NCBI RefSeq assembly: GCF_000802205.1
Contig: NZ_CP012850.1
Coordinates: 310,001-374,000 of the forward strand
Direction: 5' to 3'
Source: Candidatus Nitrosocosmicus oleophilus
GTDB taxonomy: Archaea > Thermoproteota > Nitrososphaeria > Nitrososphaerales > Nitrososphaeraceae
Length of the DNA stretch: 64,000 bases
Shown here: piece by piece, positions 1 to 64,000 of the stretch
Numbering within the stretch: position 1 is the first letter of the stretch
Layout: each line of letters opens with the position of its first letter
Notes under the pieces: model-generated
What the model was told of the DNA's origin: nothing
Database searches by the model: none
Seen by the model: only the letters and a program-made list of their open reading frames with translations
Program-made: the position numbers and the translations under genes

Positions 1-805
1 CACTTAGCGGTGAATTTAAGAATAGTCCACTATCGACAAATCCTCCGAGAGATGCAAAGGGAAACTTGGGATTCAAAGGGAAATTCATAGAACTCTGTGC
101 TGAATCAACGTTAATTGAATAAAAAGCGGTTTGAGATTTAGTCTTGTTGTCTGTAATGGAAATATCAAATGGGGCCATCTGGTTGTTCTCAAGGCTGCCT
201 ACATTTAGTCCAAAACTTTGCGTTCCAACAACGCCAAGACTTGAATTATCATAAAATGTTGCCACAAGGTTCAAGAACTGTTCTGGTGATTGTCCTTGGT
301 TAATTATGTTGCCTGTAATGTGGGGATCTCCAACATTGTCTACGAATGAACTACTTCCGTTTAGCACAAGATTTGCGGGTTTCTCTTCTATAGCAGGTTG
401 AGAAGTAGTTGAAAATTCCATAAAGTTAAACTTGCCTAATATTTGAGGATCCTGTACTACTATATCAAATGGAGATAGTTCTCCTTGTCTAAGATTTGAT
501 ATTGATGAAAATGCAGAGTGGTTACCAACTGAAAGGTTGTTGTTTGTATCAGATAAGATGGCCGTAATTACAATATTAGATTGAGGCTGAGTTGACGTAT
601 TATTTACTTCACCTATAACATGGAAATTACCAAAGTCATCAATAAAACTAGATGTACTTGTAATTTGAATTATGTTGTTATTAGTAAGTTGAGCAATAGT
701 AAATTCGGCCTTCCAGAAATCAAATCCTCCAGGGTAAGGAACTGTCATGGAGAACAAGGAAACCAAAGATACTGTCAAAATTAGAATAATTGAAAAAGAT
801 TGCAC
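1..805 (-). CDS. Exported FxLYD-repeat surface protein (3' end beyond window)
   Basis: The reading frame is open from a GTG at 805 to the window edge (268 codons), so the C-terminus is missing. The first ~20 residues are hydrophobic (SFSIILILTVSLVSLFSM) and look like a signal peptide or anchor. Two repeats of about 100 residues follow. Each has the pattern FVD..G..H(V/I).G...N......N..(V/I)..(I/F)..D......G.......L...E..PFDI, which matches the FxLYD extracellular domain. The second copy keeps the ATFYDN core. FxLYD domains are common in archaeal surface proteins; no catalytic residues are evident. The gene is divergent from the small gene at 1121. An adhesive or structural role is inference. 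Confidence 0.7.
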   Translation of the reverse strand, partial: MQSFSIILILTVSLVSLFSMTVPYPGGFDFWKAEFTIAQLTNNNIIQITSTSSFIDDFGNFHVIGEVNNTSTQPQSNIVITAILSDTNNNLSVGNHSAFSSISNLRQGELSPFDIVVQDPQILGKFNFMEFSTTSQPAIEEKPANLVLNGSSSFVDNVGDPHITGNIINQGQSPEQFLNLVATFYDNSSLGVVGTQSFGLNVGSLENNQMAPFDISITDNKTKSQTAFYSINVDSAQSSMNFPLNPKFPFASLGGFVDSGLFLNSPLS

Positions 806-1120
806 ATGTTTAGAACGTAAATACAATAGTCAGATATCATAGAATAAAAAGTATAAACCTTCTCATTACAATTGCAATAAAAAGTAAAATAAAATAAAGA
901 GTGGGATGGTTGTTTAAAGTTTTCAACAATACATGATTAGCCAAGAGAAGATCCATGGGATATGCTTCAAGGTTGAATAGAGTCTGGATTTTCATATGTA
1001 AACACGAGTTGAAGCATCAATGAAGGCTTTCTCTAGTTTATCATCTTAACTTATTTGACGTTTATCAAATACTATATGGATATTGGGTTTTATTAGCAAT
1101 ATCTTTAATATCTAGTATGT
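806..1120. other. Divergent intergenic region
   Basis: AT-rich spacer between two divergent genes. No gene-like reading frame was seen. It holds the first member of the dispersed repeat family (952-984) and presumably both promoters. Confidence 0.5.
952..984. repeat. Dispersed repeat, tail type A
   Basis: Reads tccatgggatatgcttcaag then gttgaatagagtc. It shares the CTTCAAGGTTGAATAGAxTC tail with copies at 1544 and 7244. The ATTCAA/TTGAAT halves of the better copies form an inverted repeat. The 5' block is degenerate here (catggga instead of cgtgggga). Confidence 0.5.
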
Positions 1121-1423
1121 ATGTATATGTATATGGCATTTAAAGTAATAATCAAGCATCCATCAGAGGAAGGAGATGAACACACATATTATGGAATGGT
1201 ATTTCTTAAAGACGGCAAATCAAGTTTAAAGCGATTAGAATACTCTAACACAGAGGAGAATTTGCAAGCCGAATTTGTTTTTGATGGAAATCCCGTGGAA
1301 CCAAATGAAAATTATTTGGGTATCTTGTTTGCAGTTAATGAAAGTGAAACGATAAGGAATCCGGCTTTTAAAATTCAACATAACAACCCAGCACCTGTTG
1401 TTGAAGTTGTTGAATTTCCATAA
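1121..1423 (+). CDS. Small hypothetical protein (100 aa)
   Basis: Unknown function. Clustered ATGs (1121, 1127, 1133) leave the start uncertain; ATG 1133 (MAFKVIIKHP) gives the most protein-like N-terminus and suits a leaderless transcript. The sequence is soluble, alternates hydrophobic and charged residues as in a small beta-sandwich, and has a conserved-looking core (HTYYGMVFLKDGKSSLKRLE). No signal peptide is visible. It stands alone between the divergent FxLYD gene and the convergent GGGDS-repeat gene. Confidence 0.55.
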   Translation: MYMYMAFKVIIKHPSEEGDEHTYYGMVFLKDGKSSLKRLEYSNTEENLQAEFVFDGNPVEPNENYLGILFAVNESETIRNPAFKIQHNNPAPVVEVVEFP

Positions 1424-1728
1424 CCCAGTTAACACAATTGAACAACCCGGAGAGATCAAAAATAACTTAATATATTCATGCTCAAAGTATTTTGATATTT
1501 GATATTTGAACTTAGTGATACTATATTCGGTATCATTTAGTTTGGGCCCGTGGGGATACGATTCAATGTTGAATAGAATCTACACACTAAAAACATCAAA
1601 CTCAAAAATATAAAGATAATTTGTTTTAACCTACGTATCAGGATTCATTTTTTTATCAATGATAGTCCTACTTGATACAAACAAAAAATAAAGGTTTAAG
1701 AACTAATTCAGGAGTGACTAGATGTTTC
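1424..1728. other. Convergent intergenic region
   Basis: No gene-like reading frame. Contains the dispersed repeat at 1544-1580 whose first 14 bases equal the 3' end of the tRNA-Lys gene. Confidence 0.5.
1544..1580. repeat. Dispersed repeat with tRNA-Lys 3'-end-like head, tail type A
   Basis: Starts with gggcccgtggggat, identical over 14 bases to the 3' end of tRNA-Lys as read on this strand (29075-29088), then diverges into acgattcaatgttgaataga. ATTCAA-tg-TTGAAT is a perfect inverted repeat. It could be an attachment-site scar or a small structured element. Confidence 0.55.
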
Positions 1729-3495
1729 TTAGTTAAAGAAATTGATGTTTGCTTCAACAAAGTTGTTGTCATCGAATTCTATCGACTCATCTTCGCCATC
1801 ATTCCACAAAACTATTCCATTAATATTGTTCAGAGTTTTTGTTTCACCAGTGTCAACATCATGACCTTCTTGATTATCTGTTATTGTGGCCGCATACAAA
1901 GTGTTTGAATTAGAACCAGATTGGCCAATTTGAGTCATATCGACTTCAACTGCATCTGATAATCCATCGTCCAAGTGGGCCGCAACTAATTTTAGATCTT
2001 CATTTTGAATTAGATTTAACTGCAATGATGCAGTATCCAAATCACAATTACCAAAATATGCAATAGTTCTTACCTCTTGTGGATCTAATTGCTCAGATGA
2101 TAAGTCTACAGTATCGGAAATATCTGCACACGAATTTGAAGCCTTTATGATGTATTGATCTCCACCATTACCGTCATCATCATTACCATTACCATCATTA
2201 CCATTACCATCATTACCATCATTACCATCATTACCACTATTGTTATTTCCATTACCATCATTACCATCATTACCACTATTGTTATTTCCATTACCATATT
2301 CACAGCCTATACCATTGCCATCTCTGTCAAAGTCTTGGGTATCGGGTTGCTTTACTTTAAAGTTGTATTTGAAAATCTCATTAGGCTCAACCTTTCCATT
2401 ATGATTATCACAATTAAGACCACGCTGATTGGGTGAAATGCAGAAATCAGGATAAGATGGATCACAAGAAGTATTGACACATTTTTCTAGTTCAGGACTA
2501 TCTTCACATACGTTTTCTTCGGATCCACAGGTTTTTCCGTCAGATCTAAAGATCATTCCGTCTGGACATCCATCTGAATCTGGAATACATCTACCAGTTT
2601 CATCATCATCTACAGTATGGTAGCCGTCTGGACAACCACCTTCAGGAACACATTGATCGTCATCATTATTGAAAAATCCATCCGGGCAGTCTCCATCAAC
2701 ATAAGCACATTTTGGCAAGTCAGGATTCATTAAACAATCATTATCAGGACCTTCATTAGTAACGCCGATTGGAGGAATGTCATTATTTCCATCGTTGTTA
2801 TCCTCATCGTCACTTTCACATCCTATTCCATCATTGTCTCTATCAAACCCGTTCGGATCGTTTGACGACACTTTGAAGTTTTTATTTGATACATCTTCAC
2901 AGTCTAGATCTTGTTCTTCAGTTTCGTCAGTTAAAGAAGGAGAAGCATTTTCTGTGCTAAATGTTAATCCCATAGGACTTTGGCCAAGGGCTGGGTCAAT
3001 AGTAGTGGTTGATGATGCTAAGGCGGGGTCAGTAGTAGTGGTTGATGATGCTAAGGCTGGGTCAGTAGTAGTGGTTGATGATGCTAAGGCTGGGTCAGTA
3101 GTAGTGGTTGACGAACTAGATTGATCTCCACCACCGGAATCTCCACCACCGGAATCTCCACCACCGGAATCTCCACCACCGGAATCTCCACCACCGGAAT
3201 CTCCACCACCGGAATCTCCACCACCGGAATCTCCACCACCGGAATCTCCACCACCGGAATCTCCACCACCGGAATCTCCACCACCGTCACCCTCAGTGGT
3301 GGCATATGCAAGTTGATTTACTGGTACATTAGTAGAAGAAGAAAGGATAGTAGATAGAACTGGAGCAGTGACCATCGGAACTGATATTGCAAGTATTAAC
3401 AATAATACCGGTATTTGATAAAATATTTTTTTTCTAACACTGTTATTACGCATTGAAAGGTTATAATTGATGGTGTAATTCCAATTAATATCCAT
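1729..3495 (-). CDS. Exported repeat-rich protein with GGGDS tract and Excalibur-like Ca-binding motifs
   Basis: 588 residues. An N-terminal hydrophobic segment (residues ~22-45) is followed by 11 tandem GGGD(S/Q) units, then four TTT(T/I)DPALASS-type units. Two Excalibur-like segments follow: LDCEDV...FDRDNDGIGCES and LNCDN...FDRDGNGIGCEYG, each with a DxDxxGIGCE calcium-binding-like loop and paired Cys. Between them lies a Cys-rich stretch with repeated CPDG(F/Y/M) motifs. A second Asn/Gly/Asp tract precedes a globular C-terminal domain of ~130 residues (SCADISDTVDLSSEQL onward). The protein is probably surface-exposed or released. The in-frame tandem repeats (15, 33 bp) should vary in copy number. 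Function unknown. Confidence 0.7.
   Translation of the reverse strand: MDINWNYTINYNLSMRNNSVRKKIFYQIPVLLLILAISVPMVTAPVLSTILSSSTNVPVNQLAYATTEGDGGGDSGGGDSGGGDSGGGDSGGGDSGGGDSGGGDSGGGDSGGGDSGGGDSGGGDQSSSSTTTTDPALASSTTTTDPALASSTTTTDPALASSTTTIDPALGQSPMGLTFSTENASPSLTDETEEQDLDCEDVSNKNFKVSSNDPNGFDRDNDGIGCESDDEDNNDGNNDIPPIGVTNEGPDNDCLMNPDLPKCAYVDGDCPDGFFNNDDDQCVPEGGCPDGYHTVDDDETGRCIPDSDGCPDGMIFRSDGKTCGSEENVCEDSPELEKCVNTSCDPSYPDFCISPNQRGLNCDNHNGKVEPNEIFKYNFKVKQPDTQDFDRDGNGIGCEYGNGNNNSGNDGNDGNGNNNSGNDGNDGNDGNGNDGNGNDDDGNGGDQYIIKASNSCADISDTVDLSSEQLDPQEVRTIAYFGNCDLDTASLQLNLIQNEDLKLVAAHLDDGLSDAVEVDMTQIGQSGSNSNTLYAATITDNQEGHDVDTGETKTLNNINGIVLWNDGEDESIEFDDNNFVEANINFFN
2160..2295. repeat. Low-complexity tandem coding repeat (Asn-Gly-Asp)
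   Basis: Stretch of near-identical accatcatt/accattacc hexamer and nonamer steps, encoding alternating GN, DGN and GNNNSGND units within the 1729-3495 gene. Confidence 0.6.
2983..3114. repeat. 33-bp tandem repeat, about 4 copies
   Basis: Repeats of the unit beginning gggtcagtagtagtggttga, each 33 bp and in frame, encoding TTTTDPALASS in the 1729-3495 gene. One copy has T to I. Confidence 0.75.
3123..3285. repeat. 15-bp tandem repeat, about 11 copies
   Basis: Near-perfect array of ggaatctccaccacc, encoding GGGDS units. The lack of substitutions indicates recent expansion. Confidence 0.85.
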
Positions 3496-3657
3496 TTTAT
3501 AATTTTCTTATAGATAAATCGTATATAACATTAAATTGTATCATATCCCCAATAAGAAACAATTGATTTGAATGATTAGGGATTTGACATATATTGACAA
3601 TAGTAATGCAGCCACCACTACAAATTCTTATATATTGTACACTTAAATACATGATAG

Positions 3658-4530
3658 TTGAATTCAACCTGTTTTAGAACCGGGTTTCTCATTGTATTTT
3701 TTGTAATCTTTTCTCTACTACTATATCTAACCTTACCAATGTCATCATCGTCCTCTCTAAATACTGTCTCGGCTTCTTCTTTTAGTAGTTCGACAGATAA
3801 CAACATCGTCAATAGCAGTAACTTAGCATTACCTTTAGGTAATAATCCTAATTCGGGTATACAAGATACCACCACCAATAACAAGAATGGTCAATCTGGT
3901 TTCGACATTCAACAAGGATTGCCTCTTTCTAAGACAATCGGAATATATGATCTACCTAAGAATATTATATTAACAGATGATTTTGGCAAAAATAATAAAA
4001 TTCCAATAAGAGCATTTTTTTCTGAAGGTTTGATTACACAATTAGAAAAGCCAAGTGTAAACAAACAAGTAAAATTCAAACTTGATGACTGGAATCAAAA
4101 CATGATTCTTGGCTTTCAGGATTCGAGTGCTTTGAATTTTGTAAACATAAAAAATATCCTGGTAGGACAAATCAAGTCTTATGATTCTGTAGAGGATGCT
4201 TTAGAAGATGCTACCTATTGGGAGAATGTCCCACTTAACGATGAAATAATGTTACGATTTGAAAATAAAGGTTTAAACTTTATCATAATGGAAGTGACCT
4301 TTCAAAACGGAGTTTCTGGAGTTTACCATGCAATTTTTAACCTCGATGCTTATGGAAGTGAATCAGGTGCTGATGATCTTTTAGATTATAGGATAGATAA
4401 AGAGGATGCTAATTACAATATTGTTGATGATTCAAAACCAGAAATTGAAGTTAACAGTCCATTTTGGCAAATAAGTCAAATAATTGTTTGCGAAGATCTG
4501 AAATATAATGGATTTAGAGTATGTGGTTGA
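3658..4530 (+). CDS. Exported protein, paralogue of the PsbP-like neighbour's C-terminal domain
   Basis: 290 residues from a TTG start; the ATG seven bases upstream is out of frame. Residues ~8-27 form a hydrophobic signal segment, then a Ser/Asn-rich linker. From ~residue 130 the protein aligns with the C-terminal half of the convergent gene at 4583-6067: (V/M)GQIK(S/T)YDS, YW..(V/I)PLNDE(I/V), GVSGVYH versus GTSGIYS, and a closing IVCEDLKYNGFRVC versus LICSHLSLYGFKIC. The final Cys pair is conserved and may form a disulphide outside the cell. Function unknown. Confidence 0.7.
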   Translation: MNSTCFRTGFLIVFFVIFSLLLYLTLPMSSSSSLNTVSASSFSSSTDNNIVNSSNLALPLGNNPNSGIQDTTTNNKNGQSGFDIQQGLPLSKTIGIYDLPKNIILTDDFGKNNKIPIRAFFSEGLITQLEKPSVNKQVKFKLDDWNQNMILGFQDSSALNFVNIKNILVGQIKSYDSVEDALEDATYWENVPLNDEIMLRFENKGLNFIIMEVTFQNGVSGVYHAIFNLDAYGSESGADDLLDYRIDKEDANYNIVDDSKPEIEVNSPFWQISQIIVCEDLKYNGFRVCG

Positions 4531-4582
4531 TGTTACCACATCGTGTCAAATTCTTTTGTATTAGCAAATAGTTAGTCCCTAG

Positions 4583-6067
4583 TTAATCATCATTGTCGTC
4601 ATCGTCATCATTACTATTATTTTCATTTTCATCATTGTTGTTATCCTCATCATCTTCATCATTTTCATTATTACTATCAATTATAGAAATAGTATCCAGG
4701 TTTCCGTTGTTTGATGAATTTTGAGCCCCTTCCTCGCAAATTTTGAATCCATATAATGACAAATGAGAACATATCAAAGTAGAGGATTTCTGATAAAATA
4801 CAGGAGTATTTAGGATATCTTCTACATTTAATGAATCAATGACATTGTAGTTTGCCCCATTATCTTGTTCTCGTTCAAGTTCAGAATCAGAACCTGATTT
4901 AGTTCTCTGATCTGATTCAACGTCTACAACAGAAGAATATATCCCGCTGGTGCCATTTGAAAATTGAACTGAGGCTACCAAGTAATGCAATCCTGCATTA
5001 TCAAGCCGAAGTACCACTTCATCGTTAAGAGGAATATCTTTCCAATATTGAGAGCCTTCTAATATATCTGATAAAGAATCATATGTCTTTATTTGACCCA
5101 TAATCAAATCATTTATTTTTACAATTCCAATATTTGGTCTTTCAACAAAGTGAAAGGTTAACACTGGATTGTAACCAAAAACACTTCCTTCTGGAACACC
5201 AGATGTATTTGTTTCTGTTGTAATTCCACTATTATCAGTAACAAATCTTAGCGGAAGACGAGCATTATTGTCAGTATTGTCAGTTACTACCAGGTTCTCA
5301 GGAAGCAAATTTCCAATCGTAGTTGCAGCGGTAGTAGACGAGGTGGCTGGGTTAGTAAAGTTTGAAATATCTCCAGAGTTCGATATCTGAGTTTGATTGG
5401 TGGTAGTAGTTAATGCAGAAGATACGGGATTCAAGTTATTTTTTGGTTGACTAATTATCTCGTAGGAACCTATCATTTTTTGAGCAACAGGCATATACTC
5501 TGAAAACCATTTGGGATCTGCAACATAGTTGATACGGTAAACAACTCCATCACTGATGGTAAAAATCCTCATTACGTCAGAAATGCGATTTAAAATATCC
5601 ATTTCCTTAGAAAAAATGATTTTAGCAGGTTTTCCAGCCAAAGTTCCATCGGTTATATTGTTGATTTGAAATTCTGTGTTGATAGTAGAAAGCCTATTCA
5701 AATATTTATTTGTAAAATCATTGAGATCAAGATTTGAGGATGAGATATTTTCTACAGCCAAAATAACATGAGCTGGGTTATAGATATTTATCAAAGTAGA
5801 GGATTTTTTTTCTCTTATCTCTGGTGCAGAGAATGTGGCAACTGAGTTTTGGTCAAGGCTTTCTGTATTCTTCCAATTATAGGGGTACTGTATTTTAATT
5901 CCGTAATCTGTATTTTCATAGGGAATAAAATTTTCGTTCATATTTTCTGTTGGTTGGGCAGATACCAAATACGTATCAAAAGAAGTGAAGAGCATTGTAG
6001 TAGAAATGAAAACAATCAAGGTAAATGGAAATAACAGTTTTGAATTACCATTATCTAAAATAAACAT
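4583..6067 (-). CDS. Exported PsbP-like domain protein with acidic tail
   Basis: 494 residues. A signal peptide (residues ~10-37) is followed by a PsbP-like domain: YENTDYGIKIQYPYNWK near the start, GTLAGKPAKIIFS, then GVVYRINYVADPKWFSEYMP and the closing IGSYEI. PsbP-like lipoproteins and exported proteins are numerous in ammonia-oxidising archaea, where their role is unknown. A Thr/Ser/Asn linker leads to a C-terminal domain shared with the convergent neighbour (3658-4530). The last ~35 residues are almost only Asp, Glu and Asn. The two genes meet tail to tail, as if an inverted partial duplication produced them. Confidence 0.75.
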   Translation of the reverse strand: MFILDNGNSKLLFPFTLIVFISTTMLFTSFDTYLVSAQPTENMNENFIPYENTDYGIKIQYPYNWKNTESLDQNSVATFSAPEIREKKSSTLINIYNPAHVILAVENISSSNLDLNDFTNKYLNRLSTINTEFQINNITDGTLAGKPAKIIFSKEMDILNRISDVMRIFTISDGVVYRINYVADPKWFSEYMPVAQKMIGSYEIISQPKNNLNPVSSALTTTTNQTQISNSGDISNFTNPATSSTTAATTIGNLLPENLVVTDNTDNNARLPLRFVTDNSGITTETNTSGVPEGSVFGYNPVLTFHFVERPNIGIVKINDLIMGQIKTYDSLSDILEGSQYWKDIPLNDEVVLRLDNAGLHYLVASVQFSNGTSGIYSSVVDVESDQRTKSGSDSELEREQDNGANYNVIDSLNVEDILNTPVFYQKSSTLICSHLSLYGFKICEEGAQNSSNNGNLDTISIIDSNNENDEDDEDNNNDENENNSNDDDDDNDD

Positions 6068-6186
6068 CAGTTGGTTTAATCAACATTTATTTCTAAATCT
6101 TTTGACATCAAGAGAATATCAAAAGAATGATTTGGTTCCAAAGCCCTAACACTTTTTAGGTACTCAATTTCTATTTTCTTTCCTTA

Positions 6187-7110
6187 TTGACTAAAGAAGA
6201 TAACCTTCATGAAGAGAAAACAGAAGTTATCTACGGAGCAGAAAATATAATCAATGCTACTTTAGAGCAATGGTCAAACCTCAAACAATTTGCTGATATT
6301 TGTACAGATTCTAATGGCCCGTCTATGTTTGTCATACCCGGTCATCCTGTAACAGTAGCATATCGTCAACTCAAAGATAGAGGAATAAAATTAAGGTTTA
6401 TTGCAGAAATTAACAAGGATAATATCCAGTATTGCAAGGAACTTATGAAAATCTGTGAACTACGACATTTAGATGAAATAAAAGGAAATTTTGGTTTGGG
6501 TGATGGCGTATATTATAGAGCAAGTGCTAAAACTACTGAATCATCACCACCTCCATTGCTTATATCTAGTACGTTAAGAGCACTTGTAGAACAGCAACAA
6601 TATTTCTTTGATATGCTTTGGAGGAAAGCGATCCCTGCTAAGAAAAGGATAAAAGAAATAGAAGAAGGACTGAAAAGAGAATTTATAGAAACAATTCAAG
6701 ATCCTAGGGAAACTCTTGATTTGATCCCTAAACTACTTTCATCTTCCACTGAAGAAATTCAACTGATAATTTCTAATAAAGAAACATACCAACTATTTGA
6801 AAATGAAATTAAACTAACAAGTTTACTAAGAGAACAACTTAGAGAAGGCAACCATATACAGGTTTTAATTCATGGAGAGAAAAATACGGAGGACTATAAT
6901 CCTGAAGATGAGTTTGAAAATCTTTACCAATTGCAAAGAGATAATCCCAGTCAGTTAGAGACACAACGTATTACCAGTGTTGTTTACGATAGACTTAATG
7001 TTTTCATTTACGATAGAGAAACTATAGTGATCATAGAATCAAACAAAATTGCTAACAATAAATTAGTTACCGGTGAAGACCTGTTTGACTCGCTAGGGTT
7101 GGCAACTTAA
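6187..7110 (+). CDS. Orphan sensor-like protein related to Nitrososphaerales kinase input modules
   Basis: 307 residues from a TTG start. The opening EVIYGAENIINATLEQWSNL and the later GVYYRASAKTTES...PPLLISST, plus the C-terminal TSVVYDRLNVFIYDRETIVI, resemble the ligand-sensing N-terminal module that precedes histidine kinase domains in Nitrososphaerales. Residues ~130-175 are likely helical (LRALVEQQQYFFDMLW). No H-box, no N/G boxes and no receiver domain are present, and the next 245 bases hold no kinase remnant. It may be a kinase that lost its catalytic part, or a stand-alone sensor. Family assignment is from memory of the motif. Confidence 0.6.
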   Translation: MTKEDNLHEEKTEVIYGAENIINATLEQWSNLKQFADICTDSNGPSMFVIPGHPVTVAYRQLKDRGIKLRFIAEINKDNIQYCKELMKICELRHLDEIKGNFGLGDGVYYRASAKTTESSPPPLLISSTLRALVEQQQYFFDMLWRKAIPAKKRIKEIEEGLKREFIETIQDPRETLDLIPKLLSSSTEEIQLIISNKETYQLFENEIKLTSLLREQLREGNHIQVLIHGEKNTEDYNPEDEFENLYQLQRDNPSQLETQRITSVVYDRLNVFIYDRETIVIIESNKIANNKLVTGEDLFDSLGLAT

Positions 7111-7243
7111 ATAGTGAATCAACTGTTTCATCGTATGCCACAATATTTGATACACTGTGGATCAGATCAAGTATATCAACAGATAATCATAATTAGAACC
7201 GTCTAATCCTCGTGCCAAGTCGAAATACTCTCGCTGATTACAT

Positions 7244-7276
7244 CCGTGGGGATACGATTCAAGGTTGAATAAAATC
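7244..7276. repeat. Dispersed repeat, tail type A
   Basis: Reads ccgtggggatacgattcaag then gttgaataaaatc; 25 of 27 bases match the copy at 1550-1576. It lies 134 bp downstream of the 6187 gene. Confidence 0.55.
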
Positions 7277-7354
7277 CTAGCACAGAGATGACTCCCGAGA
7301 GCAAGAAAAAATTAGACACAAATAGTTATACTTTTTTGTATAAAAGATTCCGGT

Positions 7355-7516
7355 ATGTCATCGGTTAATGATAGCGGAGAAAATGAGTTTGCATATGAAG
7401 AATCCAATATAGTGGGAATATCCGAAAACATGCCAGAAGAAAAGGAAAAAAGAATATTAAAATCAATCAAAAAGGAAATGGAAGAGGAAGAGGATAAACC
7501 TGATGCAAACGTATAA
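7355..7516 (+). CDS. Small acidic protein (53 aa)
   Basis: An ATG-started frame encodes MSSVNDSGENEFAYEESN followed by a charged helix with RILKSIKKEMEEEEDKPD. Composition (over 40% charged, no Cys) is protein-like and unlike the surrounding AT-rich spacer. A TATA-like stretch (atacttttttgtataaaag) ends about 11 bases before the ATG. Function unknown; a chance reading frame cannot be excluded. Confidence 0.45.
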   Translation: MSSVNDSGENEFAYEESNIVGISENMPEEKEKRILKSIKKEMEEEEDKPDANV

Positions 7517-7956
7517 TGTCGTAAAATGTCATTACGATATTACCAGATAAGAGACCACTAAGTTTGGGCGCGTGGGGATTCGTGCTGATATCGGTATTTT
7601 AAATAGGATTCTAAAGTTAATAGTAGCAAGATATACTTAAGGATTTAATTAACAAATGAAATTTTAGAGCTAGATCAAAAAAGAATCTAATTAAAAAATA
7701 TAAGTTATACTCAAGAATTAACTTATTTGTTATTAGGGACAGAACTATGAAACATCAAGAATGACTATTCTAACTAATACTTTGAGCTTGACTACAAAGC
7801 AGTCTATTTTTAGTTATATATACATTCATCTTCTTAGCCATTTGCCATTAGTATACATTATCTTAGTACTAATGACAGCTAAAACTGATAGATAGCAATC
7901 ATCAAATACAATTGATAGAAAAAGACAAATCTAGAGAAGACGAGGTCTAAACTAAT
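7517..7956. other. Intergenic region
   Basis: No gene-like frame. It holds the tRNA-3'-like dispersed repeat at 7566-7611; the rest is AT-rich spacer. Confidence 0.45.
7566..7611. repeat. Dispersed repeat with tRNA-Lys 3'-end-like head, tail type B
   Basis: Head gggcgcgtggggattcg matches tRNA-Lys 3' end (29075-29091) at 16 of 17 bases. The tail tatcggtattttaaatagga is shared with the copy at 8756. Preceded by taagttt, as the 1544 copy is preceded by tagttt. Confidence 0.6.
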
Positions 7957-8241
7957 ATGACAGCTATGATAGCTATTCATGTTATTTTCATTAGAGACTT
8001 CATTTCAGAGGATTTGAAAATTAAAAAAAGTGCTGCTACTCTTGTTGAAAAATTGATTGAGGATATCCCTTCAAATGATATTATAATTGATTTTTCTAAT
8101 GTCAATTCAATTACCCCCGAATTTGTCCACCAATATTTGATAAGTAAACGAAAAATTAAAAAGGAAATTCACGAAGTGAATTTACCCTCATATGTAGAAT
8201 CGATAATCAGCAAAGCACAGAAATCTATCAAAGTAACATAA
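7957..8241 (+). CDS. STAS-like DUF4325 domain protein
   Basis: 94 residues. IIIDFSNVNSITPEFVHQYL matches the core of the STAS-like DUF4325 family (xxxDFxxVxSIxxxFxxEL). The N-terminal FIRDFISEDLKIKKSAATL would be the preceding strand-helix. Proteins of this fold often occur with ATPase or HTH partners in bacteria, but no partner lies next to it here. A phosphorylatable Ser in SNVNSIT is possible. Probable role is regulatory; inference only. ATG 7957 is preceded by an A/T-rich leader without a clear ribosome binding site. Confidence 0.65.
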   Translation: MTAMIAIHVIFIRDFISEDLKIKKSAATLVEKLIEDIPSNDIIIDFSNVNSITPEFVHQYLISKRKIKKEIHEVNLPSYVESIISKAQKSIKVT

Positions 8242-8445
8242 CCGCTCTTGGCACTTCGCAGGGCTCTAAAGTTAAGCCCCGATATTGCAGTTATAATAAC
8301 ATCAAACTATACATGCTAATATTTGACATAGTTTAGTTACAGTTTTGTTTGTGTATATTTTATTATCCGACTTTACGTTTTCTTTTATTTTGGTAATTAA
8401 ACCCATTATCCTAAAATTTATAAGTAAGTATGTTATTGTAATATT

Positions 8446-8673
8446 ATGCAAAAAGCATACAAAATCAGCATAATAGCATTATCTATTCTTTCAGTTATTA
8501 TGGCCTCAACAGCTATAATAAGTGAATCTTTCGCAGATCACCCTGCCTCAAAAAAATTAAAAGATCGAGCAAACGCATTAGATAAGGAAGCAGAACAAGC
8601 TAAGAAGGATGGAAACGATGTAAAGTCATTTGCAAAGAGCTTCGCGGCTAACAAGCTAAGAGAAAATGCTTAG
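8446..8673 (+). CDS. Small exported protein (75 aa)
   Basis: Residues 1-30 form a clear signal peptide (ISIIALSILSVIMASTAII then ESFADHPA as a cleavage region). The mature ~45 residues are a charged helix (KLKDRANALDKEAEQAKKDG) ending KLRENA. The upstream aatttataagtaagtatgtt contains a TATA-like box about 25 bases before the ATG, suggesting a short leader. Function unknown. Confidence 0.65.
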   Translation: MQKAYKISIIALSILSVIMASTAIISESFADHPASKKLKDRANALDKEAEQAKKDGNDVKSFAKSFAANKLRENA

Positions 8674-9074
8674 GCTCTGAGTCAAAACAATATCTTTTTT
8701 GTTTGATTTTTACAGTAACCAGATATATTCGTGCGAAGTACGCATAATGAACTTATCCATGTGGATTAGTACCGATATTGGGTATTTTAAATAGGATTCC
8801 AGCATAAAGTTAAAGTAGCAAGTCTTAAAAACTTTTTGAAAATGGCATTCATCAAATTTAGATCACTTCTCATCGGAAGCGCATCAATAGATTGGGTCTT
8901 GGAGTTTCCGCTACATTCTCATAATCAAAAAAGTTTATTTATTTTCTATCTATAACTAGTTTGTTAACCTTAGTAGAAATTTATGGTTTAACTAAGATGT
9001 TATTTTGAAGACATAACAATACGATGAATTTTGAATTCTTTTTATACATAACTTTTGAAAGTTAATTGCTGGAT
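8674..9074. other. Intergenic region
   Basis: Holds the repeat at 8756-8800. No supported gene; only short, biased reading frames. Confidence 0.4.
8756..8800. repeat. Dispersed repeat, tail type B
   Basis: Reads tccatgtggattagtaccga then tattgggtattttaaatagg. The last 20 bases are nearly identical to the 7566 copy. The tRNA-like head is degraded. Lies 83 bp downstream of the 8446 gene. Confidence 0.5.
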
Positions 9075-9250
9075 ATGAAGAATGTTGTAGCCCTGATTGG
9101 AAGCGCCGCGACATCATCGGCTAACCATATATTGATACACTACATCCGATAAGAAGCTAAAGATATTTTCCAGGTAATTGTTTACGACAAGCTGAAAACA
9201 TTGCTGCATTTCGACCCAGATCAGTCTCTGGAACATACGCCGTCAGAAGC
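9075..9250 (+). pseudogene. N-terminal remnant of an NADPH-dependent FMN reductase-like flavoprotein
   Basis: From ATG 9075 the frame reads MKNVVALIGSAATSSANHIL, IHYIR, then TAA (9153-9155), and continues in the same frame as EAKDIFQVIVYDKLKTLLHF then DPDQSLEHTPSEAP. This is the classic flavodoxin-fold start (beta1, the GSxxxxSxN phosphate loop, helix 1, beta2, and the L..F.P pattern). The riboflavin-binding PEYN/PDYH block never follows; the frame passes into an unrelated acidic protein. A full-length relative lies at 41052-41666. The remnant is therefore truncated and carries an in-frame stop. Confidence 0.65.
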
Positions 9251-9659
9251 ACCAAATCAAACTTTTGTTTTTGATGGCGTGTCAGGTGCTATTACAGAAC
9301 AAAATGATAGTGGAGATAATGATAACGACGGAGATGGTAAAAAGGGCATCAAATATTATGTTGACGTCACAATCACCACAACTTACTCATATCCACAATC
9401 ACAAGATAAACCTCAAGACCCAAGAAATGATCCCAAGTATGATTCAATTGACTGGCAAGATGATGATCCAGACAAAAACTTATCGATTGAAGAAATGGAC
9501 AAAATACTAGAAGAAAAGGAGCAAAACGACAAAGACAACGATAACGATAACGATGAAGGCAATTCAGACAAAGACAATAGTAGTAACGATAAAGATAGCA
9601 GTGGTGGAGATAGCAGCAGTGGTGGAGATAGCAGCAGTGGTGGAGATAGCAGTAATTAG
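9201..9659 (+). CDS. Acidic Ser/Asp-rich protein, start uncertain
   Basis: An open frame from TTG 9201. Its first ~17 residues belong to the FMN-reductase remnant, so the true start is probably later, for example GTG 9279. The middle (IKYYVDVTITTTYSYPQ) reads as a beta-strand pair. The rest is acidic (WQDDDPDKNLSIEEMDKILE), ending in DNDNDN runs and four SSGGDS-type repeats. No signal peptide remains. Either a chimera made by deletion between two genes or a 5'-truncated gene. Function unknown. Confidence 0.4.
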   Translation: MLHFDPDQSLEHTPSEAPNQTFVFDGVSGAITEQNDSGDNDNDGDGKKGIKYYVDVTITTTYSYPQSQDKPQDPRNDPKYDSIDWQDDDPDKNLSIEEMDKILEEKEQNDKDNDNDNDEGNSDKDNSSNDKDSSGGDSSSGGDSSSGGDSSN

Positions 9660-9791
9660 AACAATAACCCCCTCGCAAAGAACACTATTTTAGATCGATG
9701 TTGCAATTCGTTTTAAAGATAGTTAAAAAATAGGCTTCGCTTCATCAGATAGATTCGGTACTAAGTAATCTCATCAAAACTCAACCCACAT

Positions 9792-10025
9792 CTACAACGT
9801 TTCCCTGTTATAGCCGTCTTTTTCCCATTTTAGTTCTACAAAAGCAACTAGTTCTTTAGTTTCATTATTTATTACAGGAAAAGCAGTCAATACCTTAGTA
9901 AGATCTACTGAATCTCTCTTTACAATGATCCTATGTTTAAATTTGTGTGAACCATCAGGTAAATGCTCAATGTCATCGGTCGAACTAACCACAATTATGA
10001 TTACCATTAGAATCCCATAAGGCAT
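9792..10025 (-). CDS. Small hypothetical protein (77 aa)
   Basis: Begins MPYGILMVIIIVVSSTDD, a short hydrophobic segment that could be an anchor. The soluble part is HLPDGSHKFKHRIIVKRDSV then KVLTAFPVINNETKELVAFV. Composition is protein-like, but no family is recognised. It sits beside a stretch of clear gene debris, so it may itself be a fragment. Confidence 0.4.
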   Translation of the reverse strand: MPYGILMVIIIVVSSTDDIEHLPDGSHKFKHRIIVKRDSVDLTKVLTAFPVINNETKELVAFVELKWEKDGYNRETL

Positions 10026-10159
10026 TGGTAAAACTATACTGCTAAATTATGTAGTTATGAGGATTAATAGTCATTATATTATCAATCCATTGGATATTCC
10101 GAGTTAACAAGAGTAGGCTATTGGAGTTACTTTATACCAGATAAAATACCCTCGCCACT

Positions 10160-10538
10160 TTATCCTGTTCCTATCTCATAAGCATATATGACTTCTTTAA
10201 CAAAGATCATGCCGTCACTTAGCACCTGAACGGATTTTAACGAGATCATCAATGATTTGATTTGTAGACGAATCGGGTACAATCGTTTCAACTGTGGTTC
10301 TCCTTTTCATGTTCTGGAGTAAATTTCCTTCCCGTCATATATTCGCGCACCATCATGTAATTCTTTGATTTTTGTACGACCTCTAGCGTTCATAAAAAAC
10401 AAGGCCACCTACACTCTGCTTTTTTAGAATTTCAGTGAGTTCAGGAAGATCATTGATAGGGCCAGTTACTAGATCAAATACATAAAGTTCACTTTGACAT
10501 AGAGAAGAAGTTAAGTTAGGCTTGTCAAGGATTTCACT
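10160..10538 (-). pseudogene. Frameshifted P-II (GlnB/GlnK-type) signalling protein
   Basis: Read on the minus strand, three breaks separate segments that together spell a P-II protein. Segment 1: NDLPELTEILKKQSVGGLVF then YER*. Segment 2 (other frame): ARGRTKIKELHDGARIYDG. Segment 3: KRRTTVETIVPDSSTNQIID, DLVKIRSGAK*. Segment 4: SDGMIFVKEVIYAYEIGTG and stop. The (V/I)P....(I)I..(L)V and DG.IFV......I.TG blocks are the conserved C-terminal P-II signature. With three frameshifts it cannot be functional. P-II proteins report nitrogen status, and ammonia oxidisers usually carry several copies. Confidence 0.75.
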
Positions 10539-10696
10539 TGGCTTTTATTGGTGCAGTAATTATCTCAGCCATTGCATCGTTAACAGCAGTATCATTTATA
10601 AGAACAAGGTCAAAGAATAAATCAGAAACAAATCTTCATATTTTTTTAATAGGAGAAATAATTTCAATAATAGGCTTTGAAAAATTAATCGACTGA
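10529..10696 (+). pseudogene. Possible C-terminal remnant of a membrane transporter (MFS-like)
   Basis: A 55-codon open stretch with no start codon encodes GFHLAFIGAVIISAIASLTA, VSFIRTRSKNKSE, then a second hydrophobic run HIFLIGEIISIIGFEKLID. The first run resembles the last transmembrane helix and basic tail of DHA2-type MFS exporters. The frame is closed upstream by TAG at 10517. Too short to be certain of the family. Confidence 0.35.
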
Positions 10697-11141
10697 TAGC
10701 ATAACTTATTCATATATCGACGTTCTATTAGTAACAGTCTGGAAGCGTGGGGATTAAGTTCCTAGAGGTAGTGGGGTTCTACTACTAAAGAAAGATTTCA
10801 TGTGTTATTCACTATTGAGATAGAAAGACATTAGTGTTTGTATCATATCTCTAGATTTATTGCTAGACCAATGTCGCACATAATTCAGAATTACACTTTA
10901 AATAATTTTTTATATTTTCAATGAATGTATGGGATCGATGTCTAATCATTTTAAAATAATCATCATACTGTGATTGCTGTTAGATTTTACTATGTGTTAT
11001 ATTCTTGTCAGTAACCACTCCTACAAAATAGTATTTCGGGAAAGCCAAGAACCCTTTACCTATCAACAACGAGTTATGACTTAAAAAAATTGTAGAATTA
11101 GGATCTTATTTTAGATATTTTCTATTTGTGTTATGGTACTA
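10697..11141. other. Intergenic region
   Basis: Contains the dispersed repeat at 10728-10787. No gene-like frame; short frames are interrupted repeatedly. Confidence 0.45.
10728..10787. repeat. Dispersed repeat, tail type C
   Basis: ttagtaacagtctgg is identical to 13900-13914 next to the integrase. It is followed by aagcgtggggattaagttcc and a tail ggtagtggggttctactact shared with the copies at 12050 and 13784. Confidence 0.55.
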
Positions 11142-11738
11142 TTATGATGCATTCTGTAATGCTGTCGAATTCAGTTTCCATGCCGTTGCAGCCACTGTAT
11201 ATGTTATTGTGAATTTATCTCCACCTAATGTGTGAAATGCAAGTCCATTACCTGCAAAGGGATAACTACCTGAAGGTATGGGTGTTCCGCTAGATGTCTT
11301 TACCAATGATACTGCAACCTCTCCATTATCAACTGGTGCTGTTAACGGTTTTCCATGAGCGGCGTCTGCTGTTACGCTTGAATTATACTCTTGAAACACT
11401 AAGATTTCTACGGGCTTACTTGCAGTCCATGTCACAGTACCTACCCACACTTTCCCATCAGTTCTTGGCGGGAGTGCCATTACTAGCTGATGTCCCAAAT
11501 TTCCCTTCTGGACATAAGAACAGGTTGTTGGGATGCATGGATCTAGGGCTGATACCTCTGTTTTTTGAATGGCAACAGTGTTTTGCTCATCTGTAATGGA
11601 TTGTTGTTGAGTCCCATTTGAAACCTGTGCGTTTGCAGATATTGCAGGATTGACAACAAGTAATCCCAATCCCATCAATGCAGCCGAGACTATTATTGCG
11701 CTAACCAATACAATAGTTGTTGTATTATTTTGAAACAT
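11142..11738 (-). CDS. Exported protein of unknown function (198 aa)
   Basis: A signal peptide covers residues ~9-37 (LVSAIIVSAALMGLGLLVV, then AISANA). The mature part has one close Cys pair (DPCIPTTCSYVQ), likely a disulphide, and beta-rich segments such as VWVGTVTWTASKPVEILVFQ and KFTITYTVAATAW. Four NxT/S sequons are visible. The fold looks like a single beta-sandwich. The gene is followed by an oligo-T-poor spacer. No catalytic motif is recognisable. Confidence 0.65.
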   Translation of the reverse strand: MFQNNTTTIVLVSAIIVSAALMGLGLLVVNPAISANAQVSNGTQQQSITDEQNTVAIQKTEVSALDPCIPTTCSYVQKGNLGHQLVMALPPRTDGKVWVGTVTWTASKPVEILVFQEYNSSVTADAAHGKPLTAPVDNGEVAVSLVKTSSGTPIPSGSYPFAGNGLAFHTLGGDKFTITYTVAATAWKLNSTALQNAS

Positions 11739-12159
11739 TGAATTATAAGATTAGAGGGGTATTATTTATAGTCTTTATGATATAGAAGATGAAGTATCCT
11801 GTTGGCTATCAGGTTTTTGGATACCTAGCTGGAGAAAAAAGAAAAGACTAGAGGATATAGATATAGGTGAAAATACAAAATTAGAATACAAAGATTATGA
11901 TCCTAATAAAAAGGATAGAGACGATGATTCTACAAGCATATAGGAAGACCAATCAAGTGGTAATTAATTTAGGATAGATACAGTATGGATGTACCTATTA
12001 TGTTTATAACTACATGCTGAAAACACTGATTATTTAGGTTGGGTTTATTCATCGGGATCGAGTTCCTTGTTGTAGTAGGGTTTTACGAAATAAATAATTA
12101 TACTTAGATTAAACTCAAATTAACTGAAACTATAAATTCAAAAAATGAGTAGGGAAGGT
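11739..12159. other. Intergenic region with a coding-like fragment
   Basis: On the + strand, 11755-11943 is open but has no start codon. It encodes CWLSGFWIPSWRKKKRLEDI then KLEYKDYDPNKKDRDDD, like a membrane-exit and cytoplasmic tail of a lost gene. The repeat at 12050-12086 follows. Low confidence that anything here is functional. Confidence 0.35.
12050..12086. repeat. Dispersed repeat, tail type C
   Basis: catcgggatcgagttccttg then ttgtagtagggttttac; aligns with 10747-10784 over GGAT..AGTTCCT....(G)TAGT.GGGTT.TAC. Confidence 0.45.
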
Positions 12160-12624
12160 TTAGCTCTGTGCTGCTGCGTTGTTGCCAGAGTTCTCTTGAC
12201 TTTGGACGTTGATGTTGTTACCAGAACCTATTGTATCTCCACCTGAAACTACCTGGCTGTTTTGGCTAGAGGATTGAGATTGACTGATGCTTTGGTCTGC
12301 AGAGTTTCCACCATTTCCATAGTCATCATCGTCTTGTGCTAATGCATTGTTACCAGTATTCTTTTGGTGTTGGAAGCTAACATTATTACATGACAGAAAT
12401 GTTGTTCCACCAGAAGCACACAAAGCATTTTGAACTGAAGCTTGTGATTGAGATATTGATTGCTCAGCATGATTTCCTTTTTTCTTTTTGGTTGCAAAGG
12501 CATCATCCATAACCACGATGGGGCTTGCGAAAAGAGCTAATGCGACCACTATTGCGATTGATGCTACTAGGAGTTTTTTGTTTTGGTTTTTGTTGTGAAT
12601 ATTTGTTTTATTCATACAAGTCAT
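12160..12624 (-). CDS. Exported Gln/Asn-rich curlin-like repeat protein
   Basis: 154 residues with a signal peptide (residues ~18-45, ending ASPIVVMDDAFA). The mature protein has two repeat units of the form (A)xQSISQSQ(A/S)S.QN...(A/S)SGG.(T)....NN(V/I).(V/F)Q.Q.N(T/S)GNNA.AQ. The first unit has a Cys pair (LCASGG... and SCNNV) that the second lacks. The regular Gln/Asn spacing recalls curli-type amyloid repeats. The small proteins at 29405 and 30144 share the single-unit version (EQEIEQ...QCV(T/S)G...CNNVG). An extracellular matrix or adhesive role is inference. Confidence 0.65.
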   Translation of the reverse strand: MTCMNKTNIHNKNQNKKLLVASIAIVVALALFASPIVVMDDAFATKKKKGNHAEQSISQSQASVQNALCASGGTTFLSCNNVSFQHQKNTGNNALAQDDDDYGNGGNSADQSISQSQSSSQNSQVVSGGDTIGSGNNINVQSQENSGNNAAAQS

Positions 12625-12882
12625 ACAATAGAAAAAATATATTGGGATTGCTAACTAGGTGCAATACTCTAATATTCTAGCAGTTTTAGAATTAGCTTTT
12701 GAGATCTCACATTAGTAGGGTTCTAATATGTCAATTGCAGCGTTTCTCTGGGTCTCTTTTGAAATGGAACCATTTTTTTATAATCATATTTGGTACTTGG
12801 GATTCCCTTTTTATTGGAAAATCTAGGATTTGTTTCTGAAAAACCTACCTACTTTTATATCGGTGGCGTTGTCAAAAATAAT

Positions 12883-13692
12883 ATGAAATCAAATAAACTT
12901 CCAAAGTTTATTTTTTTAGCGATAACTCTTACAATAATAATAGGAATATCAGCTAGTCCGACATTACAGCAACTCATAGTACAAGAAACAGAGGCAGCGA
13001 GGAAAAAAGATAATTCATTGGTCCCAATTGCAACATCTAGAGATAATGTATATGTAGCTTGGGATAGTAATAAGACAGGTAACCGCGAAATATTGTTTAG
13101 AGCATCAAGTGATGGAGGAAATACATTTGGTGAGAAGATAAACATAAGCAACTCTACAAATGGTCGTTCTGATATGCAAGATGTAGCTGCATCGGGTAAC
13201 AATGTGTACGTAACATGGTGTGATGATAAAACCGGAGACATGGAAATATACATGAGAAAGAGTACAGATGGGGGTCAGACATTCGGTAATACTACTATGT
13301 TAAAAAGTATGGGGACTTTACCATCAAACATCAAGTATATTCCATATGAACAACAGGATCCTGAGCTAATCCAAATAGATACAAATGTAGCATTATCAGG
13401 TAACAATGTATATGCAATGTGGTGGGAAAATAAGACTGGAAACTGGGAAGTCTTGTTATCAAGAAGTATTGATGGAGGGCAGACATTTGAAGATACAATT
13501 AATATAAGCAATTCTTCTACCGCTTTTTCAGAGAGAGCGCAACTGGCTGCAGATGGTAATAATGTGTATGTTACATGGTGGGAAGAGCCAGGAAGAGAAC
13601 CGATGTTCAGATCTAGTAATGATAACGGAGAAACATTTGGACCAGTATTGAGTCTTGCGGCTAATGGAACTCTCGGAAGCGGAAAAGAATAA
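12883..13692 (+). CDS. Exported Asp-box (sialidase-like) beta-propeller protein
   Basis: The frame is open from 12790, but ATG 12883 (MKSNKLPKFIFLAITLTIII) puts the signal peptide at the N-terminus and is the better start, giving 269 residues. Three to four Asp-box blocks are visible: SSDGGNTFGEKINIS, STDGGQTFGNT, SIDGGQTFEDTINIS and SNDNGETFGPV. Each is preceded by a NNVYV(A/T)W strand. These mark blades of a sialidase/BNR-type propeller, but the chain is short for a full six-bladed enzyme and no Arg triad is obvious. Such proteins are common on thaumarchaeal surfaces; binding rather than hydrolysis is likely. Confidence 0.7.
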   Translation: MKSNKLPKFIFLAITLTIIIGISASPTLQQLIVQETEAARKKDNSLVPIATSRDNVYVAWDSNKTGNREILFRASSDGGNTFGEKINISNSTNGRSDMQDVAASGNNVYVTWCDDKTGDMEIYMRKSTDGGQTFGNTTMLKSMGTLPSNIKYIPYEQQDPELIQIDTNVALSGNNVYAMWWENKTGNWEVLLSRSIDGGQTFEDTINISNSSTAFSERAQLAADGNNVYVTWWEEPGREPMFRSSNDNGETFGPVLSLAANGTLGSGKE

Positions 13693-13783
13693 GTACAATG
13701 GAGAGAAATGTCTGAATCTGCAATTATGACAAAAGCCAATTTAGCATATAATTTAAGGGAGTTAAATAGAAAATAACTCTCAT

Positions 13784-13828
13784 TTGCGGAGATTGAGTTT
13801 CTTATGGTAGTTGGGCTCTATTACATCT
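13784..13828. repeat. Dispersed repeat, tail type C (degenerate)
   Basis: ttgcggagattgagtttctt then atggtagttgggctctatta; matches the 10747 copy at GA-TTnAGTTnCT, GGTAGT-GGG and CTA-TAC positions. About 90 bp after the Asp-box gene. Confidence 0.4.
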
Positions 13829-13899
13829 AAAATCATAGTGAATTCTTTGATCTTATCATCCATTTTAGTGCGAAATATCTGATAGTTTACATATGATTG

Positions 13900-13925
13900 T
13901 TAGTAACAGTCTGGGCGCGTGGGAA
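13900..13925. repeat. Integrase-proximal repeat, candidate attachment site
   Basis: ttagtaacagtctgggcgcg then tgggaa. The first 15 bases repeat at 10728. gggcgcgtggg differs from the tRNA-Lys 3' end (gggcccgtggg) by one base. It lies 38 bp before the integrase start, where an archaeal att site is expected. The match is short, so this is only a candidate. Confidence 0.35.
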
Positions 13926-13963
13926 CTAGTGACAATAATGACTATATATTGAGGTTCCTCTAA

Positions 13964-15208
13964 ATGTATATGTTGTCAAGCTTAGTAAATAACAATATTC
14001 CAAATCACAATCCGATGTTCTTTTTTCTTACTATGCTAAGTTCACCTGCATCTAAACGTCAGTATCCACAAAGACTAAAGGTTTTTTTTGATTTTCTCAA
14101 GCTCGATGGAAGTTTGGAAGAACAAGCCGATGCATTTGTCAAGCAATACAAACAAAATGATTGTGAAGATCTTGAAAGACAGTTACTCATATTTGCGGGA
14201 TACCAAAAAGAGCGAGTAGCAAGAGGCGAAATATCATCTTCAACTGTTCCAAATTATTTTAAGGCGATAAAGCTTTTTTGCGAAGGTAATCGTATTGGTC
14301 AAAGCATAAGTTGGAAGATCATATCTAGATCAATGCCCAGAGCTTTGAAGTCTGCTAATGACCGGGCTCCCACTTTAGATGAAATCCAGAAGCTAATTGA
14401 GTATCCTGATCGTAGGATCAAGCCTCTAGTATTTACATTGGTATCTTCAGGAATTAGAATCGGCGCATTTGACGATCTCAAATGGAAACACATAATCCCT
14501 ATTCATAATAAGGAAACTAATGAGATTGTTGCTGCTAAAATCTTGATATACCCTGGTGATATAGAACAGTACTATTCTTTCATAACTCCAGAAGCCTATA
14601 TTGTACTAAGAGATTGGATGAACTATCGTGAATCTTGTGGTGAACACATATCTAAAGAAAGTCCTCTGATGAGAGATATTTGGCAAACGAATGATGTCAA
14701 AGGTGCAGCCAATCCCATTGTGCTCAAGACATCGGCTATCACCCGTCTATTAAATAGAGCATGGCAAGCCCAGAGGATCCGCAGTAAATTACCAAATGGA
14801 AAAAGAAGACACGAATTTCAGACAGCCCACGGTTTTAGAAAATATTTCAAAACACAAGCAGAGTTAGCGAGAATTCCTTCGATAAAAATCGAAATGTTAA
14901 TGGGTCATAGCCTTGGTGTAACAGACTCTTACATAAGATTTACAGAAGAACAAATGCTAGAGGATTACCTTAAGATAATTGATTATCTTACCATTAACCA
15001 AAGCGTTGTTCTTGTAAATAAGAGTCTCAAGAAGCAAGACGAGTCCGTTAGAAATACCCTTCAGGATATGGAGCATAGACATAGAAGAGAAATAAACGGA
15101 CTACATGAAGCATATGAAAGAAGTATGGAACAATTAAGGGATGAAATGGAAAGTAGATTTGAACAACTTTTTCTTAAAGTCGACTTAGAGAGATTGAAAC
15201 AACCATAA
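13964..15208 (+). CDS. Tyrosine recombinase (archaeal integrase)
   Basis: 414 residues. The catalytic set is in order: R165 (SSGIRIG), H289 and R292 (AHGFRKYF), H315 (LMGHSLG) and Y323 (SYIRF). An N-terminal SAM-like region (residues ~30-130) would bind core DNA. After the catalytic domain a ~70-residue coiled coil (QDMEHRHRREINGLHEAYER, then QLRDEMESRFEQLF) is added. The real start may be a later ATG at 14033 (MLSSPASKRQYPQRL). It inserts or excises the element to its right; the gene is transcribed into that element. Intact and probably active. Confidence 0.88.
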   Translation: MYMLSSLVNNNIPNHNPMFFFLTMLSSPASKRQYPQRLKVFFDFLKLDGSLEEQADAFVKQYKQNDCEDLERQLLIFAGYQKERVARGEISSSTVPNYFKAIKLFCEGNRIGQSISWKIISRSMPRALKSANDRAPTLDEIQKLIEYPDRRIKPLVFTLVSSGIRIGAFDDLKWKHIIPIHNKETNEIVAAKILIYPGDIEQYYSFITPEAYIVLRDWMNYRESCGEHISKESPLMRDIWQTNDVKGAANPIVLKTSAITRLLNRAWQAQRIRSKLPNGKRRHEFQTAHGFRKYFKTQAELARIPSIKIEMLMGHSLGVTDSYIRFTEEQMLEDYLKIIDYLTINQSVVLVNKSLKKQDESVRNTLQDMEHRHRREINGLHEAYERSMEQLRDEMESRFEQLFLKVDLERLKQP

Positions 15209-15330
15209 TTTTATCATGTAATGCATGAACAATTCTCTAACTATCGTTACCATATGCAGCTTGTAACCTATAGGTTACTATGCAGTAGTAATAACATATT
15301 TATACCTCCCTACATACATATTAATTATTG

Positions 15331-15642
15331 GTGGAAAAAAATTATTCAGATAGTAAAGAACACAACAAAAATGGTAAAGTGAGAATTTTATCAAATAAAT
15401 ACCGTTTGCCTTCAAAACATCCAGAAAGTTCAAAAATACATAGTTCGATCACGTTAAGTTGCGGTCGATGTAAAAATTCCTGGGTTTATACTGGAAAAAG
15501 TTTATACTATACTTCCTGTAGCAGATGCAAATCATCAATCAATATTAAAAACGGTAAATTAAATGAGGAAATAATATCTGTTGATGGAAGTTTCCGAGGC
15601 TCACATCAACAGACAAGAAGCAGAGATAAAGATTCCCTATGA
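15331..15642 (+). CDS. Small zinc-ribbon protein
   Basis: The frame starts at TTG 15328 or GTG 15331; GTG (VEKNYSDSKEHN) is preferred. A zinc ribbon occupies the middle: LSCGRCKNSWVYTG, then YTSCSRCKSSI (CxxC...CxxC, 20 residues between pairs). Both flanks are basic or polar. It overlaps the next gene by four bases (ATGA-type junction), so the two are translationally coupled. Small zinc ribbons are typical DNA-binding or regulatory cargo of archaeal plasmids and viruses. Confidence 0.6.
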   Translation: MEKNYSDSKEHNKNGKVRILSNKYRLPSKHPESSKIHSSITLSCGRCKNSWVYTGKSLYYTSCSRCKSSINIKNGKLNEEIISVDGSFRGSHQQTRSRDKDSL

Positions 15643-15941
15643 ATTCGAGGAATTCTTTATCATACCGTAATTTGAATAGACAGACTAATAAACCTAAAGT
15701 GCCGAATAATAAAGTTTGTTCGGGTCTAAGTTGTGAAAATTATGGCATATGTATATTACAAATAAAATATATAAACAAGCCAGGTTGGTTTTGTGAAGCC
15801 TGCAAAAACGATTTGTTGGCGAATGATTTAGTGATCCATAATTTAGATCACATAAGTAGTAACACTTATCTTCATAACTCATATAGCATCAGCTTTCAAA
15901 GCAACAAGAATAGTAAAACGGAGGTACAATCTAATGAATGA
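15639..15941 (+). CDS. Small Cys-rich putative zinc-finger protein
   Basis: 100 residues. Metal-binding pattern: VCSGLSCENYGIC, then PGWFCEACKNDLL, giving CxxxxC...C and CxxC ligands. The rest is Asn/Ser-rich. The start overlaps the stop of the upstream zinc-ribbon gene, and its end overlaps the following gene's ATG (15934) by eight bases, so the three form one operon. Function unknown; nucleic-acid binding is plausible. Confidence 0.55.
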   Translation: MNSRNSLSYRNLNRQTNKPKVPNNKVCSGLSCENYGICILQIKYINKPGWFCEACKNDLLANDLVIHNLDHISSNTYLHNSYSISFQSNKNSKTEVQSNE

Positions 15942-16431
15942 CAATAGCGAGAAGAATAATCAATGGTCGAGTACTAATTCAGATCTGTTAATATGGAAAC
16001 CTACAAAAACGAATGGCGAATGGACAAAGTACGATGAAATTGAGGAGGAGATAAGAGAAAAACTAAAGCCTGAGGATGGATTCAAAACGATCATTGATCA
16101 AATGCAGTATAGTGTTAAGATCAATCCAGACAAATCCATAGTTTGTTTCAGAAATCTTCGCAAAGGAAAGCTCAATAATCCAATTAATTACAATTCTGCA
16201 AATCGCCCTTACACACCTCTTGAATATGAGTCAAAGTTGGATCCAATCGAAAGTATTAGACTGATATCATTAGATAAGTTTGATAAAACTAGTATTAGAA
16301 ATCAATGGCGGGTCTCTGAAGCAAACAATCTTTGCATAATCGATAACAAACCCCATGTAATATTGATTAAAAGAGGAACAATACCTGCTCTAGAGGAAGG
16401 ATCAGTAAATAATGAGGAGGAGTCAAAATAG
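15934..16431 (+). CDS. Mobile-element protein of unknown function (165 aa)
   Basis: No family recognised. ATG 15934 has a strong ribosome binding site, ggaggt, at 15920-15925, eight bases away. The sequence is charged and soluble (KYDEIEEEIREKLKPEDGFK; SIRLISLDKFDKTSIRNQWR). It lies directly upstream of the replication genes in the same operon, so a replication-accessory role is possible. Confidence 0.55.
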   Translation: MNDNSEKNNQWSSTNSDLLIWKPTKTNGEWTKYDEIEEEIREKLKPEDGFKTIIDQMQYSVKINPDKSIVCFRNLRKGKLNNPINYNSANRPYTPLEYESKLDPIESIRLISLDKFDKTSIRNQWRVSEANNLCIIDNKPHVILIKRGTIPALEEGSVNNEEESK

Positions 16432-16801
16432 ATTGATTCATTTCTCATCTTTATCAATTAATCAATCATCAGACGATTTCACAATCACTCATTCGAATGA
16501 AATTGATGAATTGATCAGACACATTCCGATAAATGAGTCCTTGAAATTTCTGATCTATGATATTGTCCAAACCCAAGATATCTTCTTTATAGGTTTTCAA
16601 CCTGAATGCAATGAGGCCGACATCAGTATTTATGAATTTAGAAATATTGAAGACATATACTCTGCAGTAAGAGAAGAATTAAAAAAGCTTAGAATAGATA
16701 GTAAAGCAAGGAACAATATTCTTATAAACATAAAAGATTATGCAAATGAGATTGAAGATAATGTAAAATTTTTTGGAGGTGCAAGAATATTTGATTGTTA
16801 A
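16412..16801 (+). CDS. Mobile-element protein of unknown function (129 aa)
   Basis: Overlaps the previous gene by 20 bases. ATG 16412 has gaggaagga 10 bases upstream; TTG 16433 has ggaggag 12 bases upstream and would avoid the overlap. The sequence is alpha/beta and acidic (DIVQTQDIFFIGFQPECNEA; RNIEDIYSAVREELKKLRI). No motif recognised. Its end overlaps the start of the ATPase gene by 11 bases. Confidence 0.5.
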   Translation: MRRSQNRLIHFSSLSINQSSDDFTITHSNEIDELIRHIPINESLKFLIYDIVQTQDIFFIGFQPECNEADISIYEFRNIEDIYSAVREELKKLRIDSKARNNILINIKDYANEIEDNVKFFGGARIFDC

Positions 16802-18806
16802 TATTCCAATTCCAGAAGAGGCTAAGGACGTTGTCAATTCCATAATCATCATAAATTCTAATACGATTCAGTTAAAGCTATCTGGGAAGTATAATAATAA
16901 AGTTCTCAATTTACCTTTTAATAGTAAGGATTTTGGAAAGTCACTTGAACGCATTGAAAAGAAGGTGAAAGAGAAATTAACAATAGATATCCACGACTAT
17001 AATAAAATAGAAGATACAATTTGTACTGAGATAACAAAATTAATTGATAAAGAAAACAATGAGATAGAGCCGTTAAAAAGCCGTGTTACTGTCAATAAAT
17101 ATTCAAATGATAGAAAAGGTGAATTGTACGAGGCCGTACTCGTGGATAAAGAACCATCTTTTGCCATGATAAATGAGAACAAAACTTTTGAATTAGTTCC
17201 TTTTATCGATGAAAAGACACGTACACTTCTTCCTCCATCGCAGGAGGAATACTTGCACATTCCTTATGAATTTGAATCTGTAGATGAACTCGATACTTAT
17301 ATAAAGAAATGTGAAACCGAGGGTATCCTCTCAATGTATCGCAGGGTTAAATCAATTGTATCTAAATGCATCGATCAAGATGAGACTGTAATAAATCTGA
17401 TTTCGATAGATATCGTTTTCTCTTATTTTCAGGACAGATTTAACACCGTTCACTATACAGGCGTATTTGGAGATAACGGTACTGGCAAAAGCAGTATAGG
17501 AGACGTCGTGGAAGTTCTTGCATATCGAGCAATGAATACTACTGACCCTACACCAGCCAATATCTATCGAGCGCTAGGAAAAGTAGAAGCAGGACAACAT
17601 ACGATGATAATAGATGAAGCAGAAAAAGTTGATCAAGTCCCAGAAATGGTGGCCATATTTAAGTCAGGATATGCGTATAGCAAGAAAATCAACCGGGTAA
17701 ACCCTAACAGCGGAATCTCTGAAAAATATTATGCATTCTGCCAGAAAATGATAATCGGCGAAAGGCCTTTGGGACAAAATATTGCTAAAGGAGTATTGGA
17801 TCGAACATTTTCAATTACTACATATCCTGGTAAACCCGTCTATGACATAAAGGAGATAATCAATCCCACCAACACGGGTAAAGCAGAATACAAGACAGTA
17901 TATGAAGAAATAATGGACCTTAGAAAAATGCTATTTGTTTATAGGATAAGAAACTTCAGATCTACTATTCCTGATATTGATATTGGTATTGGACGAAGAA
18001 ATAAAGAATTGGTAAAACCTTATCTTCAATTATTCTCATGCTCTTTCAAAGGCGAGTTTAATCTGGTATGTATAGATTGCATTAATCCTGATACTTTATC
18101 GGATATAGATAGAACGACTCTTCAAGAAATTAAGAATACCTTTAAGATTTTAGTTGATGCAAAACATGTGCGTCGAGAGGCCACCATAGAAGCTAAATTA
18201 CTTCCAATAATAATTGAATTGGCCATTGAATATCATAAGGGTAAGACTATCACATATTCTGACTTATGGAATGTAATCAAGGTCAAATTTCGAGGTTACT
18301 ACGACGAAAGAAGACCTAACGAGTATCATACTGAAGACTTTGGAATAATATATAGAAACACGATATCAAATGTCATACAAAAACTAGGAGTAGAGACTAG
18401 ACATAGAAGAAATAGTACTGAACTACTGTTTCATATGGACAATATAATAAGAACCGTCGTACAATACAACATTCCAGTTCAGTCAACACTGACTTTTGAT
18501 AGCCCTCCAATTGCTGATTCATCTGGTGAGGACTGTGAGTGCTGTGAGCGCTCTACTGATGCTCCCGGCATTAATACCAAACTAGAAAGCAGTATGGATA
18601 TTGATAACGTATCGAATATTTCCACTTCTGATAGACAAGTAATATCTGATGATAACGAAATTAAAAATAAAATACAAGAGTATAAGAATTATAACAATAT
18701 CTATAGATCAGGTAAAACTGACAATTGGTATTGTAAAAAATGCAAATATTATGGCGATATATGGTTTATGAAGACGCATCCATGTAAAGGAGTGGCCGCT
18801 TCGTAA
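16791..18806 (+). CDS. AAA+/helicase-like replication ATPase of the element
   Basis: About 672 residues. The frame is open from TTG 16773, but ggaggtg at 16775-16781 sits 9-10 bases before TTG 16791, which is the better start. Walker A is GDNGTGKSS (residues ~227-235) and Walker B is MIIDEAE (D275). The order N-terminal unknown domain, ATPase, winged-helix-like region (~residues 470-560) and a C-terminal zinc finger (WYCKKCKYYGDIWFMKTHPC) resembles plasmid/viral replicative helicases that work with AEP primases. The primase-like gene follows 33 bases later. It probably unwinds the element's origin. Exact helicase superfamily is not settled. Confidence 0.7.
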   Translation: MIVNIPIPEEAKDVVNSIIIINSNTIQLKLSGKYNNKVLNLPFNSKDFGKSLERIEKKVKEKLTIDIHDYNKIEDTICTEITKLIDKENNEIEPLKSRVTVNKYSNDRKGELYEAVLVDKEPSFAMINENKTFELVPFIDEKTRTLLPPSQEEYLHIPYEFESVDELDTYIKKCETEGILSMYRRVKSIVSKCIDQDETVINLISIDIVFSYFQDRFNTVHYTGVFGDNGTGKSSIGDVVEVLAYRAMNTTDPTPANIYRALGKVEAGQHTMIIDEAEKVDQVPEMVAIFKSGYAYSKKINRVNPNSGISEKYYAFCQKMIIGERPLGQNIAKGVLDRTFSITTYPGKPVYDIKEIINPTNTGKAEYKTVYEEIMDLRKMLFVYRIRNFRSTIPDIDIGIGRRNKELVKPYLQLFSCSFKGEFNLVCIDCINPDTLSDIDRTTLQEIKNTFKILVDAKHVRREATIEAKLLPIIIELAIEYHKGKTITYSDLWNVIKVKFRGYYDERRPNEYHTEDFGIIYRNTISNVIQKLGVETRHRRNSTELLFHMDNIIRTVVQYNIPVQSTLTFDSPPIADSSGEDCECCERSTDAPGINTKLESSMDIDNVSNISTSDRQVISDDNEIKNKIQEYKNYNNIYRSGKTDNWYCKKCKYYGDIWFMKTHPCKGVAAS

Positions 18807-18838
18807 CTATTTGAATATCAACATTTAGTGAAACAGAG

Positions 18839-20026
18839 ATGAATAATATATCAAATCGAATTAAAGAAGAAGAGATAAAGAAATCTATTGACTTTATTTT
18901 AGATCACTTTAAGCATCAACCTAAACTATTTCCTAGAAAGATAATGACTGCCAATTATTCGGGACAATTCACAGTCTATACCAAAGAAGAAATGTTTGAA
19001 GCTTATCGACAAGCCGAGTTTAAGAATTGTAGAATAAATGCATATCCAGTTGATATCTATGAAAATAATGAGTTGATACAGCCCCCAGATTTTATATTCA
19101 TTGATCTAGATCAGAAATTATTTTCTAATTATAAGAATCCTCGAAAAGTGCTTGATATAGTTAAGGATGATACTCTAGCGAAAATATCTTCTACTTACTC
19201 TATAGAGCACTCACAGTCCGCACAGTGTGCACAATATTCCAAATTAAGCAATTCAAGTGAAAGTAAAAATAAAGTATTTTCAACAGTAATATGGTCGGGT
19301 AACGGATATCATATTTATTTACCACTTGACTCCCTAGTGTTAGATAAATATCCGCACTTTTCTAAATCGCAATTCCCTTTCTTGTTTCCTTTTTATAAGC
19401 AAAACACTCCTGAATATTCAACTTCTGAGATGTTACTCCAGTTCACCGAGGAATTATTTACCAATGGAAGGGCCGATCCTCAACATATGCCTGTTTACAA
19501 AACATGTTTTCTAAGAATTCCTAATACATTTAATTTGAAATGTTTGGAAAATGGGAAAAATTTAGAAGATTCAAAAGTTATGTTAGTACAATCATGGAAT
19601 GGATACAGACCACCAATACAATTACTTACCAAAGGATTCAGAAGATGGTTGATTCAAAAAGAACTAGATCTACAGCACACTGTTCGATTTCAACCGCAAA
19701 TCCAGAGTTATAACACTGAAACATCTGCTTACCGACCAATACAATGGATAGATGATCTTCTAAAGAGAGGTATTTCCGACGGAAGAAAGGAATCTATAAG
19801 GCTCATTTTAGGACCATATTTAGCAAAAAGAAAAAGCCATGGTGAGGCATTTAGGACTTTACAAGAATGGCTTGAAAAATGTCAAAAAGTAAGGCCATTA
19901 GATAGAACCTTTGATCCGAAACGAAGGATAACTTCTGCCCTAAAAAATAGTAAGGGATTTATAAAATTAGAAAACTTAAAGATAAAGTACAGATGGTTAT
20001 ATAACGCCATAGCTGTTGAATATTAA
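18839..20026 (+). CDS. Archaeo-eukaryotic primase-like protein
   Basis: 395 residues. Three AEP-type motifs are visible: DFIFIDLDQK (D89, D91; metal ligands), VIWSGNGYHIYLPL (H158; the sGxGxH-like second motif) and the later FLRIPNTFNLK. The C-terminal ~80 residues (RKESIRLILGPYLAKRKSHG; FRTLQEWLEKCQKV) look like the PriCT helical module. With the upstream ATPase it makes a primase-helicase pair that could replicate an excised circle. The region around residues 110-150 is Ser-rich and may be an insertion. Activity is inferred from motifs only. Confidence 0.7.
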   Translation: MNNISNRIKEEEIKKSIDFILDHFKHQPKLFPRKIMTANYSGQFTVYTKEEMFEAYRQAEFKNCRINAYPVDIYENNELIQPPDFIFIDLDQKLFSNYKNPRKVLDIVKDDTLAKISSTYSIEHSQSAQCAQYSKLSNSSESKNKVFSTVIWSGNGYHIYLPLDSLVLDKYPHFSKSQFPFLFPFYKQNTPEYSTSEMLLQFTEELFTNGRADPQHMPVYKTCFLRIPNTFNLKCLENGKNLEDSKVMLVQSWNGYRPPIQLLTKGFRRWLIQKELDLQHTVRFQPQIQSYNTETSAYRPIQWIDDLLKRGISDGRKESIRLILGPYLAKRKSHGEAFRTLQEWLEKCQKVRPLDRTFDPKRRITSALKNSKGFIKLENLKIKYRWLYNAIAVEY

Positions 20027-20305
20027 TCAAATGTATTAGTTCTTAGAAGGAATTCAAGTTATGTACGCCTTTAGAATCATTTCAAGGGACATTTTATATG
20101 CATAGTTTAGTTTAATGTGTCCTTTTTATATCTATAATAAAACCTTCGGTCTAGATTACAAATTGTCTATCAAAGGCTGTGTACATATACGAATGACTCA
20201 ATAGGAATAATTTTTTTAATTTTAAACTCATTCTGATTTAAGTCGCATGTATGTGATACAAAGGTTTATCTAACATTTGGTTCGTATTTTCTAAGTAATA
20301 GATAA
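20027..20305. other. Intergenic region within the element
   Basis: AT-rich spacer between the primase-like and HEPN-like genes; no gene seen. As the longest spacer beside the replication genes it is one candidate place for a replication origin, but no clear iteron array is visible. Confidence 0.3.
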
Positions 20306-21205
20306 TTGAATGTTCCATCTTTATCCGGAATTTCACTATCGTCTGCTCAGCCCGGAGAAAAGGTAAAACTGGCGATAACGATAAATTGCAAAGATGAACA
20401 TACTGATGATCTAAAATTAACACTTGCATTAAATATCTTAAATAATATTGTTTATCCTGAAATCATCCATTTGGCTCTAAATAAAGAAATATCTTCTGGA
20501 TTTAGATTGAATATGGCTCAGATAGTAATGTTTGAAGATGAATCACGTAACACCGTTTTATTAAATGAGAGTGTTCGATTCAGTGGGAATGTGGTTCTTA
20601 GAAATAAGGACTATAAAATGGGCGAACAGATCCTAGGAGGAGACATAGTTGATGTATTGGGGTTATATCCCCGAGAAGATAGTGATCCTGATGCTGCAAA
20701 TATAATGATAATTAACCTAAATGGTAGATGGTATATAGCGGCAGACTTCATTTATAATAAATGTAAAGCGAAATTACTCATAGACGAATCTAAAAAGTCT
20801 TTGATTGATGCAAAAAATTCTCAGTCTAAAAAGTCTTGGACATTTTTTATTAGTGAACTATATGAATCAATAACGCGATCTGCGTCAGCAATTTTTATGA
20901 TGTTACGATATGGAAAGTTTTCAATGTCAAATTATGACGATATTCGAGAGGTATTCGCTACTTATTCCAATTTGGGTAATATCGATGAAGAATATTTTAT
21001 TACGTTCGAGAGGATCCATACCTTGTTCTCTAATGCTAAGAATTTGAGTGAGTCTGAAAAAGAGACGTTCAAAATAAAAGCGGAAGAAGCAGACAGAATG
21101 GTAAAAACAATCAATCGTTTAGTAGAAAAGGCCGAATCGTTACAACAATCATCTGTTTCTGGACGTGCTTCTGAAGGCCATTTTATCTACTTTGGCACAT
21201 CGTAA
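20306..21205 (+). CDS. HEPN-like domain protein
   Basis: 299 residues from TTG 20306. Residues 1-130 form a beta-rich domain (GEKVKLAITINCKDE; SVRFSGNVVLRNKDY). NLNGRWYIAADFIYNK marks the join to a helical domain of ~120 residues: SKKSWTFFISELYESITRSA, then DEEYFITFERIHTLFSNAKN. The helical part matches archaeal HEPN proteins of the RWY(I).(F)D(F).YNK family. The canonical RxxxxxH RNase motif is not intact (ERIHTL instead), so catalysis is doubtful. It follows the replication genes after a 280-base gap. Toxin-like or nucleotide-binding roles are possible. Confidence 0.5.
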   Translation: MNVPSLSGISLSSAQPGEKVKLAITINCKDEHTDDLKLTLALNILNNIVYPEIIHLALNKEISSGFRLNMAQIVMFEDESRNTVLLNESVRFSGNVVLRNKDYKMGEQILGGDIVDVLGLYPREDSDPDAANIMIINLNGRWYIAADFIYNKCKAKLLIDESKKSLIDAKNSQSKKSWTFFISELYESITRSASAIFMMLRYGKFSMSNYDDIREVFATYSNLGNIDEEYFITFERIHTLFSNAKNLSESEKETFKIKAEEADRMVKTINRLVEKAESLQQSSVSGRASEGHFIYFGTS

Positions 21206-21241
21206 ACTTAAGAAAACTCTTTATTTTGCGTCAGCATTATT

Positions 21242-21805
21242 ATGTATATGAAAAGCTCTTCGCCAGTGGTTTATGTAACTAACAAAGATAATTCTGTCGG
21301 AATTCTAAACCTAGGTGGAGATTATGGTGTTCAAAATAATAACCAATTTTCTGCCTTTTATATGAAAAAACTTATTAGGAGTTACAACCGTAATCCATCG
21401 GCCTCTTCAGTATTTCAAGTGGTGGTCCCCAAATCTCCTCATGCTAGATATGTTGAAGCTGCACCGATTCAAGCCAGAATTCATATTAATCAGGGAAAAA
21501 TATTGATAGGAAAAATCTCAAAGAGAGAATCAATAGAAAAAATTGTACAAGAAATAGTGTCGTTTAGTAAAGTTGACCCGCAGATAGGGAAAGCAGATAA
21601 TTTGGACAATCTTTACGCAGAGTTGACGAAGCTTGTTCTCAAAAAATACAAAATAAAGGATTTGGCCGAATTAGATCGCAAGATAATTAGTGAAAATCTA
21701 TTGGAAGGAAAATCCTATGATGATCCTGAATTTAAAGCCATTTCTCTATTACAGTATAGAAACTTGGAAAGGAGAAAAGCATATTCTGAAGATTTAGAAC
21801 TTTAA
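21242..21805 (+). CDS. Unknown protein (187 aa), element cargo
   Basis: No family recognised. N-terminal half contains VVYVTNKDNSVGILNLGGDYG and a basic stretch (KKLIRSYNRNP); the C-terminal half is helical and charged (LTKLVLKKYKIKDLAELDRK). It starts 36 bases after the HEPN-like gene and is probably co-transcribed with it. It overlaps the convergent gene at 21802 by four bases. Confidence 0.5.
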   Translation: MYMKSSSPVVYVTNKDNSVGILNLGGDYGVQNNNQFSAFYMKKLIRSYNRNPSASSVFQVVVPKSPHARYVEAAPIQARIHINQGKILIGKISKRESIEKIVQEIVSFSKVDPQIGKADNLDNLYAELTKLVLKKYKIKDLAELDRKIISENLLEGKSYDDPEFKAISLLQYRNLERRKAYSEDLEL

Positions 21806-22245
21806 TCCGATATCTTTGCAGTTATTTTATTTTTCATATTATATAGAATTGCATTTTTAAGAATCATCTCAATACACGTGAGCTTTAATCTGTCATTTTC
21901 ATTGATCCATTCTTTATATATCTCCTCTTTATTGACCCCATATACGAATGAGATTTGTGATATCAATAAAGTATAATGTTTATTGAAAATGCAAACCAAA
22001 TCAAATGTTGACGGTATTTGTTGAAGAAGAATTTCTTGTTTTTCCAATACTTTATAATAATTATCTACAACTTTACCGATTTCTTCCTTGCATTGCCTTA
22101 GTAAATCCTCATAATCCAACGACAAAAAGGTTTTCTTATGAATTAATAAAAGAACCCTTCTGCAGAGATCGTAGTCCTCAACTATCTTTAAAAAAAGTGG
22201 ATCATCAATGAGCTTTTTTAAAAAAGTTTCAAAAGACTGGCCCAC
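21802..22245 (-). CDS. Unknown helical protein (147 aa)
   Basis: GTG start (VGQSFETFLKKLIDDPLFLK). Nearly all-helical prediction by eye: DLCRRVLLLIHKKTF, LLRQCKEEIGKVVDNYYKVL, LTCIEMILKNAILYNMKNKI. It is the only leftward gene of the element and converges with the 21242 gene. No catalytic motif. Could be a small regulator or immunity protein; no evidence either way. Confidence 0.5.
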   Translation of the reverse strand: MGQSFETFLKKLIDDPLFLKIVEDYDLCRRVLLLIHKKTFLSLDYEDLLRQCKEEIGKVVDNYYKVLEKQEILLQQIPSTFDLVCIFNKHYTLLISQISFVYGVNKEEIYKEWINENDRLKLTCIEMILKNAILYNMKNKITAKISD

Positions 22246-22321
22246 ACAGAATTTTATCTCTAAATTCTATATATAATTAATCGATTCTCTTTATAGATTT
22301 AATTTATTTATATAGATTTAA

Positions 22322-22912
22322 TTGCTCGTTGAAAGTAAAACGCTGGACATTGCTAATATTGTTTTATTTCTCTTTGGAGCCTTAATGATTATTATTGCTT
22401 TTGTTCCTTTCTTATTTGTAGACACTGAATCCACCACACGAACAATATTCTTTAATTTGAGATGCAACGAGGAAATCACTTTACCCATCTTCTTAAATGG
22501 AGGAGAAAATTTAAGTTTCTATTTCAGTGGCAATATTACTAATTATCAGCTCAACATGACTGATCCAATGGGATCAAAATATTCATTGAATACATTAATT
22601 GGCGATGGAAAGCAATTGCATAGTTTACAAGCAAGTAAAGAAGGCTTTAATGTCATAGAAATATCAAATAAGAAATGTTCAGATTTGAACCCCTTGTTGA
22701 CACTTTCTTACGTTATTAAAACCGTAAAGGGTTTAGATTACAAAGCTAATTTTGTAGCTATTGGAAGTATTATGGTAAGCTTTTCTTTAGGTTATATTGT
22801 CCTCATGTGGAAATCAAAATTCAATTATCCCCTGAGAAAGTCAAAAACACGGAAAATGGATCCTGTAAACAGAAAAGAAAGGAAAGAGGAATCTGAAAAT
22901 TCAGGTACTTGA
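22322..22912 (+). CDS. Two-helix membrane protein with exterior domain
   Basis: 196 residues. Transmembrane helices at ~13-36 (VLFLFGALMIIIAFVPFLFV) and ~143-163 (FVAIGSIMVSFSLGYIVLMW) bracket a ~105-residue domain with sequons (NIT, NMT) and a Cys pair (RCNEE, KKCSD). The C-terminal tail is strongly basic (KSKTRKMDPVNRKERKEE) and should be cytoplasmic. TTG start. The sequence is typical of thaumarchaeal membrane proteins of unknown function. Confidence 0.55.
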   Translation: MLVESKTLDIANIVLFLFGALMIIIAFVPFLFVDTESTTRTIFFNLRCNEEITLPIFLNGGENLSFYFSGNITNYQLNMTDPMGSKYSLNTLIGDGKQLHSLQASKEGFNVIEISNKKCSDLNPLLTLSYVIKTVKGLDYKANFVAIGSIMVSFSLGYIVLMWKSKFNYPLRKSKTRKMDPVNRKERKEESENSGT

Positions 22913-23419
22913 AGGTCAAAAAACGTTAATGTTGGGTGAGGTAAGAAGCTCAATTGTTTATATAAATTCTTTGCATTCAAACTGCTACATATAATCTAAC
23001 TCTAAAATCCAGATTCATAAATTAGGACTACATGTCAGTATAGAAACTATTAAGACAAAAGGAGTGGAACTCAGTTAAAGATCTCATTTAACTCCGACTG
23101 TGGTTTAGCATGAGAGCATTGCCTGGCTCCTTTCTTAAAATAAACTATCGGTTAGCACGGCCGAGATAAACAATAGTAACCCCCCAATCTACGAACATGG
23201 AATAATAATAATTCTTTAACTATAAAGCATCTATTAGTCTCCTTCCTGATAGAATAATCTTTCGATTTATAGATGGATCTTTTATTCTAGAGGTCACCCC
23301 AGAGTAACTCCTCTACTTATATTAAGAAATAAGTATTAGTCAGTTTATTGTTACTCTTCAATCTGATTGATATTATGTTGATGAGTAGTAAACCTAATTA
23401 AGTCTTATAGACTAGATTG
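22913..23419. other. Intergenic region
   Basis: About 500 bases without a supported gene. Reading frames are short in all frames. It separates the replication-type element from the defence-like genes. Confidence 0.45.
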
Positions 23420-23568
23420 TTAGAAAACAAGATTTTCATAAACATATTCTAAGGTATTTCTCAAAACATTGTCAGAATTATCTCACTACTAATTATCCTG
23501 ACTAATATCTCTAATTGTTTATCACTGAGTGATGAACCTCGTAAAAAATCCAAAAGCGAATATGTCAT
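23420..23568 (-). pseudogene. Frameshifted small reading frame
   Basis: ATG at 23568 opens MTYSLLDFLRGSSLSDKQLE then ILVRIISSEI, running into a stop; a one-base shift near residue 31 restores DNVLRNTLEYVYENLVF and stop. The combined ~48 residues look like a helical small protein. The composition is protein-like, but no family is recognised and it may be chance. Confidence 0.3.
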
Positions 23569-23603
23569 GATATTTAGATTAGGTGCCTCACCATGATGAA
23601 AAG

Positions 23604-23744
23604 TTGGCTGAAATGACACATGATCTACAGATTACAACATTAACTTATAATCGAAAGGATAGGTACATCATCCATTGGTTATCATACCTTGTAGCGGCCG
23701 AAACAAATTCATGGCGATATTTTCGTTTGAAGTTCAATATATGA
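23604..23744 (+). pseudogene. Left copy of a duplicated small reading frame flanking the STAND gene
   Basis: TTG-started frame of 46 codons: LAEMTHDLQITTLTYN ... LVAAETNSWRYFRLKF. The DNA of 23604-23638 matches 26671-26705 at 32 of 35 bases, and gcggccgaaacaaat (23694) matches gaggccgaaacaaat (26764). The middle has diverged, suggesting decay. It lies ~180 bp before the 892-residue gene; its partner lies 71 bp after it. Confidence 0.45.
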
Positions 23745-23921
23745 TGCGGGCATTTCGATTGTAAGGGAAAACATCATCTTTCTGAATAACAAATTATTGT
23801 TTTTGAACCAATTATAGCACACCCATTGATAGCAATTGAGATATATACATTTCAGAAAGAATCTGAGATATCTCTTACCTTTTTATTCTGATGAGTACTA
23901 TGTACGCTCTGACCTAACCAC

Positions 23922-26600
23922 ATGAGTTATGATCTGAGTAAATTGGGACAAGAAAATTTTGAAAGACTTGCGCAAGCTTTGGTTCAGAGGTTTATTTCGC
24001 CCTCCGCTAAAATTTATGGACGGGGAAGAGACGGTGGTAGAGATGCAGTTTACATAGGTAAATCAACTTATGATAAACAATACCCAACTAACCTGGAACC
24101 TTGGGATGGTCATTGGATATTTCAAGCTAAATTCCATAATACGGATCTAAGAGGGCACCAAGATGCTCGAAGTGAATTATTAAGTGAAATTGAGCCGGAG
24201 CTAGACACGATTGTGAATGTAAATAAACTTCAATGTGATAATTATGTAATAATTACCAATGTGTCACTTACATCAGTACCCGAAAGCGGGACAAGAGATA
24301 AACTTGAAAAGCGATTTGAAGAATTAAAGCCCAAATATAAAGTCAAAAACATAGGCATCTGGAGTGCGTCCGAGATTGATGGGTTTTTGATTAATAACCC
24401 TGAACTGACTAGATCTTTTGAATCGCTGAGATCACCGTTCGACATTGCAAAGGATTTATTTCATCTGAATTATAATCTCGAAGTTTCCTGCATATCTTTA
24501 AGTATTCCTAACTTAGGAACAAAAGAGATACTTCAAAGTTTATCAAATGCACTAAACGTTCAAAAAGAGATAAATGAAGAACCTATGCCATATGTCTTTA
24601 CTGATGAATTGAGTAAAATTGTAAACAGAAAAGTTCTGTTTCTGTATGGAAGATCTGGAATTGGGAAATCTCGAACAATTCTCGAGCTTACAAAGAGTTT
24701 ATTAAATCAAGGAAAAACAATTTATCTGATCAATCCATTTTCTACCCAGAATAAGATCAATAACAGAAAGAGTTTGCTTTCAATTGTATCGAATATTCAT
24801 AGCGATGATATACTGATATGGGATAATTTTCCTAACGATCTTGTTCATAGAAATATTAATGATGCTAGGAAAGCCTTGGATCTACTAATCTCAAAAGAAT
24901 GCAATGTCATTATGTCTTTAAATCCATTTTATCCTGAATCCTATTCTGATTTGGTTAAAGAAATTCCAGAAATTGATACTTACAAGATAAGGTTCGATAA
25001 GAAAGATCTAAAGAAACTAATCCACAGTTACGGATCAGAAGTAAGTCAATTTCGGCAGGTATACGCTTCTGATATTCAGCACAAAATTGAAGAAATATCT
25101 GATATATTGTGGAAAAAGGATCCGAGTCCGATGCTAATATTAGAATATTATAGAGAATTGACAAATGTCTTGCAGAATTATCCTAGTTCTTTTGATTCAA
25201 TTATTATTGCTCAAAGATTAGAAGGCTCCAAGGAATATTATAACAGGCAGTTCAAATTTTTGAAAAGTAACAGGAAATATGACAACCTTGTCCATTTTCT
25301 TTATACATTGAAAGTATGCTATGAATTAGGGATAAGTAGAGGATTAGACCAATTGGAGATACTGCAATCGAAGATATTCAAAACATCTCCCCCTCCTGAA
25401 CCATTGGACTCGCTTAATAACTGGCTATATTTATCTGGTCAATATTATTCATTACATGACATAGCTAGGGATTCGATCAATTTCAATCCAGACAATAATC
25501 TCAAGTTGACGTATTATATTAAAAACAACCCAAATTTAATAACAGAAAATGACAATACTCTCTATTTAGGAGGGATCTTTATTGGCAGAAACATACAGTA
25601 TCTGTATTCGGGACCATCTAATCCACTATTACCTACTAATTTTGATATCTTGACTAATAAGGCAAATGCTATCAAATCAAAACAATCCGATCTAATCAAA
25701 TGGCTTAATGAAAACAAAATTGGAATGGGCGATCCGAGATTGACTCGTGCAATGGTGGAATCTGTCAATCGTGATAAAGACTATTTTGGGCTTGGACTAG
25801 GAACAGGTCTTGGCCAATCTTTTATTGCCTTTGATCAAACCCTAAAATCTGATATGTGGAACAATCTGACTAAATTGTTCGAGGAATATCCAGAAGTTGC
25901 TTATGGATTTGGAAAGGAGGCCGGGAATGTATTTAAAAACATTGAAAATGAATATCGATGTTCTCTCTGGGATAAATTTATAGAAACGTGTAATAGAAAC
26001 GGCGATTTTGCATTAGGCTTGGGAGAATCTATTAGCAATATATTAGAATTTTTAGACGAAAAAGATCTGACCAAAATCCGAATATTGATTAGCAATAATA
26101 TGGAATTTATTTCAATTTTTCCCATTTCGCTAATGCAGCGGATCCTGTTAACAGAAACTAGTTATTTCAAAGATCCGTTAGTTTCCTTATTGGCCAAGGA
26201 TAATAAAATAGCAAAGACATTTTCAGATATCTTCCACATAACCTATGAAGGCCTGAGTCCTGAATTACAAATGAAGATATTTAAAGAAATAGAGAACTGT
26301 AAATTACTATCTTATATACGATTAAACGATCTACATTGCAGTTTCTGTAAACAATTCATCTCTCCAGAAGAGTATCACGAGCATATGACTATCAGTCATC
26401 CCAAAATAATAGCAGAAATAAAGAGGACGGAAGGACAGTATGAAAAATGTAAATTTTGTGATGCTACATTAAAAAATGAAATTAATGAAACCCTTAGGCA
26501 TTTTGGGGAAAACCACTATGATGTGATGCCTTCGCATATGAAGACAATCTATGAGAAATGGAAAATGGCGGGGTTCCCCGAACTAGATTCTGAAAGATGA
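23922..26600 (+). CDS. Mrr-like nuclease - STAND NTPase - Gly-repeat - zinc-finger protein (candidate antiviral effector)
   Basis: 892 residues. Residues ~8-75 form a PD-(D/E)xK core of the Mrr type: E14 (ENFERLAQAL), D37/D41 (GRGRDGGRDAVY) and Q68-A-K70 (WIFQAKFH). An NTPase follows with Walker A GRSGIGKS (243-250) and Walker B ILIWDNFP (D301), in the style of STAND ATPases coupled to restriction-type nucleases. Residues ~540-720 hold spaced Gly-rich blocks (FGLGLGTGLGQSF, AYGFGKEAGNVF, FALGLGESISNIL), perhaps a sensor solenoid. Two C2H2-like fingers close the protein: CSFCKQFISPEEYHEHMTISH and CKFCDATLKNEINETLRHFG(ENH). The layout parallels Avs-type antiviral proteins (nuclease, STAND, sensor), but the Gly blocks and zinc fingers are not features I know from them. 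Function is inferred. Confidence 0.75.
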   Translation: MSYDLSKLGQENFERLAQALVQRFISPSAKIYGRGRDGGRDAVYIGKSTYDKQYPTNLEPWDGHWIFQAKFHNTDLRGHQDARSELLSEIEPELDTIVNVNKLQCDNYVIITNVSLTSVPESGTRDKLEKRFEELKPKYKVKNIGIWSASEIDGFLINNPELTRSFESLRSPFDIAKDLFHLNYNLEVSCISLSIPNLGTKEILQSLSNALNVQKEINEEPMPYVFTDELSKIVNRKVLFLYGRSGIGKSRTILELTKSLLNQGKTIYLINPFSTQNKINNRKSLLSIVSNIHSDDILIWDNFPNDLVHRNINDARKALDLLISKECNVIMSLNPFYPESYSDLVKEIPEIDTYKIRFDKKDLKKLIHSYGSEVSQFRQVYASDIQHKIEEISDILWKKDPSPMLILEYYRELTNVLQNYPSSFDSIIIAQRLEGSKEYYNRQFKFLKSNRKYDNLVHFLYTLKVCYELGISRGLDQLEILQSKIFKTSPPPEPLDSLNNWLYLSGQYYSLHDIARDSINFNPDNNLKLTYYIKNNPNLITENDNTLYLGGIFIGRNIQYLYSGPSNPLLPTNFDILTNKANAIKSKQSDLIKWLNENKIGMGDPRLTRAMVESVNRDKDYFGLGLGTGLGQSFIAFDQTLKSDMWNNLTKLFEEYPEVAYGFGKEAGNVFKNIENEYRCSLWDKFIETCNRNGDFALGLGESISNILEFLDEKDLTKIRILISNNMEFISIFPISLMQRILLTETSYFKDPLVSLLAKDNKIAKTFSDIFHITYEGLSPELQMKIFKEIENCKLLSYIRLNDLHCSFCKQFISPEEYHEHMTISHPKIIAEIKRTEGQYEKCKFCDATLKNEINETLRHFGENHYDVMPSHMKTIYEKWKMAGFPELDSER

Positions 26601-26670
26601 AGAGATCCACTGTTGCAGTTAGATAGATGATGCAAGTCTATTTGCGTGACGGTTTCAGGCCGCAGAAAAT

Positions 26671-27060
26671 TTGGATGAAATGACATGTGATCTACAGATT
26701 ACAACTATACTTACTATCACAACGAATGATCCAATTATTCTCTCTATTATCATGGCGTTTGCAGAGGCCGAAACAAATAAAAGAACAGATCTTAAATTTG
26801 AGTTGATAGTTACCAATGATGAGTAAATATCAAGCGAGCCTGATGAAGTAATAATTCCTGCAAAACCTGACTTAACTCCACCACCAAATGAAGAACCAAA
26901 GACGATTAGCGACCTTATCAAAAGTATAATTCAGAATCCATTAGACATAACAAACACTATTGAATCTGCAAACGAGGTTAGAGACATTCTAACAGATGAC
27001 AACCAAGACAATGATCAACTAGCTTGTGAACTTTTGGATTCAGGAGATGAATATTCATAA
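26671..27060 (+). pseudogene. Right copy of the duplicated reading frame, longer, with an in-frame stop
   Basis: From TTG 26671 (or ATG 26680) the frame reads LDEMTCDLQITTILTITTND ... AEAETNKRTDLKFELIVTND then E and TAA at 26824. The same frame continues open for 77 codons: ISSEPDEVIIPAKPDLTPPP, then KTISDLIKSIIQNPLDITNT, ending LLDSGDEYS. Continuity of frame and composition across the stop indicates one former protein of ~129 residues with a nonsense mutation. It matches the short copy at 23604. Identity unknown. Confidence 0.5.
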
Positions 27061-27321
27061 ACTCTTCGAGAAATATTGAATTGTTAGACATAATAATCAT
27101 AAAAATGAAGATGGGTATAAACGGTATGAACATGATGCAAGACAATGATGCTAATGTAAACAAATAGCTTACTCGATAATAAACTAAATTTATCAGGTTA
27201 TAGATCTTATTTATTATTCAACCAGTATAACTAAAATCGAGCTCACAACTAATTTGTAACAGCAAGGCTAAGCGATTTCTCTTTCAATGATGGTTTTATT
27301 TTAGAAAATGAAATAGGTTTA
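27061..27321. other. Convergent spacer
   Basis: No gene seen between the decayed frame and the stop of the ApeA-like gene. Confidence 0.4.
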
Positions 27322-28938
27322 TTATTCGTCCTCAATATCTGAGAGTGGAACATGATTATATTCCTGAATATTAGAATAAATTATTACCTCTATAGGATCA
27401 TATTCATTTAGACAATATATTTCCTCAATTCTCTTGTTTTCCAATCCAAATACCTTTTTTAAGATCCATATTTGAGAAACGAATTCTAGAATCTTGGCCA
27501 TGTATAACCACTTATATGGATGAATCTGGGTATGCTCTGTTAAAGAATGGCCAATGATATTTCTGTATCTAGATGCTATACCTGCAAAATTATCAATTGT
27601 TATTCGTCTAATTAAATACATAAAACTTAATTTTAATTCACAGTTTTTATTAATATTTTGAAGTAACTCCTTATACATGCTCTCTCTTTCATCTTTAGTT
27701 TTGTTCATGTCTATTTCGGATTTTGCTTTAATCACCTTAACCAGCTCGTTCTTCATTTCAGTCTTTAGGTCTAGAGTTATGCTCTTTGGATCATCTATAG
27801 TTACGAAAGATAGTAAGGGGTTTTGAACAGTAATAAGTTTCCAAAAGGGATCAAATAGCTCAGTGAATCTTTCTTTCAAAGATAAGCTTGTCTTGCCTTT
27901 TTTGTTCCTTAGATATTTCTTATTTTTGGGACTTAACTCCATATCTGGAGTTTCAATATAAGTATAATTTTTTCTGTTAACCTTTTCCGCATAAATAAGA
28001 GATGACGACTCATTAAACACATATGTATTATGAAAGGCTTCAAGGAAACTTGCTAACTTAAACACTCGAAGTTCAAATGTAGTTGTCTCATACATATAGT
28101 TAAAATAAAAGGAATAAATGACTCTGTCCTGTGCAAAATGGAACCAATTTTTTAAAAATTTCTCTACCTCCGCTTGATATTTGTCAAATCTAATAAGAAC
28201 CGATTTCGTATTGTCGCATTTATTCATTCTAGATGATACAAAGGATTTGAACTGTATGTCAATTACTTTGTTCTCAATATCATTGTTAATTATTCCATAC
28301 AGAGTATGAACCAACACATTATTGTCGGTTATAATAAAATTCAAAAAATCTTGAATGATTTTTTTTATGTAGAACCATTGATGTAGGGATTTGCTTCCCT
28401 TTTTTGAAATTACTTTAACATATACATTATAAAAATTGTCAATAGTTAACTCATCCCTTTGTCTTATAGGCTGGCCATTCAAGAACTGTATTTCGATTTC
28501 TTCACTAACATCAAACCTAATAATTGAATTGTCTTTAGAAAAGTCACTATATATTATCATATGCGATGAAATCCATTTTGCGACATTTGTAAAATTAATG
28601 ATCAGAGCATCAAACTTTATCTCTGCCAAGGAACTAAATAATTTTCCATATAAAACCAAGAATATGTTAAAACTTAAATTCATAGAATTATTGCCCATCA
28701 TCCTGGAATATTCTGACAAACTTCCTTTTAACGTAAAAAGTTCATTGTCTTTGGATTTGCCATGAATAATGACAAAGGGCTGGTTTTTTAAGAAAGATAC
28801 ATCTCCTATAAAACTATTGTTTGAAGTTTGCAAAAGGAGTACCCCATTCTCTATTTTTCCGTCAAATATTATATTAGTGTCTCTTGGAAACCAGAAAATT
28901 CCTTCGATATTTGTTATAAGATTACTATACTCTATCAA
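27322..28938 (-). CDS. ApeA-like HEPN protein (candidate abortive-infection RNase)
   Basis: 538 residues. The N-terminal ~300 residues form a beta-rich domain (GIFWFPRDTNIIFDGKIENG at the start), as in ApeA N-terminal domains where IxGxFWxP-type motifs occur. The C-terminal third is helical and contains RYRNIIGHSL, an RxxxxH HEPN catalytic motif (R456, H461), preceded by MYLIRRITIDNFAG. ApeA proteins are single-gene anti-phage HEPN RNases in bacteria; this length and domain order fit. It converges with the Mrr-STAND gene and lies 135 bp from tRNA-Lys. No companion immunity gene is apparent, as expected for ApeA. Confidence 0.7.
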   Translation of the reverse strand: MIEYSNLITNIEGIFWFPRDTNIIFDGKIENGVLLLQTSNNSFIGDVSFLKNQPFVIIHGKSKDNELFTLKGSLSEYSRMMGNNSMNLSFNIFLVLYGKLFSSLAEIKFDALIINFTNVAKWISSHMIIYSDFSKDNSIIRFDVSEEIEIQFLNGQPIRQRDELTIDNFYNVYVKVISKKGSKSLHQWFYIKKIIQDFLNFIITDNNVLVHTLYGIINNDIENKVIDIQFKSFVSSRMNKCDNTKSVLIRFDKYQAEVEKFLKNWFHFAQDRVIYSFYFNYMYETTTFELRVFKLASFLEAFHNTYVFNESSSLIYAEKVNRKNYTYIETPDMELSPKNKKYLRNKKGKTSLSLKERFTELFDPFWKLITVQNPLLSFVTIDDPKSITLDLKTEMKNELVKVIKAKSEIDMNKTKDERESMYKELLQNINKNCELKLSFMYLIRRITIDNFAGIASRYRNIIGHSLTEHTQIHPYKWLYMAKILEFVSQIWILKKVFGLENKRIEEIYCLNEYDPIEVIIYSNIQEYNHVPLSDIEDE

Positions 28939-29073
28939 GAATAACTAACTTCATAGCCTTGTATGCAAGTATTAACCTTAACCAGATCATATATATAGAT
29001 AAATCAACGAACGAGTACTTCATTCCAAATACTACATACAACGATGAACCCAAATTCTTAGTCAAATTTTTAA

Positions 29074-29164
29074 CGGGCCCGTGGGGATTCGAACCCCAGA
29101 CAGCCGGATTTCTTTCTATTAATAGTTAAAAGTCCGGTACTCTACCTGGCTGAGCTACGGGCCC
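29074..29164 (-). tRNA. tRNA-Lys (anticodon TTT) with a 17-nt intron
   Basis: On the minus strand the acceptor GGGCCCG pairs with CGGGCCC, followed by discriminator G at 29074. The D-arm is GCTC-AGCCAGGTA-GAGT, the anticodon stem CCGGA/TCCGG, the variable loop CTGTC, and the T-arm TGGGG-TTCGAAT-CCCCA. The anticodon loop CTTTTA-A is interrupted after position 37 by a 17-nt insertion (ACTATTAATAGAAAGAA), the canonical archaeal intron site. CCA is not encoded. Its 3' end faces the accessory region, which is the usual orientation for an archaeal integration target. Confidence 0.93.
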
Positions 29165-29348
29165 ATTACCTTTCTATATAAAACTAGTATAATTTAATTT
29201 TATAGATTAATGACAGGTAGACTGACCCCAGTCACAATACCTCTATAAACCAAGTACGAAAGCAAGAAAAACAACCAAAAAAGGTACAAATTGTCTGAAA
29301 AAAAATAATCGATAAATATTTTTGAGAATTATACTATTCAATAAAAGC

Positions 29349-29404
29349 AGTAACAAGTATCCAAACTATGATATAATTAATTTCAATTATACATTCTGAT
29401 TATA
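29349..29404 (+). promoter_or_regulatory. Duplicated promoter region, copy 1
   Basis: 56 bases identical to 30088-30143. atataattaa at 29371-29380 is a good TATA box; initiation about 25 bases on would leave a leader of only a few bases before ATG 29405. Confidence 0.55.
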
Positions 29405-29674
29405 ATGAGTAACATAACAAAAACCCACAAAGTTGGACTTTTTGCAATGTTTATTGCAGCAGCTCTTATCGGTTCAGTAATAGCCTTCGACGATAACATG
29501 GCATATGCAGGTGGAAAGAAGAAATCTAACGATGCAGAACAAGAAATTGAACAAGGACAATCAAATGAACAATCAGGACAATGTGTCACTGGAACAATAT
29601 CATTAATTAACTGCAACAACGTAGGATTACAACTTCAAGGTAACGACGGCAACTTAGCCTTAGGCCAACAATAA
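29405..29674 (+). CDS. Small exported Gln/Asn-rich protein, tandem copy 1
   Basis: 89 residues. A signal peptide (VGLFAMFIAAALIGSVIAF, then DDNMAYA) leads to one repeat unit: DAEQEIEQGQSNEQSGQCVT, then GTISLINCNNVGLQLQGNDG, ending ALGQQ. The spaced Cys pair and the Q..N pattern match a unit of the exported protein at 12160-12624. The second tandem copy (30144) is ~70% identical. Copy 1 lacks the Val (MFIAAAL versus VMFIAAAL), a one-codon difference. Probably a secreted, self-associating surface protein; function unknown. Confidence 0.7.
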   Translation: MSNITKTHKVGLFAMFIAAALIGSVIAFDDNMAYAGGKKKSNDAEQEIEQGQSNEQSGQCVTGTISLINCNNVGLQLQGNDGNLALGQQ

Positions 29675-29678
29675 ACTC

Positions 29679-29686
29679 TTTTTTTT
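29679..29686 (+). terminator. Oligo-T terminator
   Basis: Run of eight T four bases after the copy-1 stop codon (actcttttttttg). The copy-2 gene has the matching actcttttttcc at the same place. Confidence 0.5.
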
Positions 29687-30087
29687 GTCTATCTAACTTT
29701 TAATATATCATTCACTTCTTGTATACTACTTTATCTAAATAATTCTTTAATATTCTGATTATTTGTGAATAGTTTCCTTAGAGTTTCGTCATAAAAATTC
29801 TATAACAATCCGTTTATACAAGTTCCTGTTCAAAAATTTTTAAAATTAATCAAAAAAAAAAATTCACAACAACTCGTAACAAAGGAGGAACATCTTTCGT
29901 TGAGCAAGCAGGCAGGCACATATCATCCTAGCAATGGACAATTAAACCCCACGCTTATTTCAACCGTAATTGTGTGATTAGCATATTTTTATTACGTTAT
30001 CCTTAATTTATGCAAGTAAATTTAAAAAATAAAGAGATACAAACTTCTAATACATAAATATGCTACAATATTTCATATAAAAATGAT

Positions 30088-30143
30088 AGTAACAAGTATC
30101 CAAACTATGATATAATTAATTTCAATTATACATTCTGATTATA
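30088..30143 (+). promoter_or_regulatory. Duplicated promoter region, copy 2
   Basis: Identical to 29349-29404, with the TATA box atataattaa at 30110-30119. Perfect identity over non-coding sequence, while the coding parts differ, suggests recent duplication or selection on the promoter. Confidence 0.55.
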
Positions 30144-30410
30144 ATGAGTAACATAACAAAAACCCACAAAGTTGGACTTTTTGCAGTGATGTTTATTGCA
30201 GCAGCTCTTATCGGTTCAGTAATAGCCTTTGGCGACAACATGGCATTTGCAACCAAAAAACACAATGACTCAGAACAAGAAATCGAACAAGACCAAGAGA
30301 ATGAACAGAATGCACAATGTGTATCTGGAGATTTTACTTTAGCTGGATGTAACAACGTAGGTTTAATGTTCCAATTCCAAGACGGTAACATAGCCGCAGG
30401 ACAACAATAA
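30144..30410 (+). CDS. Small exported Gln/Asn-rich protein, tandem copy 2
   Basis: 88 residues. The first ~38 residues, including the signal peptide, are almost identical to copy 1. The mature part differs more: DSEQEIEQDQENEQNAQCVS, GDFTLAGCNNVGLMFQFQDG, ending AAGQQ. Conserved features are both Cys, the EQEIEQ and CNNVG motifs, and the closing GQQ. Diversification of the mature part behind a conserved leader suggests an exposed product. Followed by an oligo-T run. Confidence 0.7.
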   Translation: MSNITKTHKVGLFAVMFIAAALIGSVIAFGDNMAFATKKHNDSEQEIEQDQENEQNAQCVSGDFTLAGCNNVGLMFQFQDGNIAAGQQ

Positions 30411-30414
30411 ACTC

Positions 30415-30427
30415 TTTTTTCCTTTTT
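30415..30427 (+). terminator. Oligo-T terminator
   Basis: ttttttcctttttg directly after the copy-2 stop codon, in the same position as for copy 1. Confidence 0.45.
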
Positions 30428-30468
30428 GTAATTCTAAAATCAATATATTATCTCAACAATAGAAAAAA

Positions 30469-30945
30469 TCAATTAGTAGTTTTTACCCTGTCAAATAGTA
30501 GCTCCCCAAGTAACCATTTTAGTGAAACTATATTGTGATCCGCCATTCTATTATTGCACGTTTGTAAAACCAAACTGTTATGATCCTTTGCCTCGAGATT
30601 CTCAAATTCTTTTGATCTAATATGGAATTTTTCTTCACGGTAAAATACAGTTGAACCCGTACCATCAATATACATAATAAAAGAAACATTCGAATTGTAT
30701 TTTTCAATAATACAAATATTGTGTTTTTTATCTTTAAGCAGGTTTTTTTGTGAATTATTCTTGTGTTCAAAATTCAAGACACTCATACAATATTCTAATA
30801 GTGGAATCATTTTTCGTATAAAATTTTTAAAAATGCTTGTTTCACTTGGACAAATACCGTAGTCGGTATCAGACCACTTAAAAAAATAAGAACCCATTCG
30901 TACTGTAGGTTTTAAAGAATAGTCACGATTAACCTCATTTGTCAA
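30469..30945 (-). CDS. Hypothetical protein (158 aa)
   Basis: TTG start (LTNEVNRDYSLKPTVRMGSY). Soluble alpha/beta sequence with MIPLLEYCMSVLNFEHK and NVSFIMYIDGTGSTVFYREE. No recognised family, no signal peptide. It lies 79 bp downstream of the helicase gene start-to-end order on the same strand and could be its distal partner. Confidence 0.5.
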   Translation of the reverse strand: MTNEVNRDYSLKPTVRMGSYFFKWSDTDYGICPSETSIFKNFIRKMIPLLEYCMSVLNFEHKNNSQKNLLKDKKHNICIIEKYNSNVSFIMYIDGTGSTVFYREEKFHIRSKEFENLEAKDHNSLVLQTCNNRMADHNIVSLKWLLGELLFDRVKTTN

Positions 30946-31024
30946 CTACGAAGGCATCTCCATAATAAAAGTCAAAATGATATGAACATTTGTACGGCTA
31001 ATCACCATAAAATGTGTTATATAG

Positions 31025-32743
31025 CTATCTTGTAATAATAGCTTCCGAAAACCATTTGGGAATCATTTCTTTCCCGTTTTTTAATAAAAACGAAACACTG
31101 CTATCAAGAATATACGTATTAGCATAATCATCAGCATTTCTAACACTTCTTCCATATGCTTGTATTAGTCGAAGTATCGTATTCCATTCATACCACTTTG
31201 GATTACGCTGTTTTAGTACCGAGACTTTCTTATCAGTTAAATCAGGATATGGAACTTTTACTATTACTTGGAATCTAGAAAGATCGTCTTTAAGGTCCAC
31301 TCCTAAAAACATGGATGGAGATATGAGGACTGTTGGTTTTGCACTTTGAGTATGTTTTAGTATCATTTCATTTCTATCAAACTTTGGATTGGTTTCAATG
31401 AGTCTTGATAAATTTTCCTTGGACAAGTTATTCTTGATAAACTGAACCTGTGAATATGACGTTGTATGAATTATGCCCTTGTCATTCTTATGTACAGAAA
31501 GAAGATTATCAAGCACTTTTACTATATTTGGCAAAGACTCAGTCATGGTTCTTGCATTTAGCCAAGCTACATTCATCAGATATATGGGTCTATTTTTGAT
31601 TGGGAAATCAGAATTTTCAACTCGTATAAACTTTACATCATCGTTCTTTAATCCCACCGCCTTGCACAGGTTTTCTTTACTTAAGATAGTAGCGCTCATC
31701 AATAATGAAACGGAACCTTTATCAAAAATGTCTGTAAAATAACTTGATACCACCAGTGGTTCTAATTTAATTCTTGAAAGTTTATTGTCTATTTCATTTT
31801 TAGTAATGTTTGTAACTAACCAATTTTCCTTGTTAATGCGTAAATCCTCTAAAAAAGTAAGCAAATTTTTTTCATAATTGATGGCGTCGATAAGATTCTT
31901 TTCGCTAATATGCATGTCCTGATTGTTGTCACCTGATCCCAAAATATTTGCGGATTTCTCAACATAACTAGTAAATTGTTCTTTTAATCCTCCACAAAAA
32001 TCTATCCATGTTTCGACGTCGGTCTGTTTATTATCAGGTAAATTTATTTTTGGAAAGAACCTGATTAAAGAATCTTTACTAAATACAATATTTTTGAACG
32101 AAGATACTTCAGATTCTAACGTATGAGCTTCATCTAAGATCAAAAGCTTTCTTTTGTTTACACCAGATGAATAAAAGAGATCAGATAGAAAATATTTGTA
32201 ATTATAGATAGTATGACTAGATTTTATTGAAATCCATTTTTGATGATAATAATGACAAGGCTGCCACTCGATTTTAACAAGCTGGGAATGTTCTTTTGCT
32301 TTGTCATAATATTTTTTTAACGCGAATTTGTTTATATCCACGTTCTCATAAATGGTACCTTCAGATTTTACATCATAATCACTCATTCTAGTCTTATAGA
32401 GACAATCAAAATCATCATCCTTCAGGCAAGGTCCATATTCGCAACTTTCTCTTATGCCCATGTCCTCTTTAACGATGCATGGAAAATTATTTCGACCTTT
32501 AACTTCAGAAAGATATGGAAAATCTCTATTATACTGGGTTTGAAGGTCCTTAGTTGAGGTGCAGATATGAGAACTGCCCAGAAACCGTGCTAGCGTTACT
32601 GCAACCGCACTCTTTCCGAATCCCGTTGGTGCTTCTAAAAATATGAATTTGTAATCAGATTTGAGTGCTTGATCAAGTTCACCAAGTACATTATCCTGGT
32701 TTGGACGTACATAATCTAGAGGGAAAAAACTTCGCATAGACAT
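31025..32743 (-). CDS. XPD/DinG-type superfamily 2 DNA helicase with iron-sulphur cysteines
   Basis: 572 residues. Walker A EAPTGFGKSAV near the N-terminus (preceded by RPNQ, the Q-motif position), Walker B LLILDEAH, motif III-like LLMSATIL, motif V/VI-like GVDLKDDLSRFQVIVKVPYP and LIQAYGRSVRNADD. Four Cys between motifs I and II (PCIVKEDMGIRESCEYGPCL and DDFDC, then PCHYYH) fit an Fe-S cluster domain. This is a repair-type 5'-3' helicase as in archaeal XPD. It is one of several such paralogues expected in these genomes. Confidence 0.8.
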   Translation of the reverse strand: MSMRSFFPLDYVRPNQDNVLGELDQALKSDYKFIFLEAPTGFGKSAVAVTLARFLGSSHICTSTKDLQTQYNRDFPYLSEVKGRNNFPCIVKEDMGIRESCEYGPCLKDDDFDCLYKTRMSDYDVKSEGTIYENVDINKFALKKYYDKAKEHSQLVKIEWQPCHYYHQKWISIKSSHTIYNYKYFLSDLFYSSGVNKRKLLILDEAHTLESEVSSFKNIVFSKDSLIRFFPKINLPDNKQTDVETWIDFCGGLKEQFTSYVEKSANILGSGDNNQDMHISEKNLIDAINYEKNLLTFLEDLRINKENWLVTNITKNEIDNKLSRIKLEPLVVSSYFTDIFDKGSVSLLMSATILSKENLCKAVGLKNDDVKFIRVENSDFPIKNRPIYLMNVAWLNARTMTESLPNIVKVLDNLLSVHKNDKGIIHTTSYSQVQFIKNNLSKENLSRLIETNPKFDRNEMILKHTQSAKPTVLISPSMFLGVDLKDDLSRFQVIVKVPYPDLTDKKVSVLKQRNPKWYEWNTILRLIQAYGRSVRNADDYANTYILDSSVSFLLKNGKEMIPKWFSEAIITR

Positions 32744-32852
32744 AACAGGGGATGATTATCTGTAGACAAACGGATTATTAAAGCGTAACCTAAAAATAAT
32801 GCAAGAAATGATTCGATTTGTTTGGGCAGGACAGACAAGTAATAGATATAAT

Positions 32853-33836
32853 TCATTCCATGATTCCATGGCCCATAATCCGCATACCCTTTGAATCCGG
32901 TTTAAATAAAATGCACAAATCCTTCTTTACAAATGCTAGTGGTTTTTCAAATGAAATCGATAAAATTGAATCAGGCATTACCTTTATTTTCACAGTCCTT
33001 ATCTGAAGGCCTACACTCATCATATAATTCTGTGTTTCAGATATTTCTTCCTTAAAGTATGGATTCTTGATAAACCTTAATTGAAAGTCAGCTGCTGCTA
33101 TCTTAGCAAACCCTGGAGATGTAATAACATCTCCTCTTGATATATCCTTAGCAGATGCACCCTTAATTGCCAGACCTACACGTGAATTTTTCTTTGAGAT
33201 ATTCACTGGATCATCATGCATTTGAATGGATTTGATAACCACAGTTTTGCTTGATGGGCTTAAAACTAACTCATCATAAGTTTTAATTTCCCCCTGTTTC
33301 ACGGTTCCCAGAACTACTGTACCTACTCCCTTAACGTCAAACACATGATCTACTACAATACAGGCTTTAGGAGGTTGGAGACTTTCATCTCCTTTAACTT
33401 CTAAATCCGTTTCTGTTTCTTTTTCTGTTTCTGTTTTTGATTCCATTTCAGCTATCCTGTTTTTCAGTTGTTCTAAACTATCCAGTATTTGAAATGATGA
33501 TAAGCCAGTATTCTTCATGATATTTTTTACTTTTTCAACGTCGATCTCATAACCATATATAATAAAACCATTCTTTATGCCAAAAATATCAACCGCTATA
33601 AGCTGTTCGCCAAGAAAAGAATCGAGTTTGGAGATATTAATGATAGCATAGTTAGACATTGCTATTGACTGTAGAAGAGGCTGAAGTTTTTCAGGATAAG
33701 TATTAGGGAAACAATAAGAGATGATTTTATCATTAGTTTTTCTGTCATAGATGGTGATATCACTTGAAGTCCCTTTTTTCCCCAACTCATTCGCAATTGT
33801 TGTATCCCCTAGTAAAACAAAATTAAAACTATTCAA
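32853..33836 (-). CDS. SelB-like translational GTPase homologue with degenerate G domain
   Basis: 327 residues. The N-terminus (FNFVLLGDTTIANELGKKGT) occupies the place of a G domain but has no GxxxxGK(S/T), DxxG or NKxD motif. Residues ~165-250 are a clear EF-Tu domain-2 beta barrel: VDHVFDVKGVGTVVLGTVKQ, then SIQMHDDPVNISKKNSRVGL and DISRGDVITSP. A domain-3-like part follows. This fits the archaeal SelB-like/EF-Tu-like proteins that lost GTP binding. A Glu/Thr run (TETEKETETDLE) forms a linker. Role unknown; tRNA or ribosome contact is plausible. It is divergent from the DEAD-box helicase. Confidence 0.7.
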   Translation of the reverse strand: MNSFNFVLLGDTTIANELGKKGTSSDITIYDRKTNDKIISYCFPNTYPEKLQPLLQSIAMSNYAIINISKLDSFLGEQLIAVDIFGIKNGFIIYGYEIDVEKVKNIMKNTGLSSFQILDSLEQLKNRIAEMESKTETEKETETDLEVKGDESLQPPKACIVVDHVFDVKGVGTVVLGTVKQGEIKTYDELVLSPSSKTVVIKSIQMHDDPVNISKKNSRVGLAIKGASAKDISRGDVITSPGFAKIAAADFQLRFIKNPYFKEEISETQNYMMSVGLQIRTVKIKVMPDSILSISFEKPLAFVKKDLCILFKPDSKGMRIMGHGIME

Positions 33837-33982
33837 AACTTTTGATTAGTATAGTTTTTTTTAAATAAAATCGTTGCTTTTAGATCAAATAATGATCAAA
33901 TAACCCACAAATTGGAACATTATAATGCATTGCTTTTTATATAGTACAGTCACATATAGAAATCCTGAGCTGAATATATTAA

Positions 33983-35350
33983 TTGGTTAGTTTTGAAGAA
34001 CTTGGTATTGAAAAATCTATAGTTAAAGCATTGAAAGAAACAGGAATCGAACAACCATTTCCTATTCAAGAATCAATAATTCCACTTATTTTAAAAGGAG
34101 AAGATGTTATTGGTAGATCGAATACAGGAACTGGTAAAACAGCCGCATTCGTACTACCTATGTTGAGTAAGTTAAATCCGAAAAATTTTCTACAAGGACT
34201 AATTTTAGTTCCTACCAGAGAATTGGCTATACAAATTACAAGCACTATAAATCAACTTGTAAAATATAGCAACCTGAGGTCCGTTGCAATCTATGGCGGG
34301 CAGAATTTCCAAATGCAGAGGAAAATACTCAATAAAGGTGTAAATATCGTAGTTGCAACCCCAGGAAGACTCTTGGATCACATGAATCAAGGAACTATTA
34401 CGTTAAGCAAGATTAATTTCCTTGTCCTTGATGAAGCAGATAGAATGTTAGATATGGGTTTTATTGATGATATCAAAGAAATCCTTTCTTATATCGATAG
34501 TAAAAAGCAAATTTGCCTTTTCTCTGCAACGATGCCGGACTCCATTATGCAACTTGCCAAAGAACAAATGCATAATCCGAAACAAATTAGCATTGAAAAG
34601 ACAATTTCACAGGCAAACATAAATCAATCATACTTGATGCTTTACGAAAAGGACAAATTTCAACAATTAGTTAGCACTTTGAAACCTATTTCAAACAATG
34701 ACGAAAGTCATATTATTGTATTTACGGCAACAAAGCAAAGGGCTAGAGATCTGACGTATAAATTAAGAAATGACGACTTTTATGTAGATAGTATTCATGG
34801 AGATTTAAATCAGAGACAAAGGGAAAGCACCCTTTCAAGATTTAGAAATAAGAAATTCAACATTCTTATCGCTACAGACGTCGCATCCAGAGGATTAGAT
34901 ATTACTACTGTCAGTCATATTATCAACTATGATATACCTGATGATGTAGAGACATATTTCCATAGAATAGGGAGAACAGCAAGAGCAGGAGCAAATGGTA
35001 CCGCACTTTCCTTTGTTTCACAACACGACATGTTTACCCTCAGAAAAATACAAAATATTGCAGCAAACTCGCTAAAGAATTTAAACACAGAATATGGAAT
35101 AGAAGTAGATTTCAAATTCAATAGTGCTCCTAGACCTAATCGCTTTAGATCAAATTATGGCAGAAGAGGATATAGTCAAAGCAGGGTTCCAGGAGAACAA
35201 AGGTCAAGGAATAACTATGACAATAGTAGCAGCAGGTATCCATCTAGGAATAACTATGACAATAGTAGCAGCAGGTATCCATCTAGAAGACTAAGTGGTA
35301 TTACTAGACCACTTGGTAGAAGGAATAACTATAATAGAGATTCAGACTAA
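33983..35350 (+). CDS. DEAD-box RNA helicase with Arg/Asn/Ser-rich tail
   Basis: 455 residues from TTG. All main motifs are present in order: Q-motif (FEELGIEKSIVKALKETGIE, PFPIQ), GRSNTGTGKT, VPTRELA, GG, ATPGR, DEAD, SAT, ATDVASRGLD and HRIGRTARAG. The last ~85 residues are low-complexity and basic (RPNRFRSNYGRRGYSQSR), with a 13-residue unit RNNYDNSSSRYPS twice, suited to RNA binding. Likely remodels RNA during ribosome assembly or at low temperature. Confidence 0.92.
   Translation: MVSFEELGIEKSIVKALKETGIEQPFPIQESIIPLILKGEDVIGRSNTGTGKTAAFVLPMLSKLNPKNFLQGLILVPTRELAIQITSTINQLVKYSNLRSVAIYGGQNFQMQRKILNKGVNIVVATPGRLLDHMNQGTITLSKINFLVLDEADRMLDMGFIDDIKEILSYIDSKKQICLFSATMPDSIMQLAKEQMHNPKQISIEKTISQANINQSYLMLYEKDKFQQLVSTLKPISNNDESHIIVFTATKQRARDLTYKLRNDDFYVDSIHGDLNQRQRESTLSRFRNKKFNILIATDVASRGLDITTVSHIINYDIPDDVETYFHRIGRTARAGANGTALSFVSQHDMFTLRKIQNIAANSLKNLNTEYGIEVDFKFNSAPRPNRFRSNYGRRGYSQSRVPGEQRSRNNYDNSSSRYPSRNNYDNSSSRYPSRRLSGITRPLGRRNNYNRDSD
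35207..35284. repeat. 39-bp tandem repeat, two copies
   Basis: aggaataactatgacaatag plus 19 further bases, repeated exactly at 35246, encoding RNNYDNSSSRYPS in the helicase tail. Confidence 0.75.
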
Positions 35351-35592
35351 GAGGACGATAGATAGTAAATAAAAATGCATTAGACTTGATCCGCTAAGGG
35401 CAGTCATTAATGCAGCATTTTTTTCATAAATTTCTTGTTGTTAATAATCGTTTGAAAATTTATTCATTATGTCTTTTAGATAAAGTGTCAACGCTTATTC
35501 GTCTTTAAGGATGGAACAAGTATGACAAGTCATAAATTCATGAAACTAATCAAGCTTAAAAAATTCTAAAAAAAGAAAAGATTACTCTAATC

Positions 35593-36318
35593 TTATTCGT
35601 GATGGTCTTCGCCTAATGGAGCAATCTCATTAACGCCTATTACTACAGTAGATGTGGCTGGGAAATCAATATCCTCTGTAGAATTGCTTTGAATTGCGAT
35701 ATCTGTAATAGGAGTTGTTTCATCTGATGCAACATCTACATGATAAAGACAGAGTTCTCCAGGAGTAGACAATGGACCTACAAATTCTAATTCAGCTGGC
35801 TGTAAATTAGGAGCTTGACCAATTAGGACATTTACATCGGTAGAATTAGCATCGTTACAAGGTAGTTTTGCTGCAATGTGACCATTCATAATTTGATATG
35901 GTGTAGAGTCGTAAAGATGAATAAAACTGCCTTCTGGTAGGCTTTCACCTTCTAATAATATAGTTTGAGAATCTCTAGTGACTGTGTTGGCATGAGAGGT
36001 CCCATTTTCAAGTGAGTTGAAATATTCCTCTACCTCAGGTCTAGGTGTTGCATTACTTGCATTATCAGTAGCCGATCCATCAGTTGTTGTTGTATTATCA
36101 GTAGCCGATCCATCAGTTGTTGTTGGTAATAATTCTTCTTCAACTGGCACACTATCGGTTTCATTAAAATTTTGCTCTGCTGTATCTGTTACATTCAAAG
36201 CCTCAGACAAGGTTACATTTTGTTGTGCGAATACATTTCCATTAACAGAAAATATTGCTGATCCGAGTACAAAGACTACAAAAAGTGATACTTTTGTACT
36301 AGTTGATTTATTAGTCAT
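35593..36318 (-). CDS. Exported protein with Thr/Asp repeat linker (241 aa)
   Basis: Signal peptide at residues ~9-31 (VSLFVVFVLGSAIFSVNG, then NVFAQQ). A linker with two copies of TTTDGSATDN leads to a beta-rich domain of ~130 residues: DSQTILLEGESLPEGSFIHL, HIAAKLPCNDANSTDVNVLI, GELCLYHVDVAS. One Cys pair may be oxidised. Several sequons are present. It ends His-Glu. Family not recognised; similar exported proteins occur widely in Nitrososphaeria. Confidence 0.65.
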   Translation of the reverse strand: MTNKSTSTKVSLFVVFVLGSAIFSVNGNVFAQQNVTLSEALNVTDTAEQNFNETDSVPVEEELLPTTTDGSATDNTTTTDGSATDNASNATPRPEVEEYFNSLENGTSHANTVTRDSQTILLEGESLPEGSFIHLYDSTPYQIMNGHIAAKLPCNDANSTDVNVLIGQAPNLQPAELEFVGPLSTPGELCLYHVDVASDETTPITDIAIQSNSTEDIDFPATSTVVIGVNEIAPLGEDHHE

Positions 36319-36371
36319 TATTTTATATTAAAAATACTTGTATTTATGTCATTTTTAGTACAATCATCGAA

Positions 36372-37085
36372 CTATTCACTCATCTTTTTTACATCTTTAC
36401 GCCTCTTTGAGTTCACAATAAAGGATATTCCAATCAAAGCACCAAGTATTATGTAAATATAATAATAATTCAGTACAAAGGCTTGTATAAGATCATAGAT
36501 TCTTTTTGCAATTGGAACTTGAACATTAACTTCGAATTCAGAGTTCAAAATATTTAGGGTGTAGAAAATATCCTTAATATCCACAAAAAGAATATACTTT
36601 CCAGGCTCATTAAAGGTATAATTAAAATCGTAATGACCTTGTCTAACCAGCGTAAAATTATTTGGATTTGAAAATACAGGCTTTCCGTCTTTAAAAATAG
36701 AAAAGGAAACAGGTAGTTCGATCAATTCATCTCCAGCTTTAGAAGTAAGACGGAAAAGAAAAGAAGTATCTTTGCCAATCATAGGTTTTGATGGATTTAC
36801 TAAAAGATCTACCACGTAATTTCCAATTGATTGAGTTTGAGTGCCATTAAGACTAGCATCATTACCTCCAAAAAAAGAATGTGCAAAAGTTAATTGCTCA
36901 TCGTCAAGTGGAGAGAAATAAATTATCATAAACAAAAAAAAGAAAGAGGCAAAGAACAATAACCAAATTTTTGATGTTTGAGGACGTCCAAAGATTCTGA
37001 CTAGAGAAGGATTAAAATTTACAAAAGATGTTAAACCCAGAAAAAAAATATACTTAAAAAACAAAACCTTGCCAGATGAAAACAT
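36372..37085 (-). CDS. Membrane-anchored exported Ig-like (YtkA/CopC-like) domain protein
   Basis: 237 residues. Helix at ~42-60 (IWLLFFASFFFLFMIIYF) and a C-terminal helix (YYYIYIILGALIGISFIV) followed by a basic tail. The exterior domain has NYVVDLLVNPSKPMIGKDTS, FRLTSKAGDELIELPVSFSI and FTLVRQGHYDFNYTFNEPGK, a pattern of YtkA-like/CopC-like sandwich domains. No Met/His copper cluster is obvious. The first ~35 residues are unusual, and a later start may be used. Tandem with the 35593 gene on the same strand. Confidence 0.6.
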   Translation of the reverse strand: MFSSGKVLFFKYIFFLGLTSFVNFNPSLVRIFGRPQTSKIWLLFFASFFFLFMIIYFSPLDDEQLTFAHSFFGGNDASLNGTQTQSIGNYVVDLLVNPSKPMIGKDTSFLFRLTSKAGDELIELPVSFSIFKDGKPVFSNPNNFTLVRQGHYDFNYTFNEPGKYILFVDIKDIFYTLNILNSEFEVNVQVPIAKRIYDLIQAFVLNYYYIYIILGALIGISFIVNSKRRKDVKKMSE

Positions 37086-37351
37086 ATCAATAATTGGTCA
37101 AAGTTTAATATAAATTCAATAAACTATGACCATAAAATACTTTATGGATAAAAAGAAGTTCCACATTTCTTGACAAAATAGCATTATAATATATTACACT
37201 TTGACAAACTTGAAAAAACGAGGCAAAATTTATTACGAATCAAAACCCATGATTGTAGAAAATGAGTGGATCCCCAATCAACTGACGACCATGGTTTGAT
37301 ATGTCAAAGATATCAGTCAAGTTTGAGAATTCAAGAATTTAATATGTCTGA

Positions 37352-37870
37352 TTGCATATGATGAGTATATTGACAAACGAGTTTCAACCACCACAAGATA
37401 AACCCAAAAAAACAGTCCAAGAATCAGAAGCTGAGACGACAATAGTAATGCTGCCTTCCGATGCTAACCCGCTTGGAAATGTTTTTGGCGGAATGATTTT
37501 AAAATATGTGGATCTGTTGGCCGGTCTAGTGGCAAAGAGACATGCAGGTCATGCAAATATTGTAACAGCAAGCATAGATAGCATGACATTTCTAAAACCA
37601 GTGTATATTGGAAATGCTTTGATTTTAAAGGCAAGAATAAATTACGTTAGAAGAAGTTCTATGGAAGCTGAGGTAAAAATAGTAGCAGAAGATCTAAACA
37701 GTTCCCTAAAGGTTCACACCGGCACTGCATATGTAACCCTAGTAGCACTAGACGAAAAAGGAAAGCCTACAGAGGTTCCTCAATTACGATTGAGAGATGA
37801 GGATGAAAAAAGAAGATTTTTAGAAGGACAGACCAGAATGGAAACGAGGCTAAAGAATCGGAAAAGGTAA
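37352..37870 (+). CDS. Hotdog-fold acyl-CoA thioesterase (YciA/BACH type)
   Basis: 172 residues. Core motif MLPSDANPLGNVFGGMILKYVD contains the P.D.N..G..FGG.(I)(L)...D signature of acyl-CoA hydrolases, with the catalytic-position Asn/Asp. ASIDSMTFLKPVYIGNALIL matches the next block (D...F..P(V)..G). The C-terminus is a charged helix. It would hydrolyse acyl-CoAs in the cytoplasm. ATG 37352 is followed by a second Met; either may be used. Confidence 0.85.
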   Translation: MHMMSILTNEFQPPQDKPKKTVQESEAETTIVMLPSDANPLGNVFGGMILKYVDLLAGLVAKRHAGHANIVTASIDSMTFLKPVYIGNALILKARINYVRRSSMEAEVKIVAEDLNSSLKVHTGTAYVTLVALDEKGKPTEVPQLRLRDEDEKRRFLEGQTRMETRLKNRKR

Positions 37871-38326
37871 TACAAAACATGAGTTTAACGATTCTCACTA
37901 CGAGTTTTGTCAGAATGGTCCTCCCATTTCATAGAAGGATAACAATAAACAATTAAACAATCCAACAGTATTATATCAACTAAACCCAAACAAACCCAAA
38001 ACCATCATCTTTAACTATCATTACAACATTGAAAACCTAAAATAACAAAGATTGCTATGGTCCAAAAACATGTCGACAAGTGGTATTAAAGGAGTTTTTA
38101 ATTATGTAAATCGATACGACCTAATCAAAGGTAATTGAGAAGAGACAGGAGCCTTCATGAATTAAATGTAGTATAGAACAGATTTTTGTTTGATTTACTG
38201 ACCGTAAATGTGTATATGTTATCTTTTACCTTGAATTGAGGACGTACCAATAATTAAAATATATAAGAAAATGGATAGAAACTGTTACCGGATCTGATTG
38301 GATCAGTCTATTCACAATTATTTATT
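37871..38326. other. Intergenic region
   Basis: About 455 bases between convergent genes. Contains imperfect aaacccaaac repeats near 37985. No supported gene. Confidence 0.4.
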
Positions 38327-39430
38327 TCAACTCAAAACCTTTGATTCATCAAGAGGATAAACATACACATTAGCTTTCTCAACGTCTATTTTTATGGAAT
38401 TCAGCAGTATGGAACCCTTCAATTCTGATTTGTCTACTCCCCAACCTTTTTTCCCCAGGATACAGGTATCGTCTATGTCATAGTTAAGAGTAACAGGATT
38501 AAAAGGCTCCAATGTTATTCTTTCTTCACCTAATAATCCTTCTGCCCTTATAGATTCAGACATGTGTCTGCCTCCGTCATTTAACAAATACCTAACACCA
38601 TACTTTTCTCTGAGGATCCAAAGTCCTTTATGCATATCAAATTCTTTTCCTGTATCAATGTAAGTGATAAGGCTGGATTCCTTGATGATCTTTGAAAGAT
38701 AGGCATAAACCGTACTGGTAGTAAGTATGATTACCTTTTGATTGTTTTTCTGGTTCAACATTGCTATCTTATTTTTTTCATAAAATTCAACCAAACGTGA
38801 TTCGACAATGCTTTCTAGTGAACGGACGGAAACGATAAAATAAAAATTATCAGGGTGGACAAGTTTCCTTGAAAGGTTCAAAAGGTCACTATACAAGGCT
38901 GGATGCTGATCCTCTAAGTGCTTTCCAAAAAAATCCCAAGACCAAATTTGGCCGTAGTTCTCCATCATGTTATTTACGGTAACCATTATAGCCTGATTTC
39001 CTACAATCATACGATGTAAAGAAGCAAATATGTTATCACCTAACTTTCTACTCCCTCCTGTAAGTAACGTAACACCCCCTCCTCTTAATCCAAGAAGCTT
39101 GAAAATAAAAACTCCACTATTAGGCGAAAAAGCTTCAGCTGCAATAAAACTTGTAGATTGATATGGCACACTCATCTTACTGACGAATTCATCCGAAGCA
39201 CCAATTACTATGTAGGGAATTATTTTAGATAGATGACTACATTTTAGATCCTTATAAGTATCGTATATTTTGATACCTCTTTTCTTATAATGAGTAGAAG
39301 TATCATGATCTAATAGATTATTTTCTGCTAACAGCATGAGCTTATCAAAGTAATCCTTTTTGATCGAATCAGAATCCATCATGTTCTTTAAGCAAAAAAC
39401 ACAATAATAAGTACACACTTGAATATTCAT
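38327..39430 (-). CDS. RibD C-terminal/dihydrofolate-reductase-fold protein
   Basis: 367 residues from ATG 39430; a start at ATG 39382 (MMDSDSIKKD) would remove an odd Cys-rich leader. The C-terminal half has the reductase-fold pattern: KVIILTTSTVYAYLSKII, then WILREKYGVRYLLNDGGRHM and LLGEERITLEPF, equivalent to the L..(E)GG......(L)..(G)L.DE..(L)...P core of RibD_C enzymes. The N-terminal half also has strand motifs (YIVIGASDEFVSK; GGGVTLLTGGSRKLGDNIFA) and may be a second reductase-like or inactive half. Substrate unknown; not the usual ribD deaminase fusion. Confidence 0.6.
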   Translation of the reverse strand: MNIQVCTYYCVFCLKNMMDSDSIKKDYFDKLMLLAENNLLDHDTSTHYKKRGIKIYDTYKDLKCSHLSKIIPYIVIGASDEFVSKMSVPYQSTSFIAAEAFSPNSGVFIFKLLGLRGGGVTLLTGGSRKLGDNIFASLHRMIVGNQAIMVTVNNMMENYGQIWSWDFFGKHLEDQHPALYSDLLNLSRKLVHPDNFYFIVSVRSLESIVESRLVEFYEKNKIAMLNQKNNQKVIILTTSTVYAYLSKIIKESSLITYIDTGKEFDMHKGLWILREKYGVRYLLNDGGRHMSESIRAEGLLGEERITLEPFNPVTLNYDIDDTCILGKKGWGVDKSELKGSILLNSIKIDVEKANVYVYPLDESKVLS

Positions 39431-39899
39431 CCTTGAATTTTTGAAATATTCTTTCCATGATCTAAAATCTCAATCACCCGATTCGAATGTCAAAACACAA
39501 GAAGTTCTAGTGCGTGTTTAGAATCTGACCCTCTTAGTATTATAGATATTTCTCGTTTGTTAGAATATTCATGAATAGTGTGACAGCAATAATGAAAAGC
39601 AGTGTTAGATTTTCCCTGATGTGGGGAACAATCAAAATTGGAAAGTATTTCCACTTGTAGAAATATTCTTTTACTATATTATTTTGACATAATCTAATCT
39701 AATATGATGTTTACAAAATCAATTCTTTAAATGAGGAGGAATGACCCAGATCTAGTTAAGGAGGTTGCAAGCTGCAATCTACAGAAATATCAAGAGAAAG
39801 GGTTCAAACTTTGAATATCACAATGGTTACGTTTAAGAAATGAAATCATTGTGTGACGGGCACTGAGTAGGGTCAAAAACAACAACTAAGTTAAAAAAA
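39431..39899. other. Intergenic region with a fragment
   Basis: At 39732 a 27-codon frame (MRRNDPDLVKEVASCNLQKY, QEKGFKL) looks protein-like but ends at once, so it is probably a gene remnant. The remainder is AT-rich. Confidence 0.35.
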
Positions 39900-40865
39900 T
39901 TAGCTGTTGTAGTTGCTGGCGCAATCTACAATTTCACCAGTGGACAAATAATCTCCATTGTCATATGCTCGTTCGAAGCAGGTAGTAAGCAATAATTTGC
40001 GCTCTTGTTTATTCACAGTGTTTTCGTTGTATACTTTTGCATCTTTGTCGTTATCATTGTTATCATTATCGTTGTTATTGTCTTTTGCATCTTTGTCGTT
40101 ATCATTGTTATCATTATCGTTGTTATTGTCTTTTGCATCTTTGTCGTTATCATTGTTATCATTATCGTTGTTATTGTCTTTTGCATCTTTGTCGTTATCA
40201 TTGTTATCATTATCGTTGTTATTGTCTTTTGCATCTTTGTCGTTATCATTGTTATCATTATCGTTGTTATTGTCTTTTGCATCTTTGTCGTTATCATTGT
40301 TATCATTATCGTTGTTATTGTCTTTTGCATCTTTGTCGTTATCATTGTTATCATCATTTACATTTACATTCATATTGTTAGTATCAATAGGATTGCTATT
40401 ATTTGTAACAAATGAAGAGGATTGTACAGGAGTGTAGCTGCCAGTGTTAGAATTTGTATCCACGACTCGAACTACACCTACACCAGAACCATCTTTCACC
40501 CCTGTTTGAGGACCATCAGTTGACGTTAAACCTTGACTTTGGCTACTTGGTGTAGAAGGAGACATTGATGATGGACTATTGCTACTGCTACTACTCATGC
40601 CACTACCACTATTGTTACAATTTTCAGCTGAAGAAGCTGTGTACACATAACTTGTCATGAAATTCACTACACAATCAGCATTTTGCATGGCAGAGTCTTT
40701 ATTAGGATCATTTGGGGATGTATACATTTGAAAGTTATTGTTATAATTTACCAGATCACCTGTAGCAGCATTAACCAATTTGATTGACGAAAAGTTAACT
40801 GAACTTATAACTAATAATAAGAAAATTGCAGATATGAAACCCGAAGTTAATTTATTGTAATACAT
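39900..40865 (-). CDS. Exported protein with Asn/Asp/Lys tandem repeats
   Basis: 321 residues. Signal peptide at ~9-34 (FISAIFLLLVISSVNF, then LVNAATG). A short N-terminal domain with two Cys (NADCVVNFMTSYVYTASSAE, then NCNN) is followed by a Ser/Pro linker. About 110 residues of 16-residue repeats come next (DNNNDNDNNDNDKDAK, six copies plus a partial). A short C-terminal segment has a Cys pair (TTCFERAYDNGDYLSTGEIV, DC). The repeat array is likely flexible, possibly metal-binding, and the Cys-bearing ends may fold around each other. Function unknown. Confidence 0.65.
   Translation of the reverse strand: MYYNKLTSGFISAIFLLLVISSVNFSSIKLVNAATGDLVNYNNNFQMYTSPNDPNKDSAMQNADCVVNFMTSYVYTASSAENCNNSGSGMSSSSSNSPSSMSPSTPSSQSQGLTSTDGPQTGVKDGSGVGVVRVVDTNSNTGSYTPVQSSSFVTNNSNPIDTNNMNVNVNDDNNDNDKDAKDNNNDNDNNDNDKDAKDNNNDNDNNDNDKDAKDNNNDNDNNDNDKDAKDNNNDNDNNDNDKDAKDNNNDNDNNDNDKDAKDNNNDNDNNDNDKDAKVYNENTVNKQERKLLLTTCFERAYDNGDYLSTGEIVDCASNYNS
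40037..40357. repeat. 48-bp tandem repeat, about 6.7 copies
   Basis: Perfect or near-perfect units beginning ttttgcatctttgtcgttat, each 48 bp and in frame with the 39900-40865 gene. Uniformity across codon third positions points to recent expansion or gene conversion. Confidence 0.85.
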
Positions 40866-41051
40866 TGTTATGATTTTTTAGTAGATATTCTTTATGAGGA
40901 TTGTTTTTAATAATTATGTACTTATTTTTTTCTCAATACTATAATTCAATTCTAGTAGAAGATTAGTTGGCTTTGATTTATCTTACTGTCTTAATAGTTA
41001 TTGTAGATCAAAAAGTAAATATTCAAATAATAAACAAATGAAAAAAAACTA

Positions 41052-41666
41052 ATGACAATAAAATTATTGGGAATTGCAGGAAGTATGAGGAGCAATTCCT
41101 ATAGTTTTAAAGCATTGGAACACGCTTTAAAAATAGCTAAGAATAATTATAATGCAGAGATTAATTTATTTGACCTCAGGAAAAATAGATTGCCTATTTA
41201 TGAACCAAATTTAAATCATGATCATATTCAAACAGCAGAAAAAGAAAGCTTACAAATGGCAAATACCCTAGTCAAATGGGCAGATGCGATTATTTTGACT
41301 TCCCCCGATTATCATGGCTCAATGTCAGGAGTATTAAAGAATTTTTTAGACTATTTTTGGAAGGAATTTTCTGGAAAAACATTTGGATACATTTGTGCAT
41401 CTCATGAAAAAGGCCTTACAGTAATGGAACAAATGAGGACTGCAGTAAGACAATGCTACGGTTGGAGTATGCCATATGGCATATCCACAAGCTCCGATGA
41501 CTTTGATGATGCAGGCAACATAACAAACAAGAAAACATTACTAAGGATAGAAATGCTATCTAGAGATTTGGTATATTACGGAAAAGCTATTAGAAATCAA
41601 TTTCTCACAGACGCCTCAAATAAAGTCAAAGAATCTTATTCATTTCTTACAGCAAATAAAGACTAA
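41052..41666 (+). CDS. NADPH-dependent FMN reductase family flavoprotein
   Basis: 204 residues. The flavodoxin-like start LLGIAGSMRSNSYSFKALEH carries the GSxRxxS FMN-phosphate loop; IILTSPDYHGSMSGVLKNFL is the isoalloxazine-binding block; GKTFGYICASHEKG follows. Full length for the family. Reduces flavin or quinone-type acceptors with NAD(P)H in the cytoplasm. The remnant at 9075 is the head of a related gene. A TATA-like region and adenine-rich leader (aaatgaaaaaaaactaatg) precede ATG 41052. Confidence 0.85.
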   Translation: MTIKLLGIAGSMRSNSYSFKALEHALKIAKNNYNAEINLFDLRKNRLPIYEPNLNHDHIQTAEKESLQMANTLVKWADAIILTSPDYHGSMSGVLKNFLDYFWKEFSGKTFGYICASHEKGLTVMEQMRTAVRQCYGWSMPYGISTSSDDFDDAGNITNKKTLLRIEMLSRDLVYYGKAIRNQFLTDASNKVKESYSFLTANKD

Positions 41667-41770
41667 ACAATAATACTAATAAAAGCATTTTATTAGTTTC
41701 TACTATAATTTAAAGACATAGAAAACAATCATATGTCTTAATGATAATTTAATCAATAATTACATACCAA

Positions 41771-42685
41771 TTGTACAAAACCAATACAACATCTTTTTTA
41801 AAATGGGCAGGTGGAAAGAGAAGGCTAGTTACATCGTTAGACAAACTTACACCCACTAGCGTTGATAGATATTTTGAGCCTTTTTTAGGTAGTGGTGCTT
41901 TTTTCTTTCATTTAGTCCAATCAAGGAAACACTTTAAAGCTTACTTATCAGATTCAAATCCTCATTTAATCAACACGTACAGAGAAGTAAGAGATAACGT
42001 AAATGAACTGATAGAAATTCTTATGGATCACCAAATCAGTTATCATGAAAATGGAGAAAAGTATTACTATTCCGTTAGAGACAATCAAAGTAATAAAACC
42101 AATACAGAAGCAGCAGCAAAGTTTATTTTCTTGAATAAGACATGTTATAATGGATTGTACAGGGTGAACAAGATAGGAAACTTTAATGTTCCCCATGGGA
42201 GATATTTTAATCCAAAAATATGCAACAAAGAGAAGCTTATTGATTGCTCAAGTTTGCTTAATAATGAGGAGGTAAAGATTGTTTGTGATATTTATAAAAA
42301 TACTACTTTAAAGTGTAAAGAAAAGGATTTTGTTTATTTGGATCCTCCCTATTTTCCAGTATCAAGAACATCAAACTTTACAGATTACACTAAAGAAAGT
42401 TTTGGAATTCAACAACACCAAGAATTGGCGAGTGAGTTTGATAGACTAGACAGCATTGGCTCTAAAGTATTGCTCTCTAATTCTAATTCAGAATATGTTA
42501 AATCATTATATAAAAAATACTGTATTTTAAAGGTGAAATCTACTAGGAGTATTAACTGCAATGCAGATAGGAGAAGTGATCACCACGACTTGATAATCTC
42601 AAATTACAATAGAAGAATAAAGGATACAGAGAAGACAGCCCATAAGTTAAACAAGCCGATGATATCAAAAATAGTAAGCGACTGA
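41771..42685 (+). CDS. Dam-type DNA adenine N6-methyltransferase (orphan)
   Basis: 304 residues from TTG. Class-alpha order is clear: FLKWAGGKRRL and EPFLGSGAFFFHL (SAM binding), LSDSNPHLINTYREV, NKTCYNGLYRVN then GNFNVPHGRYF (target recognition), and the catalytic DPPY (VYLDPPYFPVS). D12-class enzymes of this kind methylate adenine in GATC or similar sites. No restriction endonuclease gene is adjacent, so it is an orphan methylase that may serve regulation or protection. The C-terminal ~30 residues are a basic extension. Confidence 0.88.
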   Translation: MYKTNTTSFLKWAGGKRRLVTSLDKLTPTSVDRYFEPFLGSGAFFFHLVQSRKHFKAYLSDSNPHLINTYREVRDNVNELIEILMDHQISYHENGEKYYYSVRDNQSNKTNTEAAAKFIFLNKTCYNGLYRVNKIGNFNVPHGRYFNPKICNKEKLIDCSSLLNNEEVKIVCDIYKNTTLKCKEKDFVYLDPPYFPVSRTSNFTDYTKESFGIQQHQELASEFDRLDSIGSKVLLSNSNSEYVKSLYKKYCILKVKSTRSINCNADRRSDHHDLIISNYNRRIKDTEKTAHKLNKPMISKIVSD

Positions 42686-42754
42686 TGTATTCATATATGT
42701 GTATATACGTCTTATCAATTAGTTATAAAAAATACTGAAATTCACGGGGGAAAC

Positions 42755-43855
42755 TCAGATTAATCCTACCATACGAAGCTTTTGAGGCAAATAGGTTTCG
42801 GATAGATATTTAAATCCATGTTTAAAAAAAGCATCCAATTCACATTTTTCCTTTTTATTTAAAAAGAGATTTAGTTCTTTTTGCCATTGTTTATTTTGCA
42901 TCCAAGGCTTCTTTTTCATGTCATTGGCTCTATTAATATCTTCATCACTTGCTGTCAACCGAGCAACTTCTGGAATGTTATACTGATAAATATCTGAAAA
43001 CATCATTCCAAGGACCTGAGCATTTGGAGTTACCAGCCTTTCACTATCATAACTCAACGATTCACTACCAATTTTGTACCTTAAAGCAATACCTAAGCCC
43101 CAAGGATCTGCATCGGCAAAAACTACCACAGGTTTTTTCCACTGTTCATTTAGAATCTTCACCATCATTCTTGTTGCACGATCCGGTTCACCCGATCCAG
43201 TCAATAAAATAGCGTTGTATTTCTGAATAAAACCAGATTTTCTTATATTATTTAGAACAGTATCTTTTTCGACCACCATTACAAAGTCCGCCTTGACATC
43301 ATCTATTTGGACATCCCCCATATTAGTAGGGATAAGTTGAGATGTAGCCCTGCTTCCAAGATTGCAATCTATAATATCACCCCCAACCCGTAATTTTATA
43401 GGGCCAGAAATCATTCCTTTAGGTTTTGAAGTTACAGAAAACTCCTCTCTCGGGATTCCAGTTAGAAGTTCGACAGCTTTTATTGCGTTATCAGAATCCT
43501 CTTGGCCTGTCCAAAATTTTTGCTTGTTTTTATCATCTCCAACATTACTAAGGGTTGCATAATACATACCTCGAATAGTACTTTCCATATCTTCATCAAG
43601 TAGTTTTTTTACCGCATTGGCCATGACCAAATATTGAGCAAAAGTGGGTATTTTCTTTACACTATCGGGACTAACTTCAACTTTTTTGTCACCTGTCGTA
43701 AGCATTCTTTTTTCATCGGACCAGACTGTATTATCATATCCTATTTTTGGTAAATCCAAGATAGGCATTTGATTTTGCTTGATTACATCGTCAGATATTT
43801 TTCTCATAATCCTTTTTATGATAGTCACAAATTCTTGTTTTTTTGCAATAGACAA
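42755..43855 (-). CDS. top6A: DNA topoisomerase VI subunit A
   Basis: 366 residues, full length. The winged-helix catalytic Tyr is in STIRGMYYATLSN (residue ~98). The Toprim metal residues are VVEKD and FADADPWG. LLTGSGEPDRATRMMVK is the conserved block between them. Cuts DNA in the A2B2 enzyme that relaxes supercoils and decatenates. Its gene lies 12 bases after top6B, so the two form an operon read leftward. Confidence 0.95.
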   Translation of the reverse strand: MSIAKKQEFVTIIKRIMRKISDDVIKQNQMPILDLPKIGYDNTVWSDEKRMLTTGDKKVEVSPDSVKKIPTFAQYLVMANAVKKLLDEDMESTIRGMYYATLSNVGDDKNKQKFWTGQEDSDNAIKAVELLTGIPREEFSVTSKPKGMISGPIKLRVGGDIIDCNLGSRATSQLIPTNMGDVQIDDVKADFVMVVEKDTVLNNIRKSGFIQKYNAILLTGSGEPDRATRMMVKILNEQWKKPVVVFADADPWGLGIALRYKIGSESLSYDSERLVTPNAQVLGMMFSDIYQYNIPEVARLTASDEDINRANDMKKKPWMQNKQWQKELNLFLNKKEKCELDAFFKHGFKYLSETYLPQKLRMVGLI

Positions 43856-43867
43856 TAGATAGATTAT

Positions 43868-46345
43868 TTACTTCTTTTTACCCTTATTTACCCTTTTACT
43901 ATAGAAATCTATCGTTGATTGAACTTCTTTGGTTTTAGATTGATTTGGAGCATTTTTAGGGGATTTATTCATTTTTGTCCTGTTAACATTTGTTTTTATA
44001 GTGAGACTCTTGTTTTTCTTATTTGTAGTGTCCTGTTCTTTGATGATTAATTTCTTGTTTGTTCCTTTGGGTTTTTTATATTTAGTAACATTTCTTGTAG
44101 GATCAACCTTAGTTAATTTGCCAGCTAAGATAGGATCGACTTTTTTATTGTCCTTTTTCTTACTTTCTAGCTTGTTCAAGTTTGGTTTAGAAGAGACCAT
44201 ATTTTTGGTATCTTTGGTATCTTTGGTATCTTTGGTATCTTTGGTATCTTTGGTATCTTTGGTTTCTTTGGTCTTTTGGGTATCTTTGGTCTTTTGGGGC
44301 TCCTGTATGTCCGGCTCTAGATCTGTACCTGCAAGATCCATTTTTTCAAATGCTTGAACGGGCAAAGTAGAATCAGCAGAAGAAGCGTCGCCTATGTCTA
44401 TTTGTGGTTTTTTGGATAAATGATTTTCAATCAATCTAGTAAACGATTCGTTTAATTTTGAATTTTTACTACCAAGTGATTCATTTATTGAATCGACTAT
44501 GAAAGGCAGATAGTGTTTATATAATCTGATCTTATTTTCTGCCTCCTTTAATTTGAGCTCTTTTCGTATTTGTGTACTTAATTTCCTATATAGTTCCGAT
44601 AGACATGATTTCATATAGTATTTCAGTTCGCCTTCTGAAGCAATGCTCTCTTTTCCGGCGGTTTTGTAAGGGATTTTGGTCGAACAAATATGGAAAAAAA
44701 TATGTAATGGTAAAACCTCAATGACTCTATCTTTTTTGGATTCTTTGTTGACGGAAAATTGTTCCTTTGCTTGTTTTTTAGTGATCCCCATCTTGTTAAT
44801 CTCTACTTCTGATATAACCTCTCTAGCAACGTCGGACCCTTCATCGTACAATAGAGGAATCTTATTAGCAAAACGATATAACTTGAATGATGGAATATCA
44901 CCACCATAAGCCAAACCAGTTTCTACTACTGTGGGCCTATTATTTATGACACATGTTCTTGATGTATAAGTGGTAAGTACAGGCTTGAGGACTTTAACTG
45001 AAAAATTTGATTTTAATAGACTATTTTTGAATGGTGTTGGTCTTGTTTCGTCATTTTGTACTGATTCAAAAGTTGATGCAGTAACAGTATCATTGGTCAC
45101 TTGAGGATTAGAATTGGTATTATTAAGAATAGGTTTTTCAGCTGTGGCAAGGGCGGGGGTGGTAGGGGAGGTGGGAGGGAAGGAGGGGACGGTAACCGTT
45201 ACTCCTGTAGTATCATTCCCTTTATTTGAAACAATGGTATATTCGGACATCATTCCTATTGTGAGAACTTCTTGTCCAATAGGGCTCAAATGATCTGTAT
45301 TTGGATTCTGGAATTTGGTTTTTTTGCAAATGTTTACAATTTTAATAAGATCATGCTCGCTAAAATCACCAGTAGGGGTCTTTAATGATAATCCAGTATT
45401 AGTAACAATATCCTTTGCCTTTTCATAGGAAAGCTTTTGAAAAGACGAACTTAAAATTTTTGGTAAAGACATTTTTTGAGTTTGAAATTTAGAGATCGCT
45501 TTTTTTAAGGTTTTTAGATCCATATCGGAAGGGTGGGGCAAGATTTCTTGTGCCGGATTAGGCATTATTGATGTCCTTCTATTAAATTGAAATATGCCAT
45601 CATCAGTTTCAAAGGTTATAGATGAATATGGATTTACAATACTCGTTTCAGAAACATACTCATAAATTTTGTTCTTAGTAATAGGTACTAACTTTGCCCT
45701 TAAAATTACTTCTATCCTAAAACCAGATGTGTCCTGAATACGAGAGTGCTGTTTAGGCAGCAATTTTTTTGACAATACAATAGGTTTATTGGTTCCGATA
45801 TCAGTTCTTAACTCAAAATAATATTCATCCTGTTCATCAATTGATTTATTCCATACTTTTATTGGAAAATCGGTATCCTTTGTAGAAAAAGCCGCCACCA
45901 TTTTCAAACCAACTCCAAAGAGTCCCCTTTGCTGTTTCTCCATGTATTTGGCAGAAGTTAGAAAAGAGCAAACTGCTATAGGTAGTTTATCTGAATTTAT
46001 CCCGGTTCCATTGTCTTCACACGCCAACATCCATAAATCATTAGCTTGATCAAAAATTTTTAATGAAACTTTAATAGACGGCAGAATCGAAAAACTTTCG
46101 CAAGAGTCCAAAGAGTTTTCTATCAGTTCTCTAATGGCCATGTATAAGATACGTTCACCGGTAAACCCAGCTAATGCGGAATTATCCACAAAAAATTCGG
46201 ATTCTGCCTTCTTATTATAAATAATTTTATACTTTTCTAGCTTTGTTGTTGATGGAGAGCTATCCCTCTTTAATTCTTCAACTTCTACTCTTATTTTGTC
46301 TTCGGTAGAATCTAAGACGGTGGAGGCAGATTTATTCGGCATCAA
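43868..46345 (-). CDS. top6B: DNA topoisomerase VI subunit B with extended Lys/Thr-rich tail
   Basis: 825 residues, well above the usual ~530. The GHKL ATPase has IRELIENSLDSCE (N box), ACEDNGTGI (G1) and GLFGVGLKMVAAFS (G2). The transducer region follows, interrupted by a Pro/Thr/Asn-rich insert near residues 370-440 (VTVTVPSFPPTSPTTPA). From ~residue 670 the chain becomes a low-complexity tail: seven KDT units, then many Lys-rich segments (KNKSLTIKTNVNRTKMNKSP) ending STIDFYSKRVNKGKKK. The tail is probably disordered and DNA-binding. First gene of the operon. Confidence 0.93.
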   Translation of the reverse strand: MMPNKSASTVLDSTEDKIRVEVEELKRDSSPSTTKLEKYKIIYNKKAESEFFVDNSALAGFTGERILYMAIRELIENSLDSCESFSILPSIKVSLKIFDQANDLWMLACEDNGTGINSDKLPIAVCSFLTSAKYMEKQQRGLFGVGLKMVAAFSTKDTDFPIKVWNKSIDEQDEYYFELRTDIGTNKPIVLSKKLLPKQHSRIQDTSGFRIEVILRAKLVPITKNKIYEYVSETSIVNPYSSITFETDDGIFQFNRRTSIMPNPAQEILPHPSDMDLKTLKKAISKFQTQKMSLPKILSSSFQKLSYEKAKDIVTNTGLSLKTPTGDFSEHDLIKIVNICKKTKFQNPNTDHLSPIGQEVLTIGMMSEYTIVSNKGNDTTGVTVTVPSFPPTSPTTPALATAEKPILNNTNSNPQVTNDTVTASTFESVQNDETRPTPFKNSLLKSNFSVKVLKPVLTTYTSRTCVINNRPTVVETGLAYGGDIPSFKLYRFANKIPLLYDEGSDVAREVISEVEINKMGITKKQAKEQFSVNKESKKDRVIEVLPLHIFFHICSTKIPYKTAGKESIASEGELKYYMKSCLSELYRKLSTQIRKELKLKEAENKIRLYKHYLPFIVDSINESLGSKNSKLNESFTRLIENHLSKKPQIDIGDASSADSTLPVQAFEKMDLAGTDLEPDIQEPQKTKDTQKTKETKDTKDTKDTKDTKDTKDTKNMVSSKPNLNKLESKKKDNKKVDPILAGKLTKVDPTRNVTKYKKPKGTNKKLIIKEQDTTNKKNKSLTIKTNVNRTKMNKSPKNAPNQSKTKEVQSTIDFYSKRVNKGKKK
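44203..44282. repeat. 9-bp tandem repeat, about 7 copies
   Basis: tttggtatc units, in frame, encoding KDT repeats in the top6B tail, followed by imperfect KET/KTQ units. Confidence 0.75.
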
Positions 46346-46411
46346 ATACTTTAATTAATATCTTATTTGATTTAATCGTTATTCATGCCCATTGTATATT
46401 ACATGTTTAAC

Positions 46412-46570
46412 CTAGTCGATTTGAGAACCATATGGTGTAGATGAATTCTTCAATTCCTTTAAAGTAGGTGGAAGAATTTCTATATAATACCGTTTTCTTT
46501 CCTTTTGAATAACTAGATAATCGGATCCAGAGCCAACTATATTTCCATTCAATAATTCTTTAATTTTCAA
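46412..46570 (-). CDS. Small protein upstream of top6B (52 aa)
   Basis: TTG-started frame: MKIKELLNGNIVGSGSDYLV, IQKERKRYYIEILPPTLKEL, then KNSSTPYGSQID. The composition and the strand-like YLVIQKERKRYYIEIL look genuinely coding. It sits 67 bp upstream of top6B on the same strand and might be its leading operon member. No family recognised. Confidence 0.45.
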   Translation of the reverse strand: MKIKELLNGNIVGSGSDYLVIQKERKRYYIEILPPTLKELKNSSTPYGSQID

Positions 46571-46754
46571 CCAGATTAAATAGATGCATTAGTCAATATT
46601 TTTGGTTTTCCATGATATAGAATTTGATTTTAAGGTTTGACATGATCATGCTAAACAGTTAGTCAATCAGTCTGCCAATTAATCTATCAACTAACTGTTT
46701 ACTTCAATTGGTTTTCAAAGATTAGTGTAAAAATATTTAAGAATTCAACTATCA

Positions 46755-46943
46755 ATGTTTTCCATGGATGCCAGATGTGTAAATTGCAACAACAAGGCAA
46801 ATTTTGATATTGAAAAGAATAAGATAAAATGTGAAAAATGTGGAATGGAAATAGATTACGATGAGTATATTGAACAAATGAAAGAAAAAGCTGTTACTTT
46901 AGCAGATAATTTTCAATCAAGTTGGGATAAGGGAGGATTCTAG
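46755..46943 (+). CDS. Small zinc-ribbon protein (62 aa)
   Basis: MDARCVNCNNKANFDIEKNK then IKCEKCGMEIDYDEYIEQMK: two CxxC knuckles 16 residues apart, as in TFIIB-type or rubredoxin-like ribbons. Probably starts at the second Met (MDARC). The C-terminus is a short helix with Trp (FQSSWDKGGF). Divergent from top6B. Role unknown; transcription- or translation-linked small zinc ribbons are common in archaea. Confidence 0.7.
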   Translation: MFSMDARCVNCNNKANFDIEKNKIKCEKCGMEIDYDEYIEQMKEKAVTLADNFQSSWDKGGF

Positions 46944-47095
46944 GTGATCTAAAAAATAACCTGAATGCGATTAGTTTGTTGTACAAGAAATACAAGTTTA
47001 AAGTGAAAATTTCTTGGAACCGAACAAGGGACTATAAGGAAGAATGCAATTTTTAGCAAGATTAATTAAGGCTGAAAATTTATCTATTAAAGACT

Positions 47096-47497
47096 TTGGT
47101 AGAATTTAAAGTAGTTATTTCAGATTCAAAAGGTAAAAGCACTAGTCAAGAGTTGAAGGATAAGAGTGCTCAACCACTATTAGGTTCTAAGCTTGGAGAC
47201 ATATTAGAATCATCTATTTTGGGATTTAAGGAAGGGAAAATAAAGTTAACCGGCGGGAGCGACAAATCAGGTACACCTATGAGATCAGATCTACACGGGG
47301 CTACAAAAAAATATGTCCTCATGACTAAGGGAGTCGGAATGCGAAATCTAGCACCTGGAGAAAGAAAAAGAAAATTGGTTAGAGGGAATATGATCACAGA
47401 GGAAATTTATCAATTAAATTGTCGACTGATTGATGCGACATTGCCTGAAAAAGAACAACAAACTTCAACACAAGAAGAAGCCCAGGTAACTAAATAA
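47096..47497 (+). CDS. rps6e: Ribosomal protein S6e
   Basis: 133 residues from TTG. Signature parts: FKVVISDSKGKSTSQEL, LGSKLGD, ITGGSDKSG(T/F)PMR in the form LTGGSDKSGTPMRSDL, and GERKRKLVRGNMITEEIYQL. Component of the archaeal small ribosomal subunit. The C-terminal Gln/Glu tail is variable. It precedes aIF2 gamma, the arrangement seen across archaea. Confidence 0.95.
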   Translation: MVEFKVVISDSKGKSTSQELKDKSAQPLLGSKLGDILESSILGFKEGKIKLTGGSDKSGTPMRSDLHGATKKYVLMTKGVGMRNLAPGERKRKLVRGNMITEEIYQLNCRLIDATLPEKEQQTSTQEEAQVTK

Positions 47498-47565
47498 ATT
47501 CAAAAAATATTTCTCTTATCTTCATTTCATAATTATCTGTTTTATTACTTTAAGTAAATTAATAT

Positions 47566-48852
47566 TTGAAAGAAAAAATACAACAGATATTGCACTGGAA
47601 GGATACTTTACCTGAGTGGTATATTCAAAAATATGGTTATCAACCATGTATAAACATAGGTACCTCAGGACATGTAGATCATGGTAAAACTACACTTATT
47701 GAAGCTATAACAGGAGTTTGGACAAGCGGTCATAGTGAAGAGCTTCGACGAGGAATTACGATTAAAGTGGGTTATGCAGATGCCGCCTTTTATAAATGTC
47801 CCAATTGTCAACCTCCATCAAATTATTCTGTTCAACCTAAATGTGGTATATGTAATTCTGAAGCACAATTATCAAGAGTAGTAAGTTTCGTTGACTCGCC
47901 TGGTCATGAAAGTTTGATGGCTAACATGCTTTCCGGAGGTGCTCTTATGGATGGCGCAATATTAGTTGTTGCAGCTAATGAAAAAGTCCCCCAACCACAG
48001 ACTAGAGAACATCTATTAGCATTACAGGTATTAGGGATTGAAAATATTGTAATCGTACAAAATAAAGTCGATCTAACTGAAAAAGAAAATGCAGTAGAAA
48101 ATTATAACCAAATAAAAGAATTTGTAAAGGGAAGTGTAGCTGAAAATGCCCCAATAATTCCCATATCTGCACAACACAAGGCAAATATCGATGTATTAAT
48201 TGAATACATTGAAAAATACATTCCCACGCCAGAAAGAATTCACAATAAAAATGGTATAATGCATATATTAAGATCTTTTGATATCAACAAACCAGGTACA
48301 CCCATTAAAAACATCAAAGGAGGTGTTTTAGGAGGGGCTTTAATTCAAGGTGAATTTGAAACAGGTAGTGAAATAGAAATTTTACCTGGAATTTACAATG
48401 AAAAGAAGAACAAATATGAACCTATTTTTTCTGAGGTAGGGTCACTAGCTACTGGTGCAGGATTGGTAGATAAAGTGAAGCCAGGTGGATTGGTCGCAAT
48501 AGGTTCAAAACTGGACCCGTCATTTATTAAAAGTGATTCATTGATAGGTGCAGTGGTTGGAAAACCGAATTCATTGCCCCCAGTTGTCGATGAAATTTCA
48601 ATTGACATTAATTTATTCGATACCGCGGTTGGAACACAGGATTTAGTCAAGGTTGAACCAATCAAAACCAAGGAAAATTTAAGATTGAATATAGGAACAG
48701 CGGTTACGATAGGAAATGTTACGAATTCAAAAAATCAGAAGATCGAGGTAAAAATAAAGAAACCGATATGTTTGATGCCCCAAAGCAGAGTAGCTTTAAG
48801 CCGGAGAATAGCAGATCGATGGCGATTGATAGGTGCAGGAATAGCTGTATAA
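47566..48852 (+). CDS. eif2g: Translation initiation factor aIF2 subunit gamma
   Basis: 428 residues from TTG. G1 GHVDHGKTTL, switch region RRGITIKVGYAD, zinc knuckle CPNC...CGIC, G3 DSPGH and G4 NKVD are all present, followed by domain 2 (NKPGTPIKNIKGGVLGGALI) and domain 3 ending in RIADRWRLIGAG. Carries Met-tRNAi to the small subunit together with alpha and beta. A six-base gap separates it from the PIN gene, so they are co-transcribed. Confidence 0.96.
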   Translation: MKEKIQQILHWKDTLPEWYIQKYGYQPCINIGTSGHVDHGKTTLIEAITGVWTSGHSEELRRGITIKVGYADAAFYKCPNCQPPSNYSVQPKCGICNSEAQLSRVVSFVDSPGHESLMANMLSGGALMDGAILVVAANEKVPQPQTREHLLALQVLGIENIVIVQNKVDLTEKENAVENYNQIKEFVKGSVAENAPIIPISAQHKANIDVLIEYIEKYIPTPERIHNKNGIMHILRSFDINKPGTPIKNIKGGVLGGALIQGEFETGSEIEILPGIYNEKKNKYEPIFSEVGSLATGAGLVDKVKPGGLVAIGSKLDPSFIKSDSLIGAVVGKPNSLPPVVDEISIDINLFDTAVGTQDLVKVEPIKTKENLRLNIGTAVTIGNVTNSKNQKIEVKIKKPICLMPQSRVALSRRIADRWRLIGAGIAV

Positions 48853-48858
48853 ATCAAG

Positions 48859-49308
48859 ATGGAGGTTATTTCTGACACTAGTTTTTTAATGGTTTTATGC
48901 TATGATCCGGTCAAAAACCGGGACGCTCTAGAATCTAGATTTGGAAAACTTGTATGGCTCATCCATCCAGAAACGATTAATGAACTAGCACAGTTAGAAA
49001 TAACAGCAGGAATAAAGAGATCAAAAATTGCCAGTCTTTCATTAAAAATAATAAATGATCGGATAAAAAAAGGAGATTTCAAGTATTTAGACAACGATGA
49101 ACTCAATAAGTTAGAAATAACACAAGCCAATTCAACCGTCGATTCCATTTTATTAAATATCTCAGTAGATAAAAGACTCCCATTAGCAACGATAGACAAG
49201 AATTTAATTAAAAGGGCCCTTAAAAAAGGAGTTGATGTATTCACATTAAAAAGCAATAGGATTATTTTTGTACATTCCAAAGTCAGGTCAAATTTAAATT
49301 ATTCCTGA
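48859..49308 (+). CDS. PIN-domain protein of the aIF2 gamma cluster
   Basis: 149 residues. Acidic PIN residues: ISDTSFLM (first Asp), HPETINELAQL (Glu) and LPLATIDKNLIKRA (Asp). Belongs to the Fcf1/UPF0129-like PIN proteins conserved beside aIF2 gamma in archaea, thought to act in rRNA processing. No antitoxin gene is adjacent, against a VapC role. Confidence 0.85.
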   Translation: MEVISDTSFLMVLCYDPVKNRDALESRFGKLVWLIHPETINELAQLEITAGIKRSKIASLSLKIINDRIKKGDFKYLDNDELNKLEITQANSTVDSILLNISVDKRLPLATIDKNLIKRALKKGVDVFTLKSNRIIFVHSKVRSNLNYS

Positions 49309-49324
49309 TTACTTTCTTTATATA

Positions 49325-49984
49325 ATGATGAATATTGAAGGGATTGAAATAAGATGGAATGGACATGATGGATTTAGAATTGAAGCGAATGGTAATAAAA
49401 TTTATGTTGATCCCTATAAATTAATTCCAACATATGCTCGCAAGAGTGATGCAGATATACTTTTGATTTCTCATAATCATTTTGATCATTTAAGTATAGA
49501 GGATATTAATAATGTGATAAACGAAAATACGAAAATTATTTGCTCTCATGAATGCGTGGAAGTATTAAAAAAGAATTACAAAGTGAATGAAATAATTCCC
49601 TTAAAACCCAAGGAAGCAAGGACGGTTGGAAATATGGAAATAAGAGGTATAGAGGCATACAATACCGACAAAAAATTTCATCCGAAAAAGGATGAAAAAA
49701 TAGGATTTATCATAAATATAAATGACTTGAAAATATACCATACAGGTGACACAGATATTATTCCAGAAATGGAAAATGTAAACCCAGATATTTTATTTGT
49801 GCCTGTTTCGGGTACTTATGTAATGACCGCAAAGGAAGCCGGAAAAGCCACAAATGAGTTAATAAAGCCCAAAAAAATAGCGATACCGATGCATTATGGA
49901 TCTATTGTAGGAACAGTCAAGGACGCAGAAGATTTTTGCAAAGATGTGAATATTTGTAAAACTGCAATAATGGAAATTGAATAA
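49325..49984 (+). CDS. Metallo-beta-lactamase-fold hydrolase (UlaG/UPF0173-like)
   Basis: 219 residues. Metal-binding motif ISHNHFDHLS (HxHxDH), then IYHTGDTDIIPEM and IPMHYGS with the later ligands. IRWNGHDGFRIEANGNKIYV matches the N-terminal strand pair of UPF0173. Substrate unknown. Same strand as the PIN gene, 16 bases after it. Confidence 0.85.
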   Translation: MMNIEGIEIRWNGHDGFRIEANGNKIYVDPYKLIPTYARKSDADILLISHNHFDHLSIEDINNVINENTKIICSHECVEVLKKNYKVNEIIPLKPKEARTVGNMEIRGIEAYNTDKKFHPKKDEKIGFIININDLKIYHTGDTDIIPEMENVNPDILFVPVSGTYVMTAKEAGKATNELIKPKKIAIPMHYGSIVGTVKDAEDFCKDVNICKTAIMEIE

Positions 49985-50065
49985 TCCGGCATAATTAATA
50001 ACATCATCACTAAGAATGATTAAATATTAAATAAAGTTTAAAAAATCATAATAAACGTGTAGGTA

Positions 50066-52999
50066 ATGGCAGGAAGAGAGTTATTAAAATCAGAGAAGAG
50101 TCGTAGAACAACTAAATATCTTCTTATAATCGCAGTATTATGTTTAGCATTTAGCATTGCATTCATCCTTAGAGCATACCCAATCAAATATGGATTTTAT
50201 TTGAATGAATTTGATCCTTTTTTTGATTTTAGAGCTACAGAATATATAGTAAATAATGGATATGGACCATATCTTGAATGGCATGACTACAAGTCATGGT
50301 TTCCAGATGGTAGAGAAATTGCTGAAACATCGCAGTCTGGCTTACACCTAACTGCTGCCACGCTCTACAAAATTTTTGGTATGAACATGTCTTTGATGGA
50401 TTTTACAATATGGTTTCCAGTAGTCATAGGATCTGCATCCACCGTACTTATGTTCTTGGTAGTAAGAGCTATAACCGGAAGCACCATTCCGGGATTAATT
50501 TCATCACTTTTCTTTGCAGTGAGTCCTGCAATAATTCAAAGGGGAAACCTGGGTTGGTTTAAGTCAGAGCCACTAGGTCTTTTTTATGGATTAGGAGGCA
50601 CATATCTGTTCTTATCTGCCCTAAAGGATAAAAAATACAAATTTTTGATCCCCAAAGCAATTTTTGGAGGAATCTTAATTGGACTTGCAGTAACCTCCTG
50701 GGGTGGAGCTCAATATTTCGTAATCCCTATTGGTATCTTTATAATAGTCCTTGGGTTTGTTTCCAAAGATCTCAAAAATAATTTAATAGTGGCAGTTCTT
50801 TTTACGGCTTCAGTTATCTTAGTTGCAGGTGCTTTTCCGAGGCCAGGCATGTCATTCGTTCTTGGATTACCAGGTTTATTGTTAATTACTAGCTCGCTAT
50901 TCCTATTAGTCACTACCGTAGTAAGGTTAAAAAGTTCTGAGAGAAGGGCGACTTTAAAAACTGCAATAATTCTAGGAATTTTTGTAATAATAGGAATGTC
51001 TATAGTGGTTGGAGGCTTTTACAAAGTACCTTCCTTTAGATATCTCAATGCAATAAACCCATTCCTTTCGTCAGAGAACAAACTAGTAGAATCTGTTGCA
51101 GAACATTTCACACCTACGATAGTAGACTATTTTAGACAGTTTTCAATTCTGATCATTTTTGCGGGTCTAGGAATTTGGCTATCATTTAAGAATAAAAATA
51201 ATACCAATATGATTTTTGCATTGATAATAGGGCTTACGGGAATTTATATTAGTGCAACATTTGCAAGGCTTTTGGTATTTGCATCTATTAGCATAATCAT
51301 ATTATCAAGTATAGGAATTTATCAGTCAATTAGAGCCATAACGTCGATCAGGACAGAAGCGGAGCAAACACTAACAACTTCAAATAAGAGCGGAGCAAAA
51401 GCGCAAAAGAACATGAAACTCAAAAAACAATTTTTACCATATGCAGGATTCGCGGCCATTTTGATAGTAATGTTATCTATTCCCATGGTTTACGATAGTA
51501 ACACAAATTGGATAACTTCTGCAGATGTTCCTACATCCATTGCTAATGGAGGTACTAATTATCGATTAACAACTGACGACTGGATTGAAACATTAGATTG
51601 GATGTCCAAGAATACACCAGTTGATTCAGTAGTAACAGCATGGTGGGATTACGGATATTGGATAACAACATTAGGAAATAGAACATCCATTGCAGATAAT
51701 GCAACAATTAATCAAACAAGAATAGAAACAATAGCAAAAATGTTCATTAGTCCTGAAGAAAAGGGATGGAAAATTGCTAATGATTTGAAATCAGACTATA
51801 TTTTGATATATGTGGTTGGACAAAAATTGCCTTCTTTGGATCCTGCCAATCCAAGTCCTCTATATGTATTAGGAAGTGGTGGAGATGAAAGTAAAAAGCA
51901 TTGGTTTATTCGAATAGGTGGATTTAATGAATCAGAATATGTTGAATCTAATGGAGATACACCAAAACAAAAGTACTGGGATTCGCTTTTGGGGAAAATG
52001 ATGCCGTTTCAAACTATTGGATTCTACAATCCAAGTACTGGAACATTATCACCAACATACCAGCCTAATGCGATACCCTTTTACATTAAGGACATAAAGT
52101 ATCCAAAAGGTAACACTTCAGAACCACTATCACTGGTATATGCTTCAAAGAGTTTCGAAAGTGATGATCCAGGATTATTTTTTGGAGTGCTGGTGTACAA
52201 AGTGAATCACGATTTCAAAGCAACCAATGCAAATGGCACATCCCCCTCCAATATAACTACCCTAGCTAGCAGTCTGGCAAATGGCACATCCCCCTCCAAT
52301 ATAACTACCCTAGCTAGCAGTCTGGCAAATGGCACATCCCCCTCCAATATAACTACCCTAGCTAGCAGTCTGGCAAATGGCACATCCCCCTCCAATATAA
52401 CTACCCTAGCTAGCAGTCTGGCAAATGGCACCTCAAATTTGATTTTAGAATCTAATGTTTTAAATAATATCAACAATACATCATCAAACAATAGTATGAC
52501 TACTACCACAAATAACACAGCAACTATTGAAACTACTCAAGGTCCAATAAAAATTGAATTTTATCCTGATGTAGCACCAAATCACGTCAAGAACTTCCAA
52601 GATCTGGCTAGCAAAGGATTTTACGATGGAGTAGTATTTCACAGGATAGTACCTGGTTTCGTTATTCAGGCTGGAGATCCAAATACAAAAAATGGCAACA
52701 GTAGCAATGATACATGGGGCACTGGAGGTCCAGGGTACACAATAAATCAAGAGTTCAACAACATACCTCATGAAAGAGGAATATTATCAATGGCTCGAAC
52801 AAATGATCCTAATAGTGCTGGTTCACAGTTCTTTATTGTATTAAATGATTCAAAATTTTTGGATAATCAATATACAGTATTTGGAAAAGTAACAGAAGGG
52901 TTAGAAATTGTTGACAAAATTGCAAATTCAACTACTAATGCAATGGATCAACCAGAAGATCCCAATTCAGCTCGAATCAATAAGATCGTCCTTCAATAG
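50066..52999 (+). CDS. aglB: Oligosaccharyltransferase AglB/STT3 fused to an extracytoplasmic cyclophilin
   Basis: 977 residues. Residues ~17-475 hold the multi-span membrane part, with the first exterior-loop metal motif NEFDPFFDFRATEY and the later SSEN-type loop. The catalytic WWDYGYW starts at residue 526, followed by the DK/MI-like stretch TIAKMFISPEEKGW. Up to ~residue 715 it is a normal AglB. Then a linker has four exact ANGTSPSNITTLASSL units and an Asn/Thr stretch. Residues ~818-977 are a complete cyclophilin: PIKIEFYPDVAPNHVKNF, FHRIVPGFVIQAGDP, GILSMARTNDPNSAGSQFFI, YTVFGKVTEGLEIV. The frame is continuous, so one chain combines N-glycosylation and prolyl isomerisation outside the membrane. 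The linker offers nine sequons. Confidence 0.92.
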   Translation: MAGRELLKSEKSRRTTKYLLIIAVLCLAFSIAFILRAYPIKYGFYLNEFDPFFDFRATEYIVNNGYGPYLEWHDYKSWFPDGREIAETSQSGLHLTAATLYKIFGMNMSLMDFTIWFPVVIGSASTVLMFLVVRAITGSTIPGLISSLFFAVSPAIIQRGNLGWFKSEPLGLFYGLGGTYLFLSALKDKKYKFLIPKAIFGGILIGLAVTSWGGAQYFVIPIGIFIIVLGFVSKDLKNNLIVAVLFTASVILVAGAFPRPGMSFVLGLPGLLLITSSLFLLVTTVVRLKSSERRATLKTAIILGIFVIIGMSIVVGGFYKVPSFRYLNAINPFLSSENKLVESVAEHFTPTIVDYFRQFSILIIFAGLGIWLSFKNKNNTNMIFALIIGLTGIYISATFARLLVFASISIIILSSIGIYQSIRAITSIRTEAEQTLTTSNKSGAKAQKNMKLKKQFLPYAGFAAILIVMLSIPMVYDSNTNWITSADVPTSIANGGTNYRLTTDDWIETLDWMSKNTPVDSVVTAWWDYGYWITTLGNRTSIADNATINQTRIETIAKMFISPEEKGWKIANDLKSDYILIYVVGQKLPSLDPANPSPLYVLGSGGDESKKHWFIRIGGFNESEYVESNGDTPKQKYWDSLLGKMMPFQTIGFYNPSTGTLSPTYQPNAIPFYIKDIKYPKGNTSEPLSLVYASKSFESDDPGLFFGVLVYKVNHDFKATNANGTSPSNITTLASSLANGTSPSNITTLASSLANGTSPSNITTLASSLANGTSPSNITTLASSLANGTSNLILESNVLNNINNTSSNNSMTTTTNNTATIETTQGPIKIEFYPDVAPNHVKNFQDLASKGFYDGVVFHRIVPGFVIQAGDPNTKNGNSSNDTWGTGGPGYTINQEFNNIPHERGILSMARTNDPNSAGSQFFIVLNDSKFLDNQYTVFGKVTEGLEIVDKIANSTTNAMDQPEDPNSARINKIVLQ
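52229..52420. repeat. 48-bp tandem repeat, 4 copies
   Basis: Identical units beginning gcaaatggcacatccccctc, encoding ANGTSPSNITTLASSL, with a fifth partial unit. Each unit carries two NxT sequons and lies between the AglB and cyclophilin domains. Confidence 0.9.
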
Positions 53000-53035
53000 A
53001 CCAACCTCCAACCTCCATCTAAGAAGAACATTTTT

Positions 53036-54016
53036 TTATTTTGATATCAATCCGTGGTAAATGAAGGGTAACACGGTGCTTACATCTGCATGAATTGTAA
53101 TTTGCTTAGCTTGTGCAGTAACCTTTCCCCAAGATATAGCCTCGGCAACTGGAGCTCCGCTTAGACTTCCATCCCATTCAGATGCTGTTGTAATATATAC
53201 CGCATAGTCCAGTCCACCTCTATATTGATTCCACCAAAGAGTATGATGTTTTGAAAGTCCTCCTCCCAACATGAAAGCTCCAGTCTTTTTTGCATCAAAA
53301 ATTATCTCAGATAACTTTGTCTGATCTTTTAGTATATCAATTTTGAAATCTTTATGAGATTGATTAAATAACCAAATCTGGTTACCCACCGCTCCATCAA
53401 CAATTCCAGGAACAAATACAGGAATATTGTTCTTAAAAGCCCAGTATAAGAAGGAAGATTCGTTTAAGTGACTTCCAATATATCTAATTATTTCAGATGG
53501 GGCCAATTCCCGCGAAGATTTTGAACTATCGTACAGTTTTTGCAAAAAAGATTGAACTTTATTTTCAATAAGAGGTCCATAATTCTTGTTTGGTATCAAT
53601 ATGTTGCCTAATCTATGAATATCTTTCTTTAGTAGAAATTGATCATCTAATCTAAAATCACCTTCATAATATGAGGAAAAAGATTTAGCAATATCGTGAT
53701 CTAATGCACCACATGTTGTGATAATACAATCAAACATCTTATTCTTTATCATATCGCGTACGATACCTCGGTTCCCCGTAGAAATAAGGGCACCGACAAA
53801 TGATATGAACTTCGTACAGTTTTTTTCATTTAGCATATTTTTGAGTATTTCAACGCCATTAGCCAAGTGCCTTCCCTCAAATCCACCGGAATCAGCCATA
53901 TTTTTTAAAATCTGGTTTATCGATGTTCTTTGGTTTATAGAATAATCCCGTACATCTTTGAATAAATAATTCGGACTATCTCTAACATCAACATTCTTTT
54001 TTTTGATTTGTCTCAA
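53036..54016 (-). CDS. dys: Deoxyhypusine synthase
   Basis: 326 residues. Conserved blocks: FISFVGALISTGNRGIVRDM, ITTCGALDHDIAKS, PVFVPGIVDGAVGNQIWLF, GAFMLGGGLSKHH and the catalytic-Lys motif EAISWGKVTAQAKQITIHAD. It modifies a Lys of aIF5A with a polyamine-derived aminobutyl group. Full length for the family. Its gene is divergent from a paralogue (54127) across a 110-bp shared promoter region. Confidence 0.9.
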   Translation of the reverse strand: MRQIKKKNVDVRDSPNYLFKDVRDYSINQRTSINQILKNMADSGGFEGRHLANGVEILKNMLNEKNCTKFISFVGALISTGNRGIVRDMIKNKMFDCIITTCGALDHDIAKSFSSYYEGDFRLDDQFLLKKDIHRLGNILIPNKNYGPLIENKVQSFLQKLYDSSKSSRELAPSEIIRYIGSHLNESSFLYWAFKNNIPVFVPGIVDGAVGNQIWLFNQSHKDFKIDILKDQTKLSEIIFDAKKTGAFMLGGGLSKHHTLWWNQYRGGLDYAVYITTASEWDGSLSGAPVAEAISWGKVTAQAKQITIHADVSTVLPFIYHGLISK

Positions 54017-54126
54017 TAAAATGATGTAAATATTTTCACATTAATAAATTACTTTAAATTATATGCTTTACTTGATGTTGTTTAGTTAGATTACAATTAT
54101 AATAAGTTCGATCTAGATCAAAGGGA

Positions 54127-55212
54127 TTGAGCTATAACCGACATAGTTTTTCAGGGAAAAAAATTGACCCCCCGGAAATCTTTGCTAATATGAATATATC
54201 AGAATTGATAGATTTATTCAGAAATACAGGATACAATGCAAGGAGACTAGCAGAGGCTGCAGACATAATGAAAAGAATGGTAGAATCTGATGCGACAATT
54301 TGCTTGACTATAGCGGGAGCATTAACTCCAATAGGATTTGGGAAGATTATATCAAGTATGATAGATAACGGTTTTGTAGATTGGATTGTTACAACAGGTG
54401 CAAATGCCTATCATGATTTACACTTTGCATATGACTTACCCGTTAGGCAAGGCCATTTTGATGTGGATGATGATATATTATATTCGAAACAAATCGTAAG
54501 AATTTATGATGTATATATAAAAGAATATGGTACCCTTCAATCCCAGGATACAATAATTCAAAAAAATATTCAAAATATATACCAAAACCATATCGACCTG
54601 ACAAATAGCTCAACTGCTGATCTATCTTATTTGATAGGAAAAGAAGCTGCTGAAAAATCCAAGGCGCCTGACAAATCATTTATGGTCTCAGCATACAAAT
54701 CTAATGTCCCTATTTATATGCCAGCACTCAGCGATTCTTCAATCGGATTGAACATGCTACCTTCAATGCTGGATGGAAAGAAAGCAATCAATCCTATAAA
54801 AGATATCGCAGAATCAACAGCAATCTTATGGAAAAGTAATGTATCAGGTGGATTAGAGTTGGGTGGAGGAGTGCCTAAGAACTTTTTTCAGCAGACCGGT
54901 CCAGCCCTGTACCAAATTTTAAAAATCAAGGAAGGAGGACATGATTTCATAATCCAGCTCACTGATGCGAGACCCGATACTGGGGGTCTATCAGGAGCGA
55001 CATTGCAAGAGGGTAAAAGTTGGGGGAAGATTAAAACTTCGCACAAAGGAAATGTAATAGTTTATGGCGATACATCGGTCTATTTTCCAATTCTTTGTTC
55101 TTATCTGTTGAGTGAATGTAAACCAAGGAGTAAAAAACAAATTTACAAGAAGAAGGATTCCTGGGTTGAAGAAATGAAAACACAATATATGAAAAAAAAT
55201 AAAACCAAATAG
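54127..55212 (+). CDS. Deoxyhypusine synthase-like paralogue
   Basis: 361 residues from TTG. Same fold blocks with changes: ICLTIAGALTPIGFGKIISS, VTTGANAYHDLHFAYDLPVR, VPIYMPALSDSSIGLNMLP, SGGLELGGGVPKNFFQQTGP and GKSWGKIKTSHKGNVIVYGD. The catalytic Lys position is kept. The insertion near residues 115-185 and the swap GALDHD to GANAYHD suggest another substrate or polyamine, as in deoxyhypusine synthase-like/homospermidine synthase-type branches. The C-terminus is a basic helix (KKQIYKKKDSWVEEMKTQYM). Followed closely by pyrI. Confidence 0.85.
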   Translation: MSYNRHSFSGKKIDPPEIFANMNISELIDLFRNTGYNARRLAEAADIMKRMVESDATICLTIAGALTPIGFGKIISSMIDNGFVDWIVTTGANAYHDLHFAYDLPVRQGHFDVDDDILYSKQIVRIYDVYIKEYGTLQSQDTIIQKNIQNIYQNHIDLTNSSTADLSYLIGKEAAEKSKAPDKSFMVSAYKSNVPIYMPALSDSSIGLNMLPSMLDGKKAINPIKDIAESTAILWKSNVSGGLELGGGVPKNFFQQTGPALYQILKIKEGGHDFIIQLTDARPDTGGLSGATLQEGKSWGKIKTSHKGNVIVYGDTSVYFPILCSYLLSECKPRSKKQIYKKKDSWVEEMKTQYMKKNKTK

Positions 55213-55275
55213 CAGGATGAATAAATAATAGTAATATAGAAAAAACAGAAAATAGACTAATGTATCTGTATACGT

Positions 55276-55737
55276 ATGTCAGAATTCAATCAACTTTTGG
55301 TAAGAAGAATAAGAAACGGTACCGTCATTGATCATATAGAATCTCCGAGAGCGCTGCTTGTTCTTAACATATTAAATATTACAGGTCAAGAGGGGAATGT
55401 AATAACAGTAGCTTTAAACGTACCAAGTGTTAAACAGAAAAAAAAAGATATCATAAAAGTAGAAAACAAGTTTTTGGAAAAGAAAGAAACTGACAAGCTA
55501 GCATTAATTGCTCCTAATGCAACCATCAATATAATTAAAGATTACAAGTTAACCGAAAAGAGAAGAATTCAGCTTCCTGATAAGATAATAGGTTTTTTTA
55601 AATGTCCTAATTTAAGATGCATTACAAACACCGAAGAAGGATTGAGTTCGAAAATCGAAATAATTGACAAAAAAAATATACTATTGAAATGTCAATATTG
55701 TGCACGATCCATAACCACTAATGAATTAATTAAATAG
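55276..55737 (+). CDS. pyrI: Aspartate carbamoyltransferase regulatory subunit
   Basis: 153 residues. LLVRRIRNGTVIDHIESPRA and LVLNILNI form the allosteric nucleotide-binding half; the zinc domain is FFKCPNLRC ... LKCQYCARSI (CxxxxC, CxxC). It allosterically regulates pyrimidine synthesis with PyrB. No pyrB gene is adjacent in either direction in this window, which is unusual because they are normally side by side. Confidence 0.9.
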   Translation: MSEFNQLLVRRIRNGTVIDHIESPRALLVLNILNITGQEGNVITVALNVPSVKQKKKDIIKVENKFLEKKETDKLALIAPNATINIIKDYKLTEKRRIQLPDKIIGFFKCPNLRCITNTEEGLSSKIEIIDKKNILLKCQYCARSITTNELIK

Positions 55738-55930
55738 AACATAAACATCAAGAAGAAGACTATGAATTGAAAAGAGAGAGATGATGTCTTTTGGTTTTTT
55801 TCCAAAATGATCTGAAAAAAGGTTGAACGTCCTATGATACGATCGCTAATTCATTCATATGCAGATGAAAAGTGTTATTCGTAACTAAATGTGTGATACT
55901 TTATGATCAAAATATGCTTGCCAACCTGTG

Positions 55931-56500
55931 TCACTCCCCTCTGCAAACTTCACAGGTGTAAGAACCATCTGCATAAAGTAGAAAATCAGACCATTCACCA
56001 CATTCATCGCAATATCCAGAAATATTTCGTGGAGAACGTCCAATCTCGCCTCTTATAAGTAGCGATTTTTCAGAAACCACATCAAATAATTCCGGTGTAA
56101 CGGCAAGAACATCAGACACCGAAATAATTCCGACTAAATTGCCTTTATGGGTCACTCCCAAACGCTTGATTCCATGTTGTCGTAAAAGTCTGGCAGCGGA
56201 TGTAATACTTTCCTCTCCAGTGATGGTAATTAACTGGTTCATTATATCCGAAGCTTTGATATCAGAAGGGATTGAACCGGCAGCTATTGCTTTGGAAACA
56301 ATATCCCAGTCAGTAATTATTCCAAGCGGTTTATCGTTATTTAAAATAACAATGCTTCCAATTTTTGCATTAGTCATAAGTTTTGAAATCGTGACAAGGT
56401 CATCGTTTGGTCCTGCATGAACTATAGGGCTATTCATGACATCACTAACTAATACACGAGTGGTCATGGCAGTAGTTTCATCTCTAATATCTTTAGACAC
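55931..56500 (-). CDS. CBS-pair protein with C-terminal zinc ribbon
   Basis: 189 residues. Two CBS domains: SDVMNSPIVHAGPNDDLVTI ... GIITDWDIVSKAI and ASDIMNQLITITGEESITSA ... GIISVSDVL. A treble-clef style ribbon ends the chain (SGYCDECGEWSDFLLYADGS, YTCEVC). CBS pairs sense adenine nucleotides; the zinc ribbon may contact a protein or nucleic-acid partner. Such stand-alone regulators are numerous in Thaumarchaeota. Target unknown. Confidence 0.85.
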   Translation of the reverse strand: MSKDIRDETTAMTTRVLVSDVMNSPIVHAGPNDDLVTISKLMTNAKIGSIVILNNDKPLGIITDWDIVSKAIAAGSIPSDIKASDIMNQLITITGEESITSAARLLRQHGIKRLGVTHKGNLVGIISVSDVLAVTPELFDVVSEKSLLIRGEIGRSPRNISGYCDECGEWSDFLLYADGSYTCEVCRGE

Positions 56501-56576
56501 ATCAAATCTTCAGAGTTTGAATTTAATTACTTTTCTATTCGTATTTTGATTCGTACCCATCAATGTTTGAATTTAA

Positions 56577-58583
56577 TTACTTTGGTAAGAAATTATTGAA
56601 ATCATATTTTAACTCGCCTTTTTCAATAGGCAATAGTTTGAATTGACCTACAGGCAAGATTCTTACTATTTCATCTATTGACAAATGCTTTAGATGGTTT
56701 ATCAAGCGTTCAGGATATTCATTTTTTATAGAGTAATCTACAAAATCAGATTTTATCTTTTTTGAAGCCTTTACAACATCAAAGCCAGATGGCATCATAT
56801 TTCTTAAATATATAGATCTTTTCAAGATTGCAGAGAAAGGTCCAACAATAAATAATGGTCGGTCTTCAATAAAAGACAAACCAATTGCAAGCTTTATTTC
56901 CAAATTTTTTACAAAATTTCTCTTGCCTTCAATTATAAATGCCCCTTTTGGAAGATACTGACCTGTAGGTGCGCCTTTTTTTACCTGAGTAGGATAGACC
57001 CAATACGCATCAGCAGAAGAAAGATTATCCTTCCAGGACCTACTAAAAGATACAGTAGCCTGAGCAGTTTCAATGATACTTTGTGACAGATCCGCGCTGG
57101 TCTTGTTATTAGCGTTCTTTAATATAAAGAATGGAGAACCATTAACCTCTGCATGAAAAACATAGTCATTTTCTGTAAGATGTCTTCTTATAAGTACTGA
57201 ATTTGACGATGAATCCCTGCCGCCTATAGTCAACACATCGTCAGTTGTAAGAAACCATCGATATTTTTCATACCATTCCTTATTAGTCAAAATCTTAATT
57301 TCTGATAATGGTTTTTTGTTTTTCTGTTTTTGAATTTTGTCCATTTGTTCAAGCAATTTTGAATGGGAATTCTCTATGGTAATCAATCCTCTTTCCATGT
57401 CCTTTGCGACATTAAATAGCAAGGAAGAAATTTTTGGGATGTTAGAATTCCCTATATCTATAGCTATTTTTTCATCTACAATCTCTAGATAATCTTTCCC
57501 TTTTATGCTCAAAATTTTAGCATCAGAAGCATGAAGTAATTTTGCAATCGAGTGTTTTCCTGGATTCAACACCCCGTCAGTCTCTTGCATAAGTAGATTG
57601 GCAAATTCTCTGAGCTTGTTTGATTTTGCAATAACTAAGTCTTTAGCTTTTTTCTGTTCATTCAAATCATGTTCTAATGATTCGATCTGTTTTTCTAATT
57701 CGGAGTTTCTCGATGAACTGGTATGTAAAACAGAATAGTTTAAGAATTCATCAATTGCATCAGTGTACAAGCTATATTTTCTAATATGATCAAGCGGAAC
57801 ATCGGATGGAGTTATCGGGCTTACGTCTGCAGGATTATTCTCATCATCTAAAATAATGCATGGGTCATGTCCAATACCGGTTGAAATATTTCTTATTAAT
57901 GAGGTCAATTCTTCGAACAAGTTCTTTAGTTCAACTGAAGTCAGGTCTCTAACTTTCTTATTTGAGACTTTACTACTTTGAACTGCCAATTCGATAAATT
58001 TCTTTGAAATTGATAACGTTCGTCCTAACCATCTTTTTATATCAATATTGCCCTGATCGCTATTCTTGATTAAAGATAAAAAATCGTCATAATCTAAGGA
58101 TAGAGGATCAGCTCCTCTAGAAGGAGGAGGAAAGTATTTCAACCCAGGTTTCAACACCCTATGTCGAACATTAATCGGATTTAGAATATTCAAAATCTTG
58201 TGAGAGTCATTACAAATTATTATGTTGCCATGACCAAACAATTCGACAATTAAATAATATTTCAATCCTTGAATAGATTGAAAAACAAATTGAACTATTC
58301 GTTCTCCAGATACAACAGAAATATCGATCAGTTTTGACCGTTCAAGATCAGTCTTAATTTTTTTTAAAGAGTCATTATCTTCAATAATAGAATATTTATA
58401 CTTGGTAATACAGATTCCAAAGGAGGAAACTAGAAGTGAAACATCATTTTTTTGTGAATGGTGAAATTTTAGGATCAGAGTGTTTTTTGTTATAAGAGAA
58501 ATATTGCTTATATAATAAATATCATCAATAACTTCTTTGATGTTATTTACAATATATCTAAGTTCAATCTCTGAAATAGCCAT
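56577..58583 (-). CDS. rqcH: RqcH/NEMF (Rqc2, FbpA-like) ribosome quality control protein
   Basis: 668 residues. NFACT-N starts at MAISEIELRYIVNNIKEVID; LKPGLKYFPPPSRGADPLSL is the typical Y.PPP segment; a coiled coil runs ~295-330 (SELEKQIESLEHDLNEQKKA); NFACT-R (WYEKYRWFLTTDDVLTIGGR, DYVFHAEVNGSPFFIL) is near residues 445-510. In bacteria and archaea it binds the large subunit carrying a stalled peptide and recruits tRNA-Ala for tailing. The HADxxGSP-type motif appears as HAEVNGSP. Confidence 0.9.
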   Translation of the reverse strand: MAISEIELRYIVNNIKEVIDDIYYISNISLITKNTLILKFHHSQKNDVSLLVSSFGICITKYKYSIIEDNDSLKKIKTDLERSKLIDISVVSGERIVQFVFQSIQGLKYYLIVELFGHGNIIICNDSHKILNILNPINVRHRVLKPGLKYFPPPSRGADPLSLDYDDFLSLIKNSDQGNIDIKRWLGRTLSISKKFIELAVQSSKVSNKKVRDLTSVELKNLFEELTSLIRNISTGIGHDPCIILDDENNPADVSPITPSDVPLDHIRKYSLYTDAIDEFLNYSVLHTSSSRNSELEKQIESLEHDLNEQKKAKDLVIAKSNKLREFANLLMQETDGVLNPGKHSIAKLLHASDAKILSIKGKDYLEIVDEKIAIDIGNSNIPKISSLLFNVAKDMERGLITIENSHSKLLEQMDKIQKQKNKKPLSEIKILTNKEWYEKYRWFLTTDDVLTIGGRDSSSNSVLIRRHLTENDYVFHAEVNGSPFFILKNANNKTSADLSQSIIETAQATVSFSRSWKDNLSSADAYWVYPTQVKKGAPTGQYLPKGAFIIEGKRNFVKNLEIKLAIGLSFIEDRPLFIVGPFSAILKRSIYLRNMMPSGFDVVKASKKIKSDFVDYSIKNEYPERLINHLKHLSIDEIVRILPVGQFKLLPIEKGELKYDFNNFLPK

Positions 58584-58837
58584 CTAAATTTATCATGATC
58601 TTATTGAATATAATAAGATACAATATACAATATACCGCTATTCGGAATTTGAGATTAGCAGAACCAAATGAATTTGAATTCAGGAATAGATTATTAGAAT
58701 TGATAGTATTGTGAGGCTGTTTCAAACTCATGAATCGTTCGCAAGGAATGGGTCATCATGCGTGCAGACTTTGTCTTTTTCTGATCCAAGAAAGTAGGAA
58801 TTAAATGTGGCTGATTAAAAACTAATAGCGCATATCC

Positions 58838-59131
58838 TTGCAAATAGAAGATAAAATATATTATTTAAGAGTCGTTATGGCTGCAATCGCAGGATCCATT
58901 TTGGGTGCCATCGTAAAACCTAATTCTGATCAATCCAATACTATAGGATTAACAATATTAGTAGGCATTATTTTTTACTCCATATCTCATATAATTGCAA
59001 GTAGGATGGCTGGGGACCTTCCTAAAGAAAAAAAGAAAAAAATAATTACAATAGCAATTTTTGGTTTTATTTTCATGTTACTTACGTTTATGGTATTAAC
59101 ATATACGGTGTTAAACCAACACATCATATGA
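58838..59131 (+). CDS. Three-helix membrane protein, possibly EMC6-like
   Basis: 97 residues from TTG. Helices at ~11-30 (VVMAAIAGSILGAIV), ~36-56 (TIGLTILVGIIFYSISHIIA) and ~68-92 (IITIAIFGFIFMLLTFMVLT), with a Lys-rich loop (PKEKKKK) on the cytoplasmic side. Topology and the GxIxGAI and GIIFY motifs are reminiscent of archaeal EMC6-like proteins, but the match is weak. The neighbouring rqcH is divergent. Confidence 0.6.
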   Translation: MQIEDKIYYLRVVMAAIAGSILGAIVKPNSDQSNTIGLTILVGIIFYSISHIIASRMAGDLPKEKKKKIITIAIFGFIFMLLTFMVLTYTVLNQHII

Positions 59132-59135
59132 AACG

Positions 59136-59729
59136 ATGGAAATGAATTGGAATTATAAGACTCCTGGCATTCCTGATGAATTTTTTGACAGGATAGACAA
59201 CGTACCAATTACAAAAGAAGACATTCGATCGATAATAATTAGCAAACTACGACTAAAAGAAGGGTTTACGACATTAGATATTGGATGTGGTAGTGGCAGT
59301 ATAACTGCGGAGTTGATTCTTCAAACAAAAGGTAAAGTTTATGCTATTGATATGGACAAGGCTGCGATAGACCTTACGGAGAAAAATTTATCAAAATTTG
59401 GAATCTTAAATGATGCCATGATAATACATGGATTGGCTCAGGATGTATTACCAAAGTTGCCGAATGTTGACGCAATTGTAATAGGTGGAACTACTGGAGA
59501 AACCGAACAGATAATAAAATTAGCCATTTCCAAGTTAAATCAAGGGGGGAGATTAGTGGTCACATCCATCTTGATAGAAACTATATACAATGCACTTAGG
59601 GCCATGCAAGATTCAGAATTGCAAGAGATAGATATAACCCAGGTGACTATTGCAAAGGCAAAAAAGACCAGCTCAGGGACTATGATGATTTCAAGAAATC
59701 CGGTAATAATTTTCTCCGGTACAAAGTGA
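59136..59729 (+). CDS. cbiT: Cobalt-precorrin-6B C15-methyltransferase (decarboxylating)
   Basis: 197 residues. GIPDEFFDRIDNVPITKEDI is the typical CbiT N-terminus. SAM-binding motif I is LDIGCGSGSITAEL, then VYAIDMDKAAIDLTEKNL and DAIVIGGTTG. Acts late in the anaerobic corrin ring pathway. First gene of the cbiT-cbiL-cbiF run; ammonia-oxidising archaea make cobalamin. Confidence 0.92.
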   Translation: MEMNWNYKTPGIPDEFFDRIDNVPITKEDIRSIIISKLRLKEGFTTLDIGCGSGSITAELILQTKGKVYAIDMDKAAIDLTEKNLSKFGILNDAMIIHGLAQDVLPKLPNVDAIVIGGTTGETEQIIKLAISKLNQGGRLVVTSILIETIYNALRAMQDSELQEIDITQVTIAKAKKTSSGTMMISRNPVIIFSGTK

Positions 59730-59768
59730 AATACAAAAACTTTAATTAATATTTTCTAAAAATCCATT

Positions 59769-60500
59769 ATGGGTAATTTTACACTACATTGTGTTGGCTG
59801 TGGTCCTGGTGATCCCGATTTACTAACTTTGAAAGCAATCAATATCATAAAAAATGCTGATGTGATTTATACCCCAACCGCGAGAGAGAACAAACCCAGT
59901 GTTGCATTGTCAATAGTCGAAAAATTCCTAGTCAAAGAAACTGAAATTCGTCAATTAATATTTCCTATGGTAAAAGATTATGAGAAATTAAGAGAACATT
60001 GGAAGAGTAATGCCAAAGAAATAGCAGATGCGGTCAGAAATGGAAAAAAAGCTGTTTATTTAACCGTAGGTGATCCATCTCTTTACAGTACTTGGATATA
60101 TATTCATAAAGAAATGTGTAAGACACATAAGGACATTGAGATAGAGATAGTACCAGGAATAACATCCATTTTCTCGTTTTCTGCAGAAATTAAAACTCCA
60201 ATAGGAGAAGGAGAGGAGATAATAGGAATAATCCCAGCATGCTATAACCTGGACAGATTAAAGATAGCAGCAGAATGCTGCGATACACTTGTTTTTTTAA
60301 AGGACGGTCGATATTTTAATAATGTAATAGACATACTAATGGAATCAAGTTTTCCAGAGGATTCGGATATTTTTATTGCTGAAGATGTCTCCACCGATAA
60401 TGAAACATTACAAAAAAGGAAGCTTGTTGACGTGGCAAAAAACAAAAATGAAAACAATGATAAGTACTTTTCAATAATGATAGCCAAAAAGAAAAAATGA
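59769..60500 (+). CDS. cbiL: Cobalt-precorrin-2 C20-methyltransferase
   Basis: 243 residues. CVGCGPGDPDLLTLKAINII is the N-terminal SAM-dependent tetrapyrrole methylase motif; AVYLTVGDPSLYSTWIYI and EIVPGITSIFSFSAE are the second and third. FLKDGRYFNNVI follows. Adds the C20 methyl group to the cobalt-corrin ring. It overlaps cbiF by four bases (ATGA), so translation is coupled. Confidence 0.92.
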   Translation: MGNFTLHCVGCGPGDPDLLTLKAINIIKNADVIYTPTARENKPSVALSIVEKFLVKETEIRQLIFPMVKDYEKLREHWKSNAKEIADAVRNGKKAVYLTVGDPSLYSTWIYIHKEMCKTHKDIEIEIVPGITSIFSFSAEIKTPIGEGEEIIGIIPACYNLDRLKIAAECCDTLVFLKDGRYFNNVIDILMESSFPEDSDIFIAEDVSTDNETLQKRKLVDVAKNKNENNDKYFSIMIAKKKK

Positions 60501-61288
60501 TCCAAAAGAATACAGTTTATTTTGTAGGTTCAGGACCCGGAGACCCTGAATTAATTACAATAAAAGCAAAGAACCTTTTAGAAAACGCTGATGTAATAAT
60601 ATATTCAGGATCGTTATTAAATCCTGAATTACTGAGGTATGCTAAAAGAGATGCTCAATTATACGATGCAGCGAAATTAGACAGATTAGAAATATATGAA
60701 ATTCTAAAGGATTCTACAAGAAAGGGCAAGTTGGCGATTAGGTTTCATGATGGAGACCCAGCTATTTTTAGTACTATAAGAGAACAAATAGACAGATTAG
60801 AGAAAGATGAAATTGAATGTAGTGTTATTCCTGGAATTACTTCACTTCTTGGTGCAGCAGCATCGATGAATCTAGAATTAACTTTGCCTGGCATTACTCA
60901 AACAATAATCATAACTCGCGCAGAATTCAGAACACCTGTTCCAGACAGAGAGCGAATTTCAGAATTGTCAAAACATGGATCGACCATGGCATTTTATTTA
61001 AGCGTGCATTTACTTGAAAGGGTTATTGAAGAATTATTGAAGGGCGGAGTTTATACTAACGATACACCAGTTGCAATAATATTCAAAGCAACATGGAAAG
61101 ATCAAAAAATACTGAAGGGCACTCTTGGTACCATTACAAAGAAAGTCAAAGAAGAAAGGATTGTAAAAACTGCATTAATAGTGGTTGGAGATGTGATAGC
61201 ACCAAAAAAATATGAATTTTCCAAAGTTTATGATTCACAGTTTACCCATGGATATAGAAAAAGTAAAGAGAGTAGTTCTAGCTCTTAA
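60497..61288 (+). CDS. cbiF: Cobalt-precorrin-4 C11-methyltransferase
   Basis: 263 residues. VYFVGSGPGDPELITIKAKN, VIIYSGSLLNPELLRYAK, RFHDGDPAIFSTIREQ, SVIPGITSLLGAAAS and FYLSVHLLERVIEELL are all CbiF blocks; the IIYSGSLLNPE motif separates it from CbiL. Adds the C11 methyl group. Its stop overlaps the convergent small gene at 61285 by four bases. Confidence 0.93.
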   Translation: MIQKNTVYFVGSGPGDPELITIKAKNLLENADVIIYSGSLLNPELLRYAKRDAQLYDAAKLDRLEIYEILKDSTRKGKLAIRFHDGDPAIFSTIREQIDRLEKDEIECSVIPGITSLLGAAASMNLELTLPGITQTIIITRAEFRTPVPDRERISELSKHGSTMAFYLSVHLLERVIEELLKGGVYTNDTPVAIIFKATWKDQKILKGTLGTITKKVKEERIVKTALIVVGDVIAPKKYEFSKVYDSQFTHGYRKSKESSSSS

Positions 61289-61581
61289 TTGAGAGGGATA
61301 CGCTGTAATTCTTTTTGATTTACAGTCGCCCAAGCTCCCATACCTCGTCCCTCAGGTCCATTGAAATCTATAATTTGACTCAATATGATTTCTGTAGGAG
61401 CCATTGGAGGCCATAACATTGCAATATAATCGCCCTCATTACCTGGTTTATTCATATCAGCCAAAATTAATTTTTCTGTTTTCAAACCAGTATCACCAAG
61501 TCTTGATTTAACAGTTTCAAATAATTGCTTTTGACCATGAACTATCACATAAACATTTTTTTCGGTATCAATATTAGACAT
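61285..61581 (-). CDS. Small conserved-looking protein (98 aa)
   Basis: Sequence NVYVIVHGQKQLFETVKSRL, LILADMNKPGNEGDYIAMLW and PPMAPTEIILSQIIDFNGPE suggests a compact alpha/beta protein. Not recognised. ATG start with a TATA-like tataaaatgatt about 20 bases upstream. Convergent with the cobalamin operon and probably unrelated to it. Confidence 0.6.
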   Translation of the reverse strand: MSNIDTEKNVYVIVHGQKQLFETVKSRLGDTGLKTEKLILADMNKPGNEGDYIAMLWPPMAPTEIILSQIIDFNGPEGRGMGAWATVNQKELQRIPLN

Positions 61582-61984
61582 ACTAAACCTAATACTGAGT
61601 ATTTATAAAATGATTACTAATCATCACCATTTCGTATTAAAAATCCCCGTCGGTACATTTTCATTATCATTTCTACCATCAAATCAACAATATATGTAAT
61701 TGAAAAATTAATCGTTTTGAAGAATTTATTACGAATTTCATGAGAAAAGATTAGGATCCATTGATACAATTATTCAGGATTTTCATTTATCATTGATTAT
61801 TCTTTTCTCAAAATATTAATGGTAAAAAAATAGTGGAAAATCAGAATAATTTGTAAATTTTGTATAGATTCACATAACTCGTTCGGAAAATACACTTATA
61901 GAAAAGAATGTTTAAATATATTCAAAATTCGTAAATACGAATTAAAAAACATTTAATACCATCCTTGATTAACTTAGATGCAAC
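61582..61984. other. Divergent intergenic region
   Basis: About 400 bases of AT-rich spacer between divergent small genes. No supported gene; the promoter of the 61985 gene is likely in tttaaatatattc near 61911-61923. Confidence 0.4.
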
Positions 61985-62248
61985 ATGACATTACCAAAGG
62001 GATTTGGTTCACAAACTAATACTAAAAAGAACAGAACATTTGATGAATGGTGGGCAACCGTACCCGGAGATTTGAAAACAAAAGCTCGCAAGGGCGATGA
62101 AGCCAACAAGGTTTTATTGAATCAGGTAAATTATGTATTACTTCATCTTCATCTTCAGGGTAAACATGATACAAAACCATCACATGAAGAATTGAAAGAC
62201 TGGCTTCATAGTGGTCAAGTAGACGTAATGCGTCAAATTAAAAAATAA
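61985..62248 (+). CDS. Small basic protein (87 aa)
   Basis: FDEWWATVPGDLKTKARKGD then VLLNQVNYVLLHLHLQGKHD and SHEELKDWLHSGQVDVMRQI. Helical, basic, with a conserved-looking WW pair. No family recognised; small proteins of this style recur in Thaumarchaeota. A long leader and a following run of nine T (62251-62259) suggest a strongly expressed monocistronic gene. Confidence 0.65.
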   Translation: MTLPKGFGSQTNTKKNRTFDEWWATVPGDLKTKARKGDEANKVLLNQVNYVLLHLHLQGKHDTKPSHEELKDWLHSGQVDVMRQIKK

Positions 62249-62250
62249 TA

Positions 62251-62259
62251 TTTTTTTTT
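62251..62259 (+). terminator. Oligo-T terminator
   Basis: Nine T directly after the 61985-62248 stop codon. Confidence 0.5.
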
Positions 62260-62354
62260 AAAGTAATATTTTTTTATTATATATTCAATATAACATAAAA
62301 ATAACAAAAATAAAATATATATAAATATACTATTAGATAAAAAGTATTCGAGTT

Positions 62355-63047
62355 TTGAAGAGAGGTAGTCACATAGCAATTTTCGATACTTTTAAAACTC
62401 ATCAAGCAAAATCAACTAGAGAATCCAAGAGACAAAGAGGAATAATAGCACATATAGCATTAGAAAAGAACCCTAGTGGAAAAACTAGGACTGCAATTGC
62501 TCATATTTTGGCCAAGAAATATGGCGTAGCCTGGCAAAATATTTACTCGGCTATTTTTAAAGATCTTGACGAGGTATTGATACCCGCAAACGTAGTAAAA
62601 GAGGGTGGCAGGTTGCCAATAAAAAGGGGTCCAAAAGCCCTTCAAATTGAAGGAATACCGTATTACGAGCTTACTAATACAGGCCTTATAATAGCATCAA
62701 CCATTGAGGAAACAGGCGACATTAGATTGCGAATGAAGCTGCTTGAGATTTATCTTTTAAATTCAAATGCGAATAATGCAAGTATTAATGAAAATAATAG
62801 TGTAATAAATGACGGAATTTTATTACTGTCACGCTATGCCCCGACCTTTATTTTGAAAATAATAAACGAGTACATTGTGGCATATAATCGTGGAGAAATA
62901 GAAAGACTAGATAAGCTTGACATTGAAAATCTTAAGAAGGTAATATCCAATCAAATAACGATTGAAAAAGAACTGGTGGATGCTTGCATGGTGTTATCTA
63001 ATGACAAGAAGGAAGTATTAAAGAACTTTATAGAAAAGATTAGTTAA
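62355..63047 (+). CDS. Winged-helix-like DNA-binding protein (230 aa)
   Basis: TTG start. Residues ~25-75 look like an HTH: GIIAHIALEKNPSGKTRTAI then AHILAKKYGVAWQNIYSAIF. PIKRGPKALQIEGIPYYELT may be the wing. The C-terminal half is helical (LRMKLLEIYLLNSN; LLLSRYAPTFILKIINEYIV). Probably a transcription regulator; no ligand site visible. Convergent with RNase Z across an 18-bp gap. Confidence 0.6.
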   Translation: MKRGSHIAIFDTFKTHQAKSTRESKRQRGIIAHIALEKNPSGKTRTAIAHILAKKYGVAWQNIYSAIFKDLDEVLIPANVVKEGGRLPIKRGPKALQIEGIPYYELTNTGLIIASTIEETGDIRLRMKLLEIYLLNSNANNASINENNSVINDGILLLSRYAPTFILKIINEYIVAYNRGEIERLDKLDIENLKKVISNQITIEKELVDACMVLSNDKKEVLKNFIEKIS

Positions 63048-63064
63048 TGAACAGCATTTTGATG

Positions 63065-63994
63065 CTATTTTAGGTAATGAACCGGTATTATTTTCAGATC
63101 AAATGCCAATTCGGTATGAAAGAATATTGATTTGGCCTCATATAATAAGACATTTAGATCTTTATATCTACTACTAAAGTGGGTCAGACATAATCTACGT
63201 ACAGAAGCCATCTTAGCTAGAGTTGCAGTTTCGATGGCAGTAGAATGGTAGGACTCTATTGCCTTTGTAAGTTCATTGGATGAGAATGTTGATTCGAAGA
63301 TCAGTAAATCACAATTTCTAAAAAAATCGCACAGACTGTCAGATGGACGCGTGTCTCCAGAAATACCAATTTTCCTACCAGGTCTTGTAGGACCAACTAT
63401 ATCATGAGAATAAAATAATTTATCATCATAAATAACATCTACACCTTTTTGAAGTGAGCCATATAATTCTCCTTCGGGAATACCTAATTCTTTTGCTCGT
63501 CCTACGTTGAATTTTCCGGGTCTATCATTTTCAAGCAAACAATATGCATATGAACAAATATTAGGACCATGTTCGGATTTACAGTATAATATCTTATAGT
63601 CCTTCTCCTCTACAATAGTTCCTTGAGAATTAGGAATTACATGAATGTCTAGTTGAAAAGTTAATTTAATCGGGAGCAATTTCATGTTCTCAACTAAGAA
63701 ATCATACAGTAGTTCTGGACCAAAAATATCAACCCCAGCCTTTCTACCCTGTAGTGATAGTGTTTGTAGAAAACCCAATATGCCTAAGATATGATCAGAG
63801 TGCATATGAGTAATGAATATCATAGTTTTCCTATTAAACCCCAATCCAGTACGAATAAAATTATATTGCATCCCCTCTCCAGCGTCAAAAATCAACAAAG
63901 TTCCATTTCTATTTACTACAAGAGAAGAAAGTGACCTGTCTTCTGCAGGCATCGCTGCAGATGTTCCAAGAAAAATAACTTCGAGATTCACCAT
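63065..63994 (-). CDS. rnz: Ribonuclease Z (tRNA 3'-end processing)
   Basis: 309 residues, full length. EVIFLGTSAAMPAEDRSLSS at the start, metal motif FITHMHSDHILGILGF (HxHxDH), SEHGPNICSYAYCL, the GRKIGISGDTRPSD block, LLIFESTFSS with the exosite-distal Glu, and the final LTHFSSRY. It removes 3' trailers from tRNA precursors; archaeal tRNAs without encoded CCA, like tRNA-Lys here, need it. Confidence 0.95.
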   Translation of the reverse strand: MVNLEVIFLGTSAAMPAEDRSLSSLVVNRNGTLLIFDAGEGMQYNFIRTGLGFNRKTMIFITHMHSDHILGILGFLQTLSLQGRKAGVDIFGPELLYDFLVENMKLLPIKLTFQLDIHVIPNSQGTIVEEKDYKILYCKSEHGPNICSYAYCLLENDRPGKFNVGRAKELGIPEGELYGSLQKGVDVIYDDKLFYSHDIVGPTRPGRKIGISGDTRPSDSLCDFFRNCDLLIFESTFSSNELTKAIESYHSTAIETATLAKMASVRRLCLTHFSSRYKDLNVLLYEAKSIFFHTELAFDLKIIPVHYLK

Positions 63995-64000
63995 ATAATG

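Follow-up and report, generated by a model that had tools for sequence, protein, structure and literature searches.

Nitrosocosmicus is a genus of ammonia-oxidising archaea, and to our knowledge the way in which it gains accessory genes is poorly known. In a stretch of 64,000 nucleotides from the soil archaeon Candidatus Nitrosocosmicus oleophilus (NZ_CP012850.1, positions 310,001 to 374,000; here referred to as the window), a run of genes that opens with an integrase raises the question of what kind of mobile element it belongs to and where that element ends. A previous sequence-only reading had taken 13964–20026 (6 kb) as an integrated cryptic replicon, and all of its listed ORFs were found where it had placed them. 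Between the ends of this 6-kb version no direct repeats longer than 11 bases were found, which led the search to the tRNA. The 6-kb limits were too narrow: we probably deal with an integrative element of about 15.2 kb (about 13908–29088) that extends to a tRNA-Lys gene, with the genes at 13964–20026 as its integration and replication module (Table 1). Thus the integrated, non-viral character, the own integrase and the primase/ATPase pair were retained from the first reading, while borders and content had to be corrected.

The element is bounded by the 3′ end of tRNA-Lys, which forms the att core at 29075–29088, and by a degenerate copy of the tRNA-Lys core. Inward of each core lies an arm repeat, the two arms being inverted relative to each other. 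Using the profile from other species, the arm at the tRNA end was the top-scoring place in the window (22.5) and that at the integrase end the second best, barely above the background (14.8 versus 14.4). In the congener G007, the far-end arm was recovered by a profile built without G007 (17.1 versus 12.0 for the next-best place). Some observations, however, count against the element model: the distal core shows 2 mismatches to the array consensus; the integrase gene lies at the distal end and faces the tRNA, opposite to its arrangement in G007 and in G003 from the same genus; and neither an empty tRNA-Lys site, in 9 genomes of the genus, nor a circle was seen. The first segment was also considered as a composite of two elements and this was rejected, the second inverted core being absent (0 on the other strand when sought at the far end inside the segment). 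Regarding the flanks of the 6-kb version, the left one gave mostly dispersed repeats and 20030–23900 matched its own genome alone among 15 genomes.

Table 1. Features of the element and of the att-like array in the window
Feature	Position	Strand	Basis or remark
att-like array site; 14-base core identical to tRNA-Lys 3′ end	1539..1557	-	
att-like array site	7561..7579	-	
att-like array site	10736..10754	-	
Distal att-like core of the element (first array site)	13908..13926	-	
Arm repeat, integrase end	13935..13957	+	profile from other species
Tyrosine integrase (int)	13964..15208	+	catalytic motif; PHROG integrase E 1.5e-15
zr1, short Cys-rich (zinc-ribbon-like) protein	15328..15642	+	weak Pfam matches; homologue in same place in L081
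zr2, short Cys-rich protein	15639..15941	+	no Pfam family
g4, no assigned function	15934..16431	+	weak relatives in L215, L216, L217
g5, no assigned function	16412..16801	+	44% homologue, same place in L081
P-loop ATPase, putative AAA+ helicase/initiator; winged-helix region, C-terminal zinc finger	16773..18806	+	Walker A/B; fold comparison
AEP primase with C-terminal PriX domain	18839..20026	+	motifs; PriX match; fold matches
Protein of the element, no assigned function	20306..21205	+	no Pfam family; weak PHROG matches only
Protein of the element, no assigned function	21242..21805	+	no Pfam/PHROG family
Cargo: P-loop NTPase protein, candidate defence gene	23922..26600	+	Pfam ATPase matches; weak PADLOC match, E 5e-5
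Cargo: relative of candidate defence family PDC-S58	27322..28938	-	PADLOC E 4.3e-17
Inverted arm repeat, tRNA end	29046..29068	-	profile from other species
tRNA-Lys(UUU) with intron	29073..29165	-	ARAGORN, amino acid unassigned there; Lys is our reading

The integrase shows the tyrosine integrase pattern R...HxxR...H...Y, and its R165, H289, R292, H315 and Y323 were all confirmed and are invariant in an alignment of 17 sequences. Its relatives (E ≤ 1e-20) occur in 48 of 70 genomes; among 19 relative loci, 10 lie directly behind a tRNA detected by ARAGORN, and 6 more adjoin an intron-bearing tRNA identified by eye. Nine genomes of the genus, that of the window (G000) among them, were examined at tRNA-Lys, and in 7 of the 9 it is directly followed by an integrase gene or fragment. 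Members of the int family were found behind tRNA-Lys in G003, G007 and G008, and fragments in G004 and G005; G010 has a divergent integrase there and G013 a broken one. The ORF next to tRNA-Lys is no recognised integrase in G000 and G012. In G007, the same tRNA-Lys is immediately followed by int (65%), zr1, zr2, g5, the ATPase and the AEP gene, the gene order being that of the window. Beyond the tRNA, on its far side, G007 and the window are collinear over the whole extent of G007 compared (29.4–53 kb); collinearity stops at the tRNA, and on the near side just scattered matches were found.

Downstream of int, zr1 and zr2 overlap as described before, by 4 bases. Their matches are weak: DUF5817 came first among Pfam families with E 0.0034, and zinc-ribbon models began at 0.018. 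A homologue of zr2 occupies the same place in L081, and in L074 and L089 one precedes the ATPase. In the ATPase, G233, G238, K239 and E282 are invariant and D281 nearly so among 15 sequences; the C-terminal finger occurs in only part of the family. Its relatives were found in 26 of 101 genomes, own genome counted. Pfam, PHROGs and NCBIfam gave no convincing family, and DUF3631 (PF12307) had 0 matches in 120 genomes, which says little as the control also matched nowhere. By fold comparison the best match was to MCM (Z 7.4), followed by Cch (Z 6.0), so middling scores that would place the protein among AAA+-like folds only; since its model is poor (pLDDT 61.8), the helicase role is a putative one.

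The last gene of the module had been described as AEP-like, which was correct as far as it went. The motifs of the AEP superfamily, named hhhDhD, sxH-type and third acidic, are all present, and D89, D91 and H158, together with D213, which had not been listed before, are invariant in 31 sequences. The AlphaFold model of this protein (pLDDT 87.5) matches the AEP catalytic fold; the Foldseek matches were to the RepB' catalytic domain (probability 1.00, TMt 0.57, E only 0.013) and to the S-2L AEP domain (TMt 0.54, E only 0.15). What had been missed is a C-terminal PriX domain at residues 301–391 (E 4.4e-13; TM 0.75 by target length), making the protein an AEP-PriX fusion. As NCBIfam NF033412, the PriX equivalog, scores 44.3 bits, under the curated cut-off of 50, this part is a PriX-homologous domain and not an equivalog. 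It is homologous to the PriX of Sulfolobus (PDB 4wyh, 5of3), which forms a subunit of its own within the PriSLX primase, whereas here it is fused to the AEP of the element.

AEP relatives were detected in 36 of 101 genomes, own genome counted; this spread and that of the ATPase relatives go beyond chance. An ATPase relative lies upstream of the AEP in just 8 of 37 named loci. This count would agree with the view that the AEP–ATPase pair serves repair or defence and that the element is not self-replicating, as would a weak PADLOC match of the ATPase to AbiLi (E 2e-5) and the case of a Thermus ICE, at which, according to PMC7693054, a primase-polymerase beside a helicase is dispensable for element replication and is linked to defence against environmental DNA. 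We regard this as unlikely, as int is repeatedly linked with primase/ATPase modules, and in G010 and G036 with a PrimPol protein. In the reading that we prefer, Int would recombine an attP core with the tRNA-Lys core, so that the element is inserted beside the tRNA and its other core is left distal. In the excised circle, the AAA+-like ATPase would open an origin and unwind, and the AEP-PriX protein would lay primers for a host polymerase to extend.

The rest of the element includes candidate defence cargo, and the earlier statement that viral structural genes are lacking agreed with our search. Among its 14 ORFs of at least 70 aa, the sole structural PHROG match was a poor one (integrase tail to an internal virion protein, E 0.096); conjugation genes were sought by Pfam only, in 13 of the 14. 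A viral origin was likewise unsupported by viral_contigs: the peptide patterns used picked up no relative of the AEP, the ATPase or the integrase there, and an exact att site was absent. With an integrase, att repeats and no viral structural genes, the element belongs to the cryptic integrated elements, a kind described for Thaumarchaeota by Krupovic et al. in 2019 (PMC6563490). The type had been called poorly characterised in Thaumarchaeota, which is fair, but the class was thus already described.

The tRNA-Lys core is not restricted to the two ends. It was matched 35 times on the tRNA strand of the genome and 0 times on the other (1 match for the reversed-pattern control), and 33 of the 35 lie within 150 kb behind tRNA-Lys. 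The element is the tRNA-proximal, or first, slot of a one-strand array of about 150 kb of cassettes separated by att-like sites. Such sites occur in 12 of 70 family genomes, the control giving 0 in all. Of 91 sites counted over four species, none lies within an ORF of at least 100 aa, at an ORF coverage of 0.56–0.66, and L and R flank types are combined in many ways over one core. The right flank of tRNA-Lys itself is unlike the flank types of the array, which counts against the element model. Cassettes average 2.6–3.8 ORFs of at least 70 aa on both strands (tRNA strand/other strand: G000 62/74, G007 67/35, G003 14/9, G005 30/21).

Homology within and between species breaks at the sites. Considering same-strand HSPs of at least 300 bp outside first segments, 0 of 87 cross a site, against a mean of 6.1 and a minimum of 1 in 1000 random intergenic sets, and for 10 of the 87 the end coincides with a site in both copies (random mean 1.36, maximum 7). 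A random-shift control agreed, and was replaced by the intergenic one because shifts placed sites inside genes; an earlier masked test of HSP ends had been weak (43 of 704 ends near sites versus 27.7 ± 7.9). Perhaps the cores are not recombination sites at all and represent a strand-biased regulatory or repeat motif tied to paralogous exported-protein genes, which are many in the array region, every site being intergenic. These breaks in homology, the 14-base identity with the 3′ end of tRNA-Lys, the location of sites on one side of the tRNA only and the genes on both strands around them make this very improbable.

Taking the cores as recombination sites, the array would be a record of repeated insertions of different cassettes at one core, and the present element would be the one that occupies the tRNA-proximal slot now or entered it last. 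How the other segments arose can be seen in two ways. They may be former autonomous, int-bearing elements at tRNA-Lys, all but the first now fixed by accretion and decay, with int acting on its own element only. Decayed int fragments at 211062–211181 and 278830–279132 of G000, in 2 of its 36 downstream segments, indicate that part of the array of the window is simple decay; tandem integration is known in archaea (in sections of PMC8371274), and 15 of 31 islands of the Dehalococcoides array have no integration module (in sections of PMC3146451). On the other hand, most segments have no trace of int, G000 has 16 among its 37 that are shorter than 2 kb, and dead remnants should not keep their cores so well. 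We consider such accretion quite possible, if short of probable.

Alternatively, a single integrase beside tRNA-Lys may capture and reorder int-less cassettes in trans, as in an integron-like platform, making the array a living store and not a graveyard. The int profile had no match in the downstream segments of G007 (28), G003 (9) and G005 (14), and the mixed flanks over one core point the same way. So does the state of the sites: G000, G003 and G007 keep an intact int in their first segments and have 9, 4 and 6 perfect sites, respectively, and the sites look decayed (0 of 15 perfect) in the one genome with a decayed int, G005, which keeps a fragment only. The adjacent cassettes s3–s4 of G003 are swapped as s16–s17 in G007, the only one of 5 neighbour pairs that is also adjacent there. 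The cassette order of G003 and G007 gave a rho of 0.80 (p 0.1, 5 cassettes only), which counts against the model of repeated insertion. Against a living store stand the two int fragments, the multi-ORF cassettes on both strands, and two draft genomes, G008 with int behind tRNA-Lys and no site at up to 2 mismatches, and G009 with 12 sites and no int match at E ≤ 1e-20; no movement of a cassette was observed. We take it as a rather doubtful reading. G008 and G009 count against the model of repeated insertion as well.

The element itself would be excised and replicated, and it may mobilise other cassettes in trans. In its widest form, which we put forward only tentatively, this would be a tRNA-anchored archaeal counterpart of super-integrons that evolved independently of IntI/attC, in which the one tyrosine integrase of a self-replicating AEP-PriX element beside tRNA-Lys uses a short site derived from the tRNA to capture, store and reorder dozens of int-less gene blocks in trans. 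A mapped capture site with its integrase and replication module would explain the build-up of the variable region of about 150 kb, would make site-specific capture of cassettes directly testable in an archaeon, and may be a base for vectors; small elements of the cryptic integrated class are named in PMC6563490 as candidates for much-needed genetic tools.

Within the main-text passages of PMC6563490, the elements described share with ours an integrase, a short att that in many cases lies at the 3′ end of a tRNA, varied genes for replication and no viral structural genes. CalSub-E1 likewise has primase and helicase on separate genes, and ThaMY3-E2 (98.3 kb) is named there with PolB and MCM. These passages contain no array of dozens of att sites, no AEP-PriX fusion and no mention of the present locus, and the term PriX is absent from the main text; the supplement may list part of the array. 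No description of such an array was found in the literature searched, including parts of PMC11559005, PMC8371274 and PMC7603488.

Archaeal and other integrons, as presented in sections of Ghaly et al. 2022 (PMC9668308), similarly have a single gene for a tyrosine recombinase next to the receiving site and a long one-strand array of sites. Unlike there, the receiving site here is a tRNA gene and the cassettes are multi-gene on both strands, not short ORFs of generally one orientation. The mean MFE of 28 sites was -4.23 (-5.23 for the other strand), compared with -4.72 in 200 intergenic windows and -4.81 after shuffling. Because the sites do not fold like attC, the array is not an integron in the strict sense.

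The nearest analogue is the ssrA genomic-island array of Dehalococcoides, for which sections of McMurdie et al. 2011 (PMC3146451) report many direct repeats of the 3′ end of an RNA gene in the 100 kb downstream, islands with and without an integration module, and a base at which gene and repeats commonly disagree. Here, too, an RNA gene is followed by an array of direct repeats of its 3′ end; however, Dehalococcoides is a bacterium with a CcrB-like serine recombinase and a tmRNA, while here a tyrosine-type recombinase occupies the first slot, at a tRNA-Lys and with a replication module. The array seems to be an archaeal equivalent of the islands that collect genes in bacteria. The SCCmec Cch/primase operons, as given in parts of PMC7581432, also set an initiator-type ATPase and a primer-making enzyme beside a site-specific recombinase, but with an A-family polymerase with a small partner or SSB and Ccr-type recombinases; the match of our ATPase to Cch noted above is a weak fold match.

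The interest of this locus rests on an array of att-like cores behind tRNA-Lys more than on a primase pair. We searched the window's own genome (G000; 3.43 Mb, single contig) with a pattern of core plus right flank, ATCCCCACGCGCCCARACT, allowing up to 3 mismatches, and found 35 matches, every one on the tRNA strand; 33 of them lie in the 150 kb behind tRNA-Lys; the reversed pattern, as a control, matched once. Two lone sites of the array type, on the same strand, were found far from the array. At up to 2 mismatches, sites were present in 12 of 70 genomes of the family (10 of the 15 of the genus, plus G036 and G108 (single site)), and the control gave 0 in all. The array begins behind the same tRNA-Lys in G000 and in the relatives G007, G005 and G003, whose fetched regions held 37, 29, 15 and 10 tRNA-strand sites, respectively, at up to 4 mismatches, the only opposite-strand site being one in G007. 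None of the 91 sites in these four genomes falls inside an ORF of at least 100 aa, with an ORF coverage of 0.56–0.66. Few left and few right flank types are combined in many ways over one core, as expected if each site joins the end of one insert to the start of the next. The right flank of the tRNA itself is of a different type, the arm, and the base that differs between gene and repeats is G in the tRNA and C in most array sites.

Homologous stretches (HSPs; same strand, at least 300 bp) were compared between and within the four arrays, with the first, tRNA-side segments left out. None of the 87 HSPs spanned a site plus 150 bp to its left and right, and 10 ended at a site in both copies, against means of 6.1 crossings (minimum 1) and 1.36 both-copy ends (maximum 7) in 1000 random sets of intergenic positions. 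Array sites are breakpoints of homology; an earlier, masked version of the test gave a weak result. The order of shared cassettes mostly differs: one of five comparable neighbour pairs is adjacent in the other genome, where it is swapped, and for G003 vs G007 rho was 0.80 (p 0.1, 5 cassettes). Cargo in G000 (79 proteins of at least 150 aa) was mixed and included, among the 25 of 115 families listed, four proteins matching MFS_1, three matching MEDS and two matching transposase families, along with many other families matched once each, e.g. aldo/keto reductase and Beta-lactamase. A divergent copy of an XPD-like helicase gene was observed in array segment 8, and the gene also occurs near tRNA-Lys in G007 and in the window. 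Short exported Gln/Asn-rich proteins of a large paralogous family surround the array, at many places in G000, G003 and G007.

As described in the consulted part of PMC3146451, the Dehalococcoides ssrA islands are arrays of the same kind, down to one base that is commonly not the same in the gene and in its repeats; the present case departs from that account in its tRNA, its tyrosine integrase and its archaeal host. By strict standards the array is no integron, since its sites showed no attC-like fold in a folding test and its cassettes are multi-gene and lie on both strands. No description of this array was found in the main texts of the open-access library searched.

In G007, the integrase begins directly behind an intron-bearing tRNA that we read as tRNA-Lys(UUU). 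The window carries the same tRNA, and its collinearity with G007 (29.4–53 kb, the extent of G007 fetched) stops there. ARAGORN left this tRNA unassigned in the window and called it Leu in G007. The integrase is immediately behind a tRNA found by ARAGORN in 10 of 19 relative loci and behind an intron-bearing tRNA recognised by eye in 6 more, leaving 3. tRNA-Lys is a hot spot, since an integrase gene or fragment lies directly behind it in seven of the nine genus genomes examined, with a divergent integrase in two; no empty site was found among the nine. The divergent tyrosine integrase, directly behind the same tRNA-Lys in G010, is broken in G013; one tRNA-Lys is used by two integrase families.

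The sequence-only reading of an integrated cryptic replicon with a primase-helicase pair, at 13964-20026, was right in kind and its limits were too small. The core ATCCCCACGGGCCC, resembling the tRNA 3′ end, lies at the tRNA, with a degenerate copy directly before the integrase, and an arm repeat of the AATTTGACTATAAATTAGGGTTC type adjoins each core, the two arms being mutually inverted. With an arm profile built from other species only, the tRNA-side arm ranked first in the window (22.5) and the integrase-side arm second, hardly over background (14.8 vs 14.4), and the far arm in G007 was clear of the rest (17.1 vs 12.0). Therefore, we place the element at about the limits in the table. In the window, the integrase occupies the distal end and is oriented towards the tRNA, opposite to the arrangement in G007 and G003. 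Ends that are inverted and nearly identical could permit either direction. As the same reading stated, structural viral genes are lacking: none of the 14 ORFs of at least 70 aa was matched convincingly to a viral structural protein. Two genes inside the element are candidates for defence, encoding a P-loop NTPase protein and a relative of PDC-S58. Two repeat pairs bracket the gene of this 892-aa P-loop NTPase, a possible sub-module.

Coordinates of features (window positions unless a genome or locus is named)
Feature	Position	Strand	Remark
Window	G000:C1:310001-374000		
Element	about 13908-29088		15,160 bp core to core
Degenerate core	13908-13926		
Intron-bearing tRNA-Lys	29073-29165	-	genome 339,073
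Direct repeat	23598-23638 / 26665-26705		41 nt, 90%
Second repeat pair	23689/26759		
892-aa P-loop NTPase gene	23922-26600		
Gln/Asn-rich proteins	12160-12624; 29405-29674; 30144-30410		
XPD-like gene	31025-32743		
XPD-like gene, divergent copy	G000:C1:296157-297944		40%; window -13843..-12056
33 array matches	genome 189,811-323,926		
Lone sites	G000:C1:656573-656591; 1830987-1831005		
Integrase fragments	genome 211062-211181; 278830-279132		
Far arm, G007	523239		
Divergent integrase, L131 (G010)	17092-18495	-	PHROG E 6.4e-12
AEP-PriX relative, L207	5945-7963	+	
AEP-PriX relative, L012	8414-9583		
880-aa PrimPol, L222 (G010:C9)	795-3431	-	
880-aa PrimPol, L219 (G036:C142)	2972-5611	+	

All genes of that reading were found. 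The integrase residues R165, H289, R292, H315 and Y323 are present and invariant in the alignment (n=17), Walker A and B of the P-loop ATPase are kept (n=15), and so are D89, D91, H158 and likewise D213 of the archaeo-eukaryotic primase (AEP; n=31). AEP residues 301-391 match PriX (NCBIfam 1.7e-11, 44.3 bits, below the curated 50; PDB 4wyh, 4.4e-13), as does the AlphaFold model (pLDDT 87.5; TMt 0.69-0.75), which aligned to the RepB' AEP domain at TMt 0.57; Foldseek of this model against PDB gave no match at E <= 0.001. A weak model (pLDDT 61.8) was obtained for the ATPase; its best alignments were to MCM chains and ORC/Cdc6 winged-helix parts, with Z below 8 (Cch, 6.0). The ATPase also had a weak PADLOC match to AbiLi (2e-5).

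In the tRNA-side segment, the integrase profile matched a gene that is intact in G000, G007 and G003 and a fragment in G005; these four genomes have 9, 6, 4 and 0 perfect sites, respectively. Fragments lie in other G000 segments, and there was no match elsewhere in the fetched parts of the four arrays. Two drafts speak against a tight integrase-array link: G008 has the integrase behind tRNA-Lys but lacks sites, and 12 sites are present in G009, where no integrase matched at E <= 1e-20. Most likely, the integrase would recombine attP with the tRNA-Lys core, so that, we propose, the newest insert would adjoin the tRNA; the array would be the sediment of repeated insertions at the core. The excised circle would most likely be copied by the ATPase, the AEP-PriX protein and a host polymerase. 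The question of greatest interest is whether the present integrase also moves integrase-less cassettes in trans.

Cryptic integrated elements are already known as a class from thaumarchaea, according to the part of PMC6563490 consulted. Of the 101 genomes searched, 36 have a relative of AEP and 26 one of the ATPase, in each case all but one within the window's family, and the 46 AEP loci found in the named collection all carry titles of ammonia-oxidiser-type thaumarchaea. No relative was found in the viral contigs searched with the patterns used. The order int-zr1-zr2-g5-ATPase-AEP (zr1 and zr2, short Cys-rich genes) is repeated in G007; relatives of the integrase, the ATPase and AEP sit together at one locus in G022, G028 and G036 as well, and those of the integrase and the ATPase do so in G013, G058 and G003. 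An ATPase relative lies upstream of AEP in 8 of the 37 named loci with enough flank. At others the large ORFs are different, P-loop, weak AAA-lid or winged-helix matches being seen in some of them; at one AEP locus, L207, the AEP-PriX relative comes after a gene for a family B DNA polymerase (Pfam 1.6e-37). At L012, L082, L090, L091 and L092, AEP-PriX relatives of 38-42% identity were observed, near which no relative of the window-type ATPase was detected. At L222 and L219, a PrimPol (PF09250) protein linked to the same integrase family replaces the window's ATPase; replication modules are exchanged.
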